Assembly (NCBI RefSeq): GCF_009363435.1
Contig: NZ_CP045354.1
Location: 4,554,501 to 4,618,500 of the forward strand
DNA length: 64,000 bases
Source of the DNA: Labrenzia sp. THAF82
GTDB taxonomy: Bacteria > Pseudomonadota > Alphaproteobacteria > Rhizobiales > Stappiaceae
Reading direction: 5' to 3'
In this document: piece after piece, positions 1-64,000 of the stretch
Position numbering within the stretch: position 1 is the first letter of the stretch
Layout: the number at the start of each line of letters is the position of its first letter
Notes under the pieces: generated by a model
The model's database searches: none
What the model was told of the DNA's origin: nothing
What the model saw: the letters and a program-made list of their open reading frames with translations, nothing else
Program-made: the position numbers and the translations under genes

Positions 1-474
1 AAGTTCGTCCTGGGCCTGTTTCAATGAAGCTTCAGCCTGGTCAACCTGTGCAGACGCGACCGCAAGTTCGCCCTCTGCGAGCGCAATTTCACCCTTGATT
101 TCCTCAACTTGCTGCTTCGCGGTTACGACATCAGCTTCCTGCCGACTGCTGTCCAACTTGAAGATTGGCGCTCCCGCCTTGATCTCTGTCTCAAGTTCGT
201 TGGGAACGAATATTTCTTCCACCCTACCGGATGCTTCCGGGAGGATGGGAATTGTGCGGAATGTGGACACCGCGCTTGTTGCCGTTGGGTGATAATAAAA
301 AATCAGGGTGATCAATGTGATTGTGAGCATCAGGCACGTCACAATGCCGAACCTAAGCTCATACCAGACCGAATAGAGTGTGATTTCGTGACCAATTCGT
401 TTGCCCTGTACGTATCTGCGAAACAAATAGTCAGGAAGAATTGTGATCATTGCACTGAAAAGCGTCTCGAACAT
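1..474 (-). CDS. HlyD-family membrane-fusion (adaptor) protein, N-terminal part only
   Basis: The minus strand is open from an ATG at 474 to the window edge, giving the first 158 residues. A cytoplasmic start is followed by one membrane segment near residues 46-62, then a periplasmic part with the biotinyl-lipoyl-like stretch expected of HlyD/EmrA proteins (around GRVEEIFVPNELETEIKAG). A heptad-like, Glu/Ala/Gln-rich coiled-coil hairpin begins near residue 115. Such proteins bridge an inner-membrane transporter to the outer membrane. The ATG overlaps the stop of the upstream membrane gene (TAATG), so the two are translationally coupled. The substrate cannot be told, because the C-terminus and any transporter partner lie outside the window. 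Confidence 0.8.
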   Translation of the reverse strand, partial: MFETLFSAMITILPDYLFRRYVQGKRIGHEITLYSVWYELRFGIVTCLMLTITLITLIFYYHPTATSAVSTFRTIPILPEASGRVEEIFVPNELETEIKAGAPIFKLDSSRQEADVVTAKQQVEEIKGEIALAEGELAVASAQVDQAEASLKQAQDEL

Positions 475-986
475 TAGGTGTCCTCCCGCTTTTCAGCCTG
501 AACAACAGGAGCTTCACCAACTGCTTGTGTTGCCGCTACCGATCCGGGATCTTCTGCCGGTTGAGAAGGCGGCACCTCGGACGCAGCGGCTCCTTCAGGA
601 GAGCCCTCATTCGCCTGCGCGGGCTCATATGCATCATCCCCGGAACGATTTGCGAGTTTGCTCATCGAGTTGGCTATCGATTCCAAGGGGGACATGAAGT
701 CCGGCAGTTGCACGAATGCCAGAACGAGTGCTGCGACCCAGAAAATCTGGTTATGGGTGAACAGCGCCAACAGCCCAAGCACAGCAACAAGTTCGAATTG
801 AATGCGGCCATGCTTGTGTGCCAGGCGTTCAGGCAATGAATGCAAATACAGGTAAAACGTGCCAAGGAGCACGACGATGACGATCAGTCCGATGAGGACA
901 CTCGTCATCATCTGGTCGCTACCGTCGGCAGCTGGAATAAAATATGGTAGATGATGGGGCGCTAATTCATGCGCGTTTTCGGCCAT
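474..986 (-). CDS. Small inner-membrane protein paired with HlyD adaptor
   Basis: This 170-residue protein has membrane segments at about residues 27-48, 65-78 and 81-96, then a long acidic Pro/Ala/Glu-rich tail with no predicted structure. A good Shine-Dalgarno (GGGAGA) precedes the ATG. Its stop overlaps the start of the HlyD-type gene. Small membrane proteins are often found beside EmrA/YibH-like HlyD proteins, so it probably belongs to the same envelope complex. I do not recognise the family precisely and assign no activity. Confidence 0.65.
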   Translation of the reverse strand: MAENAHELAPHHLPYFIPAADGSDQMMTSVLIGLIVIVVLLGTFYLYLHSLPERLAHKHGRIQFELVAVLGLLALFTHNQIFWVAALVLAFVQLPDFMSPLESIANSMSKLANRSGDDAYEPAQANEGSPEGAAASEVPPSQPAEDPGSVAATQAVGEAPVVQAEKREDT

Positions 987-1175
987 TGGTTTCTCCCGTG
1001 CGTACCAGGGCGCCGGGAAAAATCCGGCAACGCTGCGTCACATTAAAAAGGAAACTGAACCGGCCGTGTTAAAAAAAACAAGTCAACTGAAGATCTTGCA
1101 GTGGAAAGCTGCAACATGGCCCGCTTCCACCGATCAGGTCATTGGCAGGATTGTAAAGATTGACAGGTCTGTACC

Positions 1176-1943
1176 CTAACGCGGCGCCATACGGATAGCA
1201 CCATCCAGACGAATGGTCTCGCCATTGAGCATGTCGTTCTCGCAGATTGATTTCACAAGCTGGGCGTATTCCGACGCCTTGCCGAGCCGCGAAGGAAACG
1301 GCACTTGCTGGCCTAAGCTGTCCTGAACCTCCTGAGATAGTCCGAGGAGCATAGGCGTTTCAAATATCCCGGGAGCGATAGTCATCACACGAATGCCGGA
1401 CTTTGACAGATCGCGCGCCACAGGGAGCGTCATGCCTGCGACACCGGCTTTCGACGCGGCATAGGCAACCTGACCTATCTGACCGTCAAAAGCGGCAACC
1501 GAAGCAGTAGAAACAATCACGCCGCGGCCACCATCAGGTGTCACGGGCTCAAGATCTGCCATCCCGGTGGCCGCCAGAGACAAACAGCGGAAAGAACCGA
1601 TCAGATTGACGCCCACCACCTTTTCAAACATGTCGATGGGGTGCGGCTCACCGCGAGACGTGGTCTTGGCAACAGGGGCAATACCGGCGCAATTGACAAG
1701 TATGCGTTCCTGCCCGTGTGCAGCACGGGCCGTGTTAAATCCCTGTTCCACACTCGCCTGATCCGTCACATCGACGCTAACGAACAAGCCGCCAACGTCC
1801 GCGGCCATATCCTCGCCCTGCTCGGAGTTGCGATCGAAGAGGGTTACTTTGACGCCTTCAGCTGCAAGCATGCGCGCCGTCGCCGCACCGAGCCCGGATG
1901 CACCACCAGTAACAATGGCAGCCAGTGAGGAATCCAATTTCAC
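1176..1943 (-). CDS. Short-chain dehydrogenase/reductase (3-hydroxyacyl-CoA dehydrogenase type 2-like)
   Basis: This is a classical 255-residue SDR and probably NAD-dependent. It has the TGGASGLG dinucleotide motif (residues 12-19), NCAG near 84-87, N113, and the catalytic S148-Y161-K165 set. The order of motifs and the C-terminal LNGETIRLDGAIRMAP resemble HSD17B10-type 3-hydroxyacyl-CoA dehydrogenases, which act on short or branched acyl-CoA. I chose the GTG at 1943 because GGGAGAG lies 5 bases upstream and the Rossmann fold starts about 10 residues later; an ATG further out would add 12 unconserved residues. Two inverted repeats lie upstream (1964-1985, 1997-2014). The exact substrate is not readable from the sequence. 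Confidence 0.88.
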   Translation of the reverse strand: MKLDSSLAAIVTGGASGLGAATARMLAAEGVKVTLFDRNSEQGEDMAADVGGLFVSVDVTDQASVEQGFNTARAAHGQERILVNCAGIAPVAKTTSRGEPHPIDMFEKVVGVNLIGSFRCLSLAATGMADLEPVTPDGGRGVIVSTASVAAFDGQIGQVAYAASKAGVAGMTLPVARDLSKSGIRVMTIAPGIFETPMLLGLSQEVQDSLGQQVPFPSRLGKASEYAQLVKSICENDMLNGETIRLDGAIRMAPR

Positions 1944-1963
1944 ATCGCTCTCCCTGAACACAT

Positions 1964-1985
1964 AATTCATTGAAATCAATGAATT
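1964..1985. promoter_or_regulatory. Perfect inverted repeat in SDR leader
   Basis: The arms AATTCATTGA and TCAATGAATT (10 bp each, 2-bp centre) lie 21 bases upstream of the SDR start. On the transcript they could form a hairpin; on DNA they could be an operator. It shares the core ATTGA with the second repeat at 1997-2014. No regulator gene is adjacent. Confidence 0.45.
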
Positions 1986-1996
1986 TAATTCTCTCT

Positions 1997-2014
1997 ATTG
2001 ACGATATAGTCAAT
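1997..2014. promoter_or_regulatory. Inverted repeat overlapping the likely SDR promoter
   Basis: ATTGAC and GTCAAT flank a 6-bp spacer. On the minus strand the right arm reads TTGACT, a good -35 hexamer, with an A/T-rich stretch 17-18 bases further on as a possible -10. An operator overlapping -35 would suit a TetR- or MerR-type repressor, which is inference. Confidence 0.45.
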
Positions 2015-2101
2015 TTACGCGCCAAAGTGACCGAGAAATGCCCTGCGGTCAAGCTTTCCGAGGAAAACAGTGTGAAGGAGGTTGTAACGTTGCGCTCTGG
2101 T

Positions 2102-3457
2102 TCACCGCGCCAAGACAACGAGATCCAACGGCTTCAGGACGCCTGATACGACCGTATCACAACGGATTTCGACATCCGGACCCAGATACCCCTGGCTTTG
2201 CGCCAGTTCCCAAGTGCTTTTGTCCGTCAGCGCCTTTGTCAATTGCGCCTTGTTGGCGTCTTCCATTTTTGCAGCACGGTTGACGGCATCGCCGATAACG
2301 GTGAATTCCAGCCGGTTCTTTGAGCCGATGACACCGACCGTTACCGGTCCTGCAGCAACCGCCGTTCCAATCGTCAAAGTTCCCGGCCAGCCGGCCAAGC
2401 GAAAGCGCTGTTGATCCGACCTGACGCTTTCCACGAGCGTGGTCGCAGCTTCAAGTGCATCGGCGGCAAAACTTTCCGAAGGTTGAACCGCTCCAAAGGT
2501 CGCCAGAATGCCGTCACCCAGGAACTTGTCGACCCGACCACCGGCCTGATTGATCACTTCAACCGCCAGGTTCTGATACTCGGCAAGCACCTTCAGAACG
2601 ACTTCAGGAGGAAGCGACGAGGACACTGAGGTAAACCCGCGAATATCCGCATAAAGGATGGCTGCCTCACGCAGGTTGCCTTCACCTGCCTGAAGTTCGG
2701 TATTGGCATCGGTAATAGACGCAGCAACTTCTGGCGCGAAGAAGCGCCGTAAGTCCATGGCCGCTGCATGATCGCGTGTTGCTTCGAAAAGCATTGAGCG
2801 TCCCCGATAGAGCGCGACCGACAGGATCACGGTGACTGCGAAGATCACCATGGTCTTGTCCAGCTCTGCCCCCACCAAGATCGAATTTCCGGTCAGGTAT
2901 TCCACATAGTTTCGGGTGACTCGCATGGAGTCCATGTCGGCAAAGGCGGCATAAAACACCAGGCCAAGCCAGCCGGCGACAGCGACAAGACCCGTGGTCA
3001 ATACAAACCGCGGGTCGAAACGAAGAGCTCTCAAACCGATGAATATGAACACATACATGAGTGTTGGCGTCTTGAGATAAAACGCCGGATGCTGATCATA
3101 TTGAATGTGAAATGAAAAAATGAGCCCGACCAGCAGTGCCATGTCGACGCCGATAGAAATCAGCAGATACCATTGCGGGAGTTCGAAACGGTAGGACAGT
3201 AGCAAGCGAAAGATCGTGAAGAGGAAATACGCCCCGAGCGCAAAGGGCACAAAATTGAACCCGGCTGACCCCTCCGCGCGTGGCGCAATGATGTAAAGCG
3301 TCGAGAAAAACAGCACGAGCGCCAGTTGAACCCAACTGATCAGACGTTCCGAAGAGGCCTCACGAGCGCGGATTTCGGCGCGCACACGGTCAGGAATGCC
3401 GGCTTCCGGCGGTCCGCCGCGCAATATGTATCGCATTTTGTCCGAAAGTGAGCTCAT
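2102..3457 (-). CDS. Membrane-bound class III adenylate/guanylate cyclase
   Basis: This 451-residue protein has six membrane segments between about residues 38 and 215, then a class III cyclase catalytic domain (about 262-445). The metal-binding aspartates are visible at D271 (ILYADIRGF) and D315 (KFLGDG), and K311 fits the nucleotide-base position. In the transition-state motif, usually N-x-x-x-R, the sequence is NRAAK, so the arginine is replaced by K397; activity may be reduced or altered. The product is most likely cAMP, but purine specificity cannot be settled by eye. It follows the LuxR-type gene on the same strand, in a neighbourhood with a cNMP-binding protein and a possible phosphodiesterase. 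Confidence 0.88.
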   Translation of the reverse strand: MSSLSDKMRYILRGGPPEAGIPDRVRAEIRAREASSERLISWVQLALVLFFSTLYIIAPRAEGSAGFNFVPFALGAYFLFTIFRLLLSYRFELPQWYLLISIGVDMALLVGLIFSFHIQYDQHPAFYLKTPTLMYVFIFIGLRALRFDPRFVLTTGLVAVAGWLGLVFYAAFADMDSMRVTRNYVEYLTGNSILVGAELDKTMVIFAVTVILSVALYRGRSMLFEATRDHAAAMDLRRFFAPEVAASITDANTELQAGEGNLREAAILYADIRGFTSVSSSLPPEVVLKVLAEYQNLAVEVINQAGGRVDKFLGDGILATFGAVQPSESFAADALEAATTLVESVRSDQQRFRLAGWPGTLTIGTAVAAGPVTVGVIGSKNRLEFTVIGDAVNRAAKMEDANKAQLTKALTDKSTWELAQSQGYLGPDVEIRCDTVVSGVLKPLDLVVLAR

Positions 3458-3557
3458 GTTGACCCTTCATTTCAAGGCCTCGGAGTTTCCACATATATGC
3501 TGCGACGCGCAATAAGACCTTCGGGAATGTGAGTCAAAGTGAAGAGTTGCAGTCCGG

Positions 3558-4709
3558 TCACCGACCGCCACTCAGGCGCAACTGCTCGATCTTGCAGACA
3601 AGTTCGCTCTGTCGATGGCACCCTGACTTCGACAAGGCTGCTTTGATCTGATTGCGCACGGTATGAACGCTGACGCTTCGGTTTATGGCAATCTGGTTGA
3701 TCGATTGGCCGTTTGCCAGCATCACGGCTGCGGTGGCTTCCGTCTTACTGAGATCAAAACAGTCCTGAACCTGTTGTTGCAGTGTTTCCATGTCAGCTTC
3801 AGGTTTGATTGCAACCAGAAGCGCCGGGTTGTTCTTGGAAACAAATGCCCTGAACGGCGTTCTGTCCAATTCATCCAGGCGGACGGACATCGCGTGACAG
3901 GTCCAGCCCTGGCCTTTCTGGTCCTTGAAATTCCAGTTGCCAAATGGTGCTCGTCGGCCATTGCCTTGAAGTTGGGCCATATGACTGAATTCAAATTGGA
4001 TGGCATCTGAGCAAAACCGGATACGCTCGCCAAATGCTGCCTCGATGACACTGCCTTCCGCAAGCAGTTCCTGGGCCTCGCTGCTCGCGTAGTGGATCCT
4101 TCTGCCGGCATCAACAAGCAGTATCGCAGTCCGTGAACCGAGCCTGTGTTGTTCGGCGGCCCACTTTTCAAACGACAGCCCTGCGATCGTGCGATTTATT
4201 TCAAGCGACTGCCGAATGATGGGAGCCAGATCCTTGCAGAGCTGAAGCCAGTCGCCTTCAAATTTTGCCCGGTCTCTTTCCCTTATGTTGCCTCCGATCA
4301 GAAACATGCGATCCGCGTCGTTGGCCAACATGGCGCCCCCACCACCCCAGATGTCTTCCATAGGCAGCAGAAGATCCGCATAAAAGGATGTTCTCTTGAG
4401 TTCGCCAGGGACAATCATCTCGTCAGAGGAGATGGTGTCTCCAACCGGGCATTTGGTGAAATGAGCCGCATATGGGTTCTTATCGGCATAGTGCGCTTCG
4501 TATAATTCAAGGATCCCCGGATCATAGCCAGAGGCAAATGCCAGCGGTGCAACCTTGGTGAGCTGGTCGAAGCCGATCAACTGCGTGCAGATGTGGGTAC
4601 CCTGCACCTTTCCCAATTCGTCGAGAAACGGTTGCCAGCAAAGCGGGTCCATCGCAGCGGCCACTGCAAGATTGGACAAATGCAGGAATTTTTCCGCAGA
4701 AATGACCAC
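3558..4709 (-). CDS. LuxR-family transcriptional regulator
   Basis: This 383-residue protein has a long N-terminal region of unknown ligand (possibly PAS-like near residues 190-290, around AILLVDAGRRIHYAS). It ends in a LuxR/GerE helix-turn-helix at about 318-372 (LSKTEATAAVMLANG ... SVHTVRNQIKAALSK). There is no response-regulator receiver domain and no clear autoinducer-binding domain. The start is a GTG at 4709. It is followed at 3457 by the cyclase gene, with 100 bases between them, so cotranscription is possible. The target genes are unknown. Confidence 0.85.
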   Translation of the reverse strand: MVISAEKFLHLSNLAVAAAMDPLCWQPFLDELGKVQGTHICTQLIGFDQLTKVAPLAFASGYDPGILELYEAHYADKNPYAAHFTKCPVGDTISSDEMIVPGELKRTSFYADLLLPMEDIWGGGGAMLANDADRMFLIGGNIRERDRAKFEGDWLQLCKDLAPIIRQSLEINRTIAGLSFEKWAAEQHRLGSRTAILLVDAGRRIHYASSEAQELLAEGSVIEAAFGERIRFCSDAIQFEFSHMAQLQGNGRRAPFGNWNFKDQKGQGWTCHAMSVRLDELDRTPFRAFVSKNNPALLVAIKPEADMETLQQQVQDCFDLSKTEATAAVMLANGQSINQIAINRSVSVHTVRNQIKAALSKSGCHRQSELVCKIEQLRLSGGR

Positions 4710-5035
4710 CCTTGCCCCCCAAGGTTCTCACATACGCGACGTCAATTCGGCATTTCTCACGTGCGTTCTGAAAAAGATTTCGACACGTTTAGCCCAAATG
4801 GACCATGCACTTAATGTATACACCCTGTAAACAACTTTTGATCGCAAAGGTCATTCGTTCTCTACGTGTTTGGAAGTTGAGAGCGTCTGAGTTCCGGGTG
4901 CAACCAAGGAATTCCCGCACTCCTGCAGTCGGCAGGCGATCAATAGTTTAGCGTGTATTATTTTTTTGGCGGCCGTTTGGGCCGCCTTTTTTAATTTAGA
5001 GGCCCGTTTTTAATTTATGGCCCCGTCGCGGCTCG
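4710..5035. other. Intergenic region with a plus-strand terminator and no ORF: possible small RNA
   Basis: Both flanking genes are on the minus strand, so this region should hold only the promoter of the LuxR-type gene. It nevertheless contains a canonical terminator oriented for plus-strand transcription (4968-4992) with no plus-strand ORF before it. A weak plus-strand promoter-like TTGATC sits at 4838. I see no tRNA, 6S, SRP or tmRNA signature. Confidence 0.35.
4968..4992 (+). terminator. Rho-independent terminator, plus strand
   Basis: GGCGGCC and GGCCGCC form a perfect 7-bp stem with loop GTTTG, followed directly by TTTTTT. On the minus strand the stem is followed by A residues, so it works only for rightward transcripts. 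Confidence 0.75.
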
Positions 5036-5860
5036 TTAAGGTCGCAACACCATGCCTTCACTTGCAACCAACATACCCGGGTAGCTGTTTTGTGCCGCAA
5101 GCCCGATTTCATCGAGTTCATCATCTGAACGGCGCGGATCGTGGTGGAACAGCACAGGTGTCTTCACATCTCCATCCTTGGCCAGCTGAACAGCTTTTTC
5201 CCACGTAGAGTGCCCCCAGCCCTTGAAGGAAACGTATTCGCTGTCGGTAAACATGGCATCATAGATCATGATGTCAGCGCCGCGCACGAAGTCAGGCAAG
5301 GCCGCGTCGATTTCCGGGTCGCCATGTTCGTGGTCCGTAATGATGCAGATCGACTTGCCATGGTAGTCAAACCGATAGCCGCAGGCACCGCCCGGATGGT
5401 TCAGTTTGGTGGTTCGAATGACCAGGTCGTCTTCACGCGGGATGTTGTCGCCTGCAGTGAAGGATTTGAATTCCACGGCTTTTAACGTTTTGGCCGCGAC
5501 CGGAAAGATCGGCGGCGACATGATCCTGCTGACGATGTCGACGAGGCTGGTTTCATCCTGAAAATGACCGGCCCAGGCAGTCACTTCAAAGCTCGGATCG
5601 TAGGCAGGTTTGAAAAACGGCAGACCGCATATGTGGTCGAGATGCGTGTGCGTGAACAAAAGATCGAAACGGCGATGCTTACCTTTTAGAAGCTCCATGC
5701 CAAGGTTTCGTGCGCCTGATCCGCAATCAACGAGGACGAGTGCGTCCCCTGCATGGATTTCGAACGACGACGTCTCGCCGCCATACCGGAGAGTGCTCGA
5801 ACCCGGCGTCGGAGTTGAGCCTCTGACTCCCCAGCATCGAAGCGAAAATTCCTCAGCCAC
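5036..5860 (-). CDS. Metallo-beta-lactamase-fold hydrolase (PhnP / class II phosphodiesterase-like)
   Basis: This 274-residue protein has the binuclear metal motif HTHLDH at residues 71-76, a further NHPGG histidine near 155, TDHEHGD near 172-178 and FHHDP near 238. The opening RCWGVRGSTPTPG with YGGETSS is typical of the PhnP/RNase Z/class II cAMP-phosphodiesterase branch. The start is a GTG with AGGGAG 7 bases upstream. It lies 10 bases downstream of a cyclic-nucleotide-binding protein gene, which makes a role in cyclic nucleotide turnover attractive, but a general phosphodiester hydrolase is equally compatible. Confidence 0.8.
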   Translation of the reverse strand: MAEEFSLRCWGVRGSTPTPGSSTLRYGGETSSFEIHAGDALVLVDCGSGARNLGMELLKGKHRRFDLLFTHTHLDHICGLPFFKPAYDPSFEVTAWAGHFQDETSLVDIVSRIMSPPIFPVAAKTLKAVEFKSFTAGDNIPREDDLVIRTTKLNHPGGACGYRFDYHGKSICIITDHEHGDPEIDAALPDFVRGADIMIYDAMFTDSEYVSFKGWGHSTWEKAVQLAKDGDVKTPVLFHHDPRRSDDELDEIGLAAQNSYPGMLVASEGMVLRP

Positions 5861-5870
5861 GTGTTACTCC

Positions 5871-6329
5871 CTAACCACCGGAGGACCCCCTGCGCGCATC
5901 CGCAAGGTCACGGGTCGTGCGTTCAAGACGAAGCGCAAGCGTCCGCATCACTTCCAGCGATATATCCGGAAATTCTTGCAAGAGTTTCAAGAAATCATCT
6001 TTTGAAACAGTCAGAACGTCCATGTTGTTGGCAGCGACAAGTGTCGCTGTTCTGGGAACGTCGCACAAAATGGCAATTTCACCGACAATGGAATTTTCCG
6101 ACACCTGGGCGACTTTCTTCTCGCCTTCCGGTGTCTGGACCAGGACATTCGCGTCGCCGGACAGGATGATAAAGGCACAGTCACCTTCTTCACCCTGGGA
6201 ACAAAGACGCTCTCCTTCCGGATACTCGGTCCGATCGCTGATGAAGGCAAGGAGACGCAGCTTGGTCTCGTCAATACCGTGGAATAGCGGAACCTTACGA
6301 AGGGCTTCGACTTCAGTTTCTAGTGTCAT
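5871..6329 (-). CDS. Stand-alone cyclic nucleotide-binding domain protein
   Basis: The 152 residues form one CRP-type cNMP-binding beta-roll plus C-terminal helices. The phosphate-binding cassette SIVGEIAIL...VPRTAT keeps the glutamate (E84) and arginine (R93) that contact cyclic nucleotide in CRP and PKA. There is no DNA-binding helix-turn-helix or other output domain, so it probably acts by protein contact. It is the middle gene of ABC exporter - cNMP receptor - MBL hydrolase; GGAGGAG precedes the ATG. I infer that it couples cyclic nucleotide level to the exporter-like protein encoded upstream. Confidence 0.85.
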   Translation of the reverse strand: MTLETEVEALRKVPLFHGIDETKLRLLAFISDRTEYPEGERLCSQGEEGDCAFIILSGDANVLVQTPEGEKKVAQVSENSIVGEIAILCDVPRTATLVAANNMDVLTVSKDDFLKLLQEFPDISLEVMRTLALRLERTTRDLADARRGSSGG

Positions 6330-6391
6330 GTTCTCCTCCCCGGCATTTTGGGCCGCTGCTTCGCGGCCTTACCGTGTTTTCCGCCATTGTC

Positions 6392-8971
6392 CTACCCTTT
6401 GTCTGCAATACGTCCCTGATCCAAAACGAAGCGCTGATCAAATTCACCGGCAATATCCATGTTCGATGTACCGAACAAGAACGTTTTCCCGGCTAGTATT
6501 CCCCGCAAACCATTACGCAATTCTTTGTCGTCTTCTGTCATACCTGTAGCAATATCATCCAATATGGTGATTTTTGCGTTCTTCAGTAGACCTCTTACCA
6601 ATGCGATGCGCCTGCGCTGGCCGGCAGACAAGCGCGAACCCGAAACGCCAACATGGTAGCCAAAGCCGGCAAAGATGATCGGATGACGCAGTCCGGTCTC
6701 TTCCACAATGGCACGAATCACGTCGTCGATGCGCCGCCGGGCGTCCCTGCGGTCGACCCTGGCACGGCCGAACAGCAAGTTGTCTTCAATTGTAAGCGGC
6801 GGCAGATAAACGTCAGGATCGAACGCAACGAAGCCATCGCTGTTCTTCACGACACCCTCAAGGAACCGCTTGCGGGCCGCCACGACCTCATCCTTCAAGC
6901 TATCGTCCATAACGCCCAGACGATGCCTGGCGGGGACGAGCTTGAACGCCAGTCCGGTCAGGCGTGACTTGTCCGCTTCCGTCAGACCCGGTCGCTGGTG
7001 CCCTGACTTCGCAATCCTTACAATCCGTTCAAACTCGGGCAGATCATCCTGATTGATGAAGGAATAGGACCCCAGAAGCCCGCTGTCGCCGGAAACGTTG
7101 GAGAAGAGTTCCAGCATGGTTTCTGCGATCTTCAAGCCAATCTGCTGCAGTTTGACATCAAACCCGGTGTCGGACAGGAACGTTTTCACCTCTTCAAGGT
7201 CCGGTACCTCGTCCATGGTGATTTCAGGATCTGAAGGGACAGCAAAGAACAGGTTGTCGGCCAGGCTTGCACTGGCATTGAAACGGTCCTTGTGCCAAAG
7301 CTCGACCAAACCACCCAAGGCGGGTTCACTCGCAATGCGGCCAGCCAGGTTTTTGCGAACATTCAGGATCTTGTCGGCGAAGGCGTCGTTCATGGATGGG
7401 TCGAAGCGCGACTGCAGGCCCAGCCGATAAATATCCTTGTCGAGTTTGACCGCTTCCAGCAACTGCAGCGCCTTGGTGTCGAGTTGCTCCTCATCATCAA
7501 CACCCGCTGCCGACAGGTCATCCCAGTCTGCAGCAAGGTCGTAGACCGGATTGCGTGTCTGGTTGGCTTCATTGACCCTGCGCTTGTAATTCTTGAGGTC
7601 GTCCCCTTCCCGCTCGGGCGGCACGAGAGGACGGTGGCGCAGGCCATAGTAAAGGTTGTCCCGGATCGTGCCGGTCCACACGTGAACAGCCCCACCGACA
7701 TAAGCGATTTCTCGGCCAAGGGTGGAATCGGTCAGTTTGTCGAGATCGTGCTCTCCAATACAGACCTTGCCCGAGGACGCCGACACCAGACCGGCGGCGA
7801 GTTGCAGCACTTCCGAACGACCCGATCCGTCGGGCCCGACAATCGCGCATGTGGTGTTCGCCGGGACCTTCAGCGAGATATCCATGACTTCCTGACCGGC
7901 GGCACCACCAGAAAAACTGACGCTTTCAAACTTCACGTCACCCGACAGTTCAACCTGGTCGTCATCGGTCAGGCGCTCGGTGTCGTAGATGTCCGGCGGG
8001 TCGAAGTTTTCGACAACGGTCTGATACTTGACGCTGACATCAGCCGTCATCTGATAGAAGGACAGCAACAGCTTCCACGGTCCTGCCAGATCCTTGTAGG
8101 CCGCGATCACGGCCAGCAACGCACCGATACTCAGATTGCCCTGAATAACCAGATACCCGCCGATCAGGTAGAAGAAGAACGGCGTCAGCTGGTTCATGAA
8201 GTTGTTCAGGAACTTGATGAGGAACTTCCGGTTAAAGATCTCGTATCGGATCTTGAAGTTCTCATAGAGGCGGTCGGAAATGTCCGCCGAGTGCCAGGCC
8301 GCCGCATCATTGGCGTGGATCTCTGCGACCCCGGTGATGCTCTCACCGACTTTGTCCGCGATCAGACGAACGTTTTTCACCCGTTTGCGAGACAGCAGAA
8401 TGACTTTCTTCTGCAGCATCGGGATGATGTAGCCCTGGATCGGGTACGAGCTGATCGCCGCCAGACCCAGCAGTGGATCCTGCATAAAGATGAAGCCCAG
8501 CTGAACGATCAGCATACCGCCCTGATAGGCGGGCAGAGCGAAGGCTTCACCGATATAACCGCCCACATCCTCCACTTCGGACGTGATCATGGGAATGATC
8601 TCGCCGGAGCTCACTTTCCGGAAATGCGGCAGTCGAAATCTCAGAACCCTTTGAAAGAGTTCGAAACGAAGACGGCGCAGCATGCGCTCGCCCAGGCGCC
8701 CCTTGTAGACGTTCAGATAAAATTTGAGCCCGTTGGAGACCACAACGAGCCCCAAAAATGTCAGGCAGAGGAGAACGAGATACGGGATCTGGTCGAAGTC
8801 AAATCCCAGGACGTCGCGCGGGAAATTGTCTCCCTGAACGGCATCGTTGACAATCAACTTGGGCAATTCGAGCAGGAAATAGACCACCGGGTAGGTAAGG
8901 ACGGTGACCATCAAAATAAAAATCTGCTGGCGCGAACTATACTTCCAAATGAAGCGGAAAAGGCTTTTTTC
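6392..8971 (-). CDS. ABC exporter-like protein with degenerate and expanded nucleotide-binding domain
   Basis: Numbering is from the ATG at 8971 (a TTG at 9001 would add 10 residues). Residues 1-320 form an ABC exporter membrane domain with several hydrophobic segments. The ATPase domain begins near 340. Its Walker A reads GPDGSGRSE, with arginine (R385) for the catalytic lysine. The Q-loop glutamine is absent (YVGG). The signature is LSAGQ (781-785), Walker B is ITILDD with aspartate (D806) for the usual glutamate, and the H-loop histidine is replaced (TSN, N837). Between the Q-loop region and signature there are about 346 residues instead of about 50, containing three copies of the x-x-DNL-x-[YF] motif (starting 435, 569, 727). 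It may be a regulated, non-hydrolysing or slow transporter. It diverges from the glycosyltransferase operon. Confidence 0.8.
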   Translation of the reverse strand, partial: EKSLFRFIWKYSSRQQIFILMVTVLTYPVVYFLLELPKLIVNDAVQGDNFPRDVLGFDFDQIPYLVLLCLTFLGLVVVSNGLKFYLNVYKGRLGERMLRRLRFELFQRVLRFRLPHFRKVSSGEIIPMITSEVEDVGGYIGEAFALPAYQGGMLIVQLGFIFMQDPLLGLAAISSYPIQGYIIPMLQKKVILLSRKRVKNVRLIADKVGESITGVAEIHANDAAAWHSADISDRLYENFKIRYEIFNRKFLIKFLNNFMNQLTPFFFYLIGGYLVIQGNLSIGALLAVIAAYKDLAGPWKLLLSFYQMTADVSVKYQTVVENFDPPDIYDTERLTDDDQVELSGDVKFESVSFSGGAAGQEVMDISLKVPANTTCAIVGPDGSGRSEVLQLAAGLVSASSGKVCIGEHDLDKLTDSTLGREIAYVGGAVHVWTGTIRDNLYYGLRHRPLVPPEREGDDLKNYKRRVNEANQTRNPVYDLAADWDDLSAAGVDDEEQLDTKALQLLEAVKLDKDIYRLGLQSRFDPSMNDAFADKILNVRKNLAGRIASEPALGGLVELWHKDRFNASASLADNLFFAVPSDPEITMDEVPDLEEVKTFLSDTGFDVKLQQIGLKIAETMLELFSNVSGDSGLLGSYSFINQDDLPEFERIVRIAKSGHQRPGLTEADKSRLTGLAFKLVPARHRLGVMDDSLKDEVVAARKRFLEGVVKNSDGFVAFDPDVYLPPLTIEDNLLFGRARVDRRDARRRIDDVIRAIVEETGLRHPIIFAGFGYHVGVSGSRLSAGQRRRIALVRGLLKNAKITILDDIATGMTEDDKELRNGLRGILAGKTFLFGTSNMDIAGEFDQRFVLDQGRIADKG

Positions 8972-9205
8972 CATCAGCTCATCCAAACAGAAATGGATCA
9001 AAAATGTGCAAGCAGATCATATTTGGTATATTAACGATCCGAATTCGAAGTGCTAGCCGGGTTTAGCATTTGGCACAACCGTATTGAAAGTATCAGTTGA
9101 CCGTTCCCTGTCGAAAGATGTCTGTCAAGGCAGATCGGAACGTGACAAACTCCAGTCAATTGAGACATAAGTGCCTCGGGGCAGATTTACAAATTTAGGG
9201 GCAGT

Positions 9206-10426
9206 ATGAGTTCCGGAACGCCTAAGATACTGATCTACAGCCATGATTCGTTCGGATTAGGCCACTTAAGGCGCTGCCGTGCAATCGCTCAGTCACTGGT
9301 TGGGGACTTTGACACTCTTTCCGTTCTGATCCTCTCAGGCTCACCCATCATTGGCAGTTTCGAATTCAGGACCCGGGTCGACTTTGTCAGGATTCCCGGT
9401 GTCATCAAGCTGCGCAACGGCGAATACACCCCTTTGTCCCTGCACATCAACATCGATCAAACGCTGGCAATCCGTTCGTCAATCATCGAGCACACGGCCG
9501 AGATTTTCGAACCCGACATTTTCATTGTCGACAAGGAACCGCTTGGACTGAGAGGCGAAGTGCTTGGCACATTGGAGGCTCTCAAAGGCACCAACACCCG
9601 CCTTGTCCTGGGCTTGCGGGACGTTATGGACGATGCGACCGTTCTGAAAGAAGAATGGGACCGCAAGAATGTGTTCCCTGCCCTGAAGGATCTCTACGAC
9701 GAAATCTGGGTCTATGGTCCGGAAGATATCTGCGACCCGCTTGAGGGCATGGACCTGCCGGAAGGCGTAGCGGAAAAACTCCGATATACGGGTTACCTGC
9801 GCAGAGAAATGCCGAGTGCGGCGCTGGAAAACCCCGCGCCAGCACCTTTCGACGAAGAACCTTATATTCTGGTAACACCTGGCGGGGGCGGTGACGGCGT
9901 TGAAATGGTGGATTGGGTCATGCGGGCCTATGAAGCGCGCCAACGGCCTCTTTTTCCGGCCCTGATTGTGCTTGGCCCCTTTATGCCGGCCGCCTCGGCC
10001 GCACAGTTTACCGAACGGGCAGAACATCTTCGCGACGTGGAGGTAATCCGGTTCACACCCCAGATCGAACCCTATCTTGCCAATGCCACGGCAATTGTCG
10101 GTATGGGGGGCTACAATACGTTTTGCGAAATACTGTCCTTCGACAAACCCACCTTGATGGTGCCGCGTGTCGTTCCGCGCCGCGAACAAGCTATTCGCGC
10201 TGAGCGGGCGGAAAAGAGCGGCCTCTTGAAGGTCTTGCCGATAGACTGCTATCCGGATCCCGATCTCATGGCGACGGCATTGTCGGAACTACCAAACCTC
10301 GCGCCGCCCTCGGCTGCCAGTGTCGACAATCTGCTTGGCGGGCTGGAAGTTATTTCCGGTCGTGTCGGCGAAATCTTCGATGAGCAGCTTCCAGCAGATA
10401 GCAAAGTCAAACTGGCTATCGTCTGA
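9206..10426 (+). CDS. MurG/GT28-like glycosyltransferase
   Basis: This 406-residue GT-B protein has the N-terminal acceptor-side motif SFGLGHLRRC (residues 14-23) and the C-terminal donor-side loop GMGGYNTFCEIL (about 299-310), followed by PTLMVPR, as in MurG and other GT28-like enzymes. AGGGGC precedes the ATG. It heads a plus-strand operon of four glycosyltransferases and a deacetylase. A second, distinct MurG-like enzyme lies at 12842. The sugar donor cannot be assigned. Peptidoglycan MurG itself is unlikely, since no mur/fts genes are nearby. Confidence 0.8.
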   Translation: MSSGTPKILIYSHDSFGLGHLRRCRAIAQSLVGDFDTLSVLILSGSPIIGSFEFRTRVDFVRIPGVIKLRNGEYTPLSLHINIDQTLAIRSSIIEHTAEIFEPDIFIVDKEPLGLRGEVLGTLEALKGTNTRLVLGLRDVMDDATVLKEEWDRKNVFPALKDLYDEIWVYGPEDICDPLEGMDLPEGVAEKLRYTGYLRREMPSAALENPAPAPFDEEPYILVTPGGGGDGVEMVDWVMRAYEARQRPLFPALIVLGPFMPAASAAQFTERAEHLRDVEVIRFTPQIEPYLANATAIVGMGGYNTFCEILSFDKPTLMVPRVVPRREQAIRAERAEKSGLLKVLPIDCYPDPDLMATALSELPNLAPPSAASVDNLLGGLEVISGRVGEIFDEQLPADSKVKLAIV

Positions 10427-10477
10427 TCGCTTTCGCGTTTCACAGCTCAACGGTCAACCCTTTCAAAGATTGTAGTA

Positions 10478-11698
10478 ATGTCCCGAATTGCCGTTGTGGT
10501 CAAAGGCTATCCACGCCTGTCCGAAACCTTCATTGCACAAGAGATTCTAGGCCTTGAGCGGCGGGGAATAGACATCTTGATCGTCGCGCTGCGCAAACCC
10601 TATGACCCCTTCATTCACGACCTGCACCGACAAATCTCTGCGGACGTTCTCTATCTTCCCGAATATGTGAAAGACGACCCGGCGCGCGTTACCAGGGCCA
10701 AGAAATGGGCTGAAAGGCAACCCACTTTCGAAAAGGCCAAAGCGCTCTTTGATGCCGACTTTGCCCGGCAAACCAATGCGGATCGGCAACGTCGCTGGTC
10801 ACAGGCCTGTGTTTTCGCGCACGAGTTGCCGGAAGACATCACCTGGATCTACACCCATTATCTGCATACACCTTGTTCCACGGCACGCTATGCAGCGCAC
10901 TTGTCCGGTCGCCAATGGTCGTTTTCCGCTCACGCGAAAGATATCTGGACCAGCCCCGAGTGGGATTTGAGAACCAAGATCAACGACGCGGCCTGGGGGG
11001 TGACCTGCACCAGCGTCAATGCCACCTTCCTCAAGGGACTTGCTGATACACCTGACAAGGTTGAGCTACTGTATCACGGGCTTGATTTTTCCGGCTTTCC
11101 GGAGCCCTCCAAGGAGATGTCAAAGCGTGATGGCAGCGAAGAGCCGGTTCGGCTCGTATCCGTTGGACGTGCGGTTGAAAAGAAGGGGTACGACGATCTC
11201 CTGAGCGCCCTTTCAATGCTGCCCAACGACTTGAACTGGCGCTTCACGCATATTGGTGGTGGCGACCTCTCAGAGGTGCTGAAGCAAGAAGCTGAGCGTC
11301 TTGGCGTTGCACAGCGTATCACCTGGCGCGGAGCGCAGCCAAGGGAAGAGGTCATCGCGACCTGTGCAGACGCTGACCTGTTCGTCTTGCCGTCGAAACT
11401 TGCAAAGTCAGGCGATCGGGACGGATTGCCGAATGTCTTGATGGAAGCTCAATCCATGGGGCTTTGTTGTCTTTCCACACGTGTGTCGGCGATACCGGAG
11501 TTGATCGTCAGTGGTGAGACCGGGATTCTTGTGGAACCCGGTTCCCCAGACGAGCTTTCAGATGCCTTGAGCGGGTTGATTGCAGATCCCGATCGCAGGC
11601 GCATGCTAGGGCTTGCTGCCGCAAACCGTGTACGCAAGGAGTTTTCAACTGATCCCGGCCTTGACCGGTTGGCAGAGAAGTTTCGTAAGGTGCTTTGA
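10478..11698 (+). CDS. Family 4 glycosyltransferase (WcaL/colanic-acid type)
   Basis: This 406-residue GT-B enzyme opens with IAVVVKGYPRLSETFIAQEI, the signature of colanic-acid-type GT4 enzymes. The donor half has VSVGRAVEKKGYDDLL (about 223-238) and the EX7E region DGLPNVLMEAQ near 310. The gene follows the first glycosyltransferase by 51 bases and ends 19 bases before the next start. It probably adds one sugar to a lipid-linked or soluble acceptor during assembly of a surface glycan; linkage and substrate are unknown. Confidence 0.82.
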   Translation: MSRIAVVVKGYPRLSETFIAQEILGLERRGIDILIVALRKPYDPFIHDLHRQISADVLYLPEYVKDDPARVTRAKKWAERQPTFEKAKALFDADFARQTNADRQRRWSQACVFAHELPEDITWIYTHYLHTPCSTARYAAHLSGRQWSFSAHAKDIWTSPEWDLRTKINDAAWGVTCTSVNATFLKGLADTPDKVELLYHGLDFSGFPEPSKEMSKRDGSEEPVRLVSVGRAVEKKGYDDLLSALSMLPNDLNWRFTHIGGGDLSEVLKQEAERLGVAQRITWRGAQPREEVIATCADADLFVLPSKLAKSGDRDGLPNVLMEAQSMGLCCLSTRVSAIPELIVSGETGILVEPGSPDELSDALSGLIADPDRRRMLGLAAANRVRKEFSTDPGLDRLAEKFRKVL

Positions 11699-11717
11699 TC
11701 CGCCAGCAGGACTTCCT

Positions 11718-12845
11718 ATGAGAATCGCCTTCACAGCCCCGATGAAACCCCTTGATCATCCTGTCCCTTCTGGCGACAGGACGATGGGTCGCCTGATTGT
11801 AAAGGCCCTCAAATCCGCGGGGCATGAGGTTGAGGTAGCCAGCACGTTCCGGTCCTGGCGCAAGGATGGCAGCGACGAACTCCAGTCCAAGGTGAAAGCC
11901 GAAGCTCTCAAGGAAGTCAGCCGCATCGCCAACGACTGGAAACGTGACAGGAACAAGCCCGACCTGTTCCTGACATATCATCTTTATCACAAGGCTCCCG
12001 ACTGGATTGGGCCCGCTTTGGCGGATCGATTTGATCTGCCTTACGCGATCATCGAAGCAAGCCGCGCGCCGAAACGCAAAACGGGCAACTGGGCATTCGG
12101 CTTTGCTGCAGCTGATTTGGCTCTGCAACGGGCTGACGCCGTTGCCGCAATTCACAACGCAGATGCAGAGTGCTTGCACGAGGTTGTCCCTCCGGACCGT
12201 CTTGACGTTCTTCTGCCTTTTCTGGATGAAGCACCTTATCGACAAGCAGTGACCGGCTCCAAACCGCCCGCATCTGCGCCCCTCAAACTTCTTGCCGTTG
12301 GAATGATGCGAGAAGGCGACAAGTTTCGATCCTATGAGGTGCTTGCCGCAGCCCTTGATCGCCTTATGAATCTATCCTGGCATCTGACCCTGATCGGTGA
12401 CGGGCCTGTCCGTTCCAAGGTTGTTGATCTCTTCCCGGCGGACAGGATTACCGTTCTCGGCGCTCTTGGGGCAGAAGACTTGCCAGCGCAATATGCTCAA
12501 CACGATCTCGTTGTTTGGCCTGCTATTCGTGAAGCGTTTGGTCTGGTCCTGATGGAAGCTCAAGCGGCTGGCACCGGGGTTGTCGCAGGTAACACTTTCG
12601 GAGTTCCTGATATTGTCCGGCAGGGAGAAACCGGATTGCTTTCGCAAGAAGGCGATGTTGAAGCCTTTGCCGCAAATCTGGAAAACGTCATCAGGAACCC
12701 AGGCATTGCCGATCGATTGGGCATTGCAGCCAGCGCATATATATCCGCCAACCATTCGCTCGAAGCCGGGGCTGCTCGGCTGGACCTTTTTGCCCGCAAG
12801 GCTGTCGACAACCATAGGCGGCCTCAGAAAGACCAAGGAAAATGA
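11718..12845 (+). CDS. Glycosyltransferase family 4-like protein
   Basis: This 375-residue GT-B protein starts at the ATG at 11718 (MRIAFTAPMKPLDHPVPSGD...), since further upstream the frame overlaps the previous gene and is unconserved. The donor half contains LLAVGMMREGDKFRSYEVL, ALGAEDLPAQYAQHDLVVWPA and REAFGLVLMEAQAAG (the EX7E motif). The N-terminal Rossmann half carries IVKALKSAGHEVEV. It overlaps the next gene by 4 bases (ATGA). It is one of four glycosyltransferases in the operon; the product glycan is unknown. Confidence 0.78.
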   Translation: MRIAFTAPMKPLDHPVPSGDRTMGRLIVKALKSAGHEVEVASTFRSWRKDGSDELQSKVKAEALKEVSRIANDWKRDRNKPDLFLTYHLYHKAPDWIGPALADRFDLPYAIIEASRAPKRKTGNWAFGFAAADLALQRADAVAAIHNADAECLHEVVPPDRLDVLLPFLDEAPYRQAVTGSKPPASAPLKLLAVGMMREGDKFRSYEVLAAALDRLMNLSWHLTLIGDGPVRSKVVDLFPADRITVLGALGAEDLPAQYAQHDLVVWPAIREAFGLVLMEAQAAGTGVVAGNTFGVPDIVRQGETGLLSQEGDVEAFAANLENVIRNPGIADRLGIAASAYISANHSLEAGAARLDLFARKAVDNHRRPQKDQGK

Positions 12846-13996
12846 CCCGCAAGGCCTTCATTCACGTGCAGCACCTGCTGGGTACCGGCCATGTGGTCAG
12901 GGCAGCCGCAATTGGCAAAGCATTGGCCTCTTCAGGCGTTGAGGTGACATTGGCCAGCGGCAACAAAATTCCCCCAACCCTGGACACCGGGCCGCTTCGT
13001 ATTGTCGAACTCCCCGCCTGCAAAAGCCCTGACGCCGCGTTCAAGCGACTTGTTACTTTAGACGATGAAGATATTGACAATGAATGGAAAACATCGCGCG
13101 TTAAAGCATCGATTCAAGCATTTAAGGAAGAAGAATTCGACCTGCTCTTGACGGAGACCTATCCCTTTGGGCGGCGCCAGCTAGACTTTGAACTAAGTCC
13201 TCTCCTCAACGCGGCAAAGGCACGGCCCAATCCGCCAATTGTTGCGACATCCATTCGAGATATTCTGGTGCGCAAGAAGGAACTCTGGAAAGAAGAATGG
13301 ATGGCTGATCAGGCACTGAACCATTATCATCGAGTGCTTGTCCATTCCGACCCGGATTTCATCCAACTTTCCGACAGCTTCCCATTTGCAGACCGGATCG
13401 AACATCTGATCCGCTATACCGGTTATGTCGAAGGACATGCCCGCCGAGCTGCCGACGGATCTGATGGCAATGACGAAGTGATCGTTTCGTGCGGTGGCGG
13501 CGCAGTCGCAGCAAGTCTCCTGACGGCAGCCCTGGATGCCCGCCCCTTGTCGCGACGTGCGGGAGACACTCGCTGGCGGGTCCTTGTCGGACACGACGTG
13601 CCGGAAGACAGCTTTCACGCCTATCAGAAACGCGCATCAACTGGCGTCAGCGTCGAACGCGCTCGCAGGGATTTTCCTGACCTATTGAAACGTGCTCGGC
13701 TCTCCATCAGCCAGGCTGGTTACAACACAGTGCTCGATGTGCTGACTGCCGGTGTCGCTGCTGTCTTTGCTCCGTTTGCACAGAAAAACGAAACGGAGCA
13801 AACGCAACGTGCGGAAGCATTGGCACGCCATGGCAGGGCAATTGTTACGCCCGAAATGGGTTTGACACCCGAACGGCTTGCTGCAGCTGCAGACGACGCT
13901 CTGGCCCTTCCCCGCAGTCATCATGCTGTTTTGCTTGGCGGCGCAGCAAAGAGCGCTGAAATTCTCCTCAACGACCTTAAAGAGCGCGCCGCATGA
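12842..13996 (+). CDS. Second MurG/GT28-like glycosyltransferase
   Basis: This 384-residue protein has the N-terminal loop HLLGTGHVVRAAAIGKAL (residues 9-26), corresponding to the GxGH acceptor loop of GT28-like enzymes. The C-terminal donor loop SQAGYNTVLDVL is followed by FAPFAQKNETEQTQRAEAL. It starts inside the stop of the previous gene and its own stop overlaps the deacetylase start, so the last three genes are tightly coupled. It is only distantly similar to the GT28-like protein at 9206, which suggests different donors or positions in one glycan. Confidence 0.78.
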   Translation: MTRKAFIHVQHLLGTGHVVRAAAIGKALASSGVEVTLASGNKIPPTLDTGPLRIVELPACKSPDAAFKRLVTLDDEDIDNEWKTSRVKASIQAFKEEEFDLLLTETYPFGRRQLDFELSPLLNAAKARPNPPIVATSIRDILVRKKELWKEEWMADQALNHYHRVLVHSDPDFIQLSDSFPFADRIEHLIRYTGYVEGHARRAADGSDGNDEVIVSCGGGAVAASLLTAALDARPLSRRAGDTRWRVLVGHDVPEDSFHAYQKRASTGVSVERARRDFPDLLKRARLSISQAGYNTVLDVLTAGVAAVFAPFAQKNETEQTQRAEALARHGRAIVTPEMGLTPERLAAAADDALALPRSHHAVLLGGAAKSAEILLNDLKERAA

Positions 13997-14751
13997 CAAC
14001 GGATCTGCAACGTTTCAAAGACGAACTGGCAGCACATCTCGACTGGTTTGCAGAACGCGGGCGCAAAGTGAGCTTCTGGTGGCGGGATGACGACGCGGTG
14101 GAACCAACACCAGCGCTTGACCGCATGTTGGCTTTTTGCAATCGACACGGGGTGGATATGGCACTCGCTGTTATTCCGAAGAATGCGACAGAAAACCTTG
14201 CAGCCCGACTTCAAGACGAGCCTCATGCATGGGTGCTGCAACATGGTTGGCAGCACAAGAACTTTCAACGCAAGGATCTGCGCGAAAAAGCGGCTGAGCT
14301 TGGCACCCGGCGCGACCCGGATGAACTGATAGCCCAGCTTACCGACGGTAAATTACGGCTTGAAAAGTTGTTTGCGGCCAAATTCATCAAGGCCATGGTG
14401 CCACCTTGGAACCGGATTGCACCTGAGATTTCACGCAGATTGCCAGGCATGGGACTTCCAGGTCTTTCCACGTTCACATGGCACAATTTCCCTCGCGACC
14501 ATCAAGTCCAGTCCCATGTAGACATCATAAAGTGGAAAAAACAGGTTCGTTTCATTGGCTGGGAAAGTGCTCGGTTACGCTTTGATCTGCAGCTCACGCG
14601 CCGCCGCAACACAGGCAGCGAACCTGTCGGCCTCCTCACCCATCATTTGGCGCATGATGAAGAGTGCTTTGAGTTTCTGGAAGAGTTTCTGGCCATTTCT
14701 GCCCACCATGAGGGTGCGGAATGGCCGCGCATTGAAACCTTGTTTGGCTAA
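13993..14751 (+). CDS. Polysaccharide deacetylase-like protein
   Basis: These 252 residues have the NodB-type layout: WWRDDD near residues 28-33 (motif 1 aspartates), QHGWQHKN near 79-86 (the HxxxH-like metal ligands), PPWNR near 134-138 (motif 3) and LLTHHLAHD near 212-220. There is no signal peptide, so it would act in the cytoplasm, perhaps on a lipid-linked or nucleotide-linked N-acetyl sugar made by the upstream enzymes. The start overlaps the previous stop (ATGA). It is the last gene of the operon. Confidence 0.78.
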   Translation: MTTDLQRFKDELAAHLDWFAERGRKVSFWWRDDDAVEPTPALDRMLAFCNRHGVDMALAVIPKNATENLAARLQDEPHAWVLQHGWQHKNFQRKDLREKAAELGTRRDPDELIAQLTDGKLRLEKLFAAKFIKAMVPPWNRIAPEISRRLPGMGLPGLSTFTWHNFPRDHQVQSHVDIIKWKKQVRFIGWESARLRFDLQLTRRRNTGSEPVGLLTHHLAHDEECFEFLEEFLAISAHHEGAEWPRIETLFG

Positions 14752-14778
14752 GGCTCAAGGTAACAAGGGGTGGCGCAC

Positions 14779-15309
14779 CTATTGGGCAGCTTCGACGTGA
14801 TCTTCCTTCAGTACCTTCGAAAACTCCCGTCTAAGGAACGCGAGTTTCGGATCTATATAGGTCTTGCAGAAAGGACGCTCGGGACCCTTTTCGTAGTAGC
14901 CCAGAAAACGTTCGTCTGACGCCTTGAAACCGGCGAGGGTCATGACGTTGGTGATCAAGGGTTCATCGAACTCCTGCTGAAGTTTACGCAGGATGCGACC
15001 GACCTTCACACCTGTTCCGGCATCATACACGTAGACAGCGCTGCGATATTTGCCCCGCATCTTGTGGCGGGAAGTGCTTGAATGTGTGCGCAGATGGATT
15101 TCGATCAAGACGTCCATAGGCAGCACTTCTGGATCGAAGGTCACGATAACCGCTTCCGACCAAGCATCTTCGGGAGGATCAGAGCGGATAAATCCCTGCT
15201 CCACCTTCGATATACCAGCAATTGCCTGAAAGACGGCTTCGGTGCACCAGTGGCACCCACCGCCCAGCCCGATTTTCAAGAAACGTCTCCAAGGCTTCGT
15301 CGAATGCAT
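14779..15309 (-). CDS. msrA: Peptide-methionine (S)-S-oxide reductase
   Basis: This 176-residue MsrA-fold protein repairs oxidised methionine. The active-site motif is GGGCHWCTE with nucleophile C19; the usual phenylalanine of GCFWC is histidine here. The family features RTHSSTSRHKMRGKYRSAVY and PFCKTYIDPKL are present. It is convergent with the glycan operon (27 bases between stops) and divergent from the nitrile hydratase genes. The C-terminus lacks the usual extra recycling cysteines, so reduction may follow a variant route. Confidence 0.85.
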   Translation of the reverse strand: MHSTKPWRRFLKIGLGGGCHWCTEAVFQAIAGISKVEQGFIRSDPPEDAWSEAVIVTFDPEVLPMDVLIEIHLRTHSSTSRHKMRGKYRSAVYVYDAGTGVKVGRILRKLQQEFDEPLITNVMTLAGFKASDERFLGYYEKGPERPFCKTYIDPKLAFLRREFSKVLKEDHVEAAQ

Positions 15310-15585
15310 GCCATTTTGCCGCCTGAAGAGAAATAATCAAAATGGCTTGGCAAAGATTCCCCCAAGGGAGTTTGCAACAGTGAGCTTAGAGCCAGTGAGA
15401 TCTGGGCATTTTTTCACACTTTCAATGACTTACAGATTTTTCAAAATGCGCTCTACACGCTGCCCCTGCCTCGGCGGCGGTTTGACACCGTCGATCCTTG
15501 CAGCAACTGGCGCTGAGTTCGGTCCAAGATTGACAGCCAGTGTGGTCCGACCTCAAATGAGGCCGGCACAAATCAGGAGACATCC

Positions 15586-16215
15586 ATGTCCGGTCACGAC
15601 CATGATCACGACCATTCAGAATTGAGCGACATCGAACTCCGCGTTCGAGCGCTGGAAACGCTCTTGACGGAAAAAGGTTATGTCGACCCCCCTGCCCTGG
15701 ATGAGCTGATCGAGACTTATGAAACCAAGATCGGCCCCAAGAACGGGGCGCAAGTGGTTGCAAAAGTCTGGACCGATCCGGACTATCGAAACCGATTGCT
15801 GGAGGATGCCACGTCAGCGATCGCAGAACTCGGCTTCACAGGCCGACAAGGTGAACACATGGTGGCGGTTGAGAACACTCCCGGCACACACAACATGGTC
15901 GTCTGCACACTTTGCTCCTGCTATCCGTGGACGGTGCTCGGCCTGCCGCCTGTCTGGTACAAATCCGCACCTTATCGCTCCCGCGCGGTGCGTGATCCGC
16001 GTGGCGTTCTGGCAGAGTTCGGAATAACTTTGCCGGCGGCAAAGGAAATAAAGGTGTGGGATTCAACGGCTGAAGTTCGATATCTCGTCGTCCCGGAACG
16101 CCCAGAGGGCACAGACGGCTGGAGTGCTGAACAACTGGCGGAGCTTGTCACCCGAGACAGTATGATCGGCACTGGACTTGCAGCATCTCCAGAGCAGGCG
16201 AAGGAAAGCGCATGA
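15586..16215 (+). CDS. nthA: Nitrile hydratase alpha subunit, cobalt type
   Basis: This 209-residue subunit carries the metal-binding claw VCTLCSC (C107, C110, C112). Threonine after the first cysteine marks the cobalt (CTLCSC) rather than the iron (CSLCSC) class. [16 protein letters not shown], and [11 protein letters not shown] further on, are typical. The enzyme converts nitriles to amides in the cytoplasm. A histidine/aspartate-rich start (HDHDHDH, residues 4-10) could chelate metal. CAGGAGA precedes the ATG. The order alpha-beta-activator is that of cobalt nitrile hydratases. Confidence 0.93.
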
Positions 16216-16871
16216 ACGGTGCACAGGACCTTGGGGGCCAGATGGGGTTCGGCCCCATAGAGCTGGAAGAAAACGAACCCAACTTTCATGCCGATTGGGA
16301 AAAGCGGGCTTTTGCAGTGACACTTGCCATGGGCGCTACCGGAACATGGACACTCGACGCTTCCCGCTTTTCACGCGAGTCGCTTCCGCCAGATGTCTAT
16401 CTTTCATCCAGCTACTACGAAATCTGGGCCAGGGGACTGGAGCGTCTCGTCGTCAGATACGGCCTCGTAACAGAGGACGAGTTGAAGGAAGGTCACCATA
16501 AGGCTCCGGCCCAACCGGTCAAAAAAGTGCTCAAGTCGGCTGACGTTGCAACCACACTAGCGAAAGGCGCAACGGTTGACCGTCCCCAATCGGAAGCCGC
16601 CCGGTTCAAGGTTGGAGACCCTGTGCGAACCAAAAGAATGCACCCTGAGCATCACACACGCCTTCCCAGATACGCGCGAGATGTTGTTGGAAAAATTGAA
16701 GCCATCCACGGCGTTCATGTCTTTCCGGATGCAAATGCACATGGGAAGGGTGAACAGCCTTGCTGGCTCTACGGCGTGGTCTTTCGCGGGCCGGATATCT
16801 GGGGCGAAGACAGCGATCCAACGCTGACGCTTCGAATTGACCTTTGGGAGCCATACCTTGACCCGGCCTGA
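16212..16871 (+). CDS. nthB: Nitrile hydratase beta subunit
   Basis: These 219 residues match the beta subunit: start [15 protein letters not shown], then [18 protein letters not shown] in the helical part, and the C-terminal SH3-like barrel with [23 protein letters not shown] and [11 protein letters not shown]. It forms the alpha-beta heterodimer that binds cobalt. It overlaps nthA by 4 bases (ATGA), giving equal translation of the two subunits. A second copy of the beta-subunit N-terminal region is the separate activator gene that follows. Confidence 0.93.
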
Positions 16872-17211
16872 TCAGAAGAGCTCAGCACCGCACCTTCCTC
16901 TTGGCGAAGATGGGGGGCCGGTCTTTTCAGCTCCCTGGGAAGCGCGTGTCTTTGCCATGACGCTCCAGGCCCACGAAGCAGGCGTCTTTTCGTGGAGCGA
17001 GTGGGCAGACACACTTGGCGCTGAACTTGCCGGTGAAGGTAACGGCTCAGGCGATACGAAGGGGTACTACGATCATTGGCTGAATGCATTTGAAAAACTG
17101 TTGGCCAAAAAAGGCGTGGCGGCAGCGGACCAGCTTTCCCACCTAAAGGAAGCCTGGGACCAAGCGGCACGGGCGACGCCTCATGGCCAACCGATCGAAC
17201 TTGATCGCTGA
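16858..17211 (+). CDS. Nitrile hydratase activator / accessory protein
   Basis: About 117 residues resemble the N-terminal half of the beta subunit (FSAPWEARVFAMTLQAHEAGVFSWSEWADTL), as in P14K/NhlE-type self-subunit-swapping activators that load cobalt into the alpha subunit. I place the start at TTG 16858 because GGGAG lies 8 bases upstream and family similarity starts soon after; a TTG at 16837 is also in frame. It overlaps the end of nthB by 14 bases. No separate cobalt transporter gene is seen. Confidence 0.8.
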   Translation: MTRPDQKSSAPHLPLGEDGGPVFSAPWEARVFAMTLQAHEAGVFSWSEWADTLGAELAGEGNGSGDTKGYYDHWLNAFEKLLAKKGVAAADQLSHLKEAWDQAARATPHGQPIELDR

Positions 17212-17671
17212 CGGCATCATGCATCTGAAGGTGCCACCACCCGTAGTCGTGTTGATTGGCCTCGGCCTGCTTTATTTGGGCGACCGTCATATACCGAGCT
17301 TTAGCCTGGCGTTTCCTGGTCAGATATCGCTCGCGATCGTGCTGCTGGCATCCGGTCTTGCAATCGGATGTCACGCGCTTTTTCGATTCATAATGGCAAA
17401 GACAACCTTCAATCCAACAACACCGGACAAGGTCAATGTCCTTGTGACGAACGGGCTCTATCGGTTCAGCCGAAACCCGATGTATGTTGCTGATGTTCTG
17501 CTTCTTTTGTCGCTGGCGGCCTACTACGGAACGTTGACCGTTGCTGCTGTCGTCCCTCTCTTCATTTGGTATCTGACGGAGTTTCAAATCAAGCCGGAGG
17601 AAGATCACCTCAAGAGCAAGTTCGGAAAGGACTATCTTTCCTACAAAGCCCGGGTTCGACGCTGGATCTGA
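17183..17671 (+). CDS. Isoprenylcysteine carboxyl methyltransferase-family membrane protein
   Basis: This 162-residue protein has four hydrophobic segments and the ICMT/phospholipid methyltransferase signature TNGLYRFSRNPMYVADVLLL, with a further conserved ending near residue 140 (E-x-x-L-K-x-K-F-G-x-x-Y). An alternative ATG at 17219 would remove 12 residues and is plausible. It overlaps the nitrile hydratase activator gene by 29 bases and so may sit in that operon by position only; a functional link is not evident. In bacteria such proteins are mostly of unknown substrate. Confidence 0.75.
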   Translation: MANRSNLIADGIMHLKVPPPVVVLIGLGLLYLGDRHIPSFSLAFPGQISLAIVLLASGLAIGCHALFRFIMAKTTFNPTTPDKVNVLVTNGLYRFSRNPMYVADVLLLLSLAAYYGTLTVAAVVPLFIWYLTEFQIKPEEDHLKSKFGKDYLSYKARVRRWI

Positions 17672-17675
17672 CCGG

Positions 17676-18569
17676 TCAGGTTCGCCCGAGGTAAAGATCG
17701 CTACTCGCCTTGAATGAATCGGCTGCGAACCGCAGAAAGGTCCGTATCCTGGTGACGTTTTTAAGATCGGGATGAGTCAGGACCCAAATATCGAGATACC
17801 GGCTCGGCTCCATGCCTGGCACCCTGACCAACTCAGGATCGGGATCGCCCAAGAAGCAAGGCAACCGACCAATGCCCATTCCAGCTTTAATGGCTGCCAG
17901 CATGGCGATCATGTCGTCCGACACCAGACTGACATAGGCTTTGGGATAGCGTGCCCGGATCTCTTTTGGAACGTTGCGCCCCCACCATTTGAAGACAACA
18001 CATGGCAAGTCCGCATTGTCATGACTAACATCCATGGCCTCACGATTGCGGCGCGCAAATTCCTTCGACATATAGAACGTTCGGTTTTGACCCGTCGCCT
18101 GCCTGCCGAACAGATTTTCATCAGGATTGTTGGTCACGCGGATTGCGACATCCGCTTCGCGCCGATGCAGGCTGAGCTTTTCGTTGGCCGCAATCATTTC
18201 AAGTTCAATGCGCGGATGCCGCTCTGAGAACTTCTGCATGATCTCTGCGACCTGAACCTGAAAAAGCAACTGTGCCGCGGTGACACGAAGGGGGCCTTCA
18301 AGATCCGTGTCCTGTGCGGTGATCCTAGTGTCGAGCGCAAACACTTCCGTTTCAACGCGCCGTGCTGCCGAAACAGCTTCTTCGCCGGCAACGGTTGGCT
18401 TGAACCCATCCGGCAGGCGGTCGAACAGTCTCGTCCCGAGGCGGTCTTCCAGTGCCGACAATCTGCGAGACACAGTGGAGTGAGTTACCCCGAGCGCCCT
18501 TGCCGCCTTGGTCACATTGCCAGCGTTCGCAATGGCGAGCACAAACTTCAAATCATCCCAGTTGTCCAT
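17676..18569 (-). CDS. LysR-family transcriptional regulator
   Basis: This 297-residue protein starts at the ATG at 18569 (MDNWDDLKFVLAI). Its N-terminal winged helix-turn-helix shows GNVTKAARALGVTHSTVSRRLSALE, and a substrate-binding effector domain fills residues 90-290. Upstream frame extension gives 46 unconserved residues. It is divergent from the DUF1330 gene at 18667, the usual arrangement for a LysR regulator and its target. Its stop and that of the ICMT-like gene fall within one 12-bp palindrome (17668-17679). Confidence 0.88.
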   Translation of the reverse strand: MDNWDDLKFVLAIANAGNVTKAARALGVTHSTVSRRLSALEDRLGTRLFDRLPDGFKPTVAGEEAVSAARRVETEVFALDTRITAQDTDLEGPLRVTAAQLLFQVQVAEIMQKFSERHPRIELEMIAANEKLSLHRREADVAIRVTNNPDENLFGRQATGQNRTFYMSKEFARRNREAMDVSHDNADLPCVVFKWWGRNVPKEIRARYPKAYVSLVSDDMIAMLAAIKAGMGIGRLPCFLGDPDPELVRVPGMEPSRYLDIWVLTHPDLKNVTRIRTFLRFAADSFKASSDLYLGRT

Positions 18570-18666
18570 GCCGTGCATTTTTGCACACCAGCATTCCGAA
18601 TTTGAATATTTTTTCGCATGAAAACTTGATGCAGTGTTGCGCCATCTCTTCAAAAGGAGTTTTGAG

Positions 18667-18954
18667 ATGACCATACAGGCACTTGCCATGATTACCGTCA
18701 CAGACAAGGAAACTCTCAGCGCCTACCGCGAAAAAGCCGCCGATGCGCTTGCCAAACATGGGGGAAGCGTGGTTGCTGCTGATCCAGAGCCGTTGGTGCT
18801 GGAAGCTGCCATAGACGCTCCGAATATCACTGCACTGCTCTCGTTTCCGGATACGAAGGCAGCTCAAGCATGGCACGCGGATCCGGAGCTCGCCGAGGTC
18901 CATGCACTGCGCAACAAGGGTGGTAAATCGACCATCATCATGCTGCCGGATTGA
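18667..18954 (+). CDS. DUF1330-like small dimeric alpha-beta protein
   Basis: These 95 residues start at the ATG at 18667, preceded by AAGGAG. The pattern (AMITVTDKETLSAYREKA, then GGSVVAADPEPLVLE, then LLSFPDTKAAQAWHADPE) fits the DUF1330 ferredoxin-like barrel fold. The biochemical role of the family is unclear. It is probably the target of the divergent LysR regulator. A strong hairpin follows the stop. Confidence 0.75.
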   Translation: MTIQALAMITVTDKETLSAYREKAADALAKHGGSVVAADPEPLVLEAAIDAPNITALLSFPDTKAAQAWHADPELAEVHALRNKGGKSTIIMLPD

Positions 18955-18962
18955 TGTTTGAG

Positions 18963-18988
18963 CCAGCCCTGATTTCAGGGCTGGTTGT
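18963..18988 (+). terminator. Hairpin terminator after DUF1330 gene
   Basis: CCAGCCCTGA and TCAGGGCTGG pair over 10 bp around TT and are followed by TTGTCT, 8 bases after the stop codon. The U-tract is short, so efficiency may be moderate. Confidence 0.6.
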
Positions 18989-19093
18989 CTCCGTCGGCCT
19001 TTGCTACACCTTCGGCGATTTCCGACTATTAAGCCATCTGGGCATTACATCCGACTTTGTTGGGCAGCGACAAAAAAGCGGCCAGCATCAAAC

Positions 19094-19687
19094 TCAACTC
19101 ACCGGCTTCACAAGACGCATGCGCCAGGTCACGCCCTTCTTGTCCGAGACAAGGCGGTAGTCATCCAGAACTTCCCAGTTCGCCTCATTGTCCGTCGCTT
19201 CCCAGAGCCGGTTGATCAGCTTGTTAGCCCCCGACTCAGGACGTTTCGGGGAATACATGGAAAGCGCGATCACGCCGTCCTTTTTCAGGAACGGCACATA
19301 GCGGGCAACAAGTGCTGCGGGATCGTCAGCAAAATGCAGCACTTCATTGAAAACGATGGCAGAAAAGGATTCTCCGTCCTTCGGTTCGAATGTGTGCATG
19401 TCGCCGGCGCGCAAGGATGCAATTGCCGGATCCACATCGGCGATTTCCAGGGAAGCTGGAGACAGATCCATGCCCACATAACGCTTGATACCCATGGGCT
19501 GCAGGCGTTCGTAGAGCAGGCCTTCACCGCAACCAATGTCGAGCACCTCGTCCATGGTTCCGGTCAGGCTGAGCCACATGCCGATAATGCCATAGCGTCC
19601 GCTTTCCGGCAGTGAACGCAAGAAGGCCCAACGGCCTGCTTCATATTCTTCATCCCAACCTTCGGCAGTTGTGGCGTTTTTCGACAT
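19094..19687 (-). CDS. Class I SAM-dependent methyltransferase
   Basis: This 197-residue protein starts at the ATG at 19687, with AGGAAG upstream. Motif I is EVLDIGCGEGLLYERL, motif II lies around RYVGMDLSPASLEIA, and the post-II motif is FSAIVFNEVLHF, giving a cytoplasmic small-molecule methyltransferase of unknown substrate. It is the last gene downstream of the peptide ABC transporter operon on the same strand, but a terminator-like hairpin (19709-19729) separates it, so it may have its own transcript. Confidence 0.8.
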   Translation of the reverse strand: MSKNATTAEGWDEEYEAGRWAFLRSLPESGRYGIIGMWLSLTGTMDEVLDIGCGEGLLYERLQPMGIKRYVGMDLSPASLEIADVDPAIASLRAGDMHTFEPKDGESFSAIVFNEVLHFADDPAALVARYVPFLKKDGVIALSMYSPKRPESGANKLINRLWEATDNEANWEVLDDYRLVSDKKGVTWRMRLVKPVS

Positions 19688-19705
19688 GGATCGCTTCCTA
19701 ACACT

Positions 19706-19729
19706 AAAGACGGGCCAGAACGGCCCGTC
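19706..19729 (-). terminator. Terminator after the ABC transporter operon
   Basis: GACGGGCC and GGCCCGTC form an 8-bp stem with a 5-base loop. On the minus strand the stem is followed by TTTAGTGTT, fitting termination of the transporter transcript; on the plus strand it is followed by ATGTCTTTT. Confidence 0.55.
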
Positions 19730-19754
19730 ATGTCTTTTCAGAATTTGTGCTGCA

Positions 19755-20936
19755 TCACTTATAGGGATCTGCTGCGTCACGCAAACCATCACCAAGGAAA
19801 TTGAACGCCAGCACAACGATGATGATGGGGATTACCGGAGCCATCAGCCAGGGATAAACCGTTACCACCGAAATGTTCTGTGCCTCATTCAACAAGACAC
19901 CCCAGGAAATCGCCGGACGCCTGAGGCCGAGGTTGAGGAACGACAACGCTGTTTCCCCCAGGATCATCGATGGAATCGACAACGAAGCAGACGCAATGAT
20001 GTGGCTGGTGAAACCGGGCAACAGATGCCGGGTGATGACCCGTTTCGGCTTTGCCCCCATCAACACCGCAGCCTTGGCATATTCTTCCTCACGCAGAGAC
20101 AGAAGCTTTGACCTGACGGCTCTGGCAAGCCCGGGCCAATCCAGCAGCCCCAGGATGATCGTGAGGCCGAAATAGATCCAGACCGGGCTCCAGGTAACAG
20201 GCAACGCTGCGGAAAGCGCCATCCAGAGCGGCAACTCAGGCAAGGATCGAATGATCTCGATAGCGCGTTGGATCACACTGTCGGCCAAACCACCGAAATA
20301 GCCGGCGATGCCGCCGAAGAAGAGGCCGAGAACGATTGAAATGGCAACACCGATAAGACCGACAGTCAGGGACAGACGTGCGCCATAGACAAGACCGGAG
20401 AATTGATCCCGGCCCAGACGGTCCGTTCCCAACAGGAACATCGTGCCGCCTTCAGCCGGACAGACCAGATGGAAAGACGCGTCGAACAGGCCCCAGAATT
20501 CGTAGTCGTCCCCACTGCAGAAGAACCGCAGCTTCTGCACTTGCGTCGTGTCGTCCTTGAACACCCATTGCAAGGTCTCCATGTCGATCTCGGACGTCAT
20601 CCCATAGACAAAGGGCCCGACAAAGGATCCTTCGTGGAAGAGGTGGATGGGTTGGGGAGGCGCATAAAGATGCAAGCTGTCGCGGGTATTCGCGTCATAA
20701 GGTGCAATCAGTTCAGCAAAAGGTACCGTCAGGTAGAACAGGATCAGGATGACACCTGACCAGACCGCAACCTTGTGGCGTTTGAACTTCCACCACATGA
20801 TCTTCCACTGCGAAGCCTGATAGAAACGCTCTTGTTCAGGCGTCATTTCCTCCGCGACAGCGGGGTTGAAAGGAGTTGGATCGACGTAGTGTTCAACGTC
20901 CCGAACCGGCGTTCCATTGTTCGCATCCGAGCTCAT
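19755..20936 (-). CDS. Peptide/oligopeptide-type ABC transporter permease (OppC/DppC family)
   Basis: This 393-residue inner-membrane permease has a first membrane segment near residues 55-75, a periplasmic insertion of about 130 residues, and a second block of membrane segments. The latter contains the EAA loop that meets the ATPase (EEYAKAAVLMGAKPKRVITRHLLPG). ETALSFLNLGLRRPAISWGVLLNEAQ is typical of the OppC branch. It overlaps the OppB-type gene by 4 bases. With the other operon members it forms a family-5 importer for peptides or other small solutes; the substrate cannot be read from sequence. Confidence 0.88.
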   Translation of the reverse strand: MSSDANNGTPVRDVEHYVDPTPFNPAVAEEMTPEQERFYQASQWKIMWWKFKRHKVAVWSGVILILFYLTVPFAELIAPYDANTRDSLHLYAPPQPIHLFHEGSFVGPFVYGMTSEIDMETLQWVFKDDTTQVQKLRFFCSGDDYEFWGLFDASFHLVCPAEGGTMFLLGTDRLGRDQFSGLVYGARLSLTVGLIGVAISIVLGLFFGGIAGYFGGLADSVIQRAIEIIRSLPELPLWMALSAALPVTWSPVWIYFGLTIILGLLDWPGLARAVRSKLLSLREEEYAKAAVLMGAKPKRVITRHLLPGFTSHIIASASLSIPSMILGETALSFLNLGLRRPAISWGVLLNEAQNISVVTVYPWLMAPVIPIIIVVLAFNFLGDGLRDAADPYK

Positions 20937-21958
20937 GACGATGCCCTCCCGCCAAGACGGATGCGCGGATCGAGAACCGCAAGCAGCAGGTCTGAAATCA
21001 ACATGCCAATCAGGGTCAGAACAGCTACGAAAAGCAATATGAACCCTGAAAGGAACTGATCCTGCGACTGAAGTGCCGAAACCAGAACGGGTCCGACCGT
21101 TGGAAGGCTCATCACGACGGACACAATCACCGAGCCCGACACCATCGACGGGATCAGGTTGCCGATATCGGCAATGAACGGATTGATCGCCATTCGAAGC
21201 GGATATTTCACCAGAAGCTGATTCTCCTTCAACCCCTTTGCCCTGCCGGTGGTGACATATTGTTTGTGAAGCTCATCCAGCAGGTTGGCTCGAAGACGAC
21301 GGATCATGGCCGCCGTCCCAGAGGTTCCGATCACAATCGTCGGCACAATCAAATGCGCCAACACCGACATCGCCTTATCAAAACTCCACGGCTGATCGAT
21401 ATACTCCGGCGCCATAAGTCCGCCCACCGAGAGGCCGAACCAGCGATTGAAGAAATAGAGAAGGATCAAGGCAAGCAGGAAATTCGGCGTGGCCAATCCG
21501 ATATAGCCGACAAAGGTGATGCCATAGTCGCCCCAGGAATACTGCCGTGTAGCGGAATAGATGCCGATCGGAAAAGCAACCACATAGACAAATAGGATCG
21601 TTGCAAAATTCAGAACCACCGTGAGCGGCAAGGTCGGCCCGATTACCTGGTCAACCGGCTTGTCGAACTCGAAAGACCAGCCCCAATTGCCTTGAATGAG
21701 CCCATCAAGCCCATGAGGTCCGGGCCACAGACCGACCCAGATCAGGTATCTTTCGAAAAATGGCCGATCAAGCGAAAATTCCTTGCGCAGGAACTCCAGC
21801 TTCGCAACAGACGAACTCTCCCCTGAAGCCTTCAGAGCTGCAATCTGGTTGGAAATATAGTCTCCGGTCGGAAGTTCGATGATGAAAAACGTCAGAAAGC
21901 TGATCACCAGCAAAGTCGGGATCATCATCAATATCCGACGTATTATATAGTAGAGCAC
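20933..21958 (-). CDS. Peptide-type ABC transporter permease (OppB/DppB family)
   Basis: This 341-residue permease starts at a GTG (21958) preceded by AGGGGG. It has an N-terminal membrane segment (YYIIRRILMMIPTLLVISFLTF), a periplasmic stretch with FSLDRPFFERYLIW, and five further segments. The EAA-type loop ELHKQYVTTGRAKGLKENQLLVKYPLR docks to the ATPase. It pairs with the OppC-type permease that follows with a 4-base overlap. Confidence 0.88.
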   Translation of the reverse strand: MLYYIIRRILMMIPTLLVISFLTFFIIELPTGDYISNQIAALKASGESSSVAKLEFLRKEFSLDRPFFERYLIWVGLWPGPHGLDGLIQGNWGWSFEFDKPVDQVIGPTLPLTVVLNFATILFVYVVAFPIGIYSATRQYSWGDYGITFVGYIGLATPNFLLALILLYFFNRWFGLSVGGLMAPEYIDQPWSFDKAMSVLAHLIVPTIVIGTSGTAAMIRRLRANLLDELHKQYVTTGRAKGLKENQLLVKYPLRMAINPFIADIGNLIPSMVSGSVIVSVVMSLPTVGPVLVSALQSQDQFLSGFILLFVAVLTLIGMLISDLLLAVLDPRIRLGGRASS

Positions 21959-22036
21959 TTATTCCCCCTAAGCCCCAACTGCGTCTGAATAAGAGCCGTC
22001 GCTGCACCAGCGACAACATGAACTATTACCCCAGCA

Positions 22037-22699
22037 TCAGGCCGCCTTCAGCGCAAGCGTCAGGCCGTCTGAAAACGGCAACATTGAAATCACCACCCGG
22101 TCGTCATCCCGCAATCGCGCATTCAAGGCGCGAATGTCATCGACTGCCGGATCCTTGATTTCCGGATCGATGACGTCACCGAGACGAAGCATGTTGTCGA
22201 ACACCATAATCCCGCCGGTTCTGAGCAGTTTCAAGGCAAGCTCGTAATAGGCGGTATAACTCTTCTTGTCGGCGTCGACGAAAATCAGATCGAATGAACT
22301 TCCTTCACCTTCGTTGAGCATGTCCTGCATGACCCCTTGCGCCCGTCCGATCCGAAAATCGATCTTGTGGCGAACACCGGCTTCCTGCCAATGGGTTTCT
22401 GCCAGCTCCTGCCAATTGTTGCGCTTGTCGATGGCGACAACGCGGCCATCATCAGGCAGAGCAGAGGCCATCCATAGTGTGGAGTAGCCGGTGAACACAC
22501 CAAGCTCCATAACCCTTTTGGCGTTCAAGGCCTTGATCAGGAAATACAACAACTGGCCCTGCTCCTGCGGGACACGCATATCGGCGTCCGGCAGGATTTG
22601 AGTGTGGTGGCGAAGTCTTTTAAGTGATGCGGATTCCCGGGTCCCGTGCTGGCAAACATAGTCGATAAGGTCTGCGGTAATCTCCAGCCGGTCAGCCAT
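22037..22699 (-). CDS. SAM-dependent O-methyltransferase (CCoAOMT/COMT-like)
   Basis: This 220-residue protein shows the bacterial O-methyltransferase pattern: RVMELGVFTGYSTLWMA (SAM loop), GRVVAIDKR, and FDLIFVDADKKSYTAYYELAL with metal-ligand aspartates, then GGIMVFDNML. Divalent-metal-dependent methylation of a catechol-like hydroxyl is the family reaction. It lies between the substrate-binding protein gene and the permease genes of the transporter operon, so it may modify the imported compound, which is inference. Confidence 0.85.
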   Translation of the reverse strand: MADRLEITADLIDYVCQHGTRESASLKRLRHHTQILPDADMRVPQEQGQLLYFLIKALNAKRVMELGVFTGYSTLWMASALPDDGRVVAIDKRNNWQELAETHWQEAGVRHKIDFRIGRAQGVMQDMLNEGEGSSFDLIFVDADKKSYTAYYELALKLLRTGGIMVFDNMLRLGDVIDPEIKDPAVDDIRALNARLRDDDRVVISMLPFSDGLTLALKAA

Positions 22700-22742
22700 A
22701 TTTCCTCCGTATGAGTCCCGGAAATCCCTTTCAGGTGCTGGT

Positions 22743-24626
22743 TCAGTTCGTCAGATAGAACTCATCCATACGATGAATTCCAAAATGCGCGCCCGGATCC
22801 CAGCCATAGATGCCTTCAAGCGGGACATTTTCCACATTCTTGATCGCAACTGGCTGGCGAACGCCGGAGACAAGACCAATGCGGATTGTCTCGTTGGCAT
22901 GGATCTGGAGCATCTCATCCCAGATCTTTGTGCGCTCTTCGGGTGTCTTGGAGACGAGCCAGGACTTGTAGAGTTCCATCAAACGCTCGGCAGGCGCCCA
23001 ATCCGGCTTTTCGCCACCCTCTCCCTGAGTCTCGTAGTAGTCACCCCAGGCGTGCCACGACAAAACATCTCCATGAACCGGCGCAAGGTCTTCCGGTGGC
23101 ATTTCTGAAGTTGGAATACCGTTCTCAAGACCCCACCAGACCGACATGACCAGCTGACCGGTGATTGCCCGTTCACGCAGGTTGTCGCGCTGGCTCGGTT
23201 TGGCGAACAGTTTGATGCCGAGTTCACCCCACATCTCACCCACCAGTTCCAATGCATCGTCCTGCACCTGGGCTTCGCCTGCTGTCTCCACGATGATTTC
23301 GATCGGCCTGCCATCCGGCAGAAGGCGCGTACCTTCGTCGTCGCGTTTCGTCAGACCAATTTCATCCAGCAGCTCATTGGCCTTGTCCGGGTCATATTCA
23401 GCCCATTTGGTCGTGTACTCAGGCTTGTAAAGCGGGCTTGCCGAAAGGATCGTGTCGTTGCCTGGCGTACCAAGACCGAAGAACAGAACACGATTGATCA
23501 GATTGCGGTCGATGCCGAGCGACAATGCGTGGCGAAAGCGATTGTCACGGAACAGCGCGCGCCACTCGGGATCCTTCACTGTGAAGTTCGGAAGAATGGA
23601 AATTTCGGAGCCCTTGGTATTGGACCACAGCGCCGTCACGTAGTCGTTCTGCTTCTCACCCTTTTTCAGGACGGTGATATCTGAGAAGCTCAAGTTTCTG
23701 GCCTGCAGGTCACTCTCGCCGGCTTGCGTTTTCGCCGGGATCAGTTTGCCGTCAGCCACCGTCATGATGACGTTGTCGACATAAGGCAACTGTTGTCCGG
23801 TGCTGTCGACCCGATGGTAATATGGATTGCGTTCCAGAATGAACCGAAGATCGCTGTCGTCGCGCATGCGCACCCAGGGCTGAAGGCTTGGAAGCGCGAC
23901 ATTCCGGGCGTTGTACATGTCGTCTCTTTTGGCATGAAGCGGTGCCCAGTTGCGCGCTTTTACCTTGGCAGCTTCCTTGGTGATGAAGTCCGGATCGCCG
24001 TATTTCTCATGAAACTGTTTCAGATAATGCGCCGGGCGATAGATAAACGGAGGCCGGGCTTTAGCAAGTTCCGGCAGGAACAGCGGATTGGGCTCATCCC
24101 ACGTGAAACGAACGGTGGTCTCGTCCACCACCTCGAACTTCGGACCTTTGCCGTTCACAACAAGAAACGGCGGCAAACCGGAGGGCGTCAACTTTTCATT
24201 GCTGACAATGTCCTCAAAATAGTAACGGAAGTCTTCGGCTCCAAAAGGATGTCCATCGGACCATTTGTGGCCTTCACGGGTGTGAAACGTGAAAATACGT
24301 CCATCTTCCACTTCAACATCTTCAAGAATGTCGGGCAGCAGCTCCAGCTTGTCGTTGTAGCCAACGAGGCGTGCGTAACCCCAGACATTGATCAGACGCA
24401 CATCCTTGGCGCGTCCAATAAGTGTGTCGATAGCACCGCCGTGTTTGCCGACCGTGCGGCCCTTGGATTCGAGATCCACGACAAGCGGTTCGGATGGAAG
24501 CCTTTCGGCCACAGGTGGAAGTGCCGGGTCGAGCCCTGGCGTTTCCTTCAGTTCCAGCGCGGCCAAAGGCCCCGCGAACATGGCAGCGGTCACAAACAGA
24601 CCGGCCCTTACGGTGTTCATAAGCAT
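22743..24626 (-). CDS. Family 5 solute-binding protein of ABC transporter
   Basis: This 627-residue periplasmic protein starts at the ATG at 24626, which overlaps the stop of the ATPase gene (TAATG). The signal peptide ends near AALELKE (residues 18-24). The SBP_bac_5 fold is supported by FTFHTREGHKWSDGHPFGAEDFRYYFED (about 100-127), the DNRFRHALSLGIDRNLINRVLFFG region and a WWGLENGIPTSEMPPEDLAP region. At over 600 residues it belongs to the longer family-5 group, like those for larger peptides or opine-like compounds. The ligand is unknown. Confidence 0.88.
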   Translation of the reverse strand: MLMNTVRAGLFVTAAMFAGPLAALELKETPGLDPALPPVAERLPSEPLVVDLESKGRTVGKHGGAIDTLIGRAKDVRLINVWGYARLVGYNDKLELLPDILEDVEVEDGRIFTFHTREGHKWSDGHPFGAEDFRYYFEDIVSNEKLTPSGLPPFLVVNGKGPKFEVVDETTVRFTWDEPNPLFLPELAKARPPFIYRPAHYLKQFHEKYGDPDFITKEAAKVKARNWAPLHAKRDDMYNARNVALPSLQPWVRMRDDSDLRFILERNPYYHRVDSTGQQLPYVDNVIMTVADGKLIPAKTQAGESDLQARNLSFSDITVLKKGEKQNDYVTALWSNTKGSEISILPNFTVKDPEWRALFRDNRFRHALSLGIDRNLINRVLFFGLGTPGNDTILSASPLYKPEYTTKWAEYDPDKANELLDEIGLTKRDDEGTRLLPDGRPIEIIVETAGEAQVQDDALELVGEMWGELGIKLFAKPSQRDNLRERAITGQLVMSVWWGLENGIPTSEMPPEDLAPVHGDVLSWHAWGDYYETQGEGGEKPDWAPAERLMELYKSWLVSKTPEERTKIWDEMLQIHANETIRIGLVSGVRQPVAIKNVENVPLEGIYGWDPGAHFGIHRMDEFYLTN

Positions 24627-26512
24627 TATGCAGCTGTCCCCTCTTGCGCCCCGGTGTTCTTTAGGCCAGGTGCGCAGACAAAGTGATCCGGTTCCATTTC
24701 CACAAGCAACGGTTCCTGACCGTCTACAAGGCGGAATGGTTCCGGCCAAAGTTGCGGCTCTGATGCGTTGTTCGCATCCAGGGCGGCAAAATCAAGTGGC
24801 GCTGACAGGTCCGGTTCCGGTACCGCGGACAAGAGCGCTTTTGTATAAGGATGAAGCGGGTTGCCAACCACAGTTCGGGTCTCACCAATTTCAACCAAAC
24901 GGCCGCGGCACATGACTGCGATCCTGTCGGCAACATAATCGACAACGGCAAGGTTGTGACTGACAAAAAGGTAAGTGAGATTGAGATCTCGCTTCAGGTC
25001 CTGAAGCAAATTGAGGATTTGCGCCTGAACAGAAACATCCAGTGCCGACGTCGGCTCATCACACAAGATGAATTCCGGGTTGAGCGTCAGCGCTCTGGCA
25101 ATGCCGATGCGCTGCCTTTGACCTCCGGAAAAGGAATGCGGATACCGTCTCAGGAACCGCGGATCGAGACCGACAAGGTTCATGAGATTGCGCGCGCGCT
25201 CCGCGCGCTCCTTCGGCGCACCGACGCCATGCACTTCCAAGGGCTCCATCAGCGTGTCGTTGATGGTCATGCGCGGGTTGAGCGAGGAAAACGGATCCTG
25301 GAATATCAATTGAACCCGGCGACGGTAATCCATCAAATCCGCGCCACTCAGATTGGCAACGTCTTCCAGTCCTTTGCCGCGGTTGTAGAGAACCTGACCG
25401 CCCTCGATACCTATGGCCCTCAATATGGCCTTTGCGGCTGTTGTCTTGCCTGATCCGGATTCGCCGACCAGACCAAGGCATTCTCCGCGGCGAATGGTCA
25501 GGCTGATATCGTCCAGAGCGGTCAGGGTCTTGGCCTTGGCCCCGAAGAATGACCCCTTGCGCAGCGTGAACTGCTTGGTCACATTCCGCATTTCAACCAG
25601 TGGCTCGCCTGGCGCCACGTCGCAGTGGGGCCTGTTGCTCGTCAGCTCTTCCGATTTCAGAACAATGGGCCGGATCGGCACCAGCCGTTCATCCTTGTCC
25701 ATGTGAAAGCTTGGAACCGCGTTCAAAAGCGCTTTCAGGTAGTCGTGCTTCGGATCGGAAAAAAGCTGCTGTGCAGTACCTTTCTCCATGATCCGCCCAT
25801 GATAAATCACTGCGATCTCGTCAGCCATATTGGCAACAACACCGAAATCGTGGGTGATCATCAGAACGGACATGCGTAGTTCCGATTGAACTTCGCGGAT
25901 CAACTTCAGAATTTCCGCCTGGATCGTAACATCGAGAGCCGTTGTCGGCTCATCGGCGATCAACAATGCGGGCCGGCAGATCATCGCCATCGCGATCATG
26001 GCGCGTTGGCGCAAGCCACCGGACAACTCAAAGGGATATGTTTCGAGCGCTCTCTCAGGGTCGGGAAACTTGACGAGACTGAGCATGGTCTTGGTCAGTT
26101 CACTTGCCTCTGCCCTGGAAACATTTCTGTGCAACAGGGCGGCTTCGCCGATCTGGTCTCCGATCGTGTGGAGCGGCGAGAGTGATGTCATCGGTTCTTG
26201 AAAAATAATCGCAACACGATTTCCGCGCAGATGCCGCATTTGCGGCCCCTTGCGTTCCAGCGCCGCGATGTCCACGGGTGGTTCTTCGCCTGTCGGATCT
26301 GCCAGAATTACCTTGCCGGACGAGATCTCCGCTGCCTGAGGCAACAGCCCCATGATTGTCTGCGAAATAACGGTCTTGCCGGACCCCGATTCCCCTACCA
26401 GCGCGACAGTCCGGTTTTCGGGAACGACAAACGACACATCATCGACAGCACGCACGCGGCCTTCTGCTGTATTAAAATCTACCGTCAGTCCCTCAATCGA
26501 GAGAACATTCAC
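24626..26512 (-). CDS. Fused double ABC ATPase of peptide-type transporter (DppD-DppF fusion)
   Basis: This 628-residue protein has two complete nucleotide-binding domains. Each has a Walker A GESGSGKT, signatures LSGGLRQR and FSGGQRQR, and Walker B motifs LLIADEPTTALD and FILCDEPTSALD, so both halves look active. The inter-domain segment carries oligopeptide_HPY-like regions (GTAQQLFSDPKHDYLKALLNAVP; GNPLHPYTKALLSAVPEP). I prefer the GTG at 26512 (MNVLSIEGLTVDF) because GGAGG lies 10 bases upstream; an ATG at 26533 is also open. It is the first gene of the transporter operon, downstream of a CRP-type palindrome. Confidence 0.9.
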   Translation of the reverse strand: MNVLSIEGLTVDFNTAEGRVRAVDDVSFVVPENRTVALVGESGSGKTVISQTIMGLLPQAAEISSGKVILADPTGEEPPVDIAALERKGPQMRHLRGNRVAIIFQEPMTSLSPLHTIGDQIGEAALLHRNVSRAEASELTKTMLSLVKFPDPERALETYPFELSGGLRQRAMIAMAMICRPALLIADEPTTALDVTIQAEILKLIREVQSELRMSVLMITHDFGVVANMADEIAVIYHGRIMEKGTAQQLFSDPKHDYLKALLNAVPSFHMDKDERLVPIRPIVLKSEELTSNRPHCDVAPGEPLVEMRNVTKQFTLRKGSFFGAKAKTLTALDDISLTIRRGECLGLVGESGSGKTTAAKAILRAIGIEGGQVLYNRGKGLEDVANLSGADLMDYRRRVQLIFQDPFSSLNPRMTINDTLMEPLEVHGVGAPKERAERARNLMNLVGLDPRFLRRYPHSFSGGQRQRIGIARALTLNPEFILCDEPTSALDVSVQAQILNLLQDLKRDLNLTYLFVSHNLAVVDYVADRIAVMCRGRLVEIGETRTVVGNPLHPYTKALLSAVPEPDLSAPLDFAALDANNASEPQLWPEPFRLVDGQEPLLVEMEPDHFVCAPGLKNTGAQEGTAA

Positions 26513-26628
26513 TGCGCTTTTCCTCCCCGGCAAGGATTGTCTGCGAGAGGCTTACTAAGCCCTTATTGCAACAGAAAGACAACCAAATTCGCCGGTCGAT
26601 AGCAATGCAGAAATCAGTGATAAACGAC

Positions 26629-26644
26629 TGTGACGTTCGTCACA
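26629..26644. promoter_or_regulatory. CRP-type operator TGTGA-N6-TCACA
   Basis: TGTGACGTTCGTCACA is a perfect 16-bp palindrome matching the full CRP consensus half-sites. It lies 117 bases upstream of the transporter operon start and 61 bases past the stop codon of a cyclase gene. This position suits a class I activator site on the transporter promoter. No crp gene is in the window. Confidence 0.65.
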
Positions 26645-26704
26645 TTCTCAAAATTTTTTATTGCGGTTCATGATCTTGGCCTGCCAAGTGGCCGGAAACA
26701 GGCT

Positions 26705-28576
26705 CTATTCCGCCGCACTGACGGGAAGGTTTTTGGCCTGAACCGTGCCAACCGGGAACGGATCGAGCCAGTAAACTTCCATCAGACCGCTGCGTCCACG
26801 CAGGTGGTGCTCGCCAACAGCCCGCTGATTTCCTTCTTCCGGCAGCCTTGCAATCGTATCCGCGCTTGCCAGGATTGTGACGTCCGGGTGCCCCGGAACT
26901 TCCTTGCCGAGGGTCTGCAATCGCTCGGCTGCATTCACCGTGTCACCGACAACGGTATAGTTCCACCGGTCAAGGGCTCCCACGTTGCCGACAACGGCCG
27001 GTCCTGTGTGGATGCCAATTCGCAGGCACATCTCAGGCTTTCCGTTCTCTTTTGCCCTGGCATTGGCCTCACGCAACGCCGAAGCAATCCGGCGCGCCGT
27101 TCTGACGGCAGCTTCGGCGTGATCGTGTCGCGCATCGGGCGCGCCCCAAAACGCCAGCATGCCGTCACCGAGAAACTTGTCGACGGTTCCACCCTCTCCT
27201 TCAACCGCCTCCACAAGAATTGCGAAATGATCGTTCAGGAGGCCCGCGGTTTCCTCGGCACTCATGTGTTCGGAAAGCGCAGTGAAGCCAACGATATCGG
27301 TAAACAGGATCGTCAGTTCCGCTTCTCTTGCTTCGGCAGCTTCACCGCCTCCAAGGCGCATCAGCTTGATGAACAATGAACGCGGAACATAGGTGTTCAT
27401 CGCCTTGAGGCCTTCAACCATGGTGTTGAAGGCAAGGGCAACCTGGTCAAGCTCAGCAACCCGGCTACGCGGCAACGGTTCGACTTCGTTCAAGGACAGT
27501 GTTCCGACACGTTCCGACTGAACGGCCAGTGTCCGCAAAGGCCGTGCAACCCTGCGTCCGATCCAGAAGGCAATCAGGACCGAGATGACCAGCGCTCCAA
27601 ATCCGACAAACATGGAACCGGCCAAACGCTCGACTTCACGCGAGACCGTCGCCCCTAGAAAATACTGGCCGATTGTAAATGGCTTTTGGCTGAAACCGGA
27701 AAGCGCGGCCTTCATCAGGATGAATTCGGCGTCTCCAACCTGAACAAACGAAACCTCGATACCTAGGTCCGCTGCCTTTTCGAACTCGGTCAGCTTTTCC
27801 TCGTCCGACATTCCCGCCAGCACAGGATCCCCGGCAGTTGTGAGCGCACTGGGCAGCTTCGCCTTGATTTCGCTGCCGGTCTGCAAGTCACCGGTATCTG
27901 AGTGCATGATGACCCGGTTGTCGCCATCCAGAATGAAAACCGTATTGTCCCTGCCCTCGTCCTGAGAGGCCACGATATGAGTTAGGTCTTCCATGGAACT
28001 GGCGGCCGTCAACAGGCCCTTGACCTTGCCATCTTGCACGATCGGAACCGAGACATTTGCAAAAAGGCCGACTTCATGCTCCACCAGCGGACCCCAGCTC
28101 GGCGGGCTGTCGGCATCAAGTTTTGGCAAGGCCCTCGATGTCATGCCGGGCGGCGGAACATCGCTCTCGATACGCCACATTTTTCCATTTGGAGCGCGAT
28201 AGATCCCCATGCGTTTGCCTGAGGGATCCGTTACCGCAAGTGTCGTAATATCGTTGTTGGAGTTGAGCGCTATTTTCAGGTCTTCGAGCGTACGCTCAGG
28301 GTTTTCAAAGCCGAGAGTGCCGTCGTCGAAATAGGGTTTTAGTCCAACAACCGCACTTTGTACCGAGCCGAAATGCGTGCGCAACTGTTGCTCAAGCGCC
28401 TGCGTGCTCAAAATCGCCTTGTCGTTCAAAAGCGAGAACGTGTTCTTGAAGTTGGCGGCGACGGAAAGACCAAGCACAAGGCCGATGGCGATTGCGACAA
28501 ATGCCCCAAAGCCAAGTCCAACGACGGTGGCCAAGCGCAGCTTCAAACGCCGGTCATTCCGTGCTGTTTTTGCCAT
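26705..28576 (-). CDS. Membrane adenylate cyclase with extracellular Cache-type sensor and HAMP
   Basis: This 623-residue protein has a membrane segment at about 14-40, a periplasmic sensor domain of about 270 residues resembling a double Cache fold, a second membrane segment near 318-340 (FVGFGALVISVLIAFWIG), HAMP (about 342-395) and a class III cyclase domain (about 420-600). The catalytic aspartates sit in LFTDIVGFT and KFLGDGMLAFWG, and GDTVNAAERLQ keeps the transition-state Asn and Arg, so it looks active, unlike the cyclase at 2102. It would turn an extracellular small-molecule signal into cAMP. A perfect CRP-type site lies just beyond its stop. Confidence 0.9.
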   Translation of the reverse strand: MAKTARNDRRLKLRLATVVGLGFGAFVAIAIGLVLGLSVAANFKNTFSLLNDKAILSTQALEQQLRTHFGSVQSAVVGLKPYFDDGTLGFENPERTLEDLKIALNSNNDITTLAVTDPSGKRMGIYRAPNGKMWRIESDVPPPGMTSRALPKLDADSPPSWGPLVEHEVGLFANVSVPIVQDGKVKGLLTAASSMEDLTHIVASQDEGRDNTVFILDGDNRVIMHSDTGDLQTGSEIKAKLPSALTTAGDPVLAGMSDEEKLTEFEKAADLGIEVSFVQVGDAEFILMKAALSGFSQKPFTIGQYFLGATVSREVERLAGSMFVGFGALVISVLIAFWIGRRVARPLRTLAVQSERVGTLSLNEVEPLPRSRVAELDQVALAFNTMVEGLKAMNTYVPRSLFIKLMRLGGGEAAEAREAELTILFTDIVGFTALSEHMSAEETAGLLNDHFAILVEAVEGEGGTVDKFLGDGMLAFWGAPDARHDHAEAAVRTARRIASALREANARAKENGKPEMCLRIGIHTGPAVVGNVGALDRWNYTVVGDTVNAAERLQTLGKEVPGHPDVTILASADTIARLPEEGNQRAVGEHHLRGRSGLMEVYWLDPFPVGTVQAKNLPVSAAE

Positions 28577-28671
28577 TGGCCATGATCCTCGATTTGCATC
28601 TGGCAGCTTACTAGCCTGAAAAGAGCCGTCAATTTAAGAGATGTAACAGTGTTATCGAAGCTGTCCCCAGC

Positions 28672-29277
28672 TCAGCCTTTGCTCACAGAAAACTGCCGAA
28701 GTGCAAGTTCCTGCAGCAAAATAATTGTCTTCGCATCCCTGATCTCGCCCGACCGCATCATGCCAAGTGCGTCACGCAGGGGAACATGAACAACCTCGAT
28801 GTCCTCCCCTTCGTCTTCCGCGCCTCCGCCGACGGCCACCTTATTCTTCAAATGGTAAGTGCCAGTGAAAAATGCCAGATACTCGGTGACGGACCCTGGG
28901 CTCATATAGGCATCGAAAAGGTGATTGAGTTCGGAAACCTCAAATCCGGTTTCTTCGATCAGCTCCAGACGCATGCGTTCTTCCGGCTGCGCTCCTTCAA
29001 GCAACCCGGCGGGTGCTTCGATCAAAAACGGGTCTGAGCCGCTCAACCAGACCGGCAGCCGGAATTGTCTCGTCAGCAGCACACAATCCGTTTCCGGGTC
29101 GTGCAGAAGACAGGCTACGCCGTGGCCTCGATCATAGGCTTCACGGATCTGCTCCTGCCATCTTCCGTCCTTGCGGCGATAGTCAACCTTGAACTGGGTC
29201 AGCGTGCCCCATTCATTGGCCAGAACCTTGGTGCCCTTGACCTTCAGATACTCTGTATCTTTCACGCAATTCTCCAA
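28672..29277 (-). CDS. NUDIX hydrolase (NudK/GDP-mannose pyrophosphatase-like)
   Basis: In this 201-residue protein the NUDIX box reads AGLLEGAQPEERMRLELIEETGFEV (about residues 92-116), retaining the two metal-binding glutamates of the EExG core. The opening around RRKDGRWQEQIREAYDRGHGVACLLHDPETDCVLLTRQFR matches the NudK/ADP-ribose pyrophosphatase group. It starts 3 bases after the CoA-transferase stop, so the two are cotranscribed. Substrate within the nucleoside-diphosphate-sugar class is not certain. Confidence 0.85.
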   Translation of the reverse strand: MENCVKDTEYLKVKGTKVLANEWGTLTQFKVDYRRKDGRWQEQIREAYDRGHGVACLLHDPETDCVLLTRQFRLPVWLSGSDPFLIEAPAGLLEGAQPEERMRLELIEETGFEVSELNHLFDAYMSPGSVTEYLAFFTGTYHLKNKVAVGGGAEDEGEDIEVVHVPLRDALGMMRSGEIRDAKTIILLQELALRQFSVSKG

Positions 29278-29280
29278 TTT

Positions 29281-30459
29281 TCAGGAGTCGGATTGCAGAC
29301 CGAGCTCCTCAAGGATTTCTTCTGTGTGTTCTCCGAGCACAGGAGCCGCCTTTTCAAGAACGAGATTTCCATTCTTGAAGCTAATCGGCGTACGTACTGA
29401 AGAAACGTTTCCTGTCGCTGACTGCGATGCGGGAAGATCAACTTTCATGCCCCGGTGCCGAACCTGTTCATCGTTAAAGACATCTTCAACGGAATTGATC
29501 GGGCCGGCAGGAACGCCTTCCTTTTCCAGCGCGCTCAGAAGGTCGTCTCGGCGGTATCCGGCCATTGCCTCCGTCAGGAGAGGCACCAATTCATCGCGAG
29601 CGGCAACGCGCGCAGCGTTGGAAGCAAATTCGGCGCGCTTCGGCAGTTCAGGGCACCCCAAAACGTCACACAGTCTTACAAATTGACCATCGTTGCCGAC
29701 GGCGATGATCAGGTGACCATCGGCGACAGGGAACACCTGGTAGGGAACGATGTTGGGATGCGCATTGCCAAGGCGTTTTGGCGTGTTGCCGGACACAAAG
29801 TAGTTCAGCGCTTGATTGGCGAGCACTCCGACCTGGGCATCCAGCAAAGCCATGTCGATCCACTCACCCTCGCCGGTCTGATCACGACGTCTGAGGGCAG
29901 CCAAAACTCCCACGACACCGTAAAGACCCGTGAAGATATCGGCAAAGGCAACACCGATTTTTTGAGGGTCGCCGTCAGGGTCGCCTGTCAGATCCATAAT
30001 GCCGCCCATGCCCTGGATCATGAAATCATATCCAGCGCGGTGAGCGTACGGCCCGTCCTGACCGAACCCGGTGATCGAACAGTAGATCAGTTTCGGATTG
30101 ACCTTGCTAAGGCTGTCATAGTCGAGGCCGTATTTCTCCAGGCCACCAACCTTGAAGTTTTCGATCAGAATATCGGCCTCGGCGACAAGACGCCGAACAA
30201 TGTCCTGTCCTTCCTCGGTCCGGAAATCGACGGTGATTGAGCGTTTCCCCCTGTTACAGGCGTGGAAATAAGCAGCGTCACTGCGCTCATCTGCATCGCC
30301 ATCCACAAATGGTGGCCCCCACCCTCTGGTGTCATCGCCTTGCGGACTTTCGACCTTGATAACATCAGCGCCAAGATCTGCCAGCGTCTGACCCGTCCAG
30401 GGACCAGCCAGAATTCGGGCAAGTTCAACAACCTTGATGCCTTCCAGTGGGGCGCTCAT
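29281..30459 (-). CDS. CaiB/BaiF-type (family III) CoA-transferase
   Basis: This 392-residue protein has the family III layout: LEGIKVVELARILAGPWTGQTLADLGADVIKVESP at the start, NRGKRSITVDFRTEEGQ near 70-86, ENFKVGGLEKYGLDYDSL with the region of the catalytic aspartate further on (GYDFMIQGMGGIMDLTG), and TGLYGVVGVLAAL. It moves CoA between carboxylic acids; the acid pair is unknown. It is followed within 3 bases by the NUDIX gene and preceded by a small methyltransferase gene on the same strand (31 bases). Confidence 0.9.
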   Translation of the reverse strand: MSAPLEGIKVVELARILAGPWTGQTLADLGADVIKVESPQGDDTRGWGPPFVDGDADERSDAAYFHACNRGKRSITVDFRTEEGQDIVRRLVAEADILIENFKVGGLEKYGLDYDSLSKVNPKLIYCSITGFGQDGPYAHRAGYDFMIQGMGGIMDLTGDPDGDPQKIGVAFADIFTGLYGVVGVLAALRRRDQTGEGEWIDMALLDAQVGVLANQALNYFVSGNTPKRLGNAHPNIVPYQVFPVADGHLIIAVGNDGQFVRLCDVLGCPELPKRAEFASNAARVAARDELVPLLTEAMAGYRRDDLLSALEKEGVPAGPINSVEDVFNDEQVRHRGMKVDLPASQSATGNVSSVRTPISFKNGNLVLEKAAPVLGEHTEEILEELGLQSDS

Positions 30460-30490
30460 AGTCTTGATATCCTTGAACGGTCAGGAATGA

Positions 30491-30988
30491 TCAGGTTTCC
30501 GAAACTTTACGGTAGATGTGATACCGGCCGGGATGAATGCCTTCCGGTTTGTCGAGCGTTTCGAAATTCGAAAGCTCCAGTTTCAATGCCGTCAGGACGA
30601 AACCGCCAACTGCCATGCGTTCGTTCAAAAGAGGCGCGAGCCAGTGAACGATGGCAAGGTCATTGGTCGGATCGGCAGAACCGATGTCAATATGGGCAAA
30701 CGAGGCCTTTGCACCAACACGAGGTTCGCAAAATGCCAGTGTGTCGCGTATATCACCGAGGATCATATGGTCCGCATCCGGCGCGCAGCTCGGATGGCAA
30801 TTCATGGCAAAATCAAATACGAAAATTTCCTTTTCTGGGTAGATTTCCCGAAGATGGTCATAGGTCCGGCCGTTTCCCAACCCCAGCTCCAGGACCGGTC
30901 CATCGACCTGATTGACCTTTTCGACCAGATACTCGAGCAAGATTTTCTGCGAGGTCATGCGGCGGATAAAGCTGTCCAGACGGCTCAT
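30491..30988 (-). CDS. Small class I SAM-dependent methyltransferase
   Basis: This 165-residue protein has motif I as VLELGLGNGRTYDHLRE (about 32-48) and then EIFVFDFAMNCHPS, where the acidic ribose-binding residue is D59. FAHIDIGSADPTND and GGFVLTALKLEL complete the Rossmann fold. It is shorter than typical methyltransferases and its substrate-binding cap is minimal, so the substrate is unknown. It is probably the first gene of a three-gene operon with the CoA-transferase and NUDIX hydrolase, and is divergent from pepN. Confidence 0.75.
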   Translation of the reverse strand: MSRLDSFIRRMTSQKILLEYLVEKVNQVDGPVLELGLGNGRTYDHLREIYPEKEIFVFDFAMNCHPSCAPDADHMILGDIRDTLAFCEPRVGAKASFAHIDIGSADPTNDLAIVHWLAPLLNERMAVGGFVLTALKLELSNFETLDKPEGIHPGRYHIYRKVSET

Positions 30989-31197
30989 TCAAAATGTCCC
31001 TTCAAGTGACGTTGCCCCTCACATAGACAAAGGCCGGAGCCGCGTCAAAACCTGTGCTTAAATTGCTGTCACCGGGTGCTGGAATTGGGGATCGACAGCG
31101 CGCCATGGAATCTAGACTTTGCCATGTTCCGCGATCATGTTAACGCGGGAACCCAATCCGCTGCCAACGCTTGGCCATTGTCACTCAGGAGATCCAG

Positions 31198-33843
31198 ATG
31201 CGTTCTGAAACGGCGCCCGCCATCCGGCTGGAAGACTATCAACCGCCTGCTTATCGCATTGGGACGGTAGATCTTCGCGTCGAACTTGCGCCAAGCGAAA
31301 CCATCGTAAGGGCGGTACTGTCCATAACGCGGCAAGACGGGACACACCCTGGAACCCCGCTGGAACTTGACGGCGACGATTTGGCACTGGTGTCCCTGAC
31401 GATTGACGGGCGCGTGCCTGGCCAAGACGAATTCAACGCTGCACCGGATCGTTTGGAGCTATTCACGCCCCCGGCGGAGCCGTTTGAACTTGAGCTTGTT
31501 ACCCGCCTTGACCCGGATGCCAATACCAAACTCATGGGGCTGTACCGTTCGTCCGGGACCTATTGCACGCAATGCGAAGCGGAAGGGTTCCGCCGTATCA
31601 CTTATTTCCTCGATCGGCCCGACGTCCTATCCGTCTACACAACTCGACTGGAGGCTGAAAAAGACGCCTGTCCGGTTCTCTTGGCCAATGGCAACCTTAT
31701 CGAAGAAGGTCTCCTTGGTGACAGCGGGCGGCATTTTGCAGTCTGGCACGATCCGCATCCCAAACCGGCGTATTTATTTGCGCTTGTTGCCGGTGACCTT
31801 GCCCGGGTTCCTGCCCGTTTCTCCACGCAATCCGGCAATGAAATTGCGCTCAACATTTATGTTGAACACGGCAAAGAAGATCGATGCGCCTGGGCTATGG
31901 ACTCCTTGATACGTTCCATGCGTTGGGACGAAGAGGTCTTTGGGCTCGAATATGATCTGGACGTCTTCAACATTGTCGCCGTTTCGGACTTCAACATGGG
32001 AGCGATGGAGAACAAGGGCCTTAATATCTTCAACGACAAATATGTTCTCGCCGATCCGGAGACAGCAACCGATCAGGATTTCGCCAACATAGAAGCCGTG
32101 ATCGCACATGAATACTTTCACAACTGGACCGGCAATCGCATCACCTGCCGAGACTGGTTCCAGTTGTGCCTGAAGGAAGGCTTGACGGTTTTCCGCGACC
32201 AGGAGTTTTCTTCCGATATGCGCTCCCGCGCCGTGAAGCGGATCGCAGATGTCAGATTGCTCAAATCCCACCAGTTTCCTGAAGACGCAGGCCCGCTTGC
32301 ACATCCGGTCCGGCCAAGAACTTATCATGAAATCAACAACTTCTACACCGCCACAGTTTATGAAAAGGGTGCTGAAGTTGTCCGAATGCTAAAAACTCTG
32401 ATTGGCGATAATGCCTTCAAGGCAGGACTTGATCTTTATTTTGAGCGACATGACGGCGACGCCACGACAATCGAGGCCTTCCTGGCATGTTTTTCCGAAG
32501 CAGCGTCAACCAATCTCGATCAGTTTTCGCGTTGGTATGAACAGGCTGGCACACCGGTTGTGACAGCCGAGACCGACTACGATGAGGGTTCCAAGACATT
32601 CACTGTATCGCTCTCCCAGGAAATTCCTCCTGTACCTGGTCAGAAAAACAGCAAACCGGCAGTAATTCCGCTGCGTTTCGGGCTCATTGGTGCAAATGGA
32701 AATGACCTCGATACCGGGGCTCCCGAGGGGACACGCCTGCAAGGCGACGTACTCATACTCAACAAGGCTCATCAGAAGATCACCTTCGACAATATTGCAT
32801 CCCGTCCCGTCCTGTCACTGCTCAGAGGGTTTTCCGCGCCAGTCAGGCTCAATCAAAGCCTGTCACAAGACGAACTGGTGTTCCTCGCCGCCAAAGACAG
32901 CGATCCCTTCAACAGGTGGCAGGCCGTTCAAACCCTGTTGATGAAAGATCTCGTGCGACTGACCGGTGAAACGAGGCAGGGAAACCGCGCAGCACCGTCC
33001 TCGGATACAATTGCCGTGATCGGCAATGTTCTGACCGATGCATCGCTGGATGAAGCATTGCGCGCTCAGGCTCTAGTCCTGCCGAGTGAAGCCGATATGG
33101 CGCAGGAGATCGGCAAGAACGTTGATCCTGATGCCGTTTACGAGGCGCGCCAGCAACTGCGAAAGGCCATTGCAGGCGCTCACGGGGCTGAATTTCAGTC
33201 GATTGCCAAGTCTGCCATGCCAAACGGCCCCTTTTCTCCTGATGCTGCAAGCGCCGGCAAGCGCGCACTCGCCAATCGAGCGCTTTCCTTTATCGCCGTC
33301 TCTGAACTGGCAGGGGCTGCTGAAACGATCTGGGAACGTTTTGCCGCAGCGGACAATATGACCGACAGGATCTCCGCACTGACACTGCTTGTCCATGACC
33401 ACCTTGCCAAGGAAGAAGAAGCTCTCGCCGCTTATTTCAAGCGGCATGAAAGCAATTCGCTGGCCATGGACAAATGGTTCATGACGCAGGCGACAGCCCC
33501 TGGAGCAGAAACTCTGGCAAAGGTTCGCGCACTCAAGACCCACCCGCTCTATGATGCCGGCAACCCGAACCGGGTGCGATCTTTGCTGCAATCCTTTGCA
33601 ACAGGAAATCCGACACAGTTTGCACGAGGTGACGGTGCTGGATTTGAGCTTGTTGCCGAATCAGTATTGGAGATCGATCGCCGGAATCCACAGGTTGCTT
33701 CCAGGCTTTTGACCAGTTTTCGTTCGTGGCGCGCACTAGACCCACAACGTTCTGCCCTTGCTGAAACTGCCCTCTTGAGGGTTTCAACATTCGAAAATCT
33801 GTCAAGAGACAGTCGCGATATCGTCGACAGAACACTGCAATAG
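31198..33843 (+). CDS. pepN: Aminopeptidase N
   Basis: This 881-residue M1 zinc metallopeptidase removes N-terminal residues from cytoplasmic peptides. The exopeptidase motif GAMEN is at 268-272 and the zinc site HEYFH...E at H304, E305, H308 and E327, all intact. The C-terminal armadillo-like helices are of full family length. I use the ATG at 31198 because AGGAG precedes it by 8 bases; a TTG at 31171 is in frame upstream. A strong hairpin terminator follows the stop. Confidence 0.95.
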   Translation: MRSETAPAIRLEDYQPPAYRIGTVDLRVELAPSETIVRAVLSITRQDGTHPGTPLELDGDDLALVSLTIDGRVPGQDEFNAAPDRLELFTPPAEPFELELVTRLDPDANTKLMGLYRSSGTYCTQCEAEGFRRITYFLDRPDVLSVYTTRLEAEKDACPVLLANGNLIEEGLLGDSGRHFAVWHDPHPKPAYLFALVAGDLARVPARFSTQSGNEIALNIYVEHGKEDRCAWAMDSLIRSMRWDEEVFGLEYDLDVFNIVAVSDFNMGAMENKGLNIFNDKYVLADPETATDQDFANIEAVIAHEYFHNWTGNRITCRDWFQLCLKEGLTVFRDQEFSSDMRSRAVKRIADVRLLKSHQFPEDAGPLAHPVRPRTYHEINNFYTATVYEKGAEVVRMLKTLIGDNAFKAGLDLYFERHDGDATTIEAFLACFSEAASTNLDQFSRWYEQAGTPVVTAETDYDEGSKTFTVSLSQEIPPVPGQKNSKPAVIPLRFGLIGANGNDLDTGAPEGTRLQGDVLILNKAHQKITFDNIASRPVLSLLRGFSAPVRLNQSLSQDELVFLAAKDSDPFNRWQAVQTLLMKDLVRLTGETRQGNRAAPSSDTIAVIGNVLTDASLDEALRAQALVLPSEADMAQEIGKNVDPDAVYEARQQLRKAIAGAHGAEFQSIAKSAMPNGPFSPDAASAGKRALANRALSFIAVSELAGAAETIWERFAAADNMTDRISALTLLVHDHLAKEEEALAAYFKRHESNSLAMDKWFMTQATAPGAETLAKVRALKTHPLYDAGNPNRVRSLLQSFATGNPTQFARGDGAGFELVAESVLEIDRRNPQVASRLLTSFRSWRALDPQRSALAETALLRVSTFENLSRDSRDIVDRTLQ

Positions 33844-33860
33844 TGTGAAATACTGGAAAA

Positions 33861-33911
33861 GGTTAACGCAACAGCCGGTAAAGCGGCGCCGCGTTAACCA
33901 TTTTCTTCTTG
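33861..33911 (+). terminator. Terminator of pepN
   Basis: GGTTAACGC (33861-33869) pairs perfectly with GCGTTAACC (33891-33899), with an inner GCCG/CGGC stem, and is followed by ATTTTCTTCTT. It lies 17 bases after the pepN stop. Confidence 0.7.
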
Positions 33912-33957
33912 GTAAGGTCTGGACAAAAACTCATGTTTTGATTCAAATGGAAGTGAT

Positions 33958-33973
33958 TCGGGGTCGACCCCGA
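33958..33973. promoter_or_regulatory. 16-bp perfect palindrome upstream of PAS histidine kinase
   Basis: TCGGGGTCGACCCCGA is self-complementary over its full length and lies 27 bases before the kinase ATG, between it and the pepN terminator. This is a plausible operator or an mRNA hairpin near the ribosome-binding site. Confidence 0.4.
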
Positions 33974-34000
33974 GACGGCGGTTTTTGAGGCACACTTCCT

Positions 34001-36355
34001 ATGGCGCGAGCATTGGCTGGCGACGCATCTGCGCGGCGCGGCGATAAGGAGTCAAACGGAGAAACAAGAACAAGCGACACCAGCTTGTCTCTCCGCTCTC
34101 TGCTCACTGCCCTCTCCTCAGGTCTGGCGAGATCAGACAGCCTGATGCGCCGTCTTATTCCGGGCCTCGCCATCATCTTCATCATCGTCCTTGCGATATT
34201 CCGAGCCGGTGAACTGGCAAACGGATATACAGACACGCAGCGCTCGGCGCAGACAACCCTCAGCCTGATGGCGACTGTCGTTTCAAACAGTCTCGAAGCA
34301 TCAGAAACAACCCTGCCCGAAACCGGCTACAGGACAACGCTCAAGCGCATTCTCGCAGACAGTCTGCCAGCTGGAGCAACCAGCCAGGGACGCATCTACA
34401 TTGTCGCCGACAAATCAGGCACTGTCGTTGCAACTGCGCCCATTCAACCTGGTCTTGAGAGCCGGCCGATCACCGACTTGCTCGGCCCGTCACAGCCACT
34501 GACAGTCTTTGGCGCACGGGCCGGTGTACTGTCCATTCCCGCAGACATCGGCGGCCTCGACCAGGAAGAGCAAGTTTTCGCGACAGTCCATCATTTGTCC
34601 GGTCGTCTTGGCATGATCGCCGTTATTCAGCCGGAAACGGACATCTATTCGAGCTGGCGCAACGATCTTTCGGCCAACGTAACCCTGTTCGTCGGAACGT
34701 CCCTGGTTCTTCTGGCCGTGATCTACGGCTTCTTCAGTCAGGCAACACGCGCGGAAACTGCCGACGAAATGTATGCGACCACAAGAGGACGCATTGATAC
34801 CGCCCTCACCCACGGTCGCTGCGGTCTCTTTGACTGGGACCTTTCCAGAGGCCGGATGTTCTGGTCGTCTTCGCTCTACGAGTTGCTCGGGCGAGAGCCG
34901 AAAGACGATATTCTGAGCTTTGCAGATGTCGCAGACATCACGCACCCGGATGATATCGACCTTCTCGGCCTTGCAGAACACCTGCTTGAAAGCGGCGAAA
35001 CACTGGTCGACGAGACTTTTCGCATGCGGCATTCAGACGGAAGCTGGATCTGGCTTCGCGCTCGCGGTGAGATCCAGTCAGAACCTGGCCGCGCAGAACC
35101 GCATCTCATCGGTATTTGCATCGACATCACCGAACAGCATGAGCTAGCGGAGCAAAGCCGAATGGCTGACCTGCGTTTGCGTGACGCGATCGAGACCATT
35201 TCGGAGGCTTTTGTTCTCTGGAATGCCAAAAACGAATTGGTCATCTGCAACTCCAACTATCAGTCACTGCACAGCCTGCCGAGCGCGGTCATCAAGGCGG
35301 GAACGCCCTATCAGGCTGTCATGGAGGCCGCATCCAATTCGGAAGTCGCACCGAAGCCGATCACCGTGACACAGCGTGGTGGAGCGCCTGAAGGCTCCTA
35401 TGAGGCTCAACTGGAAGACGGCCGCTGGCTGCAGATCTCCGAGCGCCGCACCAAAGACGGTGGCTTCGTTTCCGTCGGCACCGACATTACCGCGCTGAAA
35501 AAGCACGAAGAAAAACTGATGGAGTCGGAGAAACGGTTGAAGGCCACGGTTTCCGATCTGCAGAAATCCCGTCAGACACTTGAAATCCAGGCACGCCAGC
35601 TCGTGGAAATGGCCGACAAATACCAGGAAGAAAAGACACGGGCTGAAGCTGCCAACCAGGCCAAATCAGAGTTTCTTGCAAATATTTCGCATGAGCTGCG
35701 CACACCGCTCAATGCGATCATCGGCTTCTCCGATATCATGACGCAAGAAATGTTCGGACCTCTCGGCACTGATCGTTACAATGACTATTGCAAGGACATC
35801 TATTCCTCCGGAACTTACCTGCTCAATGTGATCAACGACGTCCTCGACATGTCCAAAATCGAGGCCGGGCGCATGTCCATCGAAACCGAAATTGTCAGCG
35901 CGACAGCAGCGGCGGCAGATGCGGGTCGGATCGTTACTGGCGCGGCGACCGAAAAGAACATCACCGTGGTCGAGGACGTTTCGGACAACTACCAGGTGCT
36001 GGCAGACAAACGGGCGCTGAAGCAGATCCTCCTGAACCTGCTTGCCAATGCAGTGAAATTCACACCGGACAACGGCACAGTCACACTGCGGGCCATCCCG
36101 CGCGGCGACAAGCTGCGCTTCGAGGTGACAGACACGGGCATAGGCATATCCGAGCGCGACATAGAACGTCTCGCGCAACCGTTCGTGCAGGTTGAAAACC
36201 AGTTCACCAAGACCCACCAGGGCTCCGGCCTTGGACTGGCCATCGCGCGTTCACTCGTTGAACTTCATGGCGGCAAGTTGACAATTGAATCTGAGGTCAA
36301 AAAGGGTACGACCGTCAGCTTCACGCTTCCAATTGCCGAGGCAGAAGCCGCCTAG
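34001..36355 (+). CDS. PAS-domain sensor histidine kinase
   Basis: This 784-residue inner-membrane kinase has membrane segments near 47-64 and 226-247 bracketing a periplasmic sensor of about 160 residues. Two PAS-like domains follow (about 262-390 and 395-500), then a coiled coil. The HisKA domain has the phospho-histidine in FLANISHELRTPLNAIIGF, and the HATPase domain has LLNLLANAVKFTP, VTDTGIGI and GSGLGLAIARSLV. There is no receiver domain, so the partner regulator is elsewhere. The layout resembles PleC/DivJ-type alphaproteobacterial kinases, but the identity is not established. It converges with glnE (18 bases between stops). Confidence 0.9.
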   Translation: MARALAGDASARRGDKESNGETRTSDTSLSLRSLLTALSSGLARSDSLMRRLIPGLAIIFIIVLAIFRAGELANGYTDTQRSAQTTLSLMATVVSNSLEASETTLPETGYRTTLKRILADSLPAGATSQGRIYIVADKSGTVVATAPIQPGLESRPITDLLGPSQPLTVFGARAGVLSIPADIGGLDQEEQVFATVHHLSGRLGMIAVIQPETDIYSSWRNDLSANVTLFVGTSLVLLAVIYGFFSQATRAETADEMYATTRGRIDTALTHGRCGLFDWDLSRGRMFWSSSLYELLGREPKDDILSFADVADITHPDDIDLLGLAEHLLESGETLVDETFRMRHSDGSWIWLRARGEIQSEPGRAEPHLIGICIDITEQHELAEQSRMADLRLRDAIETISEAFVLWNAKNELVICNSNYQSLHSLPSAVIKAGTPYQAVMEAASNSEVAPKPITVTQRGGAPEGSYEAQLEDGRWLQISERRTKDGGFVSVGTDITALKKHEEKLMESEKRLKATVSDLQKSRQTLEIQARQLVEMADKYQEEKTRAEAANQAKSEFLANISHELRTPLNAIIGFSDIMTQEMFGPLGTDRYNDYCKDIYSSGTYLLNVINDVLDMSKIEAGRMSIETEIVSATAAAADAGRIVTGAATEKNITVVEDVSDNYQVLADKRALKQILLNLLANAVKFTPDNGTVTLRAIPRGDKLRFEVTDTGIGISERDIERLAQPFVQVENQFTKTHQGSGLGLAIARSLVELHGGKLTIESEVKKGTTVSFTLPIAEAEAA

Positions 36356-36373
36356 TCGCGCCGCGCAGACCGA

Positions 36374-39300
36374 TCATTCCTCGATCTCGACTTTTCCAAT
36401 CAATCGCACGAACACTGAACGAACTTTACTTTGCAGTTCCGCCAGCTCCGCCTCCAGTCGCACAAATGTCGGGCTCGAGGACGCCTGAACAAGCAGGTCA
36501 AGCACGCCACCTGGAGCCTCCGAAGGCACAAACTTGCCGGACAGCACAAGCCGAAGGATCTGCGTAAGTCTGTGATAGAGCCGCAGCGCCTCCAGCAACA
36601 ACTCCGCATCGCCGAGTGCCAGAAAGCCAGCGTCCCGCAGTTTTTCCAGCGCCTCTTCTGTTCCCTGCGCCAGGATCTCTTTGCTCTTTTGGGCATTGGC
36701 CAGTTGCAGGAATTGAGCAATGAATTCGATATCGACCAAGCCACCGGCGACCTGTTTCAGGTCCCAGACATCTTTAGTTCCCTTTTCCTTTTCAATGCGC
36801 GCCCGCATGGCCCGCACGTCATTGGCAAGTTGCGCAAGATCCCGTGGTTTGGTCAGCGTCTCGCAGATGTTCCCGATAATCCTGGCTCTGAACTCCGGTG
36901 ACGACGACGCAATCACTCTGGCTCGGGTCAAAGCCATATGCTCCCAGGTCCACGCTTCCTTTTCCTGGTAGGCGATGAAGCCGCCCAGATTTGTTGCCAA
37001 TGGGCCAGCGTTGCCGGATGGACGCAACCTGAAGTCAACCTCATAAAGAGAGCCTTCTGCTGTGGGCGCAGACAGAGCGGTGACAAGCCTTTGCGTCAGG
37101 CGGGTGTAGTATTGTGAAATCGCCAATGGCCGTCGTCCGTCGGACTCTTTGACATCCTCCGGAGCTTCATAGAGCAAGATCAGATCGAGATCCGAGGCAG
37201 CGGTCATCTCACGTCCGCCAAGTTTACCCATGGCAAGAACCGCGACTTCTCCCCCTGGAACACTGCCGTGGTTCTCACCGACATGAGAAATCACCTGCCG
37301 CAGGATGCGGTCGACAACAACTTCGGCCAGTCTGGCCAAAGCAAACCCGACCCGGTCGGCGGAAAGCGTGTCTGAGATCAACCTCAAGCCGATCAGAAAC
37401 TGCTGTTCCTGAGTAAAGATGCGCGCCCTGTCCAAGGCTTCTTCGTAAAAGCGAGACTGTGCAAGCGTACGATCAAGACCGACGCGAAACTCCTGTACGC
37501 TTGGCATGGCACCGAAGAAGGCCGGATCAAGGACCGCATCCAGAACATGCACGCGCTTTGAAACCGTTTCGGCCATGCGCGGGGCAGCTCCCATGGTCGT
37601 TGCAAGCAACGACAGCAACTGCGGGTTCGATCTCAAAAGCGAAAACAATTGCACGCCGGCGGGGAGTTTGGACAGGAAACTGTCGAATGCTCTTAGCGCC
37701 GAATCCGCGTTGTCCGTTGCCGCGAGCGCTCCGATCAGTGAGGGATGCATTTCGGTCAAGCGCTCACGGGCCTTGGTCGACCGTGTGCAGGGATAGCGGC
37801 CGAAGTGCCAGGATTTGACAATGTTGGCGGCCTCGGACGGCTGCTGAAAGCCGAGCCTCGCCAGGGTATCCAGCGTATCGGGATCATGATCATCACCGGT
37901 GAAGACCAGATTGCCCAGCTCTGACGACAAGCCGGGCTCGTCTTCGAAGAGTTCAGCATAGTGATGCTGCACCTTGCGCAGATGATCGAGCAAGACTTTC
38001 TCGAACTCAGGCAGGCCTTCAAACCCCATCAATGCGGCGACACGATTGAGACCCTCGCTGTCTTTTGGCAAAAGCTGGGTCTGCTCGTCATTCATCATTT
38101 GAATGCGATGTTCCACATCCCGCAAGAAGACATAGGCGTTCCTCAACTCATCTCTTGCGCGCACCCGGATCCAATCCGCATCGCAAAGCGCATCAAGCAT
38201 TTCAAGTGTCCGGCGCCCACGCAGTTCAGGATTGCGGCCACCTGCAATCAGCTGCTGCGTTTGAACGAAGAATTCCACTTCTCGAATACCGCCACGTCCA
38301 AGCTTGACGTTGTGGCCAGCAACGGCAATGGCGCCGTGGCCTTTGTGCATATGGATTTGCCGCTTGATCGACTGCACATCCGAAATCGCTGCGAAGTCCA
38401 GATACTTGCGCCAGATAAAAGGCACAATTTCTTTGAGGAATTCCTCGCCTGCCGGAATGTCGCCAGCGCAAGGCCGGGCTTTGATCAGTGCTGCTCTCTC
38501 CCAATTCTGCCCGAGAGATTCATAGTAAACCAATGCTGCGGGAACGGACATTGCCAGCGGCGTTGCGCCCGGATCGGGACGCAGGCGCAAATCTGTTCGA
38601 AAGACGTAACCGTCTGCCGTTCTGTCCTGCATGATCTTTACCAGGCGACGGGTCATACGAACAAATTCTACAGGAGCTTCTGCATTGCCGGACATTGGTG
38701 CCTTGTCCGGGTCGTAGAGCACGATCAGATCGATGTCTGAAGAATAATTGAGTTCGTTTGCACCGTGTTTGCCCATTGCAAGCACGATCACTCCGCTGTC
38801 AACCTCAGGCCGCTCGGCGTCAACAGGCGAAAACTTGTTGCGGCGGGTCAGATCCTTGAGGCAAAACCGGATGGCTGCTGTCAGAGCCGCGTCGGCGAAA
38901 CCGGCAAGCGCGCCCGTTACCTGGTCCAGCTCAATTGCTCCGCAGACATCCGCCAGCCCCAATGTCAGCGCAAGGTTCTGCTTGAACAGTCTGAGCGCTT
39001 GCATGATACCGTCTTCATCTTCCGCGACTGCATTTTCTGCTTCTGACAACAGTCGACCGATGCGCTCCTCTGGCACCTCCTGCAGCAAGGCCAACAAGCG
39101 CGGCGGATCAGCAAGCATCAGGTCGCGCAAATAAGGGGAATTGGAAATAATGCCTGAGAGAAATTCGCCCAGGTTCGGTTTTTCCCCGATCAGGTTTTTC
39201 AGGAGTTCGCCCGCTTCAGGATGATCCAGCAGGTCTTTCAGAAAAAGGTCTGCATGGTCCGGATCGGGCGTTGTCGGGACGATGGTTATCCGGTCAGCAA

Positions 39301-39382
39301 GAAGACCTCTGGTGCCAATTTTGCCATCAAGAGGGTTTCTCTCCGGTTTTCCCGTCTTGTCCATTTCCACTCCCGCTGCCAT
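36374..39382 (-). CDS. glnE: Bifunctional glutamine synthetase adenylyltransferase/deadenylylase
   Basis: This 1002-residue enzyme adds AMP to and removes AMP from glutamine synthetase under PII control. It has two nucleotidyltransferase domains: the N-terminal one with MGKHGANELNYSSDIDLIV (D216, D218) and the C-terminal one with MGKLGGREMTAASDLDLIL (D731, D733), each followed by a helical GlnD-like segment. The length is normal for the family. The ATG at 39382 lies inside the end of the histidine kinase gene (56-base overlap); an ATG at 39364 is an alternative. The linkage to the upstream kinase, regulator and degP genes is typical of rhizobial genomes. Confidence 0.95.
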   Translation of the reverse strand: MAAGVEMDKTGKPERNPLDGKIGTRGLLADRITIVPTTPDPDHADLFLKDLLDHPEAGELLKNLIGEKPNLGEFLSGIISNSPYLRDLMLADPPRLLALLQEVPEERIGRLLSEAENAVAEDEDGIMQALRLFKQNLALTLGLADVCGAIELDQVTGALAGFADAALTAAIRFCLKDLTRRNKFSPVDAERPEVDSGVIVLAMGKHGANELNYSSDIDLIVLYDPDKAPMSGNAEAPVEFVRMTRRLVKIMQDRTADGYVFRTDLRLRPDPGATPLAMSVPAALVYYESLGQNWERAALIKARPCAGDIPAGEEFLKEIVPFIWRKYLDFAAISDVQSIKRQIHMHKGHGAIAVAGHNVKLGRGGIREVEFFVQTQQLIAGGRNPELRGRRTLEMLDALCDADWIRVRARDELRNAYVFLRDVEHRIQMMNDEQTQLLPKDSEGLNRVAALMGFEGLPEFEKVLLDHLRKVQHHYAELFEDEPGLSSELGNLVFTGDDHDPDTLDTLARLGFQQPSEAANIVKSWHFGRYPCTRSTKARERLTEMHPSLIGALAATDNADSALRAFDSFLSKLPAGVQLFSLLRSNPQLLSLLATTMGAAPRMAETVSKRVHVLDAVLDPAFFGAMPSVQEFRVGLDRTLAQSRFYEEALDRARIFTQEQQFLIGLRLISDTLSADRVGFALARLAEVVVDRILRQVISHVGENHGSVPGGEVAVLAMGKLGGREMTAASDLDLILLYEAPEDVKESDGRRPLAISQYYTRLTQRLVTALSAPTAEGSLYEVDFRLRPSGNAGPLATNLGGFIAYQEKEAWTWEHMALTRARVIASSSPEFRARIIGNICETLTKPRDLAQLANDVRAMRARIEKEKGTKDVWDLKQVAGGLVDIEFIAQFLQLANAQKSKEILAQGTEEALEKLRDAGFLALGDAELLLEALRLYHRLTQILRLVLSGKFVPSEAPGGVLDLLVQASSSPTFVRLEAELAELQSKVRSVFVRLIGKVEIEE

Positions 39383-40775
39383 CCGGCTCTGCCGGCTTCA
39401 AGTCGATCCGGGCGGACAGGCCCGGCGTCTCATTCTTGAAGCGCAACTCTCCTCCATGCAAGCGGGCGACTGCCTTGACAAGGCTCAATCCAAGGCCGGT
39501 TCCAGGTTCTGAACGGCTTTCTTCTAGACGCACGAAGCGCTCTTTCACCCGGTCCTGATCCTTCTCCGGAATACCAGCACCGTTGTCGCTGACCGACAGC
39601 TGCACCCGGTCATCTTCCAGACGTGCCGACATTCGGATCACGAGATCACCTTCTATAGGGCGGCCATATTTCAAGGCGTTTTCAGTCAAGTTGACCAGAA
39701 CCTGGCTGATCAGGTCCTTGTTGCATTCAGCGTATAGGCCGGCCGGCACGTCGGTCTCAAGGCGCCCGCCTTCATCTTCAACGAGCGGTTCATAGAGCTC
39801 TGCGATTTCCGCGACCATCTTGTTCAGATCTGTCGGCTCCATGACCGTTCCAGGCGCCATCGATTCAATTCTGGCGATCCTCAGCAATGCATTGAAAATC
39901 CGAAGCAGGTGGTCGGTCTCATCGAGTGTGGCTTCGAGAGCGTCGCGATACCCCTCTTCTCCCTTTGCATCGCGCAATGCGATTTCGATGCGTGTCTGAA
40001 GGCGCGTCAGAGGCGTTTTCAAGTCATGGGCGATGTTGTCGGTCACGTCTTTCATCGACTGCATGAGCAGCTCGATGCGTTCCAGCATGGTGTTGAGATT
40101 GATCGCAAGCCGATCGAATTCATCATTATTGCCCGCAACAGACAGCCGGCCTGTCAAATCGCCGTGCATAATGGTCCGGCTGGTGGCGGAGATATCGTCG
40201 ATACGCTTCATCACGCGGCTGTTGACAAAGAACCAGGTGATCGCGCCCATCAGAACAATAACGACGAGCCAGAGCCGCAGCGCGTTCGCCAACAAATTGG
40301 AGAATTTCAGCTGATCGCCGAGGTCCCGTCCGACAAGAAGACGAAAGCCGCCGCGCAGCTCAAACGTGCGCACCATGGCCTGGCGTTCAATATCTTCGGT
40401 ATTCTGACCAAGCCTCGTGTAGCGTACGCGGCGCAATCCGCCATCGGCTTCTTCGAGCACAACGGTCGGAAGGCGGGCAATGTTTCCGACCAGGGCATTG
40501 CCGGCAAAGTCGGTTAGCAGATAGAGACTGGCATCAGGATGTCTGGAGCGACGGTCGATGGTTTCCACCAGATCACGGACGCCACCGCGAACGTACACAT
40601 CCGCCAATCCCTTAAGCTCGGAATCGACGGATTGAACGACCTGCTCGGACATCAGGTGGTCGGTGTTTTCAGCCACGTAAACGACCAGAAAACCGGACAT
40701 GACCGTGAAAACGCCGACATAGAGCAACGACAGCTTGAATGCCGTCGTTCGGGTAAATCTAGTGAGCCGCGTCAC
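39327..40775 (-). CDS. Sensor histidine kinase (EnvZ/QseC-like)
   Basis: With the GTG at 40775 as start (17-base overlap with the regulator gene) this is a 482-residue kinase. It has a membrane segment near residues 14-34, a periplasmic loop of about 130 residues, a second segment near 168-188 (LVVIVLMGAITWFFVNSRV), HAMP, HisKA with DNIAHDLKTPLTRL, and HATPase with LVNLTENALKYG, VSDNGAGIP and GTGLGLSLVKAVA. An ATG at 40844 is in frame but would overlap the regulator more. Partner: the response regulator directly upstream. Confidence 0.9.
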   Translation of the reverse strand: MTRLTRFTRTTAFKLSLLYVGVFTVMSGFLVVYVAENTDHLMSEQVVQSVDSELKGLADVYVRGGVRDLVETIDRRSRHPDASLYLLTDFAGNALVGNIARLPTVVLEEADGGLRRVRYTRLGQNTEDIERQAMVRTFELRGGFRLLVGRDLGDQLKFSNLLANALRLWLVVIVLMGAITWFFVNSRVMKRIDDISATSRTIMHGDLTGRLSVAGNNDEFDRLAINLNTMLERIELLMQSMKDVTDNIAHDLKTPLTRLQTRIEIALRDAKGEEGYRDALEATLDETDHLLRIFNALLRIARIESMAPGTVMEPTDLNKMVAEIAELYEPLVEDEGGRLETDVPAGLYAECNKDLISQVLVNLTENALKYGRPIEGDLVIRMSARLEDDRVQLSVSDNGAGIPEKDQDRVKERFVRLEESRSEPGTGLGLSLVKAVARLHGGELRFKNETPGLSARIDLKPAEPDGSGSGNGQDGKTGEKPS

Positions 40776-41445
40776 GGATCGTGTATCCAGCACCTCTGAT
40801 GGTGTGCAGAAGCGGTGTGGCGAAGCCCTTGTCGATCTTGCCACGCAAGCGCGAGATATGAACGTCGATCACATTGGTTTGCGGGTCGAAATGATACTCC
40901 CAGACATTTTCCAGAAGCATAGTGCGGGTGACCACCTGACCGGCATTCTGCATCAGGTATTCCAGCAAACGGAATTCTCGAGGTTGAAGAGGGATTTCGG
41001 TTTCGCCCCGGCGGCAGGAATGCGCCATACGGTCAAGTGTCAGATCACCGACGGTATAGGTTGTTTCGACCTGGCTGGCGGATTTCGGCCGTCTGGCAAG
41101 CGCTTCGACACGCGCCTGGAGTTCGGTAAAGGCATAAGGTTTGGGCAGATAGTCGTCACCGCCGGCTTTCAGGCCCTTGACCCGGTCATCCACCTGACCG
41201 AGGGCGGAAAGGATCAACACCGGTGTATGATTGCCTTCGTCGCGAAGCTGCTGAATCACGGACAGTCCATCCAGCCGGGGCAACATGCGGTCGACAATGA
41301 GGATGTCGTAGTCGCTGTCCAGCGACATCTGCAATCCTGTCTGCCCGTCTGCGGCCTGGTCGGCCGTGTGCCCGAGTTCGGTCAGGCCCTTCACGAGGTA
41401 GCTGGCCGCTTCGGGATCATCTTCGATAACAAGAATCCTCAACAT
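40759..41445 (-). CDS. OmpR-family response regulator
   Basis: This 228-residue protein has a receiver domain with ILVIEDD at the start, phospho-acceptor aspartate in DILIVDRMLPRLDG (about residue 51) and KPYAFTEL around 105, followed by a winged-helix DNA-binding domain (about 130-225) ending with IRGAGYTI. It forms a two-component system with the kinase that overlaps its 3' end. Lying directly downstream of degP, it may respond to envelope stress; that is inference from position. The degP-regulator gap contains three hairpins. Confidence 0.92.
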   Translation of the reverse strand: MLRILVIEDDPEAASYLVKGLTELGHTADQAADGQTGLQMSLDSDYDILIVDRMLPRLDGLSVIQQLRDEGNHTPVLILSALGQVDDRVKGLKAGGDDYLPKPYAFTELQARVEALARRPKSASQVETTYTVGDLTLDRMAHSCRRGETEIPLQPREFRLLEYLMQNAGQVVTRTMLLENVWEYHFDPQTNVIDVHISRLRGKIDKGFATPLLHTIRGAGYTIRDAAH

Positions 41446-41483
41446 AGCTTCCTTTTACCGTGAGTTGCGCAGAATGAAAATGG

Positions 41484-41519
41484 CTGGCGGCGGCGATGGA
41501 TGTGAGACGCCGCCGCCAG
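41484..41519. repeat. 12-bp-stem hairpin between degP and response regulator
   Basis: CTGGCGGCGGCG pairs perfectly with CGCCGCCGCCAG across a 12-base loop. It is very GC-rich with no T-tract after it on the minus strand. It is the third of three hairpins met by a transcript leaving degP. Confidence 0.6.
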
Positions 41520-41547
41520 TCAGTGCGGGTTTAGAGGCTAAACCCTA

Positions 41548-41599
41548 GGCAAAGACCGGCCTGTCGGGGTTTGGGGGCAGAGGGCAGGCCGGTCTTGCC
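41548..41599. repeat. Long hairpin downstream of degP
   Basis: AAGACCGGCCTG and CAGGCCGGTCTT pair over 12 bp, extended beyond a bulged A by GGC/GCC, enclosing a G-rich loop. It lies 37 bases after the degP stop on the minus strand. It could be a transcript-stabilising or attenuating structure. Confidence 0.6.
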
Positions 41600-41608
41600 A
41601 CACAGGGG

Positions 41609-41628
41609 CCGGTCCGGGGCGGGACCGG
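41609..41628. repeat. Hairpin directly after degP stop
   Basis: CCGGTCC and GGACCGG form a 7-bp stem around a 6-base loop, 7 bases past the degP stop codon. It is the first of three consecutive hairpins. Confidence 0.5.
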
Positions 41629-41635
41629 GTCCTGA

Positions 41636-43165
41636 TCAGGCAAGGTTCATGGGAAGCGCCACGAACCGTGTTGAGTTGTTGGTCTCGACCCTGAAGAGAA
41701 CCGCCTTGCGGCCGTCCTTCTCGGCCTTGTCGAGTGCCTTGAGAACATCTTCCGGGTTGCTCACCTGCATCCCGGCGACTTCAAGAATGACGTCACCAGT
41801 GCTGAGACGCTTTTCGGCTGCAGGGCTTTCCGGATCGATCTCCGCAATCACAACGCCCTTGCCTTCCATACCGGCTTCGGACTTGGTGGTCAGAACCAGG
41901 CCCAACTCATCAAGGCTGGTTTTTGTTTCTTCGACCTGAGGCTGTTCGACAGCAGCCTGTTCCTGCTCCTTCAGACGGCCGAGTGTAACGGTCACGTCCT
42001 GTTCTTCGCCGTCACGCCAGATGGTAACGTCAACCTTGGTGTCGGGCTCATAGGCAGCAACGATCTTGGACAGATCACGAGGCCCTTCGACGCTGGTGCC
42101 GTCCACCGCGAGGATGGTGTCGCCTGAGCGCAGGCCAGCCTTCTGAGCCGGGCTGTTTTCCTGCGCTTCCGCGACGATGGCGCCGCGGGCCTGATCAAGG
42201 CCAAGGCTTTCCGCGATGTCATCGGTCACGTTCTGGATCTGAACACCCAGCCAGCCGCGTACGACTGTACCGTCGTCCTTCAGCTCCATGATGACATCTT
42301 GCGCGGTCGAAGCCGGGATTGCGAAGGCAATACCGACATTGCCACCTGACGGCGAGAAGATCGCCGCATTCACACCAATCACCTCACCCTTCATGTTGAA
42401 AGCCGGACCACCGGAGTTTCCGCGATTGACTGGCGCGTCAATCTGGATGAAGTCGTCGTAAGGACCGGCGCCAATATCGCGTCCACGAGCAGATACGATA
42501 CCTGCAGTCACAGAACCGCCGAGACCGAACGGATTGCCGATTGCAACTGTCCACTCTCCGACTTCCGGAGCATCATCGGCAAAATCGACGTAAGTTAAGT
42601 CCTTGTCGGCTTCGACTTTCAGTAGCGCCAAATCTGTGCGCTTGTCAGCGCCGATCAGGGTTGCGTTGTACTCGTCACCATTCTGGTCGATGACCGTAAA
42701 TTCGGTACCGCGATCAATCACGTGATGATTGGTGACAACAAAACCATCTTTGGAGATGAAGAAGCCGGAGCCCTGAGACATGCCGAACTGACGCGGATTG
42801 CGACGCTCGCGCTGGCCTTCTTCAGCACCAGGGTTTCCAAAGTCACGGAAGAAGCGTTCAAACGGATGCCCGTCCGGCAGGCCTTTGAAGAATTCCTGGG
42901 ATCCTTCTCTGCCATTGAAGTTCATCATGCGGGGCTCAACTGCCTGCTTCACGCGAACACTGACAACGGCAGGGCTTACGGTGCTGACAACGTCAGAAAA
43001 GTCCGCCGGAGACGCTGCATTCACGCGTACAGCTTCGGCGTGCGCCAACTGGCTGGGGACAATGGTTTGCGCGGTCAAAAGACCCGCAGCGCCGAGCGCG
43101 AATACTCCTGCCAGTAATTTGGCGCGGCGAGACCGCAAGGGAGAAACTGACCGACCGTTTTGCAT
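41636..43165 (-). CDS. degP: Periplasmic serine protease/chaperone DegP (Do family)
   Basis: This 509-residue HtrA protein has a signal sequence (about residues 17-44 ending AHAEA) and trypsin-like triad H148 (VTNHHVI), D178 (RTDLALLKV) and S251 (RGNSGGPAF). PDZ domain 1 starts near 285 (WLGVQIQNVTDDIAESLG) and PDZ domain 2 near 405. It degrades or holds misfolded envelope proteins. Its place upstream of the regulator-kinase-glnE block follows the rhizobial cyc-degP-glnE order, although here cycL is 6.7 kb away behind an accessory block. An inverted repeat (43207-43232) lies in its upstream region. Confidence 0.95.
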   Translation of the reverse strand: MQNGRSVSPLRSRRAKLLAGVFALGAAGLLTAQTIVPSQLAHAEAVRVNAASPADFSDVVSTVSPAVVSVRVKQAVEPRMMNFNGREGSQEFFKGLPDGHPFERFFRDFGNPGAEEGQRERRNPRQFGMSQGSGFFISKDGFVVTNHHVIDRGTEFTVIDQNGDEYNATLIGADKRTDLALLKVEADKDLTYVDFADDAPEVGEWTVAIGNPFGLGGSVTAGIVSARGRDIGAGPYDDFIQIDAPVNRGNSGGPAFNMKGEVIGVNAAIFSPSGGNVGIAFAIPASTAQDVIMELKDDGTVVRGWLGVQIQNVTDDIAESLGLDQARGAIVAEAQENSPAQKAGLRSGDTILAVDGTSVEGPRDLSKIVAAYEPDTKVDVTIWRDGEEQDVTVTLGRLKEQEQAAVEQPQVEETKTSLDELGLVLTTKSEAGMEGKGVVIAEIDPESPAAEKRLSTGDVILEVAGMQVSNPEDVLKALDKAEKDGRKAVLFRVETNNSTRFVALPMNLA

Positions 43166-43206
43166 ATTATCTTCCTCTGTAGACTTTCAAATTGAAGGTC
43201 GTTGCA

Positions 43207-43232
43207 GGAACGTTTGCGGGGACTCACGTTCC
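43207..43232. promoter_or_regulatory. Inverted repeat upstream of degP
   Basis: GGAACGT and ACGTTCC form perfect arms 12 bases apart, 42-67 bases before the degP ATG. GGAAC with CGTT at 15-base spacing also resembles the EcfG stress-sigma promoter, whose usual spacer is 16-17, so the match is one base short. Confidence 0.4.
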
Positions 43233-43419
43233 GGTTCGAGAAAGAACTTAGGTAATCGTTCCTTACAGCCGCCTGTCGGTGGCATTACGTTTTTGTAAGA
43301 TTGTGCTGAAGGGGCGCAGTTTCGGTAAAAGCCCACTGACTTCTGCGCTGTTGCTCATACAAAAAAGAGGAATGGCGAATGGTCTCTTCGGTCGGAACCA
43401 ACCATTGCAGAGTTGCTTC

Positions 43420-44076
43420 CTACGACGAGGGGTCTGGAAACAACACTGGCGCGTTCCCCGCCGTCCATTTCGACCATTTGGGCATTACGGCTTGAAACTG
43501 TTCAGAAGTCTCAAATGCAGTAAGCCATGCTTTGATGGCAGTCCAAGCCTCTTCGTCGAACCATGTTCGGTCGGAATTGGCAAACTGACGGACAAAGGGA
43601 AGAATTGCGTAGTCGGCAAGTGACGCACGTTTTCCCATCAGCCAGGGGCCTTTCGACAAGCGCTTTTCCCACTGCCAGAGGATATCGGACGCAGCACCGC
43701 GCTCAGTTTCACGGTCAGCGTCCTGGTAGCGGGTATCGTATTTGTAACGGTCAAGATGGCGCTTGAATGGGCCGTCGCACATCTCGATCAACTCGAGTGC
43801 CTCATCAAGCGTCCCAACTTCGGGCTGCAACCAATGCTCTGGATCAGATTGACGCAGCGTCCACAGCATGATGTGCAAACTTTCATCGAGCACAGTGTTC
43901 CCTTCCTTCAGGCAAGGAACTGTTGCCGATGGCGACGTTTTCAGAAATTCAGGAGCCTTGTCACGCAGTACAATCTCGCGCAGTTCAACTGTTTTTCTGC
44001 TCGCGTGAAAAGCAAGACGCGCTCGAATTGCATAGGGACATCGCCGAAAGGAGTACAGAATTGGGTAGGTATTCAT
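43420..44076 (-). CDS. Glutathione S-transferase-like protein
   Basis: This 218-residue protein has an N-terminal thioredoxin-like domain with YSFRRCPYAIRARLAF (a C-P-x-x pattern near residue 14) and SATVPCLKEGNTVLDESLHIM (the cis-Pro and glutathione gamma-glutamyl site). An all-helical C-terminal domain follows. The cysteine motif and DEAWTAIKAWL ending resemble omega/StcD-like GSTs, which act as thiol transferases or dehydroascorbate-type reductases. It is a single gene, in the accessory block between degP and the first DUF2336 gene, from which it diverges. Confidence 0.82.
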   Translation of the reverse strand: MNTYPILYSFRRCPYAIRARLAFHASRKTVELREIVLRDKAPEFLKTSPSATVPCLKEGNTVLDESLHIMLWTLRQSDPEHWLQPEVGTLDEALELIEMCDGPFKRHLDRYKYDTRYQDADRETERGAASDILWQWEKRLSKGPWLMGKRASLADYAILPFVRQFANSDRTWFDEEAWTAIKAWLTAFETSEQFQAVMPKWSKWTAGNAPVLFPDPSS

Positions 44077-44203
44077 GCTTATTCTTTACTTCAATCATAA
44101 AGTGCAAAAAACACATTATGAAACCAATCAAATGCAACCTAAAGGCTTTTTCTTCACCGGTTGTAAATGAATTGCAGTGATACTTTTGACTTAGGATATC
44201 AAC

Positions 44204-45202
44204 ATGACTGAGTCGCTCCTTCAACTTGCAAAAGACAGTTCCGCCGACAAGAAACACGAGCTCGCAGAGCACGTGACCGGACTGCTTGTAGCACGGGCAA
44301 GCGACACTCGATCAGAAGAAACCAGTCTCCTGAACAATATGCTCGAAGGCGTTTACGATTCTCTGGAATTGGAAGCCCGGAAAACGATGTCCGAACGCCT
44401 TTGCACTGTTGAGGCGACTTCAAACAAGCTTGCCGTAGCAATGGCGGGCGATGAATTGCCGATTGCTCAGGCGGTTCTTGAGCGATCCAATTCCCTTCGC
44501 GAGGAAGATCTTCAGAACATCGCTGCAACCAAGGACGAAGCCTATCTGCTTGCGTTGGCCAAACGCGACCACATCAGCAAGGATCTTGGCGGTATTCTCG
44601 TCAAACGCGGCAGCAAGAAGGTTAAGCATGCGGTCGCTGCAAATCTGGGCGCCGAGATCACCATGCCGGTGTTCGAGACCCTGGTTAAGGACATGCCCAA
44701 ACAGCTGGGTGATCGCATCCGGCATCTGCGCAAGTCGAATGACGAACTGCTTGAGGACCTTTTCAAGGACGACGGAGAAATCGCTGCCGGCAAAGAGCTT
44801 GTCAAACGCCCGTCAAAGATCAGTCCGAAAGCCTGGCTGATGGGCATCAGGCTGAAGAAAACCAATCTGAACAAGGCAATCTATCAGCTCTCCATCGAGC
44901 ATAATCTTCTGGATGCCGTTGCACTGTTGTCCTTTTTCTGCGGACTGGACATGAAGTATGTTCACAACCTGATGGTTCGCTTTGATTCAACAGGTATCGC
45001 AACAGTTTGCCGTGCAACCGGTATTGGCGCGAAGGAATTTCAAGCCATCTGCAAGGAACGCTGCAAGCACTTGAAGTTTCCCGAAAGCACAGGCAGCAAG
45101 TGGTTGACCAACTATCACATGCTTGATGAGACCGATGCTCGGCGCTTGCTGTCGCTCATGAAGATGAAGCTGAAGGCGACAAAACAGGAAAAGGCCGCCT
45201 GA
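44204..45202 (+). CDS. DUF2336 protein, copy 1
   Basis: These 332 residues are a helical HEAT-like protein with the DUF2336 pattern. The start is SLLQLAKDSSADKKHELAEHVTGLL. Alternating alpha-helical repeats occupy the middle, including AQAVLERSNSLREEDLQNIA and ILVKRGSKKVKHAVAANLGAEI. The C-terminus has VHNLMVRFDSTGIATVCRATGI and ARRLLSLMKMKLK. It is clearly paralogous to the gene at 47376, with matching motifs along the whole length. The function of DUF2336 is not established; a protein-binding scaffold is plausible. AGGA precedes the ATG. Confidence 0.8.
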   Translation: MTESLLQLAKDSSADKKHELAEHVTGLLVARASDTRSEETSLLNNMLEGVYDSLELEARKTMSERLCTVEATSNKLAVAMAGDELPIAQAVLERSNSLREEDLQNIAATKDEAYLLALAKRDHISKDLGGILVKRGSKKVKHAVAANLGAEITMPVFETLVKDMPKQLGDRIRHLRKSNDELLEDLFKDDGEIAAGKELVKRPSKISPKAWLMGIRLKKTNLNKAIYQLSIEHNLLDAVALLSFFCGLDMKYVHNLMVRFDSTGIATVCRATGIGAKEFQAICKERCKHLKFPESTGSKWLTNYHMLDETDARRLLSLMKMKLKATKQEKAA

Positions 45203-45217
45203 CCGTTCTCAGAACGG
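45203..45217. terminator. Possible terminator hairpin after DUF2336 copy 1
   Basis: CCGTTCT-C-AGAACGG lies just past the stop of DUF2336 copy 1, facing the convergent LysR gene. A T-run (TCTTTTTATT) follows only about 20 bases later, so termination is uncertain. Confidence 0.35.
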
Positions 45218-45299
45218 CGAAGGCCATTTGCATTCACGTCTTTTTATTGAACTCCCTTGCGCAGACGGCGAAGCGGGTACTGTCATCTCTTCCCCTGCT

Positions 45300-46214
45300 T
45301 CAACGCCAGGCAACGGCGCTTGCAAGAATAGTCTCGATCGCTTTGATGGTTGCCCGAACTGACCCGGGCTGCAGTTTTTCATAAGCATGAAGTGCATAAA
45401 CAGGCGTTGGTTCGAGCGTGTGTTTGCTAAAAAGAGGCACAAGCCTTTTTGCGCGCAGGTCTTCAACAACGCCTATGTCCGGCAACAGTGCGACGCCCAA
45501 ACCTTCCCTAGCGAGTGCGGCGATGGCTTCTACGGTGTTGCTGCGAAAGCTTGTTTTGAAACAAAGCTTTATCGGATTGCCACCTTCTTGAGATTGAAGG
45601 ATGTGCTCCAGATTCTCAGGCTCACGCACGTGTGCAATGTAAGGCAGTGACTGCGCCCATTCCATGAAGGCCGGATCGTCGGCAGAAGGTGCAGCATCGA
45701 GCAGTTCAGGGGCAACGCAAAGCACGTCCCTCAAAGCGCCGACACGTCTTGCCTTCAAACTGCTGTCCGGCAGTTCGCCAACAGTCAGCGATACGTCAAT
45801 ACCCTCGGCAACCAGATCAAGCCGTTTGTCGTCAGCGATAACCTGCGGTGTCAGATGCGGAAACTGCCGCCTCACAAGCGCCATCGCCGGTGCTATGACA
45901 GTTGCAATCAATGCGTGGGGCGCGGTGATCGTGATCGGTCCAGATGGCCTGGCGCCAAAGGCTTCCATTTCCGTTTGCGCAAGTCGCGACAACGCAATCA
46001 GCTCTTTGCACTTCTGGTAGTACCGTTTGCCTGCAGGCGTGAGTGACAAACGTCGCGTCGTGCGTACGGCCAGCTTCACATCGAGCTGGGTTTCAAGTCG
46101 CTTCAGATTTTGGCTGACCGCCGACTTTGCCAGGTTCATATCTTCCGCAGCACGGGTAATCGAGCCAGTCTCAACTACAGTGACGAACGTTTGCGGCAAA
46201 ACGGATAACATCAT
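45300..46214 (-). CDS. LysR-family transcriptional regulator
   Basis: This 304-residue protein starts at the ATG at 46214 (MMLSVLPQTFVTVVETG). The winged helix-turn-helix is GSITRAAEDMNLAKSAVSQNLKRLE, followed by an effector-binding domain with GPITITAPHALIA and the usual C-terminus. The longer in-frame extension upstream would run through the promoter region and is rejected. It is divergent from the monooxygenase-like gene at 46318, its likely target. An inverted repeat of LysR type (46219-46237) overlaps its start region. Confidence 0.88.
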   Translation of the reverse strand: MMLSVLPQTFVTVVETGSITRAAEDMNLAKSAVSQNLKRLETQLDVKLAVRTTRRLSLTPAGKRYYQKCKELIALSRLAQTEMEAFGARPSGPITITAPHALIATVIAPAMALVRRQFPHLTPQVIADDKRLDLVAEGIDVSLTVGELPDSSLKARRVGALRDVLCVAPELLDAAPSADDPAFMEWAQSLPYIAHVREPENLEHILQSQEGGNPIKLCFKTSFRSNTVEAIAALAREGLGVALLPDIGVVEDLRAKRLVPLFSKHTLEPTPVYALHAYEKLQPGSVRATIKAIETILASAVAWR

Positions 46215-46218
46215 TTTT

Positions 46219-46237
46219 TGTTCTCTAAAAATGAACA
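46219..46237. promoter_or_regulatory. LysR-type inverted repeat
   Basis: TGTTC-N9-GAACA fits the T-N11-A type of LysR operator and sits between the LysR gene start and the divergent monooxygenase gene, suiting autoregulation plus activation. Confidence 0.4.
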
Positions 46238-46317
46238 GTATTTTCTTTTTTATACTCTTTTTGGAACAATAGAAACAACTCAAATTAGCGGCACCGGAAT
46301 TCAACACGGAGCCGATC

Positions 46318-46605
46318 ATGATCCACATTGTTACCTTTGAGTTGACCTCAGCAGACGGGGCGAGTGACAGCCTCGCCACCTGCCTGGAAACCATCCTGCC
46401 GGAGACCCGTCGTTTCGAAGGCTGCAAAGACGCTGAATTCGCCCTTTCTGAAAGCGCGCCTGCCCAGGCTTTGCTCATCGAGAAATGGCAATCGAAAACC
46501 GCCTTTGAAGCCTATCTGAACTGGCGCGTTGAAAGCGGCGACTATGCAAGGCTGCGCAAGCTTCTCGCCGCCGAACCTGCCCTCACTCACTTCACCCAAG
46601 CCTGA
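46318..46605 (+). CDS. Antibiotic biosynthesis monooxygenase-like (ABM) domain protein
   Basis: This 95-residue ferredoxin-like dimeric fold starts MIHIVTFELTSADG, then ETRRFEGCKDAEFALSES and LLIEKWQSKTAFEAYLNWR, as in ABM/YgiN proteins that oxidise quinones or remove reactive aldehydes. The conserved middle residues of the family are present; cofactor-free oxygenase activity is typical. It is followed 24 bases later by a secreted SnoaL-like protein gene, likely in one operon controlled by the divergent LysR. Confidence 0.78.
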   Translation: MIHIVTFELTSADGASDSLATCLETILPETRRFEGCKDAEFALSESAPAQALLIEKWQSKTAFEAYLNWRVESGDYARLRKLLAAEPALTHFTQA

Positions 46606-46629
46606 CACCTACATTAGGGAACCAGACCA

Positions 46630-47094
46630 ATGAAACTGAAACATACACTCACCGCCATTGTCGCAATCCTCGCCCTGACCGGTGGACAAAGCTTCGCGCA
46701 GGAAGCACAGACGCGTGCTGCGAGCGAATACGAACTCAGCACCGCCGTTGCAAAGGCCAGCCGTGCCTGGCGCGATGCCTTCAATGCTGGTGACGCAACC
46801 GCAGCTGCAGCGCTTTATGAAGAAGACGCTATCATGGTCGCCAAACCGTTCGGAACATTCAAAGGCCGTGACGCCATTGAAGCGTTCTGGACAAAACTCA
46901 TTGAAGATGGATTTGATGATGTCGTCTACTTCAACACATCAACCACAATCGTTGACAAAAGTCTGACCTCCGCGCGCGTCGCGGCAGATTGGAAAATGAA
47001 CAATGCACAAGGGATCATCACCAATGAGCATTGGGTCCTGCAACCTGACGGCAGTGTCCTGTTGCGCGAAGATCATTTCGAGGTTGCTCAGTAA
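46630..47094 (+). CDS. Secreted SnoaL/DUF4440-like protein
   Basis: This 154-residue protein has a signal peptide (residues 1-23, ending SFAQ) and an NTF2-like cone fold: VAKASRAWRDAFNAGDATAAAALYEEDAIMVAKPFGTFKGRDAIEAFW is the classic DUF4440/SnoaL start. It would act in the periplasm as a small-molecule-binding or cyclase-type protein; the ligand is unknown. It is probably cotranscribed with the ABM-domain gene. Confidence 0.75.
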   Translation: MKLKHTLTAIVAILALTGGQSFAQEAQTRAASEYELSTAVAKASRAWRDAFNAGDATAAAALYEEDAIMVAKPFGTFKGRDAIEAFWTKLIEDGFDDVVYFNTSTTIVDKSLTSARVAADWKMNNAQGIITNEHWVLQPDGSVLLREDHFEVAQ

Positions 47095-47262
47095 AAACGG
47101 AGGCCCTATCCATCGCCTTTGAGCACCTCCTAACTCCCTCGAAAGGCTCCACTCCCGACCTGCGCGTCCGAGAACGATGCGTGGGTCGATTTCGAGTACG
47201 CCGATGCGACAATGGAAAGAGCTCTGAACACTTGCATTTGCTGCGTCGCCCCGCTCCTTCAC

Positions 47263-47276
47263 TGTGATTTTTCACA
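47263..47276. promoter_or_regulatory. Inverted repeat TGTGA-N4-TCACA upstream of DUF2336 copy 2
   Basis: TGTGATTTTTCACA has CRP/FNR-type half-sites but a 4-base spacer rather than 6, about 100 bases before the DUF2336 copy 2 start. It could bind a related factor; a true CRP site is doubtful. Confidence 0.3.
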
Positions 47277-47375
47277 ATGTATCCAAGATTAATTGAATTT
47301 TTTTGGTGCGTTTTATCCAGTTGTAAACGGTCTATACGGTAGTCCTGAAGGTCAAAAGAACGGATTGGCCCCGAT

Positions 47376-48458
47376 ATGATCGAAGATATTCTTAATCTCG
47401 CCCAGGAAACCACGCCGGAAAAACGCCATCAGCTCGTCGAACATGTTACCGAGCTGTTTGTAAATGGTGCGGACAGTTACCAGACCGAAGAGATCACACT
47501 CTTCAATACGGTGCTTGAAAAGATGTTGCCGACGATGGAGCGGGAACAGAAGAAAGACGTGTCCGAACAGTTGGCCCCGATCGACAGCACGTCAACGGAG
47601 ATTGCCAACCAGTTGGCCCGCGAAGAGATCGATATCGCCCGTCCGATGCTAACCCAATCCAAAGCACTGGCAAGCGAAGACATTCTCCGTTTAGCCAAGA
47701 CAATGGGGCAAGGTCACCTGCTGGCCATTTCCAAGCGCGACAATCTTGAACCAAAGGTCACCGACGTTCTTCTGGAGCGTGGTGAAAGCCCGGTCAAACA
47801 GTCCGTTGCCGCCAACTCCGGAGCAGAATTCTCCGATTGGGGCTCCCGCCTGCTCATCAAGCTCGCCGAACGCGATGACAAGATCCGCGACGCGATGATG
47901 GAACGGGCAGACGTCAGCGAAGCGGACTATGAGAAGCTCATCGCACAGATGCCGAGCGAGCAACAAAAGCGCATTCGTGAGATGCGGTCGCAAAACGAAG
48001 AACTCATTCACGACCTCTTCCACAAGGCAAGCAAGGTCGTTGCCAGCTCGAAACTGGAACGCAAGGCAACCCGGATCGACTCCAAGGCTGTCCTGAAAGA
48101 AATCCGTGCCGGCCAGCGCACGCTCGGCAAGGCCATTACCAAACTGGCACTGTCAAACAACCTGCTGGATATTTGTTTTCTGCTCGCAGAAATGGCTGGC
48201 CTGGAACAGAAATACGTCACCAACGTCATGGTTCGGTACGACGCAACAGGTGTAGCCGTTCTTTGTCGCGCACTTGGCGTGGACAACACAGACTACACCG
48301 CATTGTGCAAGGCACGCGCCATGCACAACAAGCAGCCGCAATCGACCGTGGAAAACTGGATAAACGACTATCAGTCGCTGACGGACCGGGATGCGCGCCG
48401 CCTGCTGTCCTTCATGAAAATCCGCCTTTCATCGCTCGAAAGCGAGGCAGCTGCCTAA
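47376..48458 (+). CDS. DUF2336 protein, copy 2
   Basis: This 360-residue helical protein is paralogous to the one at 44204: ILNLAQETTPEKRHQLVEHVTELF aligns with its start, PMLTQSKALASEDILRLAKT with the middle, and the C-terminal YVTNVMVRYDATGVAVLCRALGV and ARRLLSFMKIRL match closely. It is 28 residues longer, the extra part lying around residues 150-180. The two copies bracket the LysR/ABM/SnoaL module. The function is not established. A hairpin overlaps its stop (48444-48474). Confidence 0.8.
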   Translation: MIEDILNLAQETTPEKRHQLVEHVTELFVNGADSYQTEEITLFNTVLEKMLPTMEREQKKDVSEQLAPIDSTSTEIANQLAREEIDIARPMLTQSKALASEDILRLAKTMGQGHLLAISKRDNLEPKVTDVLLERGESPVKQSVAANSGAEFSDWGSRLLIKLAERDDKIRDAMMERADVSEADYEKLIAQMPSEQQKRIREMRSQNEELIHDLFHKASKVVASSKLERKATRIDSKAVLKEIRAGQRTLGKAITKLALSNNLLDICFLLAEMAGLEQKYVTNVMVRYDATGVAVLCRALGVDNTDYTALCKARAMHNKQPQSTVENWINDYQSLTDRDARRLLSFMKIRLSSLESEAAA

Positions 48459-48474
48459 CTCAGTCAGCTGCCTC
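48444..48474. repeat. Hairpin over the stop of DUF2336 copy 2
   Basis: GAGGCAGCTG and CAGCTGCCTC are perfect 10-bp arms separated by 11 bases, spanning the stop codon. The next gene is convergent, so it may serve as a terminator for either side despite having only a distant T-run. Confidence 0.45.
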
Positions 48475-48489
48475 TCCTGAGGGCAGGCT

Positions 48490-49725
48490 CTATTTTGCGT
48501 CTTCGCGGGTCACAACAGCAGCACCAGCTTCCAGTGTCCGATGGACTGGACACTTGTCGGCTATTTCAAGCATGCGCGCGCGCGTTTGGGCATCCAGATC
48601 GCCTTCCAGAGAGATAACGCGCTCGAAGCGATCGATCTTGCCGCCCCGGGCTTTCTGCTCCTCAGAGCACTCCTGGCAATCGGCCGCATGCACCTTGTCA
48701 TGAAAAACCCGCGTCCCGATGCGGTCAAGTTGCAGCCCCTTGCGGTCGGCATACATGCGCAACGTCATCACCGTACAGGCGCCGAGAGCTGCCGACAGGT
48801 AGCCGTAGGGTGACGGGCCGCTGTCCAAACCGCCATAAGAAGTCGGTTCATCGGCAATCAACCGATGATGGCCAGCAGCAACCATCGCCTGGAACTTGCC
48901 CTGCCCCGTCTCGACGACATCAACGCCTTCCGATACCGGGGCATTCTTCGTCCCTTCGTCCATGTCGAGATATCCACTTGCCCAACCGGCGATGACACGC
49001 GCCGCATAGGCCGCGTCCTCGCTTCGAGTGAGCAGATGATCCGCCTTGTCGAGCGATACAAAACTCTTCGGGTGTTTGGCAGCGACGAAAATACTGGTCG
49101 CGTTGTCAATGCCGACTGTTTCATCCAGAGGCGCGTGCAGAACAAGCAACGGTTTGCCGAGTTTGGCCGTTTTTGATTTCACGGACTGCGCCTCCAGATC
49201 CTCCAGAAACTCCTTCCGTATGGTGAAGGTCCGGCCTGCGAGATCAACTTCGCCAAGGCCCTTTTCCCGAATTTCGTCTTCCGCCCCTTTGAAATTGTGG
49301 ATCACATGATCGGCGTCAGAAGGCGCTCCGATGGTCACCACCGCGCGCACTTCAGGAATGTCGCCAGCAACGCTCAAGACAGCAGCTCCCCCAAGGGAGT
49401 GGCCGATAATGAGCTGCGGTGCTTCGTAGTTCTTGCGCAAAAAGTCGGCGGCCAGCTTCAGGTCTTCGACGTTGGAAGAAAATCCGGTGGACGAAAAATC
49501 ACCCCCACTGCCGCCAAGTCCAGTGAAGTCGAAGCGAAGAACTGCAATACCCTCGGCCGAAAGAGCACCAGCAATGTGGCGCGCGGCAGGGATGTCTTTT
49601 GAGCAGGTAAAGCAATGAGCGAACAATGCAAATGCCCGAATCTTGCCAGCCGGAAGATCCAACCGCGCCGCCAGTTTTGCACCATGCGCGCCGTCAAATT
49701 CCAGTTTCTGCGGTCGACTTGCCAT
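48490..49725 (-). CDS. Alpha/beta hydrolase fused to OsmC-like domain
   Basis: These 411 residues start at the ATG at 49725 (GGAGGG upstream). Residues 1-250 are an alpha/beta hydrolase with nucleophile S110 in GHSLGGAAVL and a late histidine in DKADHLLT. Residues 270-411 are an OsmC/Ohr domain with GPSPYGYLSAALGACTVMTLRMYADRKG carrying the reactive cysteine and a second cysteine pair in HAADCQECSE. OsmC proteins reduce organic hydroperoxides; the fusion suggests an esterase acting on the same or a linked substrate. The fused form is known in proteobacteria. Confidence 0.85.
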   Translation of the reverse strand: MASRPQKLEFDGAHGAKLAARLDLPAGKIRAFALFAHCFTCSKDIPAARHIAGALSAEGIAVLRFDFTGLGGSGGDFSSTGFSSNVEDLKLAADFLRKNYEAPQLIIGHSLGGAAVLSVAGDIPEVRAVVTIGAPSDADHVIHNFKGAEDEIREKGLGEVDLAGRTFTIRKEFLEDLEAQSVKSKTAKLGKPLLVLHAPLDETVGIDNATSIFVAAKHPKSFVSLDKADHLLTRSEDAAYAARVIAGWASGYLDMDEGTKNAPVSEGVDVVETGQGKFQAMVAAGHHRLIADEPTSYGGLDSGPSPYGYLSAALGACTVMTLRMYADRKGLQLDRIGTRVFHDKVHAADCQECSEEQKARGGKIDRFERVISLEGDLDAQTRARMLEIADKCPVHRTLEAGAAVVTREDAK

Positions 49726-49842
49726 ATCAAGGCCCTCCAGCGTTTGTCTGCGCCAGAGGTAAGCACGAGCAATTGCCATGCAAGTCACGCCTTGGTGTGA
49801 ACAGTGTGATCCGCACTCACAGGCGCTGAGCCGGCTGCAAAG

Positions 49843-50328
49843 TCAGTCCGTTTTTTCCAGCAAGGCTTTGAGGCGCTGCTCTTCTTCAGCTGAGAGTTTC
49901 GTATGCGCCGAGCCTGCCTCGGCCTGCAATCGTTTCGAGCGCCCTCGAAGCGTCAGGACAATTGCGATCATGCCGGCGATCAGGGAAATCGGGCCAGCTG
50001 CCCACAAAAGGATCGTATGCCAGGCAAGCCTGGGCTTCAGCAAAACAAATTCGCCGTAGCGCGACACCAGATAGTCGATCACCTGCTTGTCGCTGTCACC
50101 AGCCACAAGCCTTTCGCGTACGAGGACCCGCAGGTCTTTTGCCAAAGGTGCATCGCTGTCATCAATGGACTGGTTCTGGCACACCATGCAGCGGAGTTCA
50201 GCTGAAAGCGCTCGTGCACGCTGTTCCAAAACCGGGTCATCCAGGACCTCGTCCGGTGTGACAGCGTTTGCAGAGGGAACCATCAAGCAGAAACTCAGGA
50301 CGATGGCTGAAAAGTATGTCTTCCACAT
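49843..50328 (-). CDS. cycL: Cytochrome c maturation protein CcmH (CycL)
   Basis: This 161-residue protein has a signal sequence, the thiol-reducing motif LRCMVCQNQ (C47, C50) and a single C-terminal membrane segment near 104-124. It keeps apocytochrome cysteines reduced for heme attachment in the periplasm. It ends the cycHJKL operon, 4 bases after cycK. Confidence 0.95.
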
Positions 50329-50332
50329 GGGT

Positions 50333-52324
50333 CTACTCTGCCGGTGCTGGCGCTGCCGCCGCGGTGCGTTTTCGTGAGGGTTTGGGCGCGCCGACGCGAA
50401 GACGCCTGTCAGCCATCGAGAAGACCGCCCCGAGTGACATGATCACGCAGCCAATCCAGATCAATGTGATCATCGGCTTGAAATAGACCCTGACATCAAC
50501 CGCGCCATCGCCGCGACTCTCACCAAGCGACAAATAGACCTGAGAAAATCCGGTCGTGTAAATCCCGGCTTCCGTCGTTGGCATTTGCCGCGCGGTATAA
50601 ACCCTTTTGGATGGATCGAGTTCGCTGACAACGACTCCACCTTTGCGGATCGTGAAGTGACCGACCTCTTCGGTGTAGTTGGGTCCCCGCCTGGGAGCGG
50701 CTCCGTCAAAGGTTACCTGATAACCGGACAGCTCAACCGAGTCGCCGGGACGCATTGTCTGAATGTGTTCTTCCTGAAAAGCGGATGCGGTCACAATACC
50801 AAGAACCGTCACCCCGACACCGAAATGCGCAACCGCAGTTCCCCAGGCTGAGCCCGGAAGTCCCCAAAGTCTGGAGATGCCCCGCTTCAAGCCGATTTCA
50901 AACAGCTTCACGCGCGTCAGGATCTCAGAAACCGCACCGGCCATGACCCATACACCCAGACCGACACCGAGCGGCGCCAGGACCTTTTCCATGCCCCAGA
51001 GCCAGAATGTGAACAGGGTCATTGCCAGCGCAATACCCAGTGCAACGTAAAGCCTCTGACAGGCCGCCAGCAGGTCCCCTCGCTTCCAGGAGAGTATCGG
51101 TCCGAAGGGAACCGCCATCAAAAGCGGTATCATCAACGGTCCGAATGTCAGGTTGAAGAACGGTGCGCCGACGGAGATCGTTTCACCCGTTATCGCGTCC
51201 AGCACCAGGGGATAAAGCGTGCCGACAAAAACGGCCGCGCAGGCGGCTGTCAGGAAGAGGTTGTTCAGAACAAGCCCTCCCTCCCGACTGATCGGGGCAA
51301 ACAATCCGCCTTGCTTCAACATCGGCGCACGCCAGGCATAAAGCGCCAGAGAACCACCGATGAAGAAGCACAACAAGCCGAGGATGAACACACCACGCGC
51401 AGGGTCGGTAGCGAATGCATGTACTGAGGTGAGGACACCCGAACGGACAAGGAAGGTTCCAAGAAGCGAGAGCGAAAAGGTGAAGATCGCCAGCAGGATC
51501 GTCCAGACCTTCAACGCTTCGCGCTTTTCCATGACGATGGCGGAATGCAAAAGCGCAGTCCCGGCCAGCCAGGGCATGAAACTGGCATTCTCAACCGGAT
51601 CCCAGAACCACCAGCCACCCCAGCCGAGCTCGTAGTAGGCCCAGTACGAGCCCATCGCGATGCCGAGTGTGAGAAAGCACCAGGCAAGCAGTGTCCACGG
51701 GCGGACCCATCGTGCCCACGCGGCGTCAGTCCGCCCCAGGATCAGGGCAGCAACCGCGAATGAAAAGGTGATGGAAAACCCGACATAGCCGACATAGAGA
51801 AGCGGCGGATGGATTGCCAGGCCAATGTCCTGAAGGATCGGATTGAGATCCGCGCCTTCCAGCGGCGGGTTCACAACCCGCTGGAACGGATTTGACGTTG
51901 CCAGAAGGAACAGTATGAAACCGGCGGTCACCCAGCCTTGAACGGCAAGGGTCAGAGCCCTGAGATCAGCCGGCAGGTTGCCGCCGAAAAAGCCAACCAA
52001 GGCGCCGAAAAACACCAGGATAAGCACCCAGAGCAACATCGACCCTTCGTGATTGCCCCAAACCCCTGTGAACTTATAGAGGAACGGCTTTGCCGAATGT
52101 GAATTCTGCACGACGTTCAGAACGGAAAAGTCAGAATTCAGGTAAGCCAGGGTCAGGACAATGAAGGATATCAAGACCAGGATGAAAAGCATCACGGAGA
52201 CTGGAGAGGCAACCGCCATCAGCCGTTCGTTTCCCGTGATACCGCCCCAGAATGGGATGATGGATTGCACCAGCGTCAGAGCGAACGCGAGTACCAGCGC
52301 ATAGTGTCCGAATTCGATGATCAT
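50333..52324 (-). CDS. cycK: Cytochrome c heme lyase subunit CcmF (CycK)
   Basis: This 663-residue membrane protein has about 14-15 membrane segments. The tryptophan-rich WWD-type domain ([25 protein letters not shown], near residues 228-252) handles heme, and conserved loop histidines include [10 protein letters not shown] near 90 and [11 protein letters not shown] near 172. It joins heme from CcmE to apocytochrome c together with CcmH and CcmI. It is flanked by cycJ (37 bases upstream) and cycL (4 bases downstream). Confidence 0.95.
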
Positions 52325-52361
52325 CGTCGGCCTTTAAGTCCCGTCCATTTCGACCGCAAAT

Positions 52362-52811
52362 CTAGTTTGCCGTCGCCTCTCCACCTTGCCAGTGCCCTTG
52401 ATCCTTCAGGGCTTCGGCAACCTCCTTGGGCATATAGTTCTCGTCGTGTTTTGCCAGAACGCTGTCTGCGACGAAAATACCGTTGGTCCCGATGATACCT
52501 TCCGTGACAACACCCTGCCCCTCACGGAAGAGATCCGGCAGAATACCTTTATAGGACACCTGAACCACGTTCTCCATGTCGGTCACGCGGAATTCAACCT
52601 GAGCGTTGTCAGAGCGGACGATGGAACCTTCTTCGACAAGACCACCCAGTCTGATGCGTTGTCCGTCGGGGATCGTGTTTTGCGTGATGTCAGTTGGACT
52701 TTGGAAAAAGACGATCTGATCATTTAGGGCAAATAGGATCAGCCCAAGCGCCACGGCCAGAACGGCACCAGCCGATCCGATCAGGGTCAATCTCATTTGT
52801 TTTCTTGTCAT
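52362..52811 (-). CDS. cycJ: Heme chaperone CcmE (CycJ)
   Basis: This 149-residue protein starts at the ATG at 52811 ([12 protein letters not shown]), the usual CcmE start; an ATG at 52856 would add 15 unconserved residues. There is one membrane anchor (residues 8-29) and a periplasmic OB-fold. The heme-binding histidine is H122 with Y126 in [12 protein letters not shown]. It carries heme covalently before transfer by CcmF. Confidence 0.95.
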
Positions 52812-52877
52812 GGCTTTGCGTCCGAATTTCAATTGCGAAGTCGTTTGGGCCCCCAAATGTCCCTCACTCGGCTCCGT

Positions 52878-54008
52878 TCATGATCCAGTTAAGCCCAACT
52901 GATCGGCAGCGTCCTTGATCAGAGACAAATCATCCGGATTTTCGGCATAAGCCGTCAGAGCATCTTTCAAGGCGGTTTCCGCCTTCTGTTTTTCACCTAG
53001 AACCATGTAAGCGCGCATGAGCTGGTTCCATTCATCCACGCTTCCGCCTTCCGCCGAAAGCCGCTCGGCAAGACCGGAAACCATTCCCTGGATCATGGTC
53101 TGGCGATCTTCAGCTGTCATATCTGATGTGGCGGCAACATCTTCTTCCGTGGGTCCTGGCCGATTCGCGAGCGGAGGGGCTGTTCCTTGAAGTTCCGCAA
53201 GTTGAGCGCGCGCCGCCCCCACCCAAGCCTGCGTTTCATCCTCGCCATCAAGGAGCTGTTCCCAGGCAGCTATCGCCTCATCCGTCCGACCTTCCTGTCC
53301 AAGTGCCATCGCCAGGAAAAAGCGTGGTTTCACCGCTTCGGGTTGCAGGCTCACTGCCTGGTCAAAGGCCTTTCGCGCATCTGCTGTCACCAGGCCCTGA
53401 TTGGCAATTGTGAGCGCTTCACCCATGTCGGTCAGCCAATCGGCATTCGGACCGACAATGCGAAGCGCGTTCGCATAGGCTCTTGCCGAACTCTCTGGTT
53501 GCCCAATGGACATATAAACCGGTGCAATCACCGCCCAGCCCTGGCCGTCTTCGGGATTTTCGGCAAGGTGCCGCTCAACGCGGGCAACCAGCACATCAAC
53601 AGACTGGCCCTGCGCAGGTCCTTCGAGGCGCGCTGAAAGCGGCTGGTCCGGCTGATCCGGTGACCCGAGGAGGATATAGAGGCCGAAAGTTGCAGCCGGC
53701 AGGAAAACAATTGCCAGGCCGATTGCAATCTTGTTCTGGAGAGACCTCTCGCTCTTTTCAACTGTTTGAGTCTGCCGCTCGTTAGCCGACAATAGACGGC
53801 GCGCGATCTCCGTACGCGCTGCCTCGGCAGCTTCCGGCTCGATCAGCCCCCTTTTCAGGTCGCGGTCCACTGTTTCAAGCTGTTCGCGATAAACAGCCTC
53901 ATCCGCCTTTGAAGCGGCGTCGGCAGGTTGGCGGTTTCTTGAAAGCGGAACGAGAACCGCAAGCGTTGCGGCTGCCGTCAATGCTGCAATAAGGATCCAG
54001 AACATCAT
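52878..54008 (-). CDS. cycH: Cytochrome c maturation protein CcmI (CycH)
   Basis: This 376-residue protein has two membrane segments (residues 3-20 and about 93-112) and a periplasmic TPR-like C-terminal domain (about 145-370) that binds apocytochrome c. The region between the segments holds the EQLETVDRDLKRGLIEPEAAEAARTEIARRLL leucine-rich stretch typical of CcmI. It is the first gene of cycHJKL; cycJ starts 66 bases later. Confidence 0.9.
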   Translation of the reverse strand: MMFWILIAALTAAATLAVLVPLSRNRQPADAASKADEAVYREQLETVDRDLKRGLIEPEAAEAARTEIARRLLSANERQTQTVEKSERSLQNKIAIGLAIVFLPAATFGLYILLGSPDQPDQPLSARLEGPAQGQSVDVLVARVERHLAENPEDGQGWAVIAPVYMSIGQPESSARAYANALRIVGPNADWLTDMGEALTIANQGLVTADARKAFDQAVSLQPEAVKPRFFLAMALGQEGRTDEAIAAWEQLLDGEDETQAWVGAARAQLAELQGTAPPLANRPGPTEEDVAATSDMTAEDRQTMIQGMVSGLAERLSAEGGSVDEWNQLMRAYMVLGEKQKAETALKDALTAYAENPDDLSLIKDAADQLGLTGS

Positions 54009-54122
54009 GGGCGCACTATAGACTACCGGCAGCAGACAAATGCAAGGCGGCTGTCCTGTGACCGGCGGTCGCGGCTCACCAACCAGTAAGAAGGTACGTT
54101 CAACAAGAATTTGGAGATGTCT

Positions 54123-55598
54123 TCAGCGCCGCCCGAGTGCGCTGGCGACGAGCTTTCGTTCAGGGTTTTTGGGCGCAGCACCCTCTTTCGGCGAACCCTT
54201 GCCGACCGCAGACTGCCGGCTGCGCCGCAGCTGTGCGGCATAGTCGGCTCCGAAGTAGATTTCAGAGAGCATGATCGCCGTGTCCGCCGCAGCCGTGTTT
54301 GCTTCCAACTGCTGGCCCTTTGCCTTCCCAAGGTCGGTGATCAGGGAACGGGTCATGATTTCCAGCGTCTGCTCGACGGCCTGGCGGGTCCGCTTTCCTA
54401 TCTCGTTGACAGCAAAAGTTTCCGACGCATTGCGCACCATCGCGACGACCCGAAGCGCCCGAACCGCTTCATCGACAGCAGACTGGTCCACCACGAGATT
54501 GCCGCTCTGGTCATGCTTGGGAAGCCGCAAGGCGCGTCGTATGGCCCCGTGGGCCCCGTCAAGTTCACGTGTGACGACACCGGAGATGCTGCGCTTGGTT
54601 TCCGACAGCTGCTTGTGCCACTTTCCTGTAACCGTCAGATCGATGTCGCGTTCCACGCCACGAACAAGGGAGTGATACTCCGAAAGTGCTTGAGAAAACG
54701 CGACGGGATCCGGATTGTGATTACGGTGTTCGAACGCAAGGATCTGCAAGCGTTCGGCCTCGCTCATGACCACATCGACAAACGGGGCGAATTGCGACCC
54801 TGCAATGGCTTTCGGATCGTCGTCTCCAACGAGCCTTCCGGCGAAGGTGCACAGCGCGGATGGTGTTTCGGATCGCTCGACCAGTGCTGCTGCGAGCACG
54901 GGCACGTGATCGGGGAAACGCGCAGAGCATTTGTCGACCAGTCGTAGAACATCCATGTCTTTCTTCAAACGATGTTCATTGATCCGGTCTGGTATGTTTT
55001 GCAACAGGGGCAACAACCACTTTTCGGCGGAAAAAACCTTCAGGATATCCCTGACTTCAGCAACACCCCGTTCGCCGCCGAGTTCAACGCCAATTCGCCG
55101 ATGCTCTTTCTCTGAGATTTCGGCGCGATGCAATGCCTCACTGATCAGCTCGACGGATCGGCTGCGCAAAGCCTGGACAAGAGCATCAACCCTTTCACCG
55201 CTTACGGTCGCATTGCCGGCTTGCTCCAGGACGATCTTTACATCGGTCGCCATTACATCCCGACAAAGCCATGCCCAGACCTTGTCCAGGATGCCCCGGT
55301 AAATCCGGCCTTCCTGCCTGTTCGGCAGAACCTCGTTGATCAGGAAGTCATCCAACGGCGAGAAAAACATCCGCTGGATCTGGCCGCGCCGCTGCGCCCC
55401 GCCCTGCATATCAGGCGTCACCTTTTGAGGTTTTCGAAGTAATTTTACAGCTGCAGCAAGAATAAACTGAATGTTGGGATCTGCGTTCTTTTCGGTTTTG
55501 GCGCGTTCCAAATTACGGACCAAAGCCTCAACCGCCTGAGGACTGAGGCTGCCCAAATATGACTTTAATTTGGTTTCAAGCTTGTCCGAATATACCAT
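54123..55598 (-). CDS. Conserved-looking hypothetical protein, 491 residues
   Basis: I do not recognise this protein. It is soluble, largely helical and charged, with no signal peptide and no membrane segment. It opens VYSDKLETKLKSYLGSLSPQAVEALVRNLERAK. A region near residues 325-345 (EYHSLVRGVERDIDLTVTG) and a helical block near 400-440 look structured, and the last 30 residues are a basic low-complexity tail (SPKEGAAPKNPERK). It sits between the surface lipoprotein gene and cycH on the same strand, in the otherwise conserved feu-cyc region, so it may be lineage-specific. Confidence 0.7.
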   Translation of the reverse strand: MVYSDKLETKLKSYLGSLSPQAVEALVRNLERAKTEKNADPNIQFILAAAVKLLRKPQKVTPDMQGGAQRRGQIQRMFFSPLDDFLINEVLPNRQEGRIYRGILDKVWAWLCRDVMATDVKIVLEQAGNATVSGERVDALVQALRSRSVELISEALHRAEISEKEHRRIGVELGGERGVAEVRDILKVFSAEKWLLPLLQNIPDRINEHRLKKDMDVLRLVDKCSARFPDHVPVLAAALVERSETPSALCTFAGRLVGDDDPKAIAGSQFAPFVDVVMSEAERLQILAFEHRNHNPDPVAFSQALSEYHSLVRGVERDIDLTVTGKWHKQLSETKRSISGVVTRELDGAHGAIRRALRLPKHDQSGNLVVDQSAVDEAVRALRVVAMVRNASETFAVNEIGKRTRQAVEQTLEIMTRSLITDLGKAKGQQLEANTAAADTAIMLSEIYFGADYAAQLRRSRQSAVGKGSPKEGAAPKNPERKLVASALGRR

Positions 55599-55651
55599 TC
55601 ACAGCGTCAACATCGCGATCTCAATCCGACAGATGGTATCCGCAGAGACTT

Positions 55652-55703
55652 AAGCAATTGTTGAGATAGCAAGTAGCTGTTTGATAATTCTTGGGAATTG
55701 CTT
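55652..55703. repeat. Inverted repeat between hypothetical and lipoprotein genes
   Basis: AAGCAATT and AATTGCTT are 8-bp arms 36 bases apart, enclosing an A/T-rich stretch with several CAAG/GATA-like motifs. It is in the promoter region of the 491-residue protein gene. The role is unknown. Confidence 0.3.
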
Positions 55704-55730
55704 TCTAAGATCAAGACCGCAGAACGACCA

Positions 55731-56168
55731 TCAACCGATGACTTGCCACTTGCCACGATCGGTCTCACAGGCTGTTCCCCGTGCCTGCAGGATTTGCCCT
55801 CGCAGAACCATTTCATGAGTGAACTCACGACAGCCTGTCTCATTCACATAATAAACCGGACCAGGACGCACCTGGCCACTGCGGCCGGTACGGTCATTTT
55901 GCCAGGCCACTGACACGCCGACACCCTTGGCCCGCAACGCCCGGTTCTGAGCATCTTCTGCCGCCCGTCGGTCCGAAGGTTCGAGCGCATCTCCGAACTC
56001 GTTGTTTACGAGCACTGAAATTGCTGCGTTGGCTTCAGAGCCTGCGACATTCGCGTTCGGATCGCCGAAAAACGACCCCAATCCGCTGGTGTCCTTCGTG
56101 CCGGATGTCATGGAACAGCCGGCCAGAGCGGTGAACAGAGCAAGACATATGGCACTGCGAAAACGCAT
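55731..56168 (-). CDS. RT0821/Lpp0805-type surface lipoprotein
   Basis: This 145-residue protein starts at the ATG at 56168 (GGGAGC upstream), with a lipoprotein signal (lipobox LAGC, lipidated C19). The mature part has the 17-kDa surface antigen pattern: LEPSDRRAAEDAQNRAL, VSVAWQNDRTGRSGQVRPGP and CREFTHEMVLRGQ...ARGTAC, with paired cysteines. It is outer-membrane-anchored; the physiological role of the family is unclear. It stands alone between the hypothetical gene and the FeuQ-like kinase gene. Confidence 0.8.
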   Translation of the reverse strand: MRFRSAICLALFTALAGCSMTSGTKDTSGLGSFFGDPNANVAGSEANAAISVLVNNEFGDALEPSDRRAAEDAQNRALRAKGVGVSVAWQNDRTGRSGQVRPGPVYYVNETGCREFTHEMVLRGQILQARGTACETDRGKWQVIG

Positions 56169-56334
56169 GCGTTGAAGCTCCCAGAGCACCGTAAGGCGGC
56201 AAGTCTGCCGACCGCAGGGCTGTTGCTCGATTTCCAGTTACCAGAGCATCTTTTTGATCGTCACTTGAAGGTGACATGCCCCGGTGGGTTTGAGAACCGG
56301 CCTGAACCGGTGGGTGAATCATTGATATTTTCAA

Positions 56335-56358
56335 TTTGTGGCCGAACTTGGCCACAAA
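56335..56358. repeat. Palindromic hairpin between lipoprotein gene and FeuQ-like gene
   Basis: TTTGTGGCC and GGCCACAAA pair perfectly around GAACTT. It lies downstream of the kinase stop and upstream of the lipoprotein start; no T-tract follows on either strand, so an operator is as likely as a terminator. Confidence 0.4.
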
Positions 56359-56438
56359 CCGGAATATGAGCACATGATTTGCGATTAAGCTTATCACAGT
56401 CGCTTTATAAAACTGGCATGGAACACTTAAAAAATCGC

Positions 56439-57857
56439 CTATTCCCTGGTGAGCGACGGCAGGATGAGTTTCGCCTTCAAACCGCCCAAATCCGACCCGT
56501 CCAACGTGAATTTGCCGCCGTAAAGCGCAGCAAGATCCGCAACGATCGACAGGCCCAATCCAGTTCCAGGAACAGTTTCATCCAACCTGCGGCCACGTTT
56601 GACGGCTTCAGCGCGCTCTTCGGGTGTCAATCCTGGACCGTCATCTTCGACGGTAATTGAGAACATGTCCCGGTTGGTTGTCGGGTCCAGTAGCGTTTCG
56701 ACTTTTACCGCGACCTTCGAAACAGCCCATTTGCAAGCATTGTCAATCAGATTACCGCCCATTTCTTCCAGATCCTGGCTCTCTCCACGGAACCGGATCT
56801 CGGGTGCCTGATCGAACGTCACCGCAACGCCTTTGTCGCGATAGATTTTGTCCATGGCTCGGATCAGACGGGATAAAACCGGTTCGGTCTCGCACGAAAC
56901 GCCGATCACCCGGCGCTGTGCAGCCATGCGAGCCCGCTCCAGGTGATGCTGTATCTGCGTCGACATGATAGCGGTCTGTTCCGAAACCTTTTCGGCAAGC
57001 GGCCCACCGGACGCTCGAGCCTCATTGGAAATCACCGACAATGGGGTCTTAAGCCCGTGGGCGAGGTTGCCAACATGGGTACGGGCCCGTTCGACAATCT
57101 CCCTGTTGGAGACAATCAGAGCATTGAGTTCCACTGCAAGAGGCGCAATCTCGCGCGGCAGAGCTTCATCAATTCGGTCTGCCTCTCCCTGACGCACTGC
57201 GCTTAAAGACGCGCGCAAACGTGACAATGGCCGCAAACCGACGCGAACCTGAAGGAAAATTGCCAGAATCAGACCCAGTCCGACGACGCAGAGCGTGATT
57301 GCGACCATCCGGCTGAATTCGGCAATATCGGCCCAAAAACCCGCCGTGGCAGCACCAACAGCAATGATGTAGGGCACGTCTTCTATGGAAATCCTTTGCT
57401 GCAACACCCTGATTTCATCGCCAGTCGGCCCGGTGATGAAACCAACCGCGCTTTCCGCGTCTCCAATGTCCGGAACGTTTAACGGGTCACCGACAAGCGA
57501 TTCAGAGGCATAGAGGATCGCTGAACTGTCCGCCCGCCGCACAGTCCAATACCAACCTGACAGTGGCAGCGAAAATCTTGGGTCGCCGCGATAGGTCGGC
57601 GCAGTCACGCGTGCAGCAGCTTCAGGCGCATCGGCATCGGTCTCCAGCATTTCGGAGATCAGCGCCTTGATATGAATTTCCAGCTGCGTGTCAAAAGCAC
57701 GCTCGCTTGCCCGCTGATACAGGCTGACAAGAAACACGCCTGCAAGGGCCAGAGCAATGGTTGACCAAACAGCCGCGACAAGAACGAGCCTGGCTGCGAG
57801 CGACCGCTGCGGCCGCGCTTTGACGTTTGGAGCCTCTTCAGCCGGTTCAGCTGTCAC
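56439..57857 (-). CDS. feuQ: FeuQ-like osmosensory histidine kinase
   Basis: This is a 472-residue PhoQ-type kinase using the GTG at 57857 (11-base overlap with the regulator gene, GGAG upstream). Membrane segments near residues 24-45 and 174-194 bracket a periplasmic sensor of about 130 residues. HAMP, HisKA with VGNLAHGLKTPLSVI and HATPase with GNLIDNACKWA, VEDDGPGL and GTGLGLSIVADLA follow. I name it FeuQ from the gene order small periplasmic protein - PhoP-like regulator - PhoQ-like kinase beside cycH, as in Sinorhizobium feuN-feuP-feuQ. In that organism the system controls cyclic glucan export under low osmolarity. Confidence 0.72.
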   Translation of the reverse strand: MTAEPAEEAPNVKARPQRSLAARLVLVAAVWSTIALALAGVFLVSLYQRASERAFDTQLEIHIKALISEMLETDADAPEAAARVTAPTYRGDPRFSLPLSGWYWTVRRADSSAILYASESLVGDPLNVPDIGDAESAVGFITGPTGDEIRVLQQRISIEDVPYIIAVGAATAGFWADIAEFSRMVAITLCVVGLGLILAIFLQVRVGLRPLSRLRASLSAVRQGEADRIDEALPREIAPLAVELNALIVSNREIVERARTHVGNLAHGLKTPLSVISNEARASGGPLAEKVSEQTAIMSTQIQHHLERARMAAQRRVIGVSCETEPVLSRLIRAMDKIYRDKGVAVTFDQAPEIRFRGESQDLEEMGGNLIDNACKWAVSKVAVKVETLLDPTTNRDMFSITVEDDGPGLTPEERAEAVKRGRRLDETVPGTGLGLSIVADLAALYGGKFTLDGSDLGGLKAKLILPSLTRE

Positions 57858-58515
57858 TGGCGTCTCCGAGGCGGTACCCAAGCCCTCTTATGGTTTCTAT
57901 CAGGTCTGATCCGATTTTCTTGCGAAGACGGCCAACAAAGACTTCGACTGTGTTTGAGTCCCGATCGAAGTCCTGATCATAAAGATGTTCCGTCAGCTCC
58001 GTGCGGGAGATGACCTTGCCCTGGTGGTGGAGAAGGTAGGACAAAAGCCTGTACTCGTGAGAGGTCAGTTTGATGGGATTACCATCAACCGTAACCCTGC
58101 CAGCCCGAAGGTCGAGCCGAACGGGGCCGCACGTCAATTCATTGGAAGCATGACCGGCCGCGCGCCGCACCAGCGCCCTGACGCGCGCAAGGACTTCCTC
58201 CATGTGGAAGGGTTTTGCGACATAATCATCAGCGCCTGCGTCGATTCCAGCTACTTTGTCCGACCAGCGGTCGCGCGCGGTCAAGATCAGAACCGGCATT
58301 GTGCGTCCGTCGCGACGCCAGTTTTCCAGGACAGAGAGACCATCGAGCGTTGGCAGGCCAAGGTCGAGAACAACTGCATCATAGGGCTCCGTATCGCCCA
58401 GAAAGTGTCCGTCCTCGCCATCCGTGGCGCTGTCAACCACATAACCTGCCTCTTCGAGAGCGGTAACCAGTTGGCGGTTCAGATCCGTATCATCTTCAAC
58501 AACGAGAATGCGCAT
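57847..58515 (-). CDS. feuP: FeuP-like response regulator (OmpR/PhoP family)
   Basis: This 222-residue regulator starts at the ATG at 58515 (MRILVVEDDTDLN). Phospho-aspartate lies in DAVVLDLGLPTLDG (about residue 51), KPFHMEEVLAR near 102, and a winged-helix domain occupies 125-220 ending TIRGLGYRLGD. PhoP-like features fit FeuP of rhizobia, but other PhoP/QseB-type regulators look similar; the assignment rests on the neighbouring FeuN-like protein and FeuQ-like kinase. Confidence 0.75.
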   Translation of the reverse strand: MRILVVEDDTDLNRQLVTALEEAGYVVDSATDGEDGHFLGDTEPYDAVVLDLGLPTLDGLSVLENWRRDGRTMPVLILTARDRWSDKVAGIDAGADDYVAKPFHMEEVLARVRALVRRAAGHASNELTCGPVRLDLRAGRVTVDGNPIKLTSHEYRLLSYLLHHQGKVISRTELTEHLYDQDFDRDSNTVEVFVGRLRKKIGSDLIETIRGLGYRLGDASDS

Positions 58516-58594
58516 GCGTTTTGACTTCGGGCTTTCATAATTGGAACACTCCGGCAATTCTCAATCCGAGCCGCCGGACAACAGGGAATATCCT

Positions 58595-58849
58595 CTAGCG
58601 ACTGGCGTTGACTGTGACCGTCGTCACCTTACCGCCCTTCAGAACCGACAGCTTGTAAACATAGCCGCCGCCCTGTTGGCACAGTTGTGCCTTGACGATT
58701 TCCCCGCCAGCACGACCCGCGACTGCGCCGAGGGGCGCTGCCTTGCCGCTCGCCACCGCATCGCGGGCCTGCGCCTGAGACAGGCAGGCCGCGCTTGCCG
58801 GGGTCACGGCGGCAAAAAACACGATTAAAAGGGCAACGAGCTGTTTCAC
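58595..58849 (-). CDS. feuN: FeuN-like small periplasmic modulator
   Basis: This 84-residue protein with signal peptide (residues 1-20, ending ASAA) starts at a GTG (58849). The mature part has a cysteine near its start (ACLSQAQ), GEIVKAQLCQQGGGYVYKLSVLKGGKVTTVTV and PepSY-like beta strands. Size, location just upstream of the regulator-kinase pair and periplasmic targeting match FeuN (83 residues), a Sinorhizobium protein that inhibits FeuQ signalling. A generic PepSY-type inhibitor of a two-component system is the alternative. Confidence 0.65.
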   Translation of the reverse strand: MKQLVALLIVFFAAVTPASAACLSQAQARDAVASGKAAPLGAVAGRAGGEIVKAQLCQQGGGYVYKLSVLKGGKVTTVTVNASR

Positions 58850-58963
58850 GTTTTCGGTTCCGGTTCTGCCTACGATTTGATGATCAACGTGTAATCAAAT
58901 TCACATGAACGCAAGCTGAACCATCCCTTTAGAAAACGGAAACCACCACCTTCTCAGAAATCC

Positions 58964-60259
58964 TTAGCCGAGAAGCATGTCTTCGGTTTGCAAATCGTCA
59001 TAGCGGCCCTTGAAGTGCTCAAAGACCTGAAGCGTCCGCCGGGCGATTCCGGTCCAGCCAAAAACACGCCGTGCAAATCTTGCGCCTTCAACGGCGAGCG
59101 TTTCCCGGATCCAGGGATATTGCATCGGCATATTGACCATGGTGGCAAATTCTTCAGGTCTTTTGGGATCAGCGATTAGCGCGTGTTTTCCAAATTCGAT
59201 TTGTTCAAAAAGGCCGCCGTGAACAGTGACGACTGTCGGGGTTCCGCAAGCCATGGCCTCAACCGCAGTCATTCCAAATGGTTCGTAACGCGATGGCAGC
59301 GCAAATATCCCAGGGGCACGATAAAGATCTGCAAGGTCTTCGTCTTCGACATATCCGCGCCAGCTGATCCGGTCGCCAACCCCCATGTCGGCAGCCGTCT
59401 GTTTCCATTGGTTCAGGAGAGCGATGTCGCTTTCGGAATTCGCACCTGCGGCCAGAACCAGCCGGGCGTCCGGTTGAAGTTCCAGAATTTTGGGCAAGGC
59501 TTCGATAATAAGGTCATAGCCTTTGTTTTCCGCAGCTCTGCCGACCACGTAGATGTCGGTGTCTTTCATGTCGTGCCGGGCCCTGGCATCCTCAACTTTA
59601 CCCGGCGTTGCCGGCATGAACCGGCCCTCGTCAATCCCGGGCGGAATCATGGTGATGTGCTCTTTGGGCAGCTGATAGTGTTCGACGATGAGATCGGTCT
59701 GCTGCTCAGTCGTTGAGATCACATGATCGCAGTTCCTGTAGAGAACAAATTCTCTCTGAATGCGCTCCTCGAACCGGTAGCCAGCCATCTCCTCGTCACC
59801 GGCGCCGGTCATGTCATGTTCTTTCCACCAGCCAAGAGAGTGCGGTGTGTGTATGTGCGGTATCTGCAGTTCTTCCGCGATTTTCTGTCCAGACACGCCT
59901 GCATCCCAGTAGTGGCTGTTGATCACGTCATAATGCAAGTTCTTGGCGCGTATCATGGCCAAAGCGTTCGTGACAAAATCGCCGTACCAGTCGTGCATGT
60001 CTTCCTTGCGCACAAACTCCTTACCCGCAAACGGCACTCTGACAACCCGCAGGTTTTCATTGATAATATCTTCAGCTGGCTGGTCTTCGAACTGGCGCGT
60101 CATGACATCCACCCTGTAGCCGAGGCGTGCGAAGCGCTTAGCCAGCTCCAGAACAAAAACAACCTGACCACCAGTGTCGGGTTTGCCCAACTCTGGCGAG
60201 CCGGCGACATAGCCATGTAATGAAATCATCAGCAGTGAACCGATGTTTTGCTTAGTCAT
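58964..60259 (-). CDS. GT4 glycosyltransferase, mannosylfructose-phosphate synthase-like
   Basis: This 431-residue protein opens with HGYVAGSPELGKPDTGGQV (donor-acceptor loop), then INSHYWDAGVSGQ, HTPHSLGWWKEHDM and SRYEPFGMTAVEAMACGTPTVV near 330-350 (EX7E). These match the sucrose-phosphate synthase / MfpsA group, and the pattern is closest to Agrobacterium MfpsA, which makes mannosylfructose-6-phosphate from GDP-mannose and fructose-6-phosphate. A sucrose-phosphate synthase remains possible. The HAD phosphatase gene lies directly upstream. The product would be a compatible solute in the cytoplasm. Confidence 0.75.
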   Translation of the reverse strand: MTKQNIGSLLMISLHGYVAGSPELGKPDTGGQVVFVLELAKRFARLGYRVDVMTRQFEDQPAEDIINENLRVVRVPFAGKEFVRKEDMHDWYGDFVTNALAMIRAKNLHYDVINSHYWDAGVSGQKIAEELQIPHIHTPHSLGWWKEHDMTGAGDEEMAGYRFEERIQREFVLYRNCDHVISTTEQQTDLIVEHYQLPKEHITMIPPGIDEGRFMPATPGKVEDARARHDMKDTDIYVVGRAAENKGYDLIIEALPKILELQPDARLVLAAGANSESDIALLNQWKQTAADMGVGDRISWRGYVEDEDLADLYRAPGIFALPSRYEPFGMTAVEAMACGTPTVVTVHGGLFEQIEFGKHALIADPKRPEEFATMVNMPMQYPWIRETLAVEGARFARRVFGWTGIARRTLQVFEHFKGRYDDLQTEDMLLG

Positions 60260-60331
60260 GAGAGATAGCCTTCTTTCGCGTTTGAGACTTCATCCCTCCC
60301 AGGCATTCTATTTTTGTTTTCGAAGGCTTTT

Positions 60332-61081
60332 TCAGCATTCTTCATCGGTCAGTAGACCAAATTCTATCAGTCCCTCCATCACACCGGCCGCATGACAGGC
60401 TGTTGCGTGATAGGTTTTTTCCCTCGGCATGGCGGCAATCAGCTCACTACGTGCGTTGCCAACGGCAATTGCCCTGGCAGCGGCAGTAAAAAGCGCAAGA
60501 TCATTTCCGGAATCTCCGGCAGCGATCGTGCGGGACGGTGCGATCTCAAGGATGTCTGCCAAATGCATCATGGCGGTGTCCTTGCCACCGCCAGGCGCCA
60601 AAATGTCCAGGTCACTTTTTCCCGAATAGACCGAACGGAACGGTATTCCCTGATCCGTCAGAGCATTCAACACACTGTGGACCGCATCCTTGCCGGCAAC
60701 CTCAAAACTTGCCTTTCCACTTGTCTGGAAGGCACTTGAATGAGCAGCATATCCCATATCTGTGACGAGTTTGCGGACACGCTGGTCCGGCCATTCCTTG
60801 AACTGTTGCTGCCAGCTGTCGAGCCAGGCACCTCTTACGCGGATTTCAGTACCTAGTCCGGTGATGACCGCTTCAGGTTCAAAATCTTCGGGGAAATACG
60901 TCGAAATGGTTTCATCAACGCTTTGCCAGGGTCTGCTGGAGTTAAGGGCCAGCGACAGGGTATTCCGACGTTCTTTCAAAGCCTGCCAAAGCTTTCGCAA
61001 GGCCTCGCTGTTCCCGGTCAGCGTATCGTCGATGTCGCAGACCAGGAGCCACGGCTCTGACACATCGGCAGCTTCGCTCAT
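60332..61081 (-). CDS. HAD-IIB sucrose-phosphate-phosphatase-like (MfppB-like) phosphatase
   Basis: This 249-residue protein has motif I LLVCDIDDTLTGN (D16, D18), motif II near SLALNSSR and motif IV GDSGNDLALF near 193-202, with the sucrose-phosphate phosphatase cap. It would remove phosphate from the disaccharide phosphate made by the GT4 enzyme. The start overlaps the stop of the upstream beta-fructosidase-like gene by 4 bases. Confidence 0.8.
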   Translation of the reverse strand: MSEAADVSEPWLLVCDIDDTLTGNSEALRKLWQALKERRNTLSLALNSSRPWQSVDETISTYFPEDFEPEAVITGLGTEIRVRGAWLDSWQQQFKEWPDQRVRKLVTDMGYAAHSSAFQTSGKASFEVAGKDAVHSVLNALTDQGIPFRSVYSGKSDLDILAPGGGKDTAMMHLADILEIAPSRTIAAGDSGNDLALFTAAARAIAVGNARSELIAAMPREKTYHATACHAAGVMEGLIEFGLLTDEEC

Positions 61082-62616
61082 CGCGTGTCCGCCTCGTCTT
61101 CAGGCGCAAGATAAGTGGTCGTATAAACCCGTTCCGCGGTGTCTTCACTGACTGGCCTTCGCAAAGTTTCAATTGCGAGATCTTTCAGGCAAACAGCTGC
61201 GCTTTCGACATAAAAACCAATACCGCCTTCGTGGAAACTGTCGTCGACCAGACTTAAGACGACATATCCGTCGATCGAAAACTCGATATACATGCCATGG
61301 GCAACAACTTCGATCTGCCATGGTCCTTGGTCGCTGCCGCGAAAATGCGCCTCCTGAAGCGGCTCATATCGGAATGCGTGCTCAAATTCCGGTGTCGGAT
61401 TTGCGCTCCACGCGCGCATTTGCGCAATGCCATTCACCAGATCGAGAGACAGATAGTATCCGTCGCCCTCTTCGTTCATCCGCAGTACGAGACCCGTTTT
61501 TCCAGACCCTTCAAGCATCAATTGTGTACTCAGCCTGAAATCCTGATGATGACCGGGAAGCAGATAGGCCTCGTAGCCGCTTGTACAGGCCAGATGAAGG
61601 CCGTCGGGTCGATCTACGGCCGTGGCATACTTGTTTTCATAAAGTATCTTGCATTGATACGAGGCTGTAACGATCTCTCGGCCCGTCACCAGGTTGTCAA
61701 ACCCTCTGTAGGATCTGACTTTCAAACGCCCAGCCTTGTCGGTGTCCAGCTCTTTTGGAGGCGGCAGCAGTTTTTTGACCACTTCGCGTCCGTAAACATT
61801 CTCGGTCTTTGAAAAGAAATTGAATAAGAGCAATCGATCTTCGGTCTGACAGATGCGACCAGCGTAGTTTCCGGAGGGAAGCAACACGTTGTCAAAGAAG
61901 TTCTCATACGGCCCATCCCAGGACTGCGCGTACCAATAGTGGATCTTTGTGTCTTCTCGGATCGAACCCATCAGATAATAGCGGTCGTGAAGCCGGAAGA
62001 GGTTCGGAACCTCAACGTCGTCATAAAGGCCAGGTCGATGCAAAGGAGCCTCAAACGAAAACCTGTCAGGTGCCGTCTCGCGCGCAAGCCCGACGCAACC
62101 GCGCCGAATGACCGGCCCGTCCTTGACGCGCGCCGCGCTCAAAAGCAACCGGTCTCCGCTATGCCGATCATGATAGAAAAACGGGTCCCGGAAGCTGACC
62201 CAGTGCCGTCCCTCGTCAATCGAGCTTTCGTAATGGGGTGCTGGAATCTCGAGTGGATAAACACCCTGATTGCAGCGCTCCCATTGGTAGAGATCTCTCG
62301 AGCGCGCCAACCCAACCCTCTGGACACGGCCAAATTCAGAACGGGCGAGGCCCGTATAGAACATGCGCCACTCTCCCGCTTTGTCGGGGTCCGGCGTGAC
62401 ATGCATCGTCCAGAGCATGTCGTCGTCCCACTCTCCAGGTTCTCCTACAAAAAGCGCGTTCTTTACGCGGCGCCAGGTCATGCCGTCGGAGCTGACTGCG
62501 TGGGCAATGAAATCGTGATTTGGAAGAACGAGATGAAAAAGATGGAATAACCCATCGTGATAAACGACATCGACGTCGCCGATGTCCGACCTCAAAAATC
62601 CATGGGATGCGTACAT
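61078..62616 (-). CDS. GH32/clan GH-J-like glycoside hydrolase (beta-fructosidase-like)
   Basis: This 512-residue protein has a five-bladed propeller pattern: GDVDVVYHDGLFHLFHL near residue 13, GEWDDDMLWTMHVTPDP near 60-76, FRDPFFY near 138 (the RDP motif) and EVPNLFRLHDRYYL near 189-202 with the acid/base glutamate. A C-terminal beta-sandwich covers about 350-500, typical of GH32. It may release fructose from sucrose or mannosylfructose, letting the cell reuse the solute. The usual WMNDPN motif is replaced by a divergent start, so substrate specificity is uncertain. No signal peptide, so it acts in the cytoplasm. Confidence 0.7.
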   Translation of the reverse strand: MYASHGFLRSDIGDVDVVYHDGLFHLFHLVLPNHDFIAHAVSSDGMTWRRVKNALFVGEPGEWDDDMLWTMHVTPDPDKAGEWRMFYTGLARSEFGRVQRVGLARSRDLYQWERCNQGVYPLEIPAPHYESSIDEGRHWVSFRDPFFYHDRHSGDRLLLSAARVKDGPVIRRGCVGLARETAPDRFSFEAPLHRPGLYDDVEVPNLFRLHDRYYLMGSIREDTKIHYWYAQSWDGPYENFFDNVLLPSGNYAGRICQTEDRLLLFNFFSKTENVYGREVVKKLLPPPKELDTDKAGRLKVRSYRGFDNLVTGREIVTASYQCKILYENKYATAVDRPDGLHLACTSGYEAYLLPGHHQDFRLSTQLMLEGSGKTGLVLRMNEEGDGYYLSLDLVNGIAQMRAWSANPTPEFEHAFRYEPLQEAHFRGSDQGPWQIEVVAHGMYIEFSIDGYVVLSLVDDSFHEGGIGFYVESAAVCLKDLAIETLRRPVSEDTAERVYTTTYLAPEDEADTR

Positions 62617-62792
62617 GTCCTAAGCCTGCCCCAGGTGCTTGGCGGGCTTCAAGTCCTTCGGCAATATTTTTTTGCAGCGCAACAATTCCAAAGGACCGAC
62701 CATCGGACCGGGTGGCTCTCAAGCCGGTTTCTCAGAAGCTTTTTTCAAATGTCGATTGTGTCTGTTCAACGGCGAAGGACTTCACGCGTTAA

Positions 62793-62817
62793 CCGCCCGC
62801 AAACGCATCGCGGGCGG
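62793..62817. repeat. Strong hairpin between dioxygenase and hydrolase genes
   Basis: CCGCCCGC and GCGGGCGG pair over 8 bp around a 9-base loop, 56 bases after the dioxygenase stop. No T-run follows on the minus strand (TTAACGCG), so it may be a Rho-assisted end or a processing site rather than a canonical terminator. Confidence 0.5.
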
Positions 62818-62872
62818 CATTAGAGCATCGCTTCATCTTTATGCATCGCAAGTCGTGAAGACATGCAGCGCC

Positions 62873-64000
62873 TTAAAAAAGGCGTCGAGAGCTTTGAGTC
62901 TTGAGTGCGTCCACAAACTCTTCAACGCTCATCCGTTCGCTCAAGGCTCTTAACATGAGTTGCTTCTGGGTTTCAGGTGCAAGGCCGCCGACCGGGGGAT
63001 CGCTGTCCAGATTGGTGGGAAATGAATACCCTTCTGCGCAGGCGGAAATTGCTGCCTCAAGTTCTGCTTGCTCCAGATCGCCAGCTTTTACCCTTTCAAG
63101 CAGGACAGGATAGAGGACAGTACACATCGATTGCCTGTCGATGTTTTCCATGGCTCTTCCGAATGCAGACGATATCTGCAGCAGATTGGCCATGCGTTGG
63201 ATATAGCTGCTGATGTTTGCGCCCGCTGCATGAAAGAGAGCCGGATTGAAGAACAACGCATCACCCTTTTTCAAAGGTAGCTGAACATAGGCTTCTTCAA
63301 AGAACTGCTTGAACGGCTCTAGCCGGTAGGCCGCGTATCCCGGACGATAGAGTTGAGAAAACGGCAACAGCTTTGTCGGACCGCTTTCAACCGGCATATC
63401 CAAATGAGCAATGCCTCCTTGCAAGGTCATCACCGGTGATAGTTCGTGCACATGTGCCGGATACCGTGCGCAGATTTCTGCGGTCTGGAAACCCAGGTGA
63501 TAGTCCCGGTGTGCCTGCTGTGCAGCGCCCCCCGGTCGCACCACGTTGACTTGGGCCGTCATCTGATAGTTGGGTCCAAGCCAAGCCTCACAGACCGCGT
63601 CGATTGCCGTGTTGGCAAAATAGGTGGCGAACACTTCGGGCGAGGCCATGCACAGCTTCTGAAGACTGTTCCATATCCTGTCGTTTGCCCCGCTTGCGGC
63701 AAAATGATCTGCCCCTCCGCCGGTGGAATGCTTCTCCGCCTCGATAACCCGATTGAATATCTCGGTGGCTTGATCTATGGCCGTGACATCCGCATAGGCT
63801 CCATCAAGGACGAGCACACCAGCTCCGTCCATCAGCACCTTTGCCCATTCGGCCATAAGACGCTGACGTGAATGAGTTCCACGCAACACATCTTGCAAGT
63901 CCGCGACCCGATAAATCGGTATGTTTGATGCTACTCTTTCCGCGTGCGGCACAGCGGCCGGATCGAGCTGACGCCCGACAAGTTCCTTGAACTCTTTGAT
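62873..64000 (-). CDS. PhyH-family Fe(II)/2-oxoglutarate dioxygenase, 5' end beyond the window
   Basis: The frame is open through the right edge. At least 375 residues are in the window; an internal GTG at 63952 is unlikely to be the start because the 16 codons before it (with FKELVGRQLDPAA) read as coding. Numbered from that GTG, the metal triad is H148, D150 (AHRDYHLG) and H241 (NPALFHAAGAN), with R253 as a likely 2-oxoglutarate contact. Family members hydroxylate small molecules or lipids. The substrate is unknown; it precedes the beta-fructosidase-like gene by 256 bases on the same strand. Confidence 0.8.
   Translation of the reverse strand: MKEFKELVGRQLDPAAVPHAERVASNIPIYRVADLQDVLRGTHSRQRLMAEWAKVLMDGAGVLVLDGAYADVTAIDQATEIFNRVIEAEKHSTGGGADHFAASGANDRIWNSLQKLCMASPEVFATYFANTAIDAVCEAWLGPNYQMTAQVNVVRPGGAAQQAHRDYHLGFQTAEICARYPAHVHELSPVMTLQGGIAHLDMPVESGPTKLLPFSQLYRPGYAAYRLEPFKQFFEEAYVQLPLKKGDALFFNPALFHAAGANISSYIQRMANLLQISSAFGRAMENIDRQSMCTVLYPVLLERVKAGDLEQAELEAAISACAEGYSFPTNLDSDPPVGGLAPETQKQLMLRALSERMSVEEFVDALKTQSSRRLF

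Follow-up and report, generated by a model that had tools for sequence, protein, structure and literature searches.

Exporter-type ABC proteins under the control of a cNMP-domain regulator have a described bacterial precedent in HetC of Nostoc, a peptidase-containing ABC exporter reported to bind ppGpp in vitro through its N-terminal cNMP domain (PMC10986499). The locus analysed here, from Labrenzia sp. THAF82, shares this combination with HetC, yet departs from it: HetC carries a C39 peptidase and depends on the catalytic residue of its ATPase, whereas the ABC protein studied here (ABC) has eroded ATPase motifs and no peptidase domain, Pfam giving ABC_membrane and ABC_tran only. Furthermore, its cNMP domain (CNB) is either encoded as a protein of its own or fused to the C-terminus, and the linked genes include those for a glycan. 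As the C39 peptidase domain is missing, a HetC-like PCAT exporter was ruled out. An exporter-type fold beside glycosyltransferases is also reminiscent of the MsbA/PglK-type flippases, of which PglK is reported to flip a lipid-linked oligosaccharide (PMC5395944). In contrast to these, ABC remains below the MsbA cut-off (its best NCBIfam match, TIGR02203, reaches 170.8 bits against 602), has eroded motifs, carries an insertion of ~270 residues with extra copies of the Q-loop/helical segment in its nucleotide-binding domain (NBD), and has a cNMP receptor as partner. ABC proteins of the CFTR/SUR type gate rather than pump, and the likeness to them lies in the use of the ABC fold for gating or regulation, homology being claimed for the ABC fold alone; unlike in CFTR/SUR, the proposed nucleotide reader would here be a direct subunit of ABC.

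The window, i.e. the whole stretch of 64,000 nucleotides that was analysed, holds on its minus strand MBL (5036..5860), a metallo-beta-lactamase-fold hydrolase (PF12706, 7e-18), CNB (5871..6329), a lone cNMP-binding domain of 152 residues (PF00027, 3.3e-20), and ABC (6392..8974), an exporter-type protein of 860 residues from its ATG (PF00664, 2.9e-17; PF00005, 1.4e-17), in which the ABC_membrane domain and the exporter fold are both present. They face five plus-strand genes for the glycosyltransferases GTa (9206..10426; GT28-like; PF04101, 4e-7), GTb (10478..11698; GT4-type, EpsE-like; PF00534, 1.1e-31), GTc (about 11718..12845; GT4-type; PF13692, 6.6e-25) and GTd (12842..13996; GT28/MurG-like; PF04101, 2.1e-12) and for the polysaccharide-deacetylase-like DEAC (13993..14751; PF01522, 4.2e-4, below cut-off). 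All these reading frames and domain calls of the first-pass annotation hold, as do the 4-base overlaps it saw among the last three glycan genes (GTc/GTd and GTd/DEAC). The intergenic region between ABC and GTa, given there as 234 bp (8972-9205), in fact measures 231 bp (8975..9205), because the ATG of ABC sits at 8974-8972. That annotation had left out the eroded ABC motifs, the role of MBL, and two further elements of the window on the minus strand: CYA (2102..3457), a membrane class III nucleotide cyclase (PF00211, 1.1e-12), and an Opp/Yej-type ABC importer (19755..26533) made of two permeases, a family 5 solute-binding protein and a two-domain ATPase.

Linkage of these genes was counted at 120 loci, of which 5 were removed as duplicates (ABC >98% identical); among the 115 kept, 82 had full flanks, defined as >7 kb on either side of the ABC gene. 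A looser count accepted any match at 1e-8, while a stricter recount required ≥70% of the query to be matched. At the 82 full-flank loci, CNB lies directly downstream of ABC or is fused to it in 78 and is found anywhere on the locus in 81, and at least four of the five glycan genes are kept in 67, under both counts alike. Where GTa is present, its gene and that of ABC are arranged divergently in 59 of 68 full-flank loci. By these two counts, the divergent halves form a conserved unit, as had been proposed from the window; linkage across genomes could have refuted that proposal and did not. Control neighbours are rare at the same 82 loci (LuxR 3, MsrA 2, two nitrile hydratase genes 1 and 0), which, together with linkage being kept despite some rearranged gene orders, rules out chance clustering. 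The LuxR gene at 3558-4709 was likewise rejected as a regulator of the system, since it occurs in just 3/82 loci. MBL is present at 32/82 loci, and neither its count nor that of CNB changes in the stricter recount, in which CYA drops from 31 to 24; adding a 38% identity threshold to that recount leaves CNB at 73, DEAC at 42, GTc at 64 and GTd at 65 of the 82 loci. The importer, whose domain content matches YejABEF/Opp-type peptide importers, differs from these in being tied to a glycan locus in many genomes. It is a frequent, not a constant, neighbour, with counts falling from 51 to 36 (ATPase), 30 to 28 (YejE-like permease), 33 to 25 (YejB-like permease) and 40 to 17 (binding protein) between the two matching rules, again at 82 loci.

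Presence and absence across genomes follow the same pattern. The ABC family was found in 79 of 240 sampled Alphaproteobacteria genomes, about a third: 75 have both ABC and GTa, 4 ABC only, 1 GTa only and 160 neither. Within 150 genomes of the order, the corresponding numbers are 54, 5, 2 and 89 for ABC and GTa, 40, 19, 1 and 90 for ABC and CYA, and 47, 12, 6 and 85 for ABC and MBL. Homologues occur in Sinorhizobium, Rhizobium, Mesorhizobium and Azospirillum, which opens the system to work in laboratory strains. In Mesorhizobium sp. WSM1497, a stretch of ~31 kb holds glycosyltransferases, ABC, CNB, MBL, a deacetylase, cyclases and the importer.

The ATPase site of ABC is eroded. The copy in the window lacks the Walker A Lys, the catalytic Glu and the H-loop His, each of which is replaced; the positions of the Walker A Lys-Ser/Thr and of the Walker B Asp and catalytic Glu read R386 S387 / D806 D807. 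In an alignment of the window protein with those of 117 of the 120 loci, without de-duplication, the Walker A Lys-Ser/Thr, the Walker B Asp and the catalytic Glu are kept, all four, in just 1 of 118 proteins. The canonical Walker A pattern is found in 2/118, as opposed to two in each of the 51/51 linked importer ATPases, and four key positions show 59 different combinations among the 118 proteins. A further alignment comprised the window protein and 53 of 79 usable proteins, which came from a set limited to the 80 best among 482 confirmed stretches. The best-conserved part of ABC is its membrane domain, with a mean majority fraction of 0.67 versus 0.52 in the NBD core. These replacements suggest that normal ATP hydrolysis by ABC is absent, and since a complete set of motifs is rare in relatives too, ordinary ATP-driven export becomes doubtful.

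Such export could be rescued if ABC were the degenerate half of a heterodimer with a canonical half encoded elsewhere, or a slow homodimer, with CNB as a modulator only. Indeed, degenerate-site type I exporters such as TM287/288 and TmrAB resemble ABC in having Arg in place of the Walker A Lys and in the loss of the catalytic Glu. They keep one canonical site, however, whereas scanning the loci by tblastn (1e-8, limited flanks) turned up no further exporter-type ABC protein matching in the membrane domain, although distant ones may be missed in this way. Moreover, a review states that degenerate sites stay conserved among orthologues, which is at odds with the 59 combinations seen here. We thus regard an ordinary ATP-driven flippase as rather unlikely. 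A bolder reading, itself rather unlikely, is that ABC has ceased to pump at the expense of ATP and serves as a gate in the membrane, or a flippase, for a lipid-linked glycan; cAMP would control it through CNB, the ligand-binding subunit, and ABC would have a cyclase and a phosphodiesterase of its own.

CNB has retained what ABC has lost, namely its signature residues. The phosphate cassette of cNMP-binding domains has the motif GE...R[ST]A, and in CNB the Arg (R93) is found in 108/108, the Gly (G83) in 107/108 and the Glu (E84) in 105/108 sequences; together with the PF00027 match, this places CNB among the cyclic-nucleotide-binding domains. Furthermore, ABC and CNB share one open frame at 7/124 loci (without de-duplication). 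Azospirillum thermophilum adds a further case, a protein of 1020 residues with Pfam matches to both ABC_membrane and cNMP_binding. Because such fusions place CNB at the C-terminus of ABC in some lineages, CNB is most likely a regulatory subunit of ABC. These fusions and the co-inherited cyclase support a link of cyclic nucleotide to ABC, as assumed in the earlier idea that cyclic nucleotide gates export or synthesis of the glycan, while the export part of that idea, if meant as ATP-driven, is weakened by the eroded motifs.

The same observations would also fit a membrane scaffold, controlled by cyclic nucleotide, that switches the glycosyltransferases on and off and transports nothing, for which SUR-like ABC proteins offer a comparison: eroded ATPase motifs, a membrane domain that is better conserved than the NBD core, and fusions to CNB are what one would expect of it. 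We consider it improbable all the same, given that the exporter-type fold is kept and that nothing points to contact with the glycosyltransferases.

Binding of a cyclic nucleotide by CNB, cAMP as its ligand and direct gating of ABC are the readings that we favor on the basis of these residues, the fusions and the cyclase. Position 94 of CNB is Thr in 96/108 sequences, and Thr at the equivalent position favours cGMP in eukaryotic kinases. The HetC work, with ppGpp as the ligand bound in vitro (PMC10986499), points to yet another molecule. A ligand such as cGMP or ppGpp, with an indirect link to the cyclase, nevertheless appears unlikely in view of the canonical cassette with its invariant Arg and of a co-inherited cyclase that carries the adenine-type Lys in 25/31 sequences.

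This cyclase, CYA, would be the source of the signal. Class III adenylate cyclases are marked by two metal-binding Asp, a transition-state Asn and an adenine-type Lys, and the residue set is complete in the window protein. Across sequences, D271, D315, T386 and N393 are kept in 31/31, while K311 is Lys in 25/31 and Gln in 6/31. The N-terminal membrane domain has no Pfam match and contains conserved H117, Q119 and Y120. We thus predict CYA to be a cAMP-making class III cyclase, the writer of the circuit. Within the order, ABC is present in 40 of the 41 genomes that carry CYA. The distance was assessed in 39 of these 40 genomes (in the one left out, the genes lie on different contigs of a draft), and CYA lies apart from ABC in 16/39, >20 kb away on the same contig in 3 and on another contig in 13, many of them drafts; the two are still co-inherited. 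Of the 33 genomes that have both CYA and MBL, 26 carry the two genes next to each other on the same strand, including 5 where they are not close to ABC.

MBL, in turn, is likely a class II cNMP phosphodiesterase and would be the eraser. It has the metallo-beta-lactamase fold and the HxHxDH motif (H71, H73, D75, H76; invariant in 26 sequences) in common with the phosphodiesterases YhfI, Rv1339 and Apyc1, although it is distant from them in sequence, putative in activity and paired with a cyclase. Its predicted structure is near both YhfI and RNase Z. A substantial, if lesser, possibility is therefore that MBL acts, RNase Z- or PhnP-like, on RNA or on a glycan precursor: its best sequence matches are RNase Z, the fold matches listed (top chains) include RNase Z and PhnP, and its score against the model of cyclic nucleotide-degrading phosphodiesterases (NF041851) is 33.6 bits, compared with a cut-off of 400.

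A class III cyclase with a cNMP-binding effector also calls to mind Pycsar anti-phage defence, and PADLOC models indeed match, PycC to CYA (best 1.4e-25) and PycTIR to CNB (4.9e-17). These matches are, however, limited to the cyclase and cNMP domains, the latter covering profile residues 14-149 of 288, and the glycan operon is stably linked. With its 152 residues and PF00027 only, CNB shows no TIR or other effector domain; as no effector is joined to it, we ruled out the defence reading, which would be exceedingly improbable.

The glycan genes probably build a cell-surface sugar. GTa belongs to the most conserved members of the gene set. GTb and GTd stay well short of the family cut-offs (135.3 bits against 400 for NF041876 and 38.5 against 250.25 for TIGR01133, respectively), and DEAC is slightly below its Pfam cut-off (PF01522, 20.7 bits against 23.1), while the DEAC motifs WRDDDA, HG..H and PPWNR are conserved in 76 sequences. 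A scan of the intergenic region for consensus promoters found none, and in an alignment of 10 close relatives no element is shared by more than the nearest two. In S. meliloti, the ABC gene of the set is possibly, we presume, SMb20813. One paper terms SMb20813 an msbA homologue in a single sentence, and SMb20804/SMb20805 are tied to capsular polysaccharide in another (PMC5539429).

Altogether, gene content, linkage, co-occurrence, fusions and the loss and retention of motifs lead us to propose, with a probability of roughly 0.57, that a dedicated cyclic-nucleotide circuit of writer, reader and eraser controls an envelope-glycan machine by gating an ABC-fold protein. CYA would make cAMP upon a signal sensed through its membrane domain, CNB would take up the nucleotide as the regulatory subunit of ABC, and MBL would break it down and so reset the switch. 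In the cytoplasm, the glycosyltransferases and the deacetylase may assemble, on a lipid carrier, a short glycan with part of its acetyl groups removed, which ABC would move, or the synthesis of which it would gate, once CNB is loaded. The nature and destination of this glycan are predictions, as is the role of the linked importer, which might take up a peptide or oligosaccharide related to it.

We found no description of this gene set in the literature searched, which is weak evidence of absence because only open-access papers were covered. In Alphaproteobacteria, cAMP is known mainly to act through CRP-like transcription factors, and, to our knowledge, many cyclases in their genomes have no known target. 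Here, one cyclase type occurs in step with the membrane protein ABC and the glycan operon from genome to genome, and this co-inheritance provides CYA with a testable, non-transcriptional target. Furthermore, members of the ABC family show ATPase sites eroded to varying degrees beside a membrane domain that is conserved, a natural series that may help to establish to what extent an ABC protein can dispense with ATP hydrolysis. If the bolder reading of ABC, as a gate or flippase controlled by cAMP, is true, about one third of the sampled Alphaproteobacteria would possess a bacterial ABC protein that is switched by a second messenger and not powered by ATP hydrolysis.

In the window, the gene of the ABC protein, an exporter-type protein with worn ATPase motifs (6392-8974, minus strand), is separated by 62 bases from that of CNB, a lone cNMP-binding protein of 152 residues (5871-6329, minus strand), which in turn lies 10 bases from that of MBL, a hydrolase of the metallo-β-lactamase fold (5036-5860, minus strand). 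The five glycan genes, encoding the glycosyltransferases GTa, GTb, GTc and GTd and the polysaccharide-deacetylase-like protein DEAC, occupy 9206-14751 on the plus strand. Re-reading the open reading frames and domains in the window upheld the gene positions of the first-pass annotation as well as its 4-base overlaps among GTc, GTd and DEAC; the shared intergenic region, previously put at 234 bp, measures 231 bp (8975-9205). The host genome is a single contig of 6.4 Mb, and the nearest named relatives of the ABC protein among the matches listed come from Labrenzia (90% identity) and Roseibium (86% identity).

Among the genomes sampled, a relative of the ABC protein is encoded by 59 out of 150 from the order (E ≤ 1e-30), 79 out of 240 from the class (profile search at 1e-100) and 27 out of 398 from a phylum-wide draw (profile search at 1e-120), all 27 of the last group belonging to the class. 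It also turns up in some records whose titles give Gammaproteobacteria or Burkholderiales, but these are metagenome bins and possibly mistitled. We read 120 loci (40 from one set and the best 80 of 482 confirmed stretches), removed 5 duplicates, and retained 82 with more than 7 kb on both sides of the ABC gene, counting a member strictly when at least 70% of the query was matched and loosely for any match at 1e-8. The ABC, CNB and glycan genes recur as a unit: under the strict count CNB is present in 81 of the 82 loci, directly downstream of the ABC gene or fused to it in 78, and at least four of the five glycan genes occur in 67 by either count (strictly, GTa 68, GTb 72, GTc 68, GTd 69 and DEAC 64). 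Non-member controls were rare (LuxR 2, MsrA 2 and nitrile hydratase alpha 1 by the strict count; LuxR 3 and nitrile hydratase beta 0 by the looser one). Furthermore, gene order is shuffled with membership kept in L060, L063, L064, L067, L100, L104 and L112, which argues for selection and not mere inheritance of one block. In our judgement the genes of the system very probably form one functional module. MBL (32/82), CYA, a membrane class III cyclase (24/82), and the ATPase of an Opp/Yej-type importer (36/82) are less constant, and the strict recount weakens the local linkage of cyclase and importer to the ABC locus, which slightly lowers our confidence in the overall explanation. A short-chain dehydrogenase (window 1176-1979) stands beside the system in 23 of the 82 loci at the 70% threshold.

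In raw counts that ignore phylogeny, 54 of the 150 genomes of the order carry both ABC and GTa, 7 carry one of the two and 89 carry neither; the corresponding numbers for the 240 of the class are 75, 5 and 160. In families f11, f13 and f14 of the sample the two genes are jointly present or jointly absent. Of the 41 genomes of the order with the cyclase type, 40 are ABC-positive, as are 47 of the 53 with MBL. Among 39 genomes tested, 16 have the cyclase apart from ABC, three of them (G064, G100, G126) more than 20 kb away on the same contig and 13 on another contig, although separate contigs do not prove distance in drafts; physical linkage is thus not the sole basis of the co-inheritance.

The tie between CNB and the ABC protein is close. 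In the 124 loci tested, with duplicates counted, ABC is followed within 600 bp by a distinct CNB gene in 105 and shares a single open frame with CNB in 7; in the other 12 CNB was not seen as its direct neighbour. Of these 12, Azospirillum thermophilum proves to be a fusion whose 1020-aa product has cNMP_binding at residues 912-996, L100, L104, L106 and L143 have CNB at another place on the locus, and several of the remainder are short contigs. The canonical phosphate cassette is kept, with R93 in 108 of 108 sequences, and a cyclic nucleotide probably acts via CNB on the ABC protein, which itself has rather likely ceased to hydrolyse ATP in the usual way. The ABC gene is intact in S. meliloti RU11/001; the copy of the 1021 reference (L163:17001-19653) is one base longer and its frame is interrupted. 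Second matches, confined to the membrane part (about residues 1-320; frames of 321-483 aa), occur in G092:C3, G064:C4, G121:C2 and G412:C4 and are possibly membrane-domain-only paralogues without a nucleotide-binding domain.

CYA (2102-3457, minus strand) is a class III cyclase; among the solved structures listed, it best matches 6fht, a phytochrome-cyclase fusion, and 2w01, a guanylate cyclase of a cyanobacterium. All 31 sequences compared keep its metal Asp residues, T386 and the transition-state Asn N393; the adenine-specifying Lys is found in 25 and replaced by Gln in 6, the same position being Glu in 2w01. The hydrophobic N-terminal half gave no match in a Pfam scan; every one of the 31 sequences has H117 and Y120 there and 30 have Q119, and this half is possibly a new sensor domain. 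MBL keeps its HxHxDH site. RNase Z ranks first among the sequence matches listed, and the predicted structure fits YhfI and RNase Z equally well. YhfI is reported to prefer cAMP/cGMP (PMC9117128), and Rv1339 is described as an atypical class II cyclic-nucleotide phosphodiesterase (PMC9293780). Of the 33 genomes that have both CYA and MBL, 26 carry the two genes side by side on the same strand, 5 of the 26 away from ABC, so that the predicted writer and eraser often travel as one pair, and the reader and ABC protein as another.

By domain scans GTa and GTd are GT28-like, GTb and GTc GT4-type, and DEAC a divergent deacetylase; against NCBIfam, no listed match of the glycan proteins attains its curated cut-off, and the proteins scanned, from part of the window, include no priming transferase or ligase. 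Rhizobial loci also hold a nucleotide-sugar dehydrogenase, that of S. meliloti a polysaccharide lyase too, and some a histidine phosphatase between GTc and GTd (e.g. PF00300 at L090:5597-6208). The importer (window 19755-26533, minus strand) is Opp/Yej-like by domain content; among 98 loci of at least 16 kb, duplicates and four plasmid loci counted, 57 have two or more importer genes linked. On S. meliloti pSymB, a polysaccharide lyase (PF14099) and a DUF3095 protein (L164:5100-6068 and L164:765-1967) share a stretch with cyclase and importer. A 630-aa protein without a Pfam match (L101:1050-2942) clusters with frames from other loci of the set, giving 14 frames across 13 loci in all.

The nearest described case is HetC (PMC10986499), in which a cNMP domain is part of an ABC exporter; HetC, however, also contains a peptidase and depends on an ATPase residue. 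All the components here come from known families, and no mention of their combination was found in the open-access literature searched. The rival explanations are compatible with one another, and two touch a single part, namely the ligand of CNB and the substrate of MBL. Whether the cargo of the ABC protein is the glycan made beside it we rate at even odds. The best explanation overall, to which we give a probability of roughly 0.57, is that a cAMP circuit uses CNB to act directly on the ABC protein and would thereby control how a lipid-linked, partly deacetylated glycan is moved or made.
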